Source: a virus
DNA: 23,889 bases
Reading direction: 5' to 3' (one strand)
Virus record (IMG/VR): IMGVR_UViG_3300049846_000613
Coordinates: 1 to 23,889 of that record
Shown one piece after another: positions 1-23,889 of the stretch (its first letter is position 1; the number at the start of each line of letters is the position of its first letter). Under the pieces are notes generated by a model, which worked only from the letters and a program-made list of their open reading frames with translations, did no database searches and was not told where the DNA came from. The position numbers and the translations under genes were made by a program.

Positions 1-11
1 CGTTTTCACTC

Positions 12-39
12 GGCCTCCGGCGCAATCCGGGGGCTTTTT
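12..39 (+). terminator. Rho-independent terminator for a convergent plus-strand unit
   Basis: An 8-bp stem (GCCTCCGG at 13-20 pairing with CCGGGGGC at 27-34, one T-G pair) encloses the loop CGCAAT and is followed at once by five Ts at 35-39. The T-run lies on the plus strand, so the signal would stop transcription arriving from the left edge. The minus-strand reading of the same hairpin has no T-run after it. It implies a plus-strand gene just outside the window that converges on the late operon. Confidence 0.7.
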
Positions 40-48
40 CATGTAAAC

Positions 49-86
49 AAAAAACCGGCCACCCGCCCCGGAGGGCAGGCAGCCGG
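49..86 (-). terminator. Rho-independent terminator ending the late operon
   Basis: Read on the minus strand, CCGGCTGCCTGCCC (86-73) pairs along its whole length with GGGCGGGTGGCCGG (68-55), counting G-U pairs. The tetraloop is TCCG and six Ts follow at 54-49. The 14-bp GC-rich stem plus T-run is a textbook intrinsic terminator. It lies 24 nt after the stop codon of the HU-like gene, the last gene of the minus-strand block. Confidence 0.88.
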
Positions 87-110
87 CAAGGTGAGAAACA
101 GGCCGGGCTG

Positions 111-422
111 TTAATAGGTCTCTTTGTCAGTCCACTTTGCCACCGCCTGCGCCAGGGTCGGCCATGCGTGGAAAACGATTTCCTGCCGTTCGGGTGTATT
201 CCAGTCTTTACCGTCGGGTGTGCGCCCGTGGCGGGCGTGGCGGTGTTCGAGCCTGAACGTTCCAAGCCCGTGTACCTCCACACGGCCCCCGAAGTCGGGG
301 ATAGAGAGCGCCCCGGCCAGGATCTCCGGCAGGGCTGTGAGCATTTTCAAAACGTCGCCCTGGTCAAGCCCTGTTTTTTCGGCGATGTTGTATGCAAGGT
401 TCCTCCGATCAAATTCTTCCAT
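111..422 (-). CDS. HU/IHF-like DNA-binding protein
   Basis: This 103-residue protein is about the length of HU and IHF subunits (90-100 residues). The N-terminal half is helical (RRNLAYNIAEKTGLDQGDVLKML), as in the HU dimerisation core. The second half carries the diagnostic strand HGLGTFRLEHRHARHGRTP (51-69), which matches the HU pattern G-x-GTF-x-(9)-GRNP. The usual RNP at the tip of the DNA-binding arm is replaced by RTPDGKDW. It is the last gene of the operon, 3 nt after the holin-like gene and just before the terminator. HU/IHF proteins bend DNA non-specifically or at set sites. In a phage this could serve genome condensation, packaging or recombination, but the role here is inference. 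The family call is firm and the specific function is not. Confidence 0.8.
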   Translation of the reverse strand: MEEFDRRNLAYNIAEKTGLDQGDVLKMLTALPEILAGALSIPDFGGRVEVHGLGTFRLEHRHARHGRTPDGKDWNTPERQEIVFHAWPTLAQAVAKWTDKETY

Positions 423-425
423 GAT

Positions 426-731
426 TCAGGCCGTTTTTGTGACTGATTGCGGAATTAGTTTAGTGGTGCCCCACACCCGGAATAGGCCGATGAGGATGCC
501 CACAATTGCGCTGAGCAGTGAAAAGATGCTCTCACCGTTTTGAAGCCGGGTGATAATGTCGGCCACCTGCGGGTAGGCCGCCTGGATGGCTGCCAGTTGT
601 TCGGGCGTGACCTTGGGGGTTAGCCATCCGAAGGCCAGGTTGGTGCCGGCCACCAGAACGATTGTGAGGGCAAGCAGTACGATTTTGGATTCGTACCACT
701 TTTTAGTGGGTACTGTGGTAGGTTGTGCCAT
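426..731 (-). CDS. Small two-helix membrane protein, candidate holin
   Basis: This 101-residue protein has two hydrophobic segments, about 16-37 (KIVLLALTIVLVAGTNLAF) and 69-87 (IFSLLSAIVGILIGLFRVW), joined by a polar stretch rich in Gln and Ala. A short charged N-terminus (KKWYESK) precedes the first segment. Small size, two transmembrane helices and a place in the terminal cassette after the tail fibre fit a class II-like holin, which forms the membrane lesion that starts lysis. I recognise no specific holin family, so the role rests on topology and position. It begins 1 nt after the spanin-like gene stops and ends 3 nt before the HU-like start, so the three are probably co-translated. It could also be a structural or superinfection membrane protein. 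Confidence 0.5.
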   Translation of the reverse strand: MAQPTTVPTKKWYESKIVLLALTIVLVAGTNLAFGWLTPKVTPEQLAAIQAAYPQVADIITRLQNGESIFSLLSAIVGILIGLFRVWGTTKLIPQSVTKTA

Positions 732-732
732 G

Positions 733-1056
733 TTACTTTGCTTTTATGCGTTCAACAATAACTTTAAGTTCCGCCACCTGGATTGCCAGGATGCGGTTTT
801 CATTTTGACAGTTTATGAAATCGCGGCGGGCTTCATTCAGGGCCGATGAGTATTCCACGCGGGATTCGTGTAACTCCTGTTTGATTTCGTGGTAGCGATG
901 TTCGTGGTACAGGTGCAGGTAATACATACCATACGATTGCCCGACGATCACGCAGGCCATAATGAATAGGGCCGTGCCGTTTTTGATGAGCCGCCCCAGG
1001 CCGTCCCCCAGGGCCTTATATATAGCCTCGATCATTGCGTCTCTTTGATTTTTCAT
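733..1056 (-). CDS. Membrane-anchored coiled-coil protein, spanin-like (Rz-like)
   Basis: This 107-residue protein has a short N-terminal amphipathic region, one transmembrane segment at about 28-48 (TALFIMACVIVGQSYGMYYL) and then a charged helical tail (HEHRYHEIKQELHESRVE, later RILAIQVAELKVIVERIKAK) likely to form a coiled coil. That layout is typical of an inner-membrane spanin subunit (Rz), which links the inner and outer membranes in the final step of lysis of Gram-negative hosts. No outer-membrane lipoprotein partner (Rz1) with a clear lipobox is visible nearby or embedded in it, so the assignment is by architecture only. A large inverted repeat at 1059-1096 lies 2 nt upstream of the start codon and may control translation. 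Starting at the second methionine (position 1035) would shorten the N-terminus without touching the membrane segment. Confidence 0.45.
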   Translation of the reverse strand: MKNQRDAMIEAIYKALGDGLGRLIKNGTALFIMACVIVGQSYGMYYLHLYHEHRYHEIKQELHESRVEYSSALNEARRDFINCQNENRILAIQVAELKVIVERIKAK

Positions 1057-1058
1057 CT

Positions 1059-1096
1059 CGGCACATTTTTACATAAAACGGTGTAAAAACGTGCCG
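1059..1096 (-). repeat. 15-bp inverted repeat (RNA hairpin) upstream of the spanin-like gene
   Basis: On the minus strand CGGCACGTTTTTACA (1096-1082) is followed by an 8-nt loop (CCGTTTTA) and then TGTAAAAATGTGCCG (1073-1059). All 15 positions pair in minus-strand RNA, one of them as G-U. That pair would be an A-C mismatch in plus-strand RNA, which favours a function in the minus-strand transcript. It fills most of the 47-nt gap between two genes and ends 2 nt before an ATG. No T-run follows the stem, so it does not look like a terminator. It may hide the translation start, mark an RNA processing site or be a protein-binding site. Confidence 0.75.
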
Positions 1097-1103
1097 GAAT
1101 GTG

Positions 1104-1301
1104 TTATTTTTTTGAAGATTCGGCGGGCTTGCGTTCGCTTTCTTGTACCACTTCCGTGGTATTCTCTGCCTGTTCGTTGAGGATTTTTTGCGCCGCCTCC
1201 ACGGCCTGGGCCACGGGGGAAAACTCGTTGAAATCTACCAGCCCGGCCCGGCGGGCGCGGTCGGCGAGGACAAGCAGTGTTTGAAGGTGAATTTTTTGCA
1301 T
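1104..1301 (-). CDS. Small soluble protein of unknown function
   Basis: This is a 65-residue reading frame starting at ATG 1301 (MQKIHLQTLLVLADRARRAG). The open frame runs further upstream to 1490, but that extension lies inside the preceding gene in another frame. The start at 1301 sits 11 nt after that gene stops, preceded by the A-rich leader AACAGGCAAAAAC. The N-terminal 45 residues look helical and alanine-rich, and the C-terminal 20 are polar and charged (ENTTEVVQESERKPAESSKK), probably disordered. There is no signal peptide, membrane segment or known motif. It lies between the secreted protein and the spanin-like gene in the lysis-like cassette. I do not recognise it. Confidence 0.6.
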   Translation of the reverse strand: MQKIHLQTLLVLADRARRAGLVDFNEFSPVAQAVEAAQKILNEQAENTTEVVQESERKPAESSKK

Positions 1302-1312
1302 GTTTTTGCCTG

Positions 1313-1837
1313 TTAAAATGTTATTGAATAGATTGAGTGAAATCCGGTTGCAAATGCCGCGTAACTGATGCCGGCGTCGGCTATGTAGTGCCACCACGGG
1401 CGCTTTTGCCCTATCGTCAGCGTCACCCCGGCGGCAAACAAGGTGCCCCGGTGTACGGTTCCGAACAGGTGCTTGGCGTCCGTTGTCCACGCCAGGAAGG
1501 TCGTGGAGCCAAGGAATGCTTCGCCCTGCGCTGGGTCTCCCGCCCTGTACTTGTTTGTCCAGGAAACGGAGTTATCCCAAAACCGCCGGTTCCAGGTGTC
1601 CGGGTAGCGACTTGGGTGGTGGACGGATGTTTCATGGAACCCCCACGCCATGCCGGACGCAAAGGACAGGGCGGCGGGGATCACGGCGTTTTTCCAATTG
1701 TACTTGACCGCCTTGGCCGGGGGCAAGTTCAGTCTCGGCGTGTCCGTCGTGATAGCATCATTTTCGATCTTCTGTGCAGATAGGCTGCACAGGGCAAGCA
1801 TTACCAAGCCGCTTGCCAGGTGGTACCGTCGTAACAT
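1313..1837 (-). CDS. Secreted or membrane-associated protein of unknown function
   Basis: This 174-residue protein begins with an apparent signal peptide (MLRRYHLASGLVMLALCSLSAQ: two arginines, a hydrophobic core and a likely SPase I site in SLSAQ). The mature part is rich in Trp, His and aromatic residues, with weakly hydrophobic stretches (NAVIPAALSFASGMAWGF, LFAAGVTLTIG, YIADAGISYAAFATGF). A spacing of HET, DAKHLF and WWHYIAD elements may be conserved in the family, but I see no catalytic signature of a lysozyme, amidase or peptidase. The start at 1837 overlaps the fibre gene by 37 nt. A second ATG at 1801 forms a TAATG junction with the fibre stop but would remove the positively charged part of the signal. 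Its position suggests a role in lysis or the cell envelope. This is inference, and I do not recognise the family with confidence. Confidence 0.65.
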   Translation of the reverse strand: MLRRYHLASGLVMLALCSLSAQKIENDAITTDTPRLNLPPAKAVKYNWKNAVIPAALSFASGMAWGFHETSVHHPSRYPDTWNRRFWDNSVSWTNKYRAGDPAQGEAFLGSTTFLAWTTDAKHLFGTVHRGTLFAAGVTLTIGQKRPWWHYIADAGISYAAFATGFHSIYSITF

Positions 1838-4800
1838 TCCAGTTTCGTTGTTGTGGTGTTGAAGATTGTTAGGCCTGCCGGAGGCGAGGTGATCGCATCC
1901 CGCTGCGTGGTTGTCATGCGGGGCAGTAGTACACCCTGCGTGGTTGATGTAAATTCGACTATCGCCTTTGCGTTCGGCGCAGACGTAGAGCCGAAGTTAG
2001 TAGCGCCTACAAAGTTGTTTGTCGTGCTGCTTCCTGATTGATATATTCCTTTTGCGCTTGCGCTGTTTGCCGCGATGTCAATAGCATAATAAGTGCCACC
2101 TACAGAGGTTAGCGTTGGTGCGATTTCAATGCCCCAAGTGTTGCCAGTGTGCCCGCCCGTTTGGTTTATGGTGCCCTGTATAGATGCTTGTTTGAAAGTA
2201 TTTGTACCTCCTGCCGATGGGGCAAAAGAATCGGCCCACTTCGTTGATACTCGGTTTGTTGTAGTTGAGGTAAACGAAGTCGTTCCAAATGTTGTTGAAT
2301 TGCTAACAAATGATGATCCAATTGAAACGCTCCCAGACGTTACAATGGTAACGTTCCCAGATTGCCCGCCGATTGTAACCGTTTGTGCGCTATTCCCTAA
2401 CGTAAACGCGTTTGCCGTTGTAATTCCTGTATTTTGAAATAATGTACTCCCGCCTCCAATCTTCAAAGAAGACGGACTCCCGCCCACAATGCGCAAATGC
2501 TCGGAGGCTGCCGCCGCACTTACCGGCAAATAAAACACCATGTCGCTCGTCCGCGTCGCATGTGTCGCCGTTGTCCACAAGGCCGATATACGCCCCATTT
2601 CCTGGTTGTCCGTCGTTGATGATTCCCCGTAGAACGACAAGGCGGGCCCGAACCCCGCCGCCGCCGTGCCGGTGCTATTCGATTGCAGGATAAGCACGTC
2701 CTGCGTAGCGTTCGTGTTAGCCGTGACGTTCGTCACCGTCACTTGTCCCCCCGTGGACGCTGCCCCGGTGATTGACAGGCGCGTAACGTTGTTTGTTTCC
2801 AGGTTCAGCGCGTTGGCGTCATTTGTGCCGATGGTGACGGCTGCTCCGGTGGTGTTACCGCCGTTGATAATGTCCCCGCTCCCGGCAGATATTGCAGTCC
2901 AGGTTCCGTCCGCCTTCAGGTACTTGTTTGCCGCCGCGTCACCGGCTGCGGGGGCGGGTACAAGGCCTTTTGTTCCCCCGCTGCCGCTATCGCCAACCAT
3001 CGCATTTAGGATAGCCGTGGCCGTGGTGGCGCTCAGGACTTCGGGCACACCCGTGCTGGCAGAGTTTCGCCCAATGAATGACGCCGTAGCCATGTCGGCC
3101 ATTTTCGCCAGGGTCACGGCGCTGTTAGCAATAGTGGCCGCAAATGAACCCGTACCGCTGCCGGTAACGTCACCTGTTAGCGTGATAGTCTGGTCGCCGG
3201 TATTTGTTCCGCTGTGCGTACCGCCCCCTAGCGTAGTGCTACTGTTGATCGTAAGCGTACGGTCGGCATCCCCTGTTGTGATCGTTAATGTACGGTCTGC
3301 TGTCAGGTCACTCCCCGGCGACACGATTAGTCCGTGGCTGGCGTTCGTGTCTTTCAGTTTTAGCCCGGCATTGTTTAGGTATACCGACGTAAGGTCAGTG
3401 TTTGCCCCGCTGGCAGCCGCGCCCAGGGTGCCCCGTGCTGTCGAGGCGTCGGCATCATCGACGAGGGAAAGGCCGAAATCAGTGATCGTTTTGGCGACCA
3501 GAGCACCCGTACTGGCTTTGGCCGGGAAGGTATTAGCTGCGAATGTCGTTTGGGTGAACGCATCCGCACCCGTGCCGATGCTCAAAGAATCGGCGGCAAT
3601 GGTCAGGCCCGCCAGGGCGGTGAGCGTGGCATCTTTCGGCTGTAATCCGCTCAGGTCTTGGTCGCCCGTGTTGGTGCCCGTTATCGAGGCGTTGCCGGTA
3701 AGGGTAAGCGTTCGGTCGGCGTCGCCCGTCGTAATCGTAAGTGTTTTGTTGGCAGTAAGGTCGCTGCCAGGCGTGATTGTCAGCGTGTGCGAGGCGTTGG
3801 TATCCTTAATCTTAAGGCCGGTGTTGGGAAAAGTAAGCCCTGTTGTAAGCGTGTCGCCGTCATTGAGCGTCCCCCCGCCAGCCGGGGTAGCCCAAGTGCC
3901 ATCGCCACGCCAAAACGTCGATGAGGTGGCACCCGTCCCGCTGCCAAGGTTTGCTACCGGCAAATTCCCGGTAATATCAGTTGCCAAATCAATCGCCCCT
4001 CGCGTGATCTGCTGCCCGGATATTGTAATGTAATCTAACGTTCCCGCAAGCGTTACCGGGGTGCTGTTGTCCGTGCCCGCCGCATCTACGCCTAAGGTAG
4101 TGCGGGCCGTAGCAGCGTTAGCATCGTCGAGTAGTGAACGCGCAAAGCTTGTTAGATCAGTAGTTGCCGCCGTGCCTGATCCTGTAAAGTACGGCACCTT
4201 ATCTGCTGCCGATGTCAGCCCGGCTAGGGCTGTAAGTTCAGCATCCAACGGCTGTTTTCCGCTTAATGCACTATTAAGGTCGGTTTGGTCGGAAAGTGTG
4301 CCCGTGATACTGCCCCATATTCCACCACCTCCGCCCCCGCCGCCACTGGCGGCAATGGTCACGTCCACGCGGTCGCTGCCGCTATTGTCGGATACCGTGA
4401 GCGTAACGTTGCTCCCCTCGATCAGGTTAACCTGTTTGCGGGTTCCGACCGTGGTGCCTGCCTTGCTGACCACGATCTTTTGCGTGCTGATATTATCCTC
4501 CACGGCGTCCACCTTGCCGTCGTCGTCGGCGTCGTACTGCGCCTTGGTCATATCGCCCGTGCCGGCTACCGTTGTCCAGGCTACGTCGTAATCGGTTCCC
4601 GACGCCTTGGCCAGCACCTTGCCCGTGGTGCCGCCCGACGGGATCAGGCGGGAGGATGACACGGAGGCCGGCACAATGCTCAGGGTAACGGTATTGCCGT
4701 CGAGGGCAACCGTGACGGTATCGCCGCTGTAATTGTATTGCCCATCTTCGCTGACCGTGAACGCCCCATCCAGGACGGGCCAGACGCTGCCGCCGGATAG

Positions 4801-5085
4801 GGTAATGATTAGTTCGTAGTAATACTCCTGCGTCGCCAAGGCCACGATCTGCGCGTTAGTTATTGCCAGGTCAATAGTACCCGCCGCGCCGTTGATCGTT
4901 AGCCCTGACCCGCTAGACAGCGCAAGGGCCGACGTTCCGTTTTTCTCGTAGATTGTGAATGCCGCACTTGCCCCGGTAAGCGTGTACGGGCTGCCGCTCG
5001 ACGTGAACGCGAATTGCAGGGAAAAATCCCCCTTATAATATGCGGCTATCGGGAAATTTCCGGGCCGCCCGTCAAAGTTTGCCAT
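1801..5085 (-). CDS. Repetitive tail fibre protein
   Basis: This 1094-residue protein is rich in Thr, Ser, Gly and Ala and very poor in Cys. Residues 1-150 form a beta-rich attachment domain resembling the BppU baseplate N-terminal domain (PIAAYYKGDFSLQFAF, then TIYEKNG and YYYELIITL). At 185-196 lies a canonical EF-hand-type loop, DADDDGKVDAVE. Residues 248-255 are eight consecutive glycines, a likely hinge. The shaft at about 280-735 contains repeated modules: LTALAGLT at two sites, LLDDANAATARTTLG or LVDDADASTARGTLG, and two copies of an LK-x-KDTNASH...TGDADRTLT...TNTGDQ unit at 424-476 and 575-632. Residues 738-1094 are homologous to part of the upstream hub protein. The end, GVLLPRMTTTQRDAI to YDGTTWQ, is a fibre-tip type common in Bacteroidota phages. 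It probably forms a trimeric receptor-binding fibre. I see no chaperone or autocleaving domain. Confidence 0.85.
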   Translation of the reverse strand: MANFDGRPGNFPIAAYYKGDFSLQFAFTSSGSPYTLTGASAAFTIYEKNGTSALALSSGSGLTINGAAGTIDLAITNAQIVALATQEYYYELIITLSGGSVWPVLDGAFTVSEDGQYNYSGDTVTVALDGNTVTLSIVPASVSSSRLIPSGGTTGKVLAKASGTDYDVAWTTVAGTGDMTKAQYDADDDGKVDAVEDNISTQKIVVSKAGTTVGTRKQVNLIEGSNVTLTVSDNSGSDRVDVTIAASGGGGGGGGIWGSITGTLSDQTDLNSALSGKQPLDAELTALAGLTSAADKVPYFTGSGTAATTDLTSFARSLLDDANAATARTTLGVDAAGTDNSTPVTLAGTLDYITISGQQITRGAIDLATDITGNLPVANLGSGTGATSSTFWRGDGTWATPAGGGTLNDGDTLTTGLTFPNTGLKIKDTNASHTLTITPGSDLTANKTLTITTGDADRTLTLTGNASITGTNTGDQDLSGLQPKDATLTALAGLTIAADSLSIGTGADAFTQTTFAANTFPAKASTGALVAKTITDFGLSLVDDADASTARGTLGAAASGANTDLTSVYLNNAGLKLKDTNASHGLIVSPGSDLTADRTLTITTGDADRTLTINSSTTLGGGTHSGTNTGDQTITLTGDVTGSGTGSFAATIANSAVTLAKMADMATASFIGRNSASTGVPEVLSATTATAILNAMVGDSGSGGTKGLVPAPAAGDAAANKYLKADGTWTAISAGSGDIINGGNTTGAAVTIGTNDANALNLETNNVTRLSITGAASTGGQVTVTNVTANTNATQDVLILQSNSTGTAAAGFGPALSFYGESSTTDNQEMGRISALWTTATHATRTSDMVFYLPVSAAAASEHLRIVGGSPSSLKIGGGSTLFQNTGITTANAFTLGNSAQTVTIGGQSGNVTIVTSGSVSIGSSFVSNSTTFGTTSFTSTTTNRVSTKWADSFAPSAGGTNTFKQASIQGTINQTGGHTGNTWGIEIAPTLTSVGGTYYAIDIAANSASAKGIYQSGSSTTNNFVGATNFGSTSAPNAKAIVEFTSTTQGVLLPRMTTTQRDAITSPPAGLTIFNTTTTKLECYDGTTWQAAW
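1804..2874 (-). repeat. Domain duplicated in the hub protein gene (copy in tail fibre)
   Basis: This stretch encodes fibre residues 738-1094, from DIINGGNTTGAAVTIGTNDA to the C-terminus. It is the partner of the block at 6777-7817 in the hub gene. The two copies are of similar length (357 and 347 residues) and collinear. In the fibre this block forms the C-terminal tip. In the hub protein another 370 residues follow it. Confidence 0.85.
3190..3363 (-). repeat. Fibre shaft repeat, copy 2
   Basis: This stretch encodes fibre residues 575-632. It starts LKLKDTNASHG, continues PGSDLTADRTLTITTGDADR and ends TNTGDQ. It aligns with the copy at 3658-3816 and has a short insertion (GGGTHSG) before the end. 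The repeat is also visible in the DNA, though silent changes show it is not recent. Such modules usually build the beta-structured shaft of trimeric fibres. Confidence 0.75.
3658..3816 (-). repeat. Fibre shaft repeat, copy 1
   Basis: This stretch encodes fibre residues 424-476. It starts LKIKDTNASHT, continues PGSDLTANKTLTITTGDADR and ends TNTGDQ. It pairs with copy 2 at 3190-3363. Each copy lies in the same larger context of LTALAGLT and DDA(N/D)A(A/S)TAR modules, so the duplicated block is probably longer than this core. Confidence 0.75.
4498..4533 (-). other. EF-hand-type calcium-binding loop in the tail fibre
   Basis: Fibre residues 185-196 read DADDDGKVDAVE. This fits every position of the 12-residue EF-hand/dockerin-type loop: Asp at 1, 3, 5 and 9, Gly at 6, a hydrophobic residue at 8 and Glu at 12. 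It sits between the attachment domain and the repeat shaft. Calcium-dependent fibre folding or adsorption is plausible but not shown by the sequence. Confidence 0.6.
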
Positions 5086-5087
5086 GA

Positions 5088-5651
5088 TCAGGGCTTTTTA
5101 ATGGTTGCTACCCGGTTGGGCAGGGAATAGAATTTTGTGCCGCTCTCGCTGATGAAAAACTCGGTATCAATTGCTGCCGCGCCGAAATTCATCAGTCGCA
5201 AGATGCCGCCGTAGTAGAAGGCATTTTTTGCCCCTGTGCCGTTGATGTTGTACCGTAGTTGATTCTGCGCCGTCACGGTGAACACCAGAGGCACAAACAC
5301 CCCATCGCCGGGGTCAATCGTCCAACCAGGCTTCAGGAAATCATTTTGCACCCGTGCGAGTAGCGCTTTTATGGGGCTGACACCGCTCAGGGTAGTTATA
5401 TTGGTATCGTCGGTGTTCATCTCGACAATTTGCCGCTTTGTACGATCAACGCTGCGGCTATCGGACGCCAGGCGGGTGCTATTTGCGATGAAAACATCGG
5501 CGTAGTGATTAGCAAGGTCAGTCGCCGTGCCGATCTTCCGCTTTGTGACGTCCTGCGTCTCATCGTCGTAGGTAATCGTCTGTGTTTCAAAATAGGTTAC
5601 GCCGTCCTGGCCCAGGGAAAAAGTGCGCGTGATTGATAGTATTTCTGCCAT
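5088..5651 (-). CDS. Tail-tip associated protein of unknown function
   Basis: This 187-residue protein is encoded between the hub-fibre fusion and the separate fibre, with gaps of only 3 and 2 nt, so it is almost certainly a virion or tail-assembly component. It starts MAEILSITRTFSLGQDGVTYFETQ. Short alternating hydrophobic and polar runs (FVPLVFTVTAQNQLRYNI, AFYYGGILRLMNFG, FFISESGTKFYSLP) suggest mostly beta structure. A helical stretch around residues 44-60 (DLANHYADVFIANSTRLA) may mediate assembly. There is no signal peptide, transmembrane segment or catalytic motif. It could be an adaptor that holds the downstream fibre on the hub, but this rests on gene order alone. I do not recognise a family. 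Confidence 0.7.
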   Translation of the reverse strand: MAEILSITRTFSLGQDGVTYFETQTITYDDETQDVTKRKIGTATDLANHYADVFIANSTRLASDSRSVDRTKRQIVEMNTDDTNITTLSGVSPIKALLARVQNDFLKPGWTIDPGDGVFVPLVFTVTAQNQLRYNINGTGAKNAFYYGGILRLMNFGAAAIDTEFFISESGTKFYSLPNRVATIKKP

Positions 5652-5654
5652 GTT

Positions 5655-8600
5655 TTATTGCTTTATGTGGATGTGAAAAGTGTATGTGGTCGAGGCCGTC
5701 GGCGCTGTGGCGCAGGCAATGGTGTACGATGTATTGCCCGCCGATCCGACGTACCACTTGGCCACCTCCCCGGCGGCATTGGCGTTGGCGGGGCTGAATG
5801 TCACGCCGGTGAATAGTCCGGCGTCCAGGGCACTGCCGAAGGTCACCGTACAAAGGGTGCCCGTCGTCGGCCCCGTGCCCGTGGTCACGGTGATCTGGTG
5901 GCTTAGATCATTGCCAAGGTCAACGGACACCGTTGGCCCTGTGCCCGCCGCTGCGCCCGCCGCAATGGTCGGCGCTACCTGGCAGGTTATCCGGTGCCAC
6001 GCTCCCCCGTATCGGTATTCAAGTCCGTCGGCATCGCTGTTCGATCTGATTGAGTTGTTCACCGCCGGGCGCTGCGCTACTGTGCCCTCAGGCAGTGCTA
6101 TTGAATCCGTGGCCGTGGCCGCGTCCAGGGTCACGGCGGGCGTGGTGGTGAGCAAGCCCACACGTTTATCGTCCCGCACGGCCATGATGATGGCCGGGGT
6201 GCCTGCGCCGTCGTAGATGCGAAGGCCCCAGTTTGAAGACGTGGTTCCGAGGCTGATTATTTTCAGGCGGCTGTTGGCGTCGGCGGTGGGGCTGTTTGCA
6301 CCTGAAATGATGACATTTTTTACGATCGACGTAAAACTGTTGTACCCGTCAATCTCGACGCCGCCGTTTATGTTCCATATTTTAAATAAGCCTGAATTGT
6401 CATATTTAGCAGCATTCCTGTATAAATAATGACTTGATGAGCCATATCCGTCTGCAATCGAAATTTTAAGCGCATTTCCGGCCGAATAAACTTCGTTTTC
6501 GATCCTAATCGTTTGCGTGAGCGGCCCCGTAGCAGTACCAGTTAAAAGTATTGAGCCTGGAACCTGGTCTAGCGTTCCGTCTGATTCAATCTTTATACCG
6601 TCTAAGTTTGTCGTCGTTTTGATACTTAACCGGTATGCCGGACTGCTCTGATTAATGCCAAGACGGTCGTTCGTCGCGTCGTACCAAAGGGCATTTTCCC
6701 CCGTGATTGATGACGCCCCGTTCCAGTAGGCCACTTGCCCCGCTGATCCGCTGCCCGTTACTCCGCTGCCTGTCCCTAAGCTAACCCACGCGCCGTTTGC
6801 CCGCGCTTTCACGGTGTCCGTGTCCGTATCGTACACGATAAGGCCGTCACGGGGGCTGCCGATAGCGTTCACCTGCGCCGTGGTCATCGCGGGCAGGCCC
6901 AGGCCGCGTGCCGTGCTAACTATGTCAATAATTGCCGAGGCGTCGGGGGCCGATGTGGTGCCAAATGCTGTTTGGCCGAGGATGTTGTTTTTTGTAGTCG
7001 TGCCGGTCTGATATATCCCCTTGGCATTCGCGTGATCGACGGCGATTTCCAACGCCCGGTAATCGGCGGCGGCAGTAATAGTGTGATTGATATACGCGCC
7101 TCGCGTGATCCCGTTGGCCCCGCCCGTCTGGTTTATCGTGCCTCCGAAGTTCAGGAAATTGATAACAGCAGTGCCCGATGTGGGCGAAAATCCGCCGGCT
7201 ACATTCAGCCAGTTTTTTGTGCCGCTGTTCATCGTCGAGGAGTACCCCGACGAAATATTTACGCTCGTAGTTGTGCTGTTCGGGTCAAGATTGATATTTG
7301 CGGCAAAGGAGTTGATCGTCACGGCGTTTGACCCGTTCCCTATCGTGAAATCAGTACCGGCAGTTATTGCCGCGTTCGCATAGGTCGTCGTGCCGCCGCC
7401 GATCTTTATCTTCGGCGTGGCCCCGCCAACAATACGGGCATGTTCGCTGAGTGCCCCGCCGTTGTTGACATTGAGAAAAACAATATCGGACGTCCGGCTC
7501 GCATGGGTGACCGTTGACCAGGTGGCTGAAATGCGGGCCATATCCTGCCCGTCTGTGCTGCTGCTCTCCCCCTGAAACAGGATAGCACCCCCAAACCCAG
7601 CCGACGGGCTGCCCGTGCTATTCGTTTGCAGGGTAAGAATATCTTGCGCGGCATTCGTGGTTGCCGTCGTGTTCGTGATCGTCACCGCCCCGCCTGTGCT
7701 GGCCGCACCCGTGATCGCTACACGGGTCACGTTGTTCGTTTCCAGGTTCAGGCCGAACGCATCATTTGTGCCGATGGTCACCGCCGCCCCCGTGGTGTTG
7801 CCCCCGTCGAGGATGTCACCGGCCCCGGAGGCGGGACTTTCCTCCTGCCAGCCGTTCACGCTATCCCAGGTCAGGACATTGCCATCAACGGTGCCGCTGT
7901 ACACCGCCCACGCACTGCCATTCCAGCGTAGTATTTCGCCCGACGTGGTGCCGTTAGGCACGGTGCCGGATGGGCCAGCGCTTTCCACCCATCCGTTCGT
8001 CGCATCCCACGTCAGATAGTTGCCCGGCGTGGTGGCGCTGTATGCCGCCCACTGCGTTGCTACTTCATCCCATTTCAGTATTTGCCCTTCGGCAGTGCCG
8101 GGGGGGATGCCCTGTGCGCCGCCCGTGCCGGTGTAAAAATTGTATAGGCTATAAAGAACCTGCGAGCCGATCGGTATATCAATGCCATGATCGACTGAAT
8201 CCACCGTTATCGATGTTGCGCCGCCCGCTTGGTCGTTGTCAACCGTGAACGGGTACACCTGCCCGTTTTGCGGGTTGTATAGATAAATCGTGTCGCCGTC
8301 AAAAATGGTGTTGGCTTTTAGCGGCTCCGAAATATCTATTGTGGTGATTGCCCCGCTCGATAGGGTTGTTGTGGTTGTGTTGAACGCCTGTATAGATACG
8401 CCCGTACTTGGCGATATTTTTCTATTAGAAAAACCTGTGCCGTCAGGATCGCCCACCGATATTTCCCATGTTCCGGGGTTGAAAATGTCCGGCCCCGGTA
8501 TTTTTTTTGGCGTTGTCGTAACGATGAAATTACCGTTAGACACACCGGCGTAAATCCACTCTCCAGACCATTCGCCTTTGCGGGCGTTAAAATCGCCCCG

Positions 8601-10427
8601 TGACATTAACCAGCCGGTCAGGTCGGGCAATAGTATGCGGTCGTGTGCTTTGATGATCGCGCCGTGCAATGTGCCCGCGTATGTCTGCGCGGGGATTTCC
8701 TGCAATTTGGCAAGTTCATTACATAGCAGGTCGCCAAACTCAAAATCATCAGTTGCCGCGGCCCTGTCCCATGTCGCCGTGGTGTCCACCCATGTAGCAA
8801 GGTCGTCGCACGTCTGTATCTTTCCAGGCGTCCACGGCTGCACGGCATGACCAAATATTTCGGTCATTTCCAGGGCATCGCTGTTTCCCGTCGCGTTGGT
8901 CGCTATGTACGTGCGCTTTTTCTCAAAATTCTCCGTTGCGCTCGATCCGTAGATTGCCAGGGCGAGACTTTTCCACGACCAATCATTCAGCGTAACCGTG
9001 CCCGTTAGCGGGTTTCCGCTTGCGTCCTCATCTCCTAATGCGTTAGTGAAATCAATTGAAAATGCGTTTTGGCTCGCCGTAAGGATAGGAGTCCAGAATT
9101 CAAAAGGTACTGATCCTACAAATCGATTGGAAAATATCCACGGCGTTGATACCTCATAATATGTTTCCTGCGGGCCGCTTTTCCACGTCGGGCCTGTTCT
9201 GTTCAGGTCGCCGTAAACAGGAATGCCGTTTGCGATTACGGCGCTCGTTAGCGATTCAATGCGGTAATCGCCCGTGGTCAAAATAAGTTCAACGCCGAAC
9301 ACGTACCGCCACGGGGTGTCATAGGTGTCCACCTCCACGTCGATGTTTAGTACGCCTGAAACCCTGAATCGGCTATCTGCGTCAAACCCGATATTGGTAA
9401 AAGACACCGGGCTGTTTGCCCCGCTGAACTTGTACCACTTATTTGACAGGCTGGAAAGGTAATTACGGTATGTATTGTGGTCGTAGTCTACTTCCACTTT
9501 TTTGAGCGCAGGCAGCCATGAAAACGCCCCGCCCCGCAGTCTAAACCGGGTCACCTGTTGATCAATGCTGGTGTCGTAGGTTTTTGTGGTGCCGGACAAA
9601 AAGCCGCCGCCGTTGTCGTACCAGCGTTCCTTTACGTTTTGCTCGTGGCGCTCCCGTATCTGCTCAAATCTCCACGCCCCATCCGATAGCATGAGCCGGG
9701 CCGCCCAATGTGCGCAAATCTGCTCAAGTACATAGTATGGGCTTTTCCACTTGTAATCATCGCCGTCGTTGCCCTCGTCGCGCTCGGCAAAGATTTCCCC
9801 CGATACGCGGGAGTATAAAAGCGGGTCTTTGGTTTCGTCAACGGCGGGCATATTTTCATCCGACCAATTGACAATCGTACGGAGCCAAGCGTCTGACGGC
9901 CCCCAAAAACTTTCTGTGCCGATGTATGTAAGACACTGCGAAATGTGCGTGATAAAGGACAGAAACCCATAAGGGACATTTGGCGTAAAATTCGTGTCTT
10001 TATATTCTTCGTTCTTTAGCCGCCCCAGGCCGTCCACGGCTCGCAGCGACAAAAAGAACGCGCTACCTATGTCTTCATATTCGCTTATATCCGGCGTCAC
10101 GATGCCTACCCAGTGCAGATTATCCACGCCCGCAACCACACGCCAAATAACCAGATTAAAGCGGGTCTCCACGGATGTTATTAAGTCCTGGATGAAGTCG
10201 TCAATGTCTGACCTGTTATCCTCGTTTACCTTTATGTCTACGGACGCCGAACTGCCGATTATTCCGGGGACTACCTTATCCGTAGCGCCCTGGTAACTCA
10301 GTGTAAACCCGTCATCGGCGGTTTCCACGGTCAGGCTCAGCGGGAACGTGCCGCTGTCGTGTATTTCAACGCGGAACGTCTCGCCGTTCTGGTTCAGAAA
10401 ATTGCCCGATGTTATCCGTGCCGCCAT
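5655..10427 (-). CDS. Tail hub protein fused to a tail fibre
   Basis: This 1590-residue protein directly follows the tape measure gene (TAATG junction, shared A at 10427), the usual place of the tail-tip hub. The N-terminal part (about 1-650) has a beta-rich opening (RVEIHDSGTFPL, GIIGSSASVDIKV, WVGIVTPDISEY) ending in AVDGLGRLKNEEY. I associate this pattern with hub or tail-tip proteins of Bacteroidota prophages. Residues 777-868 hold two copies of a module of about 45 residues (GQILKWDEVATQWAAYS..., then GEILRWNGSAWAVYS...). Residues 871-1217 are homologous to residues 738-1094 of the separate fibre. Residues 1218-1590 are a second fibre-like region, with SLGTTSSNWGLRIYDG, then LEYRYGGAWHRI, and a final beta domain ending YTFHIHIKQ. 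The fusion of hub and fibre in one chain is the notable point. No peptidoglycan hydrolase motif was recognised. Confidence 0.75.
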   Translation of the reverse strand: MAARITSGNFLNQNGETFRVEIHDSGTFPLSLTVETADDGFTLSYQGATDKVVPGIIGSSASVDIKVNEDNRSDIDDFIQDLITSVETRFNLVIWRVVAGVDNLHWVGIVTPDISEYEDIGSAFFLSLRAVDGLGRLKNEEYKDTNFTPNVPYGFLSFITHISQCLTYIGTESFWGPSDAWLRTIVNWSDENMPAVDETKDPLLYSRVSGEIFAERDEGNDGDDYKWKSPYYVLEQICAHWAARLMLSDGAWRFEQIRERHEQNVKERWYDNGGGFLSGTTKTYDTSIDQQVTRFRLRGGAFSWLPALKKVEVDYDHNTYRNYLSSLSNKWYKFSGANSPVSFTNIGFDADSRFRVSGVLNIDVEVDTYDTPWRYVFGVELILTTGDYRIESLTSAVIANGIPVYGDLNRTGPTWKSGPQETYYEVSTPWIFSNRFVGSVPFEFWTPILTASQNAFSIDFTNALGDEDASGNPLTGTVTLNDWSWKSLALAIYGSSATENFEKKRTYIATNATGNSDALEMTEIFGHAVQPWTPGKIQTCDDLATWVDTTATWDRAAATDDFEFGDLLCNELAKLQEIPAQTYAGTLHGAIIKAHDRILLPDLTGWLMSRGDFNARKGEWSGEWIYAGVSNGNFIVTTTPKKIPGPDIFNPGTWEISVGDPDGTGFSNRKISPSTGVSIQAFNTTTTTLSSGAITTIDISEPLKANTIFDGDTIYLYNPQNGQVYPFTVDNDQAGGATSITVDSVDHGIDIPIGSQVLYSLYNFYTGTGGAQGIPPGTAEGQILKWDEVATQWAAYSATTPGNYLTWDATNGWVESAGPSGTVPNGTTSGEILRWNGSAWAVYSGTVDGNVLTWDSVNGWQEESPASGAGDILDGGNTTGAAVTIGTNDAFGLNLETNNVTRVAITGAASTGGAVTITNTTATTNAAQDILTLQTNSTGSPSAGFGGAILFQGESSSTDGQDMARISATWSTVTHASRTSDIVFLNVNNGGALSEHARIVGGATPKIKIGGGTTTYANAAITAGTDFTIGNGSNAVTINSFAANINLDPNSTTTSVNISSGYSSTMNSGTKNWLNVAGGFSPTSGTAVINFLNFGGTINQTGGANGITRGAYINHTITAAADYRALEIAVDHANAKGIYQTGTTTKNNILGQTAFGTTSAPDASAIIDIVSTARGLGLPAMTTAQVNAIGSPRDGLIVYDTDTDTVKARANGAWVSLGTGSGVTGSGSAGQVAYWNGASSITGENALWYDATNDRLGINQSSPAYRLSIKTTTNLDGIKIESDGTLDQVPGSILLTGTATGPLTQTIRIENEVYSAGNALKISIADGYGSSSHYLYRNAAKYDNSGLFKIWNINGGVEIDGYNSFTSIVKNVIISGANSPTADANSRLKIISLGTTSSNWGLRIYDGAGTPAIIMAVRDDKRVGLLTTTPAVTLDAATATDSIALPEGTVAQRPAVNNSIRSNSDADGLEYRYGGAWHRITCQVAPTIAAGAAAGTGPTVSVDLGNDLSHQITVTTGTGPTTGTLCTVTFGSALDAGLFTGVTFSPANANAAGEVAKWYVGSAGNTSYTIACATAPTASTTYTFHIHIKQ
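6777..7817 (-). repeat. Domain duplicated in the tail fibre gene (copy in hub protein)
   Basis: This stretch encodes hub residues 871-1217, from DILDGGNTTGAAVTIGTNDA to ANGAWVSL. Collinear matches to the fibre block at 1804-2874 include GGNTTGAAVTIGTNDA, LNLETNNVTR, ITGAASTGG, the FGGAILFQGESSSTD/FGPALSFYGESSTTD pair, THASRTSDIVF/THATRTSDMVF, GTINQTGG, AKGIYQ and FGTTSAP/FGSTSAP. DNA similarity remains visible; for example TCATTTGTGCCGATGGT is identical in both on the plus strand. The copies have diverged most in the middle. Confidence 0.85.
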
Positions 10428-13063
10428 TATTTAAACCGCCCCCTTTCGCGTTGTGCTTTTTCACTGCTTAGTAATATGTCTGCCCCCCGGAGAATGCCGA
10501 ACACCTCCACCTGCCCACCCCCGGCGTTCTCCCGGAAGATCGCCCGCAACTTGCTTTCAGGGGCCACGATCTCAGGGTTGGTTGCCGCGCCGGGGTACTC
10601 ACCCATGAGGGCCATTGTGGGCTTGCGGATGATGCCGCCCTGAGCGAGTTTTGCGCCGCCAACAAGCCGTTTAAACAGGGCTGTACCAATCGCGCCAGCA
10701 GCCCCGGCAATAGCAATTGCAGCAAATGGATTAGCCGTTGCCAAAGCGCTTTTTGCGATCAATGTGGCAACAAACTGTTTTATGAGCATCCCGATTACTT
10801 CGCCAATCGAGTTTACAATAGCCTTTGATACGTTTTGAAAAACATTTCCTGTCTCAGTTATTGCGTTTGCAATGCTATCCCCAATTGTCGTGATCGCCCC
10901 GCCCCACATGGACATAGTTTCTGCCGCCGCGCCGCCTGCCGATGTTGTAATGTCGGCAAGTTGCTGCATGTACTGTGACGCGCTTATAAGTCCATTATTG
11001 AAATTATTTAGCGCTGCTGTGCGCTGCTGAAACTGCGATGTAACCGGATCAACCCCCTGTGGTGCAAACGCCGGGGCCGTACTCTGCACACTTTCCGGCA
11101 GCCCTTTGGTGGGCAGGGGGGCGAAGGGGGCAATAGGCTCGCTGCGCAGGGCTTTGAGCATCCCCCGCACTTTCTCTATCTCTGCGCTGTACGGCTTAAA
11201 TCCGTTTTCAATCAACCGCTCAATCTGATTCTCAATTTCCTTAGCCTGTTCTCCGATCACGTCCGCGCCCAGCACGTCCTCCTTGGAGGCCACGGCGGCG
11301 ATGCTTTTCAGGGCGTCTTTGTAGAGTTTGGCTTTTTCTTTGGCCGCATTTATCGCATCTTCGTTTTTCTTGGTTTCTCCTGTGTTTTTGCCAATTGAAT
11401 CAACGACGCCGCCGTTTTGCTGTATCAGTTGCGTTAGTGCATCCTTACGCGCCTGTATAGCGGCGTTTGCGTCTTTGAACGCCTGCTCTTCCTGTTTGAT
11501 CGCGTTGGCGGTAGCGCCGGCAAAAGCCTGGTTTAATTTCTCCTGCTCACCAAGCCCGGCAAATGCCCCTACGCTTGTTTGGGCATTTTTTCTGCTCTTA
11601 TTGTAATCATCTTGCCGCTTTACAAGGTCTTGTAACTTCTTATCGTGTTCGTTAGCCAGGTCAAGTTCCTCGCGGGATATTTCAACAAGCCTTTCACGGG
11701 CGGCCTGTGCGCGGGCCGCTTTTTGAATGCTTATAGCCCATGCGTCGTAAGCCTCCTTCAGCCCTTTCACAAGTCCGTCCTCTATCTTCAATTGCCCGAA
11801 ATAGTCGGGCGCTACTTCCTGCAATTTTTTCAGTGCCCGCAGTTTCTCGTCACGGCTGACGGTTTCGCTTTGAAGGACGCCTACTAATAGGTCTATTTGT
11901 GACTTTTCGCGGGCTATGGAGTGCGCAACCTCTTTATTTACCGCCGCTATTTCGTTCTGGACTTTTTCGGAAATAGTCAATTCCCGGTTCATTTGTGTAA
12001 TCCAGTACACAAGCCCGGCCACAGCAGCGATCGCCAGCCCGGCCACTGTAATGCGCATAACAGTGCCAAGGCTCAGAAATGCCTTTGTTGCAGTTTCCAC
12101 GCCAGCGACAACGCCGCCAAATATTGAAATCACATTGCGCAAATTGCCGGCCAAGGCGCTGAAGGCGGTAATTACTACGCCTGTAACTTTTGCGAACGGG
12201 CCAAGGGAAACCAGGAAGAGGCCCACTTGTACGATTGCTTCCTTTGTTGTGTCGCTCAGGTGCGAAAACCACTTTACAATACCCTGCATGGCAATTGCCG
12301 CCCGATCCAAAAGCCCCTTTATGTCGAATGTCCGGTCGATCTCATCCCCCAAGGCCGCCAGGGCTTGCCGGGCTGCTGCACCTGCGTTGACAATCGCGTT
12401 CTTTATCCCGCCCTGCACACGGGGTAGCACAGATGCCGCCTGCGTGATCTTATCGACGAACTCCCTGCCGCTTACACCCATGTTTTGCAGGGCTTCGGCG
12501 CTTTGCGTGCCAAAGGCATCCTGCATGAGCTTGGATATTTTCGGCATATTTTCCTGGATGATGCGCAAATCCTGAGACAATACCTTGCCCTTTGCGATCA
12601 TCTGCGCAAACTGCACGGTAACGCTGTCCAGGTTTTGCGCCGTGCCCCCGGTGAGGGCAATGGCGTTTGCCATTTCTATGAGCGTCTTGCGGGCTTGCTC
12701 TGCCTGGTAGCCCACGCCCTGCAAACGGATAGAACCCTGTATTGCCTGCTCAAAGTCTAATCCGGGGGCGAGGGCCGCCTGGCGCAGGGCTTCGATTTCG
12801 GCGTAAGCCTCCGCAGCGCTGCGCTTCCCGTCTTGAAATGTGGCGACCATCGCCAATTTCAGCGATTCCAGGTTGCCCGCCTGCTGGATGGCCGATTTTC
12901 CAAGCAATGCCAGGGGGGCCGATATGGCTATGGTTAGATCACTGCCCAGGGAGGAAAGGCGCTGGCCGGACATGCGTAGCGAACGTTCGACCTTTTTTAG
13001 GTCTGCTTCCAGGCCTTTCGAGATGAGGCCAAGCCGGATATTAAGTTCGCTAATAGTCGCCAC
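10427..13063 (-). CDS. Tape measure protein
   Basis: This 878-residue protein sits directly after the chaperone pair, the expected place. Residues 159-185 (GKVLSQDLRIIQENMPKISK...) match the conserved tape-measure domain of the GKL-x-G-x-ELR-x-L-x-E type. Strongly hydrophobic segments lie at 277-306 and 333-355. A long helical, charged region follows (about 360-640), then a hydrophobic C-terminal part (AIVNSIGEVIGMLIKQFVAT, ANPFAAIAIAGAAGAI) and the typical tail GGIIRKPTMALMGEYPGA. The protein sets tail length and is threaded through the tube. At roughly 0.15 nm per residue it predicts a tail near 130 nm, an estimate from the family rule. Its start overlaps the end of the chaperone fusion by 14 nt. 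There is no visible lysozyme or peptidase domain. Confidence 0.92.
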   Translation of the reverse strand: MATISELNIRLGLISKGLEADLKKVERSLRMSGQRLSSLGSDLTIAISAPLALLGKSAIQQAGNLESLKLAMVATFQDGKRSAAEAYAEIEALRQAALAPGLDFEQAIQGSIRLQGVGYQAEQARKTLIEMANAIALTGGTAQNLDSVTVQFAQMIAKGKVLSQDLRIIQENMPKISKLMQDAFGTQSAEALQNMGVSGREFVDKITQAASVLPRVQGGIKNAIVNAGAAARQALAALGDEIDRTFDIKGLLDRAAIAMQGIVKWFSHLSDTTKEAIVQVGLFLVSLGPFAKVTGVVITAFSALAGNLRNVISIFGGVVAGVETATKAFLSLGTVMRITVAGLAIAAVAGLVYWITQMNRELTISEKVQNEIAAVNKEVAHSIAREKSQIDLLVGVLQSETVSRDEKLRALKKLQEVAPDYFGQLKIEDGLVKGLKEAYDAWAISIQKAARAQAARERLVEISREELDLANEHDKKLQDLVKRQDDYNKSRKNAQTSVGAFAGLGEQEKLNQAFAGATANAIKQEEQAFKDANAAIQARKDALTQLIQQNGGVVDSIGKNTGETKKNEDAINAAKEKAKLYKDALKSIAAVASKEDVLGADVIGEQAKEIENQIERLIENGFKPYSAEIEKVRGMLKALRSEPIAPFAPLPTKGLPESVQSTAPAFAPQGVDPVTSQFQQRTAALNNFNNGLISASQYMQQLADITTSAGGAAAETMSMWGGAITTIGDSIANAITETGNVFQNVSKAIVNSIGEVIGMLIKQFVATLIAKSALATANPFAAIAIAGAAGAIGTALFKRLVGGAKLAQGGIIRKPTMALMGEYPGAATNPEIVAPESKLRAIFRENAGGGQVEVFGILRGADILLSSEKAQRERGRFK

Positions 13064-13418
13064 GCGCTTTTTTCATTTTTGCGGCCATAAGTGCAGCCGC
13101 CGTTTCAAAATGTTTCCGTTCATGCTCCGGTTGTACCTCCAACTTCGCCGCCTTATCCCAGGGCAGGGGCCAGAACTTTTCCACTGCCACGCCCTTTTTC
13201 AAGTTAGGCGCTGTAATCAGATAAGCGGCTATGCGCAAGCCCTCCAGGTACACACGCTCCTTATCCCTGATCCCCCGCAGGCGGGCGGCAAACTGTCTGG
13301 GCGTCATCTGCCAAAATTCCGCCTCACTGATCCCCGCCTCTGCGGCCAGGTCGGTCAGGCCATGCCAGGTAAATTCACCGGGGTCGGCTTCGCTTTCGTC
13401 GCCTTCCCCGTCACCCCG
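13050..13418 (-). CDS. Tail assembly chaperone, T domain (made by -1 frameshift)
   Basis: This is the -1-frame extension of the chaperone at 13355-13726. Read from 13418 it continues without a stop for 122 residues: RGDGEGDESEADPGEF, then TWHGLTDLAAEAGISEAEFW and QMTPRQFAARLRG, ending KMKKARGDY. The WHGL...AGIS...EFWQMTPRQ motif is characteristic of G-T-type tail chaperone C-terminal parts and starts 37 codons upstream of the internal ATG at 13307. The ATG-initiated version of 85 residues would cut this motif, so the natural product is probably a 225-residue fusion with the first 103 residues of the upstream frame. The fusion is thought to bind the tape measure protein while the short form coats it. 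It ends 14 nt inside the tape measure gene. Confidence 0.85.
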   Translation of the reverse strand, partial: RGDGEGDESEADPGEFTWHGLTDLAAEAGISEAEFWQMTPRQFAARLRGIRDKERVYLEGLRIAAYLITAPNLKKGVAVEKFWPLPWDKAAKLEVQPEHERKHFETAAALMAAKMKKARGDY

Positions 13419-13726
13419 TTTCCCGCTTGCGGGAATGATTCGGCAAATGCAGTCATGACCTTTTCAAGTACGCCCGTCTCCTGTATCCAGTCGGCCACGT
13501 CGTATTTTTCAAAGTCAACGCCGATGCCGGCGGCTTTGTATCCCGCCCGCAGTCCGGCGCTAACGAAATCGACGAGGACAATGATGGACGTATTTTCAAG
13601 ACCACCTTGCATTTGTGCAAAGTCGGACAGGGCTTTTCTGCCGGTCTCTACCTCGTATTCGTAGAGACCGGCGAAGCCGAAGCGTATTGGGCGCTTTGCA
13701 CCCCCTATTTCAATATATTCAATCAT
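13355..13726 (-). CDS. Tail assembly chaperone, G-like short form
   Basis: This 123-residue protein lies between the tail tube and tape measure genes, the standard place for a tail assembly chaperone. It begins MIEYIEIGGAKRPIRFGFAG, a beta-hairpin start followed by LYEYEVETGRKALSDF and helical segments (IIVLVDFVSAGLRAGYKAAG), which is common in this class. The in-frame product ends KPTPVNLPGMA at the TGA at 13355. Codons 102-103 (GGA AAC, preceded by G) form the slippery heptamer GGGAAAC, from which a fraction of ribosomes should shift to the -1 frame. The short form would be the more abundant product and would help keep the tape measure protein soluble during tube assembly. It starts 21 nt after the tail tube stop. 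Confidence 0.88.
   Translation of the reverse strand: MIEYIEIGGAKRPIRFGFAGLYEYEVETGRKALSDFAQMQGGLENTSIIVLVDFVSAGLRAGYKAAGIGVDFEKYDVADWIQETGVLEKVMTAFAESFPQAGNGVTGKATKAKPTPVNLPGMA
13379..13424 (-). promoter_or_regulatory. Programmed -1 ribosomal frameshift signal
   Basis: The heptamer GGGAAAC (13424-13418) is in the correct X-XXY-YYZ phase for the upstream frame (GCG GGA AAC). It differs from the lambda G/GT slippery site GGGAAAG only in the last base. After a 7-nt spacer (GGGGTGA) there is a predicted hairpin: CGGGG (13410-13406) pairs with CCCCG (13383-13379), and inside it GGC (13403-13401) pairs with GCC (13388-13386). Slippery sequence, spacer length and stem all fit a functional -1 site. 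The -1 frame is open to 13050. Confidence 0.85.
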
Positions 13727-13747
13727 TTGCCTGTTTTTTTGTAGATG

Positions 13748-14170
13748 TTAGGATACCGTCGTCCGCGTGATTGCGCCCGTGCCGGTGAACGTGTAGGTGA
13801 ACGTCACCCCGGCGTCGTTACCCTGGCTGGACAGGCTCAGGTCAGTGATATAGCCATCGCCGTAGAAGTAGGTGTCGCCCGACGTACCCGTGGAGATCAG
13901 GAAAGATGCCAGGGTCTGGCCGCTCCACAGGTCAAACAGATCCTGGAATCCGTAAGTAGCGTCGAAGGCCAATAGGGCTTCCCCGCTCATCGTCCATGAC
14001 TTGGTGCCAGGGCGCGGGGCGGCCCATGCGCCGCTATCCTTACACGTCACGTCAAATGTCTCTGTTGATAATTGCAATTCCGCGTTCGTCTGGCAGGAAA
14101 TTGCCACGTCCGGGCTGGCGTTGTGGTAGATTGCAAAGTTTTTTGCAAGTATTGTTCCGGTGCTTGCCAT
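13748..14170 (-). CDS. Major tail tube protein
   Basis: This 140-residue protein starts MASTGTILAKNFAIYHNASP. It contains the segment STETFDVTCKDSGAWAAPRP followed by GTKSWTMSGEAL, typical of TP901-1-type major tail proteins (residues binding, beta-sandwich and long loop), then SFLISTGTSGDTYFYGDGYI and the end FTYTFTGTGAITR. Length and motif order match the family, whose hexameric rings stack into the tail tube. It is preceded by a 49-nt gap, the longest in the head-tail block, with a small CCGG-TTTAG-CCGG hairpin and an A-rich leader. That gap may allow separate, stronger expression of this abundant protein. Confidence 0.9.
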   Translation of the reverse strand: MASTGTILAKNFAIYHNASPDVAISCQTNAELQLSTETFDVTCKDSGAWAAPRPGTKSWTMSGEALLAFDATYGFQDLFDLWSGQTLASFLISTGTSGDTYFYGDGYITDLSLSSQGNDAGVTFTYTFTGTGAITRTTVS

Positions 14171-14219
14171 AGTGTTGTGTTTTTGTGTTATCTGTTACCG
14201 GCTAAACCGGATTATCTTT
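14171..14219 (-). other. Intergenic leader of the tail tube gene
   Basis: This 49-nt gap is unusual in a block where most genes overlap. Read on the minus strand it holds a short perfect hairpin, CCGG-TTTAG-CCGG (14210-14198), and then an A- and C-rich stretch (ACAGATAACACAAAAACACA) up to the ATG. I see no T-run, so it is not a terminator, and no match to the Bacteroidota -7 promoter element TAnnTTTG. It may simply be a translation-enhancing leader. Confidence 0.35.
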
Positions 14220-14459
14220 TCAAAACGGTCGGCTGAAAACGGGCTTTTTAGCCTCCTTTGGCGCGGGGGGTGTTTCCTCGTCGGGAATTATGCATTCCTC
14301 CGCAAGGGGCTGGTTGACTTTGTATTTCAATAGCCGGATATGGTCGGCCACTTGGGTGGCTACGCCCAAATCGATGAGGCGTTGGCCGGATGGCTCGCTG
14401 GTGCCGATTACCCAACCGGCTTTGAAGTTGCCGTGATCTTTGATGAATTGTATTTTCAT
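14220..14459 (-). CDS. Small head-tail region protein of unknown function
   Basis: This 79-residue protein starts at ATG 14459, which overlaps the previous stop as ATGA. An upstream ATG at 14501 lies deep in the neighbouring gene and is less likely. It begins MKIQFIKDHGNFKAGWVIGT, a beta-hairpin-like start, then PSGQRLIDLGVATQVADHIR, and ends in a proline- and charge-rich tail (DEETPPAPKEAKKPVFSRPF). The N-terminal pattern, a basic strand with K-x-G followed by a small helix, is common among short phage proteins encoded beside connector genes, but I cannot name a family. Its location between the tail terminator and the tail tube suggests a minor connector or tail assembly factor. Confidence 0.65.
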   Translation of the reverse strand: MKIQFIKDHGNFKAGWVIGTSEPSGQRLIDLGVATQVADHIRLLKYKVNQPLAEECIIPDEETPPAPKEAKKPVFSRPF

Positions 14460-14875
14460 GATACTGTCGTGCTGTTTCTGATGCAAATCCTGTACTCGCA
14501 AAGACGGCGGTGCATTTCTGCGTTGTCTGTATAGCCGTCTCGCTCGCTCAGGTATTCAATGTGCGCCACGTCAACCGTGTCGCCGCCGGTGAGCGTCCAT
14601 GTTCCCGCTTGGTAGTCCAGGGCAGCCCGTATTGCTATGCTTGCCGCCGCCGTGGTTGTGTACGTTGAACCGTATATATCCACCTGCACAAGGGCAAGGT
14701 CAAGGTCGCTACTTTGTGTTTTCGTGCTCTGGGGGCCGGGGCTTATGAGGTTCACGCATACCGCCGGGTATGTCGTTTGCTGCTTAAGTACGCCGGGGTA
14801 CACACGCCCGCCAATCAGCGTGTTTGCCGCTGTGTTGGCCGCTATGCGGTTGGCTATGATCCCGGATACGTTCAT
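14456..14875 (-). CDS. Tail terminator/completion protein, DUF3168-like
   Basis: This 139-residue protein begins NVSGIIANRIAANTAANTLI and continues GRVYPGVLKQQTTYPAVCVN, the characteristic opening of the DUF3168 (SPP1 gp17-like) family: a short helix, then R-V-YPG-x-(5)-YPAV. Later LALVQVDIYGSTYTTTAAAS matches the family strand and helix that follow, and EYRICIRN matches its last strand. These proteins form the ring that ends the tail tube and joins it to the head. The start forms an ATGA overlap with the gp10-like gene and the end forms another with the next gene. Length and context agree with the family. Confidence 0.85.
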   Translation of the reverse strand: MNVSGIIANRIAANTAANTLIGGRVYPGVLKQQTTYPAVCVNLISPGPQSTKTQSSDLDLALVQVDIYGSTYTTTAAASIAIRAALDYQAGTWTLTGGDTVDVAHIEYLSERDGYTDNAEMHRRLCEYRICIRNSTTVS

Positions 14876-15348
14876 ACGCTTATGCTTTGCGCGTAGGAGT
14901 CAATTTGTTTTTTCAATTCCTGTATCGCCCTCCTGAGCGTTTCCGGCCCTGCCGTTTGGGCTGCCGGACGCACAAAAGGGTGCGGTCTTTGGTTTTCGGT
15001 GCCGAACTCTACAAAATGCGCGTAGTAGCCGTCCACCTTATTGCCCTTGTATTCAATCCCGGTGCCCGACTTGTCAACCTTCGGCCCCACCCAGACCGCA
15101 GGGGATCGGCGGAATGTCAGGTTTCGGAATGATCGGCGCAGGTTGCCGGGGTAATAGGTAATTTTCGTTTCTCCCTTGTAGCGGCTGTGCGGCTCGTCGC
15201 TGACGGGGGCTAACTGTTTGATCGCGTTGATAAGGATCGGTGAAGCCTTACGAAAAGCGCCGTTAGTTTCCTTTTTCGCGTGATTCGCAACCCGGTACAG
15301 TTTACGCACCGCCTCGTTTACCTCTCTTTGTAGTTGCGCATCCATCAT
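14872..15348 (-). CDS. HK97 gp10-like head-tail/tail completion protein
   Basis: This 158-residue protein contains the signature of the HK97 gp10 family near its end: GYYAHFVEFGTENQRPHPFV followed by RPA. The N-terminal half is helical and basic (REVNEAVRKLYRVANHAKKE), and TYYPGNLRRSFRNL fits the family strand that contains PGNLRRS. These proteins act at the interface between head and tail. It begins at the first of two adjacent ATGs, overlapping the adaptor stop. The second ATG, 3 nt later, is equally possible. Confidence 0.88.
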   Translation of the reverse strand: MMDAQLQREVNEAVRKLYRVANHAKKETNGAFRKASPILINAIKQLAPVSDEPHSRYKGETKITYYPGNLRRSFRNLTFRRSPAVWVGPKVDKSGTGIEYKGNKVDGYYAHFVEFGTENQRPHPFVRPAAQTAGPETLRRAIQELKKQIDSYAQSISV

Positions 15349-15677
15349 AGCCTCCGTTTTGCCTGTATTTGTAGGTGATCGTTTCTGCCCGTCTCGCTTA
15401 TCCGTTCAATGTCGTATGTATCGCCGTTGTAACTTATCCGCTCTACAAATCCAACATCGTCACGGTGCCGGATGGTGAACGTTATGTTAGTAGCCGCCTG
15501 ATTGATCGCATCCTGAAAGGTCTCCCCCGATCCGGTGAGCGGGTAATCTATGCTCGCCCACACGGTCGCCAGGGTCGCCCACGTCTCAATCGGCTCGTTA
15601 TACGCATTCGCCGCCGTTGTCCGGCTTTGTAGCGTGATGCGCCGGTCTAACTTGCCAGGGTCGATTCCTTTCAGCAT
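15345..15677 (-). CDS. Head-tail adaptor (head closure) protein
   Basis: This is a 110-residue protein. I choose the ATG at 15677, which shares its A with the preceding TGA (TGATG), giving MLKGIDPGKLDRRITLQSRT. Members of the Phage_H_T_join family (SPP1 gp16-like) start with GKL-x-x-RI-x-(2)Q. The upstream ATG at 15713 would add 12 residues overlapping the connector gene. Further family features are TWATLATVWASIDYP (the W-A-x-(3-5)-GE region, here with GSGETFQDA) and the end strands FTIRHRDDVGFVERISYNGD and YDIERISE. Such proteins seal the connector after packaging. Confidence 0.88.
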   Translation of the reverse strand: MLKGIDPGKLDRRITLQSRTTAANAYNEPIETWATLATVWASIDYPLTGSGETFQDAINQAATNITFTIRHRDDVGFVERISYNGDTYDIERISETGRNDHLQIQAKRRL

Positions 15678-16243
15678 CACACCAGGTTTGTACGGTGATT
15701 GAATGCCAGCCATTGCGACGACCGCGAACCGGGGTCTTTCAGCGACATATCCTCCCTCCGCTCATACAGCATTGTAAGCGTCAACTTTATCGCGTGTTTC
15801 AACTCTTCCGGTATTGCCCCCGCCGTGCTATCGCCAACTGTGTACCGCACCTGCACGGCATTTGGGTATTCGCCCAAATCTGGCAGGCTGGTATCCGGGT
15901 TGGGCACGATGCGGGGGGTCTGCCCGATCAGGTCGGATGTGTAGTTCGTTGATGCCCACGTTTGCAGCGCTCCGTCTTCGTCGATGTACTTGACATGCGT
16001 CACCGATGCTGCCGGGTGCAATGGAAGTGGTACATAGCCCTCTGCGGGCCACTCATCATAATACACGTCCACTGTTTGAACAGCAAGCAACCGGCCCGTC
16101 TCTGATTCGACTTTGCGCCGGGCCACGGAGATGAGGCTTTCAATGAGCGCATCCTCGTCGTTGTGGTCAACGCGTAGTTGCGCCTTGGCCTCCACCAAGG
16201 TCACAGGCTCAAATGCCGGGCCGGTTGCTATGCTGTACTTCAT
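15677..16243 (-). CDS. Head-tail connector protein, gp6/phiE125 gp8-like
   Basis: This 188-residue protein starts at ATG 16243 (MKYSIATGPAFEPVTLVEAK), which forms an ATGA overlap with the capsid gene stop. An ATG at 16309 would put 22 unrelated residues inside the capsid gene. The opening EPVTLVEAKAQLRVDHNDED is the standard start of phiE125 gp8-like and HK97 gp6-like connectors (EPVTLAEAK-x-HLR). It is followed by the helix LIESLISVARRKVESETGRL, then LPLHPAASVTHVKYIDEDG and VQVRYTVGD, all expected in the family. The C-terminal helix contains EELKHAIKLTLTMLYERRED. These proteins form the ring under the portal. Confidence 0.9.
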   Translation of the reverse strand: MKYSIATGPAFEPVTLVEAKAQLRVDHNDEDALIESLISVARRKVESETGRLLAVQTVDVYYDEWPAEGYVPLPLHPAASVTHVKYIDEDGALQTWASTNYTSDLIGQTPRIVPNPDTSLPDLGEYPNAVQVRYTVGDSTAGAIPEELKHAIKLTLTMLYERREDMSLKDPGSRSSQWLAFNHRTNLV

Positions 16244-17553
16244 TGGGAGGTATGTACGTTTGCGCTGTATGCGAACGATTGACCGTGCGTTACGGCCATG
16301 TCGTACCAACTGTTCATCACTACTTGCACCGTTGCTTCTTTGAGGCGCGTGTACGGGTCGGCCATAAGTTCAAGCCCGCCCCATTGTCCGATGTACAATT
16401 GCGACCAATCGCCGAAATACATATAGTGCGCCACGCCGGACGTCGGCACGTTGGTAGACGTGAGGGCGCGGTATCCGTTCACGGTGCCCGTTCCGTTGTT
16501 CGGGCCTTCCCAGATGAATCCGTTTCCGGCGGTGTCCCGCTTGACGGTCTTCAAAATCCCCGCTACGGTAGGTGTGGTCAGGTAGGCCATTGTGGATCCG
16601 TCGGCGTTGTCGGCGGCTACTTGCGTCTCGAAGTCCACGATCTTCGCCCACGTCGGCGCAGCCGCCACGGTGATCGCGTTCACGCCCGAAATACCGGGGA
16701 TACCCGTGGGGCCATTGGAGGTCGAGGATGCCAGGGCCGCGCTATCCAGGGCATTGTCGCGGGCGTTCATCAGTCGGTTACGGATGAAGTTCTCCACGCT
16801 GATTGTGGATTGGCGCAGGAGTTGAAGGCTGTATTCCGTCCACGCGGCCAGGCGCTTGGGTGACATTTGCACCCGGTCAAACGTCGGCGTCGTTTCGTCG
16901 GCAGTCGATTGTTCCGTTTCCCACACGGCAGCAGCCGCGCCGTCGTTGCGCGGGAAGTCGATATTGCCGCTCAGGCCGTTGAGGAACGTGCATCCCATGC
17001 GGAAAACAACGCCCTTGGGATCAAGGAACGGAATCAACTGCCCTACGTCGGTCTGCACGGTGAATCCGCCCGTCGTGGTGGTTCCTGCCACCAAGTCACG
17101 CTGTTGGATGAGGGCAGGAACGAGAACGCCGGATCCGTAATTTCCAATACCGGCGGCTCTCATCTCGTTTTGTGCCTCCTCGTGCATCTCTTTTTCCAGG
17201 CCGGAAAGGTTGCCTTTGCCCACGGCGGCCATGATCGCGTTGCGGAACGAGTAGCGCTTCGCTACGTCGTCGCGCTTATCACCGCGATTTTGGATGACAT
17301 TCACGTTGATGGGGGCCTCCGTGGTGGCGCTCGATGTCCAGCCCGCGCTTCGGGCTTCGATGTCGAGCATGGTCTCCAGGCGGCGCACTTCGGCGTCGGC
17401 GGTGTCAAGTTCGGTCTTTGCGCTGTCCAGGGCCGGGCCGTCGGTGGCTTCGTTCCAGGTGCGGGCTTCGATTTTTTCGCTCAGCGCTTTCACTTTGTCC
17501 AGCGCCGCGCCCCGTTGTTCACGGGCCGCTTTGAGCAGTTGTGCAGTGTTCAT
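16240..17553 (-). CDS. Major capsid protein (HK97 fold)
   Basis: This 437-residue protein has an N-terminal charged helical region (residues 1-72, KAAREQRGAALDKVKALSEK to VRRLETMLDIEA) that looks like the HK97 delta/scaffold domain removed by the prohead protease. After a linker come GGFTVQTDVGQLIPFLDPKG (the usual GG-x-x-VP/T-x-(3)I region), NIDFPRND, AAWTEYSLQLLRQSTISVEN and FIRNRLMNARDNALDSAALA. Next is the family GTPGIPGI-like turn (NGPTGIPGISGVN), and near the end the GDWSQLYIGQWGGLELMADP motif typical of HK97-type capsids. The protease gene lies 2 nt upstream. I cannot place the cleavage site with certainty. There is no fused decoration domain. Confidence 0.93.
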   Translation of the reverse strand: MNTAQLLKAAREQRGAALDKVKALSEKIEARTWNEATDGPALDSAKTELDTADAEVRRLETMLDIEARSAGWTSSATTEAPINVNVIQNRGDKRDDVAKRYSFRNAIMAAVGKGNLSGLEKEMHEEAQNEMRAAGIGNYGSGVLVPALIQQRDLVAGTTTTGGFTVQTDVGQLIPFLDPKGVVFRMGCTFLNGLSGNIDFPRNDGAAAAVWETEQSTADETTPTFDRVQMSPKRLAAWTEYSLQLLRQSTISVENFIRNRLMNARDNALDSAALASSTSNGPTGIPGISGVNAITVAAAPTWAKIVDFETQVAADNADGSTMAYLTTPTVAGILKTVKRDTAGNGFIWEGPNNGTGTVNGYRALTSTNVPTSGVAHYMYFGDWSQLYIGQWGGLELMADPYTRLKEATVQVVMNSWYDMAVTHGQSFAYSANVHTSQ

Positions 17554-17555
17554 AA

Positions 17556-18443
17556 TTATTTGCTTGGATGTGACGCAAGCAAGGCACGAATCTGCCTGCT
17601 GCGCTGGTTAATAATCTGTGTATCAGGCTCCGAACGTTGGCCGTTCAGGGCTGCTATCAGTTGTGTATGTGCAAGTATTGCCGCCTTGGCCGCGTCCACC
17701 GCCGCCTGGCAGGCGTTGACAGCCGCGCCGAACAGGTCTGCGTTGGCGGGGCTGAGTGCGATGAGCGTGTCCACGTTTTCAGCGAAGGATGTGCATTCCG
17801 TGACCGTCTCGTTCAGGCATTCAATACAATCATTTGATGCACTGATCGCCTCCCCCATGACCTCCGCCGGGCTTGGCATCTCTGCTCCGTCGCGGGCCTG
17901 CATATCGTGGCTGCGCTTGGCCACCGTCGTGTCTGGGTTGGCGGGGAATGTCACGGGGGACACGTCGTACACGCGCTTCACGGCTTTGATCGTCCGGTGG
18001 TCTTTGCCGTTCATCCGCTCCCATACGTCCCCGGCGGTGTTGTCATCGTAGCGCAGGGTGAAGCCCCACGAACTTTGCGAGATGTCGCCCCGCTCGATGG
18101 ACGTGGCAAGGTCACGGGCGGCCTGCGTGTCGGGCAGGTCGATCTCATAGGCCAGGCCAGTATCGTCAATGCTCAGGCTGAGCGTTCCGGCTGCCGTGCG
18201 GCCAAGTACCACGTTGGGGTCGTGGTTCAGCAGCGCCCGCACGTCGGCCATGTCCGCGTTTGCCAGGGCTTCGCGGGCGATTTCCTCCGTGAACCAGCCC
18301 ATGTCGTAGCGCTGCCCGAATTTCAGGGCATAGCCGCGCAGTTTCTTTTTGCCGTCGCCCATACCCCGGATTTCCAGGCCGTCACCATAGGCGCGTGTTT
18401 CGAGGCCGTCGGCCTTAATCTTGCGATATTCAGGCTGTTGCAT
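17556..18443 (-). CDS. Prohead protease (HK97 type) with C-terminal helical extension
   Basis: This is a 295-residue protein from ATG 18443 (MQQPEYRKIKADG). An ATG at 18524 would add 27 basic residues that overlap the portal gene. Family features are LRGYALKFGQRYD, then RALLNHDPNVVLGRTAAGTL with the likely catalytic His74, then DISQSSWGFTLRY, where Ser125 is the likely nucleophile, and DVSPVTFPANPDT. It cleaves the capsid delta domain during maturation. After about residue 175 there is an additional 120-residue, alanine-rich helical region (PSPAEVMGEAISASNDCIEC to ACQAAVDAAKAAILAHTQLI) not needed for the protease fold. It may be a scaffold-like or capsid-targeting tail. Start overlaps the portal stop by 14 nt. 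Confidence 0.9.
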   Translation of the reverse strand: MQQPEYRKIKADGLETRAYGDGLEIRGMGDGKKKLRGYALKFGQRYDMGWFTEEIAREALANADMADVRALLNHDPNVVLGRTAAGTLSLSIDDTGLAYEIDLPDTQAARDLATSIERGDISQSSWGFTLRYDDNTAGDVWERMNGKDHRTIKAVKRVYDVSPVTFPANPDTTVAKRSHDMQARDGAEMPSPAEVMGEAISASNDCIECLNETVTECTSFAENVDTLIALSPANADLFGAAVNACQAAVDAAKAAILAHTQLIAALNGQRSEPDTQIINQRSRQIRALLASHPSK

Positions 18444-19791
18444 TGTCTGTATTTTGTCCAGGGTTCGCCGTCGTGTCAGGTGAATTTTGCCCCGTGTCCG
18501 TTTGTGTTTGCCCATTTTTGCCATTGAGTATTTCGCCTAGCATGTCCATAGGGGCCATGTTCTGTTGAATAAACAGGGTGTCGCCGCCCTCGATCTTGTT
18601 CAGGTTTTTCTTCGCCCGCACCTCGTTTGGTGTCATCCACCCGTTTTGGATAGCAGAGGCAAAGAATTTGCTTTGTGCCTCCATGTCGCCCATCTGCATG
18701 GCGGACAAATCGAAGGCGAAAAAGCGGCGGCGGTTGCGGATTTCTGAGGTGGTAAATAGTTTGGTGGTAATTTCCTCCTCGATCTTCCTTGCCCACGGGC
18801 GCAGGCAGTGGACTACGAAATCTTGGTTTTGCTGCTCGATGTTTGAGAATGTAGCCCGGTCAAGTTGGCTGAGCAGGTGCAGGGGGACTTTGAAAATCTG
18901 GCTTACCTCGACGGTTGTCAGGTTGCGAAAGTCAATCACCGCCGCATCCTTTGGCCCTGCCTGCATGGCTTTGAAGTCGGCCCCGGCGTCAAGAACCATG
19001 ATGCTGCCGGCGTTCTTGCTGCCGGCGTGTGACATTTCGAGTTTTTGCTTCAGCACTTCCCGCTGCTCCTTGCTCAGGGCATTGGGGAACGTGATGAGGC
19101 CGCCCACGCTGGCTCCTTTCTCGAAATAGGCGTTACTGTATTGCTGCGCGCCGATGGATGTGGAAAACGAGCCGGAATGTACAAGGCTCACCCGCTTCCC
19201 AAGGAGGCCCGTCAACGTCACGCCCTTGATGTGTATAATCTCCGTTTCAGGAAGTAGTACATTGATGGGCTGATTGTTCAGGTTGCCGGACACGTGGTAG
19301 AACAGTTGCCCCGTGGGGCCGTAATACTGTTGCACCATTTCCTGCGGGATCAATTCCAGCGCCTTGGGCCGGGCCGTCTGCGCATCGAAGTGAATGCGGG
19401 CATAGCCATTGCCCAAACAGGCGTTAGTTATGAGCGTTTGCAGGAAATCGAACGTAGTGTAGGAGGGGTGCGGGCGACCGTCGAACAGGTAAGAAACCGG
19501 GCTGTCGTGGTCGGGGAATACGTCGCCGTCGCTGTCGCGGCGGAAAACGCCCCGATCCAGGGAGGCTATACCCTCGGAAATGTAGCGGATGGCCGACCAG
19601 GCCGGGGGGACACGTAGCACGGTCTCGTTTGTGACCGTGGCGGGGCCTGAGTTCAGAAATGACGTGTCAATGCCGAACAGGCTGAGGTTGGCAGGGTTGG
19701 AAAGGGACGTGGAACGCACTTCCGGCGGTGTTTCCGCCTTACGCGCATAAAAAAACCCGATTTCGTACCCGAATACCTGCATTTGCTGCAA
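18430..19791 (-). CDS. Portal protein (HK97 family)
   Basis: This 453-residue protein shows the HK97 portal pattern throughout: VTNETVLRVPPAWSAIRYIS with EGIASLDRGVFRR, then HPSYTTFDFLQTLITNACLG with NGYARI, then NVLLPETEIIHIKGVTLTGL, GLITFPNALSKEQREVLKQK, and near the end the stretch FKVPLHLLSQLDRATFSNIE with QQNQDFVVHCLRPWARKIEE. It forms the dodecameric ring through which DNA enters and leaves. The C-terminus (GQTQTDTGQNSPDTTANPGQ) is polar and low-complexity. The start at 19791 follows a 65-nt gap. A second in-frame ATG 9 nt later (residue 4) could also serve. Motif order and length fit the family well. Confidence 0.94.
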   Translation of the reverse strand: MQQMQVFGYEIGFFYARKAETPPEVRSTSLSNPANLSLFGIDTSFLNSGPATVTNETVLRVPPAWSAIRYISEGIASLDRGVFRRDSDGDVFPDHDSPVSYLFDGRPHPSYTTFDFLQTLITNACLGNGYARIHFDAQTARPKALELIPQEMVQQYYGPTGQLFYHVSGNLNNQPINVLLPETEIIHIKGVTLTGLLGKRVSLVHSGSFSTSIGAQQYSNAYFEKGASVGGLITFPNALSKEQREVLKQKLEMSHAGSKNAGSIMVLDAGADFKAMQAGPKDAAVIDFRNLTTVEVSQIFKVPLHLLSQLDRATFSNIEQQNQDFVVHCLRPWARKIEEEITTKLFTTSEIRNRRRFFAFDLSAMQMGDMEAQSKFFASAIQNGWMTPNEVRAKKNLNKIEGGDTLFIQQNMAPMDMLGEILNGKNGQTQTDTGQNSPDTTANPGQNTDNATA

Positions 19792-19856
19792 AATTGGGCG
19801 AAAAACGGGCCGGAATGTTAGTTTCTAACGGGGTTTGGGCGGATTGGTGTTCGGTT

Positions 19857-20093
19857 TTACACGATCAGTATATGCACCTCAATCCTCCCTGGCCCCCCGC
19901 CCTGGCGGTAGCGCCGGTATGAGGCGGTAAAAGATTCGTAATTGATGAACCGGCGCACGACTTTGCCACGGGCCGGGTTGCTGTACATGCGATTAAATTC
20001 CCGCTCGGTTTCCCACCAGGCGAGTTTAGGCTCTCCGATTTCTGCCAGTTTTTCACCGTAGACGGCAAAATAGTCCTCAGGGAGTAGCATCAT
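19857..20093 (-). CDS. Small basic protein of unknown function
   Basis: This 78-residue protein starts MMLLPEDYFAVYGEKLAEIG and ends with a basic stretch, GKVVRRFINYESFTASYRRY, then GPGRIEVHILIV. The start overlaps the glycosyltransferase end by 17 nt. Two consecutive ATGs (20093 and 20090) make the exact start uncertain. There is no signal peptide, transmembrane segment or known motif. It lies just upstream of the portal gene. Its small size and basic C-terminal half would fit a nucleic-acid- or capsid-interacting accessory protein, but that is only suggestive. I do not recognise it. Confidence 0.6.
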   Translation of the reverse strand: MMLLPEDYFAVYGEKLAEIGEPKLAWWETEREFNRMYSNPARGKVVRRFINYESFTASYRRYRQGGGPGRIEVHILIV

Positions 20094-21069
20094 TTTGTTG
20101 TATTAAGTGCGGAAACATGCGAAATATCGACTCCGCCCGCTTCCGTGTTTCAGAAATCATATTATAATTCTCTACTATCTCCTGGCAGGACTTCTCCCAC
20201 AGCGCCACCCCTTCCTTGTGCGTCGGGAAGGTAGCCGTTGAATGTTCCCACCCTGGCCGCCCGGCGTAGTTAGTCAGGCAAGCGCCCCCGGCCATTGTCG
20301 CCTCAATCCATGCAATGTTCGATTTATGGTCGTTGAATTGGCAGGGCATCATCGGTTTCCATACGCCGTTCAGTTGCAATTTGGGCAGCATGGCAAAGTA
20401 CATTTCCGGGTCATCCAAGGCGGGTAAAAATCGGCTGTTGTCGCCGTGATCCAGGGGGGGATAGTAGCCGATGAACGTCCATGCCTTCGCCTTGTCCCGG
20501 ATTCCGGGCCAATCCTCCTGGCCCTGACGCCACAGATCGTGCATCTGTATGCTTTGCCCCCGCCATGACCAATGTCCGGTGTCCGGGCTTGGCTTATCCG
20601 GCAGTTCACCGGGAAGGATGGCGTTTTTCACCACCAATCCGCCGCTGTGGTATGTCTCCAAAAACGCCTCTGTGCTGAACCAAAAAAGGTCAGCCATGCC
20701 AAGGCAGTCCTCCGTTGCTTTGCGGCGGGCTTTGTCCTGAAAGTCGCCGGACAAAGCATGTATGTCCGGCAAGTGGAGTATGTCGTCGTCGATGTCCACA
20801 ATGAAATACCGGGGGGCAATCCTGGCTGACGACTTCCATTTTTTCACGAAATCGTTTATCGTTTGTTGCTCCCCTTTTTTGCCGCTGCCGGGCCGGGCAG
20901 TGATAACCACGTCCGCCCATAGCATGTCCCCGTAATCCAGTTCCTTGCGGGCATAGCGGACATTGAAAACGCCGGGGTAAAGTTTACCCATCAGCGTCAG
21001 GGGGCCGAACAGCCGCCAATAGGCGACGTTGGAAAGAATCGGGTACTCTAAAACTAATATATTAATCAT
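20077..21069 (-). CDS. Glycosyltransferase-like protein (GT-B fold)
   Basis: This 330-residue protein has the two-domain look of a GT-B enzyme. The N-terminal part opens INILVLEYPILSNVAYWRLF, then has ADVVITARPGSGKK and YFIVDIDDDILHLPDIHALS (residues 88-107). The C-terminal part has KAWTFIGYYPPLDHGDNSRF, the segment FNDHKSNIAWIEATMAGGAC (residues 245-264) resembling the donor-nucleotide binding E-x-M-A-x-G region of GT1/GT4 enzymes, and a helical end (SETRKRAESIFRMFPHLIQQ). Sugar donor and acceptor cannot be read from the sequence. Phage enzymes of this type may modify phage DNA, virion proteins or host surface glycans. It overlaps the methyltransferase stop by 8 nt, so the two are probably co-expressed. 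Confidence 0.65.
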   Translation of the reverse strand: MINILVLEYPILSNVAYWRLFGPLTLMGKLYPGVFNVRYARKELDYGDMLWADVVITARPGSGKKGEQQTINDFVKKWKSSARIAPRYFIVDIDDDILHLPDIHALSGDFQDKARRKATEDCLGMADLFWFSTEAFLETYHSGGLVVKNAILPGELPDKPSPDTGHWSWRGQSIQMHDLWRQGQEDWPGIRDKAKAWTFIGYYPPLDHGDNSRFLPALDDPEMYFAMLPKLQLNGVWKPMMPCQFNDHKSNIAWIEATMAGGACLTNYAGRPGWEHSTATFPTHKEGVALWEKSCQEIVENYNMISETRKRAESIFRMFPHLIQQNDATP

Positions 21070-21706
21070 ACTTTAAAACAGATTGGATGCCTTTGCTCAT
21101 CCTGTTTTTTGCCGCTGCGTAGTAATCGGGGTCTATCTCAAAGCCGATGTAATCAAACCCCATACCTTCGTAGGCTATTAGGCTGGATGCGCTGCCGACG
21201 TGCGTATCAAGGATTAGGTCTCCCGGCTTGGCGTATTTGCTTAAAATCCATTCGTAAAGGGCAATGGGTTTTTCTGTGGGATGAAAAACCCTTTCGCTAT
21301 TCAATTTCCCTCTTGAATAATTAGCAACACGTAACGGCTTTTTAAAACTGGTCCAGGCCAGCTCTCCGTCTGCTAATGTGAAATTCCTTTGTCCTTTATC
21401 CCAAAAAATCCATCCGCTTGAATTTTTGCTAATTTTTTCAATAAAATAATTTGCTCCCCAAATAATCTGGTTTTTTGATACTCTAAAAAGTTCTAAAAAA
21501 TACGCTTTGCTTGGCTCTGTATTCCACTTTTGGGCCTTTCCATAAGTTCCTTTCCATCCGGCTCCACCGTTGGCGGAAGTTCCGCCAACAAGGTTACAAT
21601 GTTCGCCATACGGCGGGTCAACAATAGCCAAATCAAAGAACCCGTCAGGATATGACGGCAGCCCTATGTTTTTATCCATGCAATCGCCCAAAATGAATTT
21701 GCCCAT
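21062..21706 (-). CDS. DNA methyltransferase (N4-cytosine/N6-adenine, beta-type order)
   Basis: This is a 214-residue amino-methyltransferase. The catalytic motif DPPYG lies near the N-terminus (residues 30-34) in DLAIVDPPYGEHCN. The SAM-binding motif LILDTHVGSASS (164-175) lies near the C-terminus, preceded by HPTEKP (142-147) and followed by YIGFEIDPDYYAAAKNR. Catalytic motif before SAM motif is the beta-class order. The canonical D-x-F-x-G-SG-T is here DTHVGSAS. It is short, with only a small possible target-recognition region around 40-130. There is no restriction partner, so it is probably an orphan enzyme that protects phage DNA. The start immediately follows the large terminase stop (TAAATG). 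Base composition is far more AT-rich than its neighbours (13 of 60 bases are G or C at 21421-21480), a sign of recent acquisition. Confidence 0.88.
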   Translation of the reverse strand: MGKFILGDCMDKNIGLPSYPDGFFDLAIVDPPYGEHCNLVGGTSANGGAGWKGTYGKAQKWNTEPSKAYFLELFRVSKNQIIWGANYFIEKISKNSSGWIFWDKGQRNFTLADGELAWTSFKKPLRVANYSRGKLNSERVFHPTEKPIALYEWILSKYAKPGDLILDTHVGSASSLIAYEGMGFDYIGFEIDPDYYAAAKNRMSKGIQSVLKYD

Positions 21707-23407
21707 TTATATAAAAATTAAGTCATCTTCGAGTAAATAACTTTTCTGTTGCGGCTCCCCCCGGTCTTTCAGCCATTGCCCCACGGCGTTCAGCATAGCC
21801 GCCACGCCGTCGATCTTATCCACGCTCCGCCCCTTGGACGGTGCGTAATTCCCCTGCGTTGTCAGGTGCATAACTACGTTTGCCATGTTCCACCTTAACA
21901 CGGGGTTGCCCCCGTGGATCAACTTACCCGGCAATGCAAAGTGTTCGACGTGCTTAGCAGGGGGGCTTAGCATCAGCGGGCTTTGCGGGTACGGCTCCAT
22001 TCTGAACCCATGCTCCACCAACTGCGGCACCAGGTAGGAAGAAAGGGCTTTGTCGAACGCAATAGCCGAAACGGTGTAAGGCTCGCAGATTTCCAGCATG
22101 TCCGCCAATATCACGCTGTAATCCGTGACGTTGCCCGCCGTGGTCTTTATATATCCTTCCTTTACCCAGCGTTCCACAAATGGCCGCTTGCTGCGGTGTT
22201 TTTCCACCGCCTCCTCCGTGATCCAGTACCACACCAGCACCACGGCTTTCTCTGCGTCGTGTCGTGGCGGGAAAAACAGACAAAAGGCGTTGAAGTCGTT
22301 TGTATTCGCAAGGTCAAGGCCTGCCCAACATTCACGCCCGGCCAGGTCTTCCAGGTCGGGGGCGTCATCTCCTTTTCTCCAAATGTCGTCGGGTATCCAT
22401 CCTTCCTGGCTGGCATGTTCGAAGTTCAGGTTTTTTACTTTGAAGTCTATTTCCTTTTGTATGCCCTGGCTGGCAATCTTGTTGTATTCCGTCTCCAAGC
22501 CGGTCATTGACACCGATATGCCCAGGCCGGGGTTGGCCTTTATCCAAAGGCTTTTGTCGTGCCAGTCGTCGCCCTCATCCAATTCGTAGATGAATGCGAG
22601 CAGTTCGGAGTTGTCGGCAACGCCACTGAGCATGTTTTTACACGCCCGCAAAAATTCGCTGTTCGGCCCTTCCGGGTTGTTTCCCGCCGTGGTGATGATC
22701 CACGTCACCGGGTCTTCGACCTTCACCATCCCCGATTCCATAACGTTTAGCAGATCATCGGTGTCCCAGGCGTGGAACTCATCGACTAACACATAATACG
22801 GGCTTGCCCCGTCCTCCCCCTCGCTGTCCCGGCCAAGGTAGGCCACCCAAGAAAGTCCCTGCGTGTTTCTGATCCTCGTGGATGAATGCCCCGACGGTAT
22901 CTGGATCATGGGCTTTAGTTCGGGAAAATCCTCTACCATCATTTTCAACATAGCCCGCTGCCGATCCCACCCGATGCGGGCTTGGTCTTTCTTGGTCGCC
23001 GTCCAATAAACTTCCGGGTCGGGGGCCCCGTCGAACAAAAAACCGATGGTGCCAATCGTGACCAAGTTGGCCGTCTTCGCATTCCCCCGCGCTACTTTGG
23101 TATACACCTTGCGGAACCGCTTGCCCCCGTCGGTGCGCCTCCACCCGTAGGCCATGTACACAACCGCCGCCCACCAGGGCATTATATCAAAGGGCTTGCC
23201 CGCCTCTTTACCCTTGCTGAACTTGAACAGGCGGTACAAGTTCAGTATCCGTGCCGCCTCGTCTTCATCGAAGTAGTACGGGAAATCGTCACTGCCAACG
23301 CGCCCCAGGTCATCCATGTGGCGCTGCATGGCAAGGCGCACCCATTTGCCGGTGACGATTTCACCGGAAAGAACCCCTTGGATGTACCCTGTGGCGCGGT
23401 CGATCAT
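21707..23407 (-). CDS. Terminase large subunit
   Basis: This 566-residue HK97/Terminase_1-type packaging motor has an ATPase and a nuclease half. The ATPase carries ARGNAKT (residues 106-112) as Walker A, with Ala where the family often has Gly (RGNGKS). YYVLVDEFHAW (204-214) holds Walker B Asp209 and catalytic Glu210, and TTAGNN (239-244) is the coupling motif. The RNaseH-like nuclease has acidic residues in GLDLANTND (Asp365), IAFDKAL (Asp452) and VDKIDGVAAM (Asp533). It drives DNA into the prohead and cuts concatemers. The start overlaps the small terminase stop (ATGA). Length is normal for the family. Confidence 0.95.
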   Translation of the reverse strand: MIDRATGYIQGVLSGEIVTGKWVRLAMQRHMDDLGRVGSDDFPYYFDEDEAARILNLYRLFKFSKGKEAGKPFDIMPWWAAVVYMAYGWRRTDGGKRFRKVYTKVARGNAKTANLVTIGTIGFLFDGAPDPEVYWTATKKDQARIGWDRQRAMLKMMVEDFPELKPMIQIPSGHSSTRIRNTQGLSWVAYLGRDSEGEDGASPYYVLVDEFHAWDTDDLLNVMESGMVKVEDPVTWIITTAGNNPEGPNSEFLRACKNMLSGVADNSELLAFIYELDEGDDWHDKSLWIKANPGLGISVSMTGLETEYNKIASQGIQKEIDFKVKNLNFEHASQEGWIPDDIWRKGDDAPDLEDLAGRECWAGLDLANTNDFNAFCLFFPPRHDAEKAVVLVWYWITEEAVEKHRSKRPFVERWVKEGYIKTTAGNVTDYSVILADMLEICEPYTVSAIAFDKALSSYLVPQLVEHGFRMEPYPQSPLMLSPPAKHVEHFALPGKLIHGGNPVLRWNMANVVMHLTTQGNYAPSKGRSVDKIDGVAAMLNAVGQWLKDRGEPQQKSYLLEDDLIFI

Positions 23408-23847
23408 ATTGCTTTTTTAACCGGGCCTTTCATTAGTTCAAGAATTGACGTTTGCGGCTTTGGCTTTTCGACCTTCATGGCCATGCGCGACCGGGGCGTA
23501 AACCCAAAATCCGTTTGCAGGCGCATCATCTGTTGCACCGCATCGCGGTAAATAAGCCAATCGGCTTTATCCCCGCTTTTGCTGTATGCTCTGTGCGCCT
23601 TACCCCTTATAATGTCCAGTTCGACGTACAATTTTAGGCTCTCCGTGTCCGGGAACGTCAGTATGTTTTGATCCCTCAAGATCGTGGCTACCTCGGCCCA
23701 CCGCTTCCGGTGCTCAGCGTCGAAATCCGCAGGGGGATCGGGGATGCCCTCGACCAGGGGAGCGGTCAGCCGGTGGGCGTGGCGGACGGGCTGGTAGGTG
23801 CCGTCTGCTTTGTGTTTCTCCGTTGTCTTAGGTGGTCGTCCTTTCAT
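23404..23847 (-). CDS. Terminase small subunit (P27 family)
   Basis: This is a 147-residue protein. The start KGRPPKTTEKHKADGTYQPV with RHAHR is typical of P27-type small terminases (GRPPKP-x-x-x-K-x-x-GT). The middle is helical (AEHRKRWAEVATILRDQNIL, then ESLKLYVELDIIRGKAHRAY), and the end contains the conserved FGFTPRSRMAMKV motif (FG-x-TP-x-SR). It recognises phage DNA and delivers it to the large subunit. It is the first gene of the visible operon. Only 42 nt of upstream sequence are present, including a 16-bp palindrome that ends 1 nt before the start codon. Confidence 0.93.
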   Translation of the reverse strand: MKGRPPKTTEKHKADGTYQPVRHAHRLTAPLVEGIPDPPADFDAEHRKRWAEVATILRDQNILTFPDTESLKLYVELDIIRGKAHRAYSKSGDKADWLIYRDAVQQMMRLQTDFGFTPRSRMAMKVEKPKPQTSILELMKGPVKKAI

Positions 23848-23848
23848 T

Positions 23849-23864
23849 TTTAGACTTGTCTAAA
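23849..23864. promoter_or_regulatory. 16-bp palindrome at the small terminase start
   Basis: TTTAGAC-TT-GTCTAAA is a perfect 7-bp inverted repeat with a 2-nt spacer. It ends 1 nt before the start codon (23847-23845) of the first gene of the packaging and structural operon. Dyads of this size often bind dimeric regulators. In RNA the 2-nt loop is too tight for the full stem. It could be an operator for the late operon, but no promoter element is visible in the 42 nt available. Confidence 0.4.
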
Positions 23865-23889
23865 TTTCCATTTTTGCATGTATATGCGA

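Follow-up and report, generated by a model that had tools for sequence, protein, structure and literature searches.

The window, i.e., the whole stretch of 23,889 nt of viral DNA analysed here, contains a head operon on its minus strand. In the direction of transcription, the small terminase subunit (TerS, 23404..23847; PF05119, 9.7e-9) and the large subunit (TerL, 21707..23407; PF20441, 2.5e-30; PF03354, 4.9e-26) are followed by an N6_N4-type DNA methyltransferase of 214 aa (21062..21706), a glycosyltransferase of 330 aa (20077..21069), a small ORF of 78 aa named s78 (19857..20093), the portal protein (18430..19791; PF04860, 1.5e-83), the head maturation protease (17556..18524; PF04586, 1.3e-40) and the major capsid protein (16240..17553; PF05065, 2.2e-34). 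The ORF at 13748..14170, also on the minus strand, probably encodes the major tail protein, judging from its position and its clustering with same-place ORFs of relatives (cluster 14). The initial annotation had described a methyltransferase and a glycosyltransferase encoded back to back, with an 8-nt overlap, between terminase and portal; both ORFs were confirmed where it had placed them, and the Pfam matches to TerS, TerL, portal, protease and capsid bear out the packaging and head setting. The overlap is exactly 8 nt (21062-21069), the stop codon of the terminase directly adjoins the start codon of the methyltransferase, and the glycosyltransferase and s78 share 17 nt. No match to s78 was found in Pfam, PHROG or NCBIfam.

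The glycosyltransferase had no match in Pfam or NCBIfam, and the sole match within an E limit of 0.01, to PHROG 7162 'glycosyltransferase', was weak (E 2e-6). The same phage family was matched by 9/9 members of A3 (best E 1.2e-13) and by the divergent members L034 and L057 (5.4e-21 and 6.3e-18), though its entry names no acceptor. An earlier model built from a 4-row alignment (pLDDT 58.7) gave meaningless fold matches and was replaced by one from a 35-row alignment, A4, with pLDDT 92.1 and pTM 0.90. The initial annotation had staked its glycosyltransferase call on a GT-B fold, and the fold search returned that fold (pLDDT 92, Z 21). GT-B matches spanned residues 1-322 with Z up to 21.4 (VIA): sucrose-phosphate synthase 21.4, BshA 21.0, SenB 19.8 (Foldseek E 2.6e-9 with the A4 model), PglA 19.8, TarM 19.4 and T4 DNA alpha-glucosyltransferase 17.9; the envelope enzymes GumK and TarM are both among the fold relatives. 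The likeness to GT-B/GT4-like enzymes such as SenB, BshA, PglA and TarM covers the whole length (Z about 18-21, rmsd 2.9-3.8), whereas identity in those rows is only about 8-12% and the window protein has no Pfam match. As far as prediction goes, the GT-B fold is settled, and it says nothing of what gets glycosylated. Outside the motif used for our searches, the same residue occurred in 35/35 A4 rows at D92, D94, D95, H104, S132, N149, A150, W169, G171, D178, G261, C264, W274 and R311, which is suggestive, at most, of nucleotide-sugar transfer.

Relatives were collected by a scan for the motif W-K-P-x5-F-N-x-x-K-S/T-N. It matched 46 stretches, and the HMM recognised the glycosyltransferase family in 44 of them; L046 and L068, matched by the motif and not by the HMM, were dropped. 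With the window the 44 make a set of 45 records, in which each contig is represented by a single locus. The set does not represent phages at large, and the motif positions are invariant by construction, because all 44 other records were motif-matched. Gene families were single-linkage BLAST clusters, partial ORFs at contig ends included. Full-length glycosyltransferases less than 90% identical to each other numbered 24 with the window, and the other 23 were 27-50% identical to the window protein. A single-protein scan of viral contigs with the glycosyltransferase gave no matches, and the A3 scan returned only ten viral contigs, all already known, and nothing from bacterial genomes. The motif scan of a bacterial and archaeal genome collection found six stretches, none of which encodes the family by HMM, and therefore no host was identified. 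Query P0001 weakly matched a single GenBank phage, an uncultured one of 595 kb, and the HMM confirmed this match at 4.9e-31; two homologues used as queries matched none. A literature search found no publication on the module of this lineage.

The order of genes around the glycosyltransferase was well kept. The portal gene lay downstream in 39/45 records, TerL upstream in 29/45 and both in 25/45, while the reverse order, portal upstream and TerL downstream, occurred in 0/45. Four of the six records lacking a portal gene are cut off before it (L012, L016, L041, L055), and in the other two (L034, L075) the glycosyltransferase stands outside the head genes. The usual order was TerS-TerL-SAM methyltransferase-(second glycosyltransferase)-glycosyltransferase-s78-portal-protease-capsid, so that TerL and portal bound the module upstream and downstream. 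The SAM methyltransferase cluster (Methyltransf_11, small-molecule type) was located between TerL and the glycosyltransferase in 23 of the 29 TerL-bearing records, the exceptions being the window, L004, L006, L009, L010 and L059. A second glycosyltransferase was present in 15/45 records (Glyco_tranf_2_4 above the cutoff, GT92 below), and s78 recurred 3' of the glycosyltransferase in 34/45, immediately adjoining it in 25. Beside the window glycosyltransferase there is neither a sugar methyltransferase nor a second glycosyltransferase; of the module only the glycosyltransferase and s78 are left. A partner cluster stood directly upstream of the glycosyltransferase in 23 records, and with start codons picked mechanically 10/23, the window included, overlapped by 1-13 nt. 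The 8-nt overlap is thus nothing special to the methyltransferase and glycosyltransferase pair.

The close relatives of the window, with portals about 70% identical, have richer cassettes. For example, Methyltransf_24 genes numbered three in L003/L009, and two were tested in L005/L010; a RIO-type kinase match also occurs there, in a protein the N-terminus of which (without Pfam match) we take to be HAD-like. The L004 cassette has Methyltransf_23 and an ATP-grasp protein, and that of L006 has GT_PLOD, a hexapeptide transferase and a short DegT-type protein. The glycosyltransferase of L035 is nearly that of L059, and upstream of it stand unrelated versions of the same kinds of gene, with Glyco_tranf_2_4 above the cutoff and Methyltransf_23 just below. 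The neighbours over Pfam cutoffs were Methyltransf_11, Glyco_tranf_2_4, TOD1_MUCI70, GT_PLOD, Methyltransf_24, Hexapep, DegT and ATPgrasp_Ter, plus the RIO-type kinase match. By their family assignments these neighbours are of glycan type and could build or cap glycans.

Co-divergence was followed by correlation of pairwise distances, using up to 27 non-redundant records; the p-values are rough because the sequences are related. Distances between glycosyltransferases correlated strongly with those between portals (Mantel r 0.84, 18 records, p 0.0005) and s78 proteins (r 0.80, 16 records), and s78 followed the portal as well (r 0.86, 17 records). The value was 0.68 (13 records) for glycosyltransferase and SAM methyltransferase, and 0.61 (9 records) for TerL and portal. 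However, the glycosyltransferase correlated weakly with TerL (r 0.25, 12 records, p 0.04) and with the protease (r 0.17, 15 records, p 0.11), and it has therefore travelled with the portal, not with every head gene. A portal-profile search gave 21 loci. Five close relatives were set aside (four with the glycosyltransferase, and L007, the record of which begins within the portal gene) and the other 16 (L018-L033) served as comparison group. None of these 16 holds the glycosyltransferase, the SAM methyltransferase, the second glycosyltransferase or s78, a lack that says little for L018 because its record covers only 1.6 kb of the region upstream of the portal. In the 10 distant portal loci that hold TerL, TerL and portal adjoin (gap of 84-203 nt in nine, ORF overlap in L027) with no such genes between, and because of this the module looks specific to the lineage. 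In L018, the only close locus of the 16, this upstream stretch holds an ORF that resembles Methyltransf_24 and scores under the Pfam cutoff.

A comparable arrangement is known from mycobacteriophages of cluster O, which are Corndog-like. PMC4351075 describes, in Catdawg, Firecracker and Dylan, an O-methyltransferase and three further genes between portal and protease, and its authors suggested capsid modification. In the Catdawg annotation the three further genes are glycosyltransferases, the O-methyltransferase is TylF-type, and the genes overlap by 4 to 8 nt. PMC12363180, citing Freeman et al. (2023, Cell Host & Microbe), states that Che8, Corndog and Myrna have proteins that were found to be glycosylated; the Freeman study is also cited in PMC11600133, PMC12619734, PMC12691614 and PMC13313380. 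The two modules share methyltransferase and glycosyltransferase genes with short overlaps in a head operon beside the portal, and the overlap between O-methyltransferase and first glycosyltransferase in Catdawg is also 8 nt. In our lineage the methyltransferase concerned is the SAM methyltransferase of the 23/29 records; the window has only the DNA methyltransferase with its glycosyltransferase. The module lies between TerL and portal in this lineage, whereas it lies between portal and protease in cluster O, where protein glycosylation is reported; for our lineage it is a proposal. No homology was detected between the lineage glycosyltransferase, SAM methyltransferase or second glycosyltransferase and Catdawg gp33-36 (five lineage profiles; hhalign probability at most 1.8%, HMM E 0.07-1.3), and the SAM methyltransferase cluster had no match to gp33. 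The Methyltransf_24 proteins of L003/L005 and gp33 both match PF13578, but one pair aligned directly reached only E 0.07, so that the methyltransferases have at most a broad Pfam family in common. A functional likeness to the cluster O module is plausible by analogy, whereas detectable glycosyltransferase homology does not place our module in that family. The initial annotation had seen here the best candidate in the window for an undescribed function. This was too strong, since virion glycosylation has already been published for Corndog-like phages and is a functional analogue.

Given its place in the head operon, its glycan-type neighbours and the cluster O precedent, we consider that the glycosyltransferase has about an even chance of serving virion glycosylation. 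The initial annotation had named the capsid or the host surface as a possible acceptor, and this idea stands, with evidence that a reading of the letters alone could not supply. In our proposal, the head operon of this uncultured siphophage lineage would contain a module for building glycans, presumably expressed late, with the glycosyltransferase as its conserved centre. Using a nucleotide sugar as donor, the GT-B (GT4-like) enzyme would probably glycosylate a virion protein during assembly, the candidates being the major capsid protein, the tail tube (the probable major tail protein) or a head- or portal-proximal protein; alternatively, it may extend a glycan already started on the virion by the second glycosyltransferase. 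In relatives, the small-molecule-type methyltransferase would then probably cap the glycan. Capsid proteins of the lineage form two separate BLAST clusters, of 18 and 14 records with no overlap, and the same glycosyltransferase occurs in both, which disfavours a strictly capsid-specific acceptor. No Ser/Thr-rich tails were obvious by eye in the printed C-termini of capsid and tail proteins. The small protein s78 may be a dedicated acceptor or adaptor. We further propose, tentatively and with somewhat less than even confidence, that the lineage evolved its head-operon module independently, with the GT-B enzyme as a core inherited together with portal and s78, and with exchangeable methyltransferase, second glycosyltransferase and sugar-biosynthesis genes that give each phage its own glycan on the virion. 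If so, virion glycosylation would have originated a second time, with glycosyltransferases unrelated to those of the compared mycobacteriophage module. It would then not be confined to the actinobacteriophages for which it is on record and would have arisen more than once, and the exchangeable side genes would offer a natural series on the role of virion glycans outside the animal body.

The strongest rival to virion glycosylation is that the module alters host surface glycans, either an envelope polysaccharide or a glycoprotein, late in infection, possibly keeping progeny off debris or excluding other phages. We regard both this target and these uses as rather unlikely. TarM and GumK among the fold relatives are envelope enzymes, and the neighbour enzymes fit this target, since such kinds also occur in polysaccharide clusters. 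However, the gene sits inside the head operon and not near lysogeny genes. Furthermore, the GtrA flippase of serotype-conversion gtr operons (PF04138) was found in 0/15 lineage records searched whole, some of which may be incomplete fragments (control positive in 7/14 genomes); these 15 include G009, the record of L046, which is without the glycosyltransferase.

It is also conceivable, though quite improbable in our view, that neither the glycosyltransferase nor the DNA methyltransferase has a role in the phage particle, both being passing cargo. The TerL-portal interval takes varied genes (HNH-like, reverse-strand ORFs, DNA methyltransferases), and genes inserted between terminase and portal are nothing new as such, since PMC7302621 reports them for several Microbacterium phages. 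Against this, the glycosyltransferase is kept across homologues only 27-50% identical, it diverges with the portal, and D92, D94, D95 and H104, which lie outside the search motif, are invariant in 35/35 rows.

The description as cargo fits the DNA methyltransferase better. It matched PF01555 with 51.3 bits (cutoff 26.7, E 2e-13), as expected of a beta-class N6/N4 enzyme, and contains a DPPYG motif followed by DTHVGS. It resembles the orphan N6/N4 DNA methyltransferases of phages, with nothing unusual beyond its place. Its GC was 0.426 and its GC3 0.433, while 21 other window genes had GC3 of 0.592-0.733, and it is the sole measured window gene of foreign base composition. The glycosyltransferase (GC 0.539, GC3 0.662) falls inside that range. 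The initial annotation was right that it lacks AT bias, and its suggestion that the two genes were probably not acquired together agrees with an AT-rich methyltransferase beside a native glycosyltransferase. The methyltransferase subfamily occurred in 3/45 glycosyltransferase-bearing records at three different positions: upstream of the glycosyltransferase in the window, downstream of it in L006, and between TerS and TerL in L053, where the SAM methyltransferase is present too. The L006 copy is also AT-rich (GC 0.361, neighbours 0.49-0.53), and that of L053 less so (GC 0.426, neighbours 0.45-0.48). When the 15 whole records were searched with the window methyltransferase, 2/15 matched, one of them weakly (the record of L059); L035 has a different PF01555 protein downstream of its glycosyltransferase. 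The enzyme is probably an unrelated orphan, recently acquired, that landed in an insertion-tolerant interval, and it may protect the phage DNA from restriction. A defence system was considered and rejected: PADLOC matched only the methyltransferase, and the 25 shown of 43 families were type II or orphan methyltransferases.

This distribution is not the joint inheritance expected of a paired methylation-glycosylation system, and the paired methyl and sugar modification of DNA that had been raised initially did not hold up, the methyltransferase being AT-rich, of N6/N4 type and present at three positions in 3/45 records. Such methyltransferases target the exocyclic amino group of a base, which to our knowledge is not an acceptor in base glycosylation. 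Phage DNA as the target of the glycosyltransferase, whether or not its neighbour takes part, is very improbable. The adjacent DNA methyltransferase speaks for this target, as do a deoxynucleotide monophosphate kinase (DNMK, 5.2e-11) encoded by the relative G002 and the match to T4 alpha-glucosyltransferase, likewise a phage enzyme of GT-B fold, because of which (Z 17.9) the fold does not exclude DNA. However, the T4 enzyme requires hydroxymethylcytosine in DNA, and no thymidylate-synthase or hydroxymethylase homologue was found among the 15 records (PF00303 in 0/15, control positive in 9/14); TET/JBP (PF12851) was likewise found in 0/15, with a control without any positive, and these absences are weak because the records may be fragments. 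A C5 methylase occurred in 1/15, only in G010, the record of L034, where the glycosyltransferase stands outside the head operon, and what usually lies beside the glycosyltransferase is a small-molecule-type methyltransferase or a further glycosyltransferase. If our reading holds, it warns against taking a DNA methyltransferase next to a phage glycosyltransferase for its partner.

The best 20 of the 779 GenBank phage records matched by the methyltransferase were 45-51% identical to it and belong to Flavobacterium, Bacteroides and other phages. By eye, a Shine-Dalgarno-like sequence precedes few of 13 window genes; one is present before 5655-10427. From these two observations our guess is a Bacteroidota host.

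Glycosyltransferase genes of the window's family were often accompanied by a small neighbor. The 78-aa ORF at 19857-20093, the window's member of the family that we call s78, had no match in Pfam, PHROG or NCBIfam. Of the 45 records bearing the glycosyltransferase, 34 had s78 downstream of that gene, and s78 was not found in the 16 portal loci without the glycosyltransferase. The small protein could be an adaptor or acceptor. In several relatives, the stretch between TerL and portal also carried reverse-strand ORFs, located between the glycosyltransferase and s78 in L011 (3993-4775), L012 (7097-8161) and L016 (4045-4884), and between s78 and portal in L036 (5060-5695). They add to the signs of mobile genes settling in this interval.

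L034 and L075, where the surroundings of the glycosyltransferase diverged most, both lay outside the head genes. In L034 (5521-9284), a GT9-like ORF was located upstream of the glycosyltransferase, and a second upstream ORF is probably the C5-methylase match found when the record of this locus (G010) was searched. A family member was also detected in LR756511, a 595-kb uncultured phage (L082 805-1860; HMM E-value 4.9e-31). Relative G002 encoded a deoxynucleotide monophosphate kinase at L081 5198-5764 (PF21448, 5.2e-11), a gene which some phages with modified DNA also have.

The two large tail-region proteins of the window (1801-5085 and 5655-10427) had a stretch of about 360 residues in common, with 51% identity (E-value 3e-82), which is suggestive of a duplicated fibre domain. 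Close to the window end, 111-422 encoded a small protein with 50% identity to an ORF of relative G001 (L078 8134-8436), and one ORF in the set of G001 and G002 matched PF00216 (bacterial DNA-binding). At one end of G001, L078 1-372 encoded a short degenerate LAPERLAPKR-like repeat in one frame, which is possibly low-complexity DNA.
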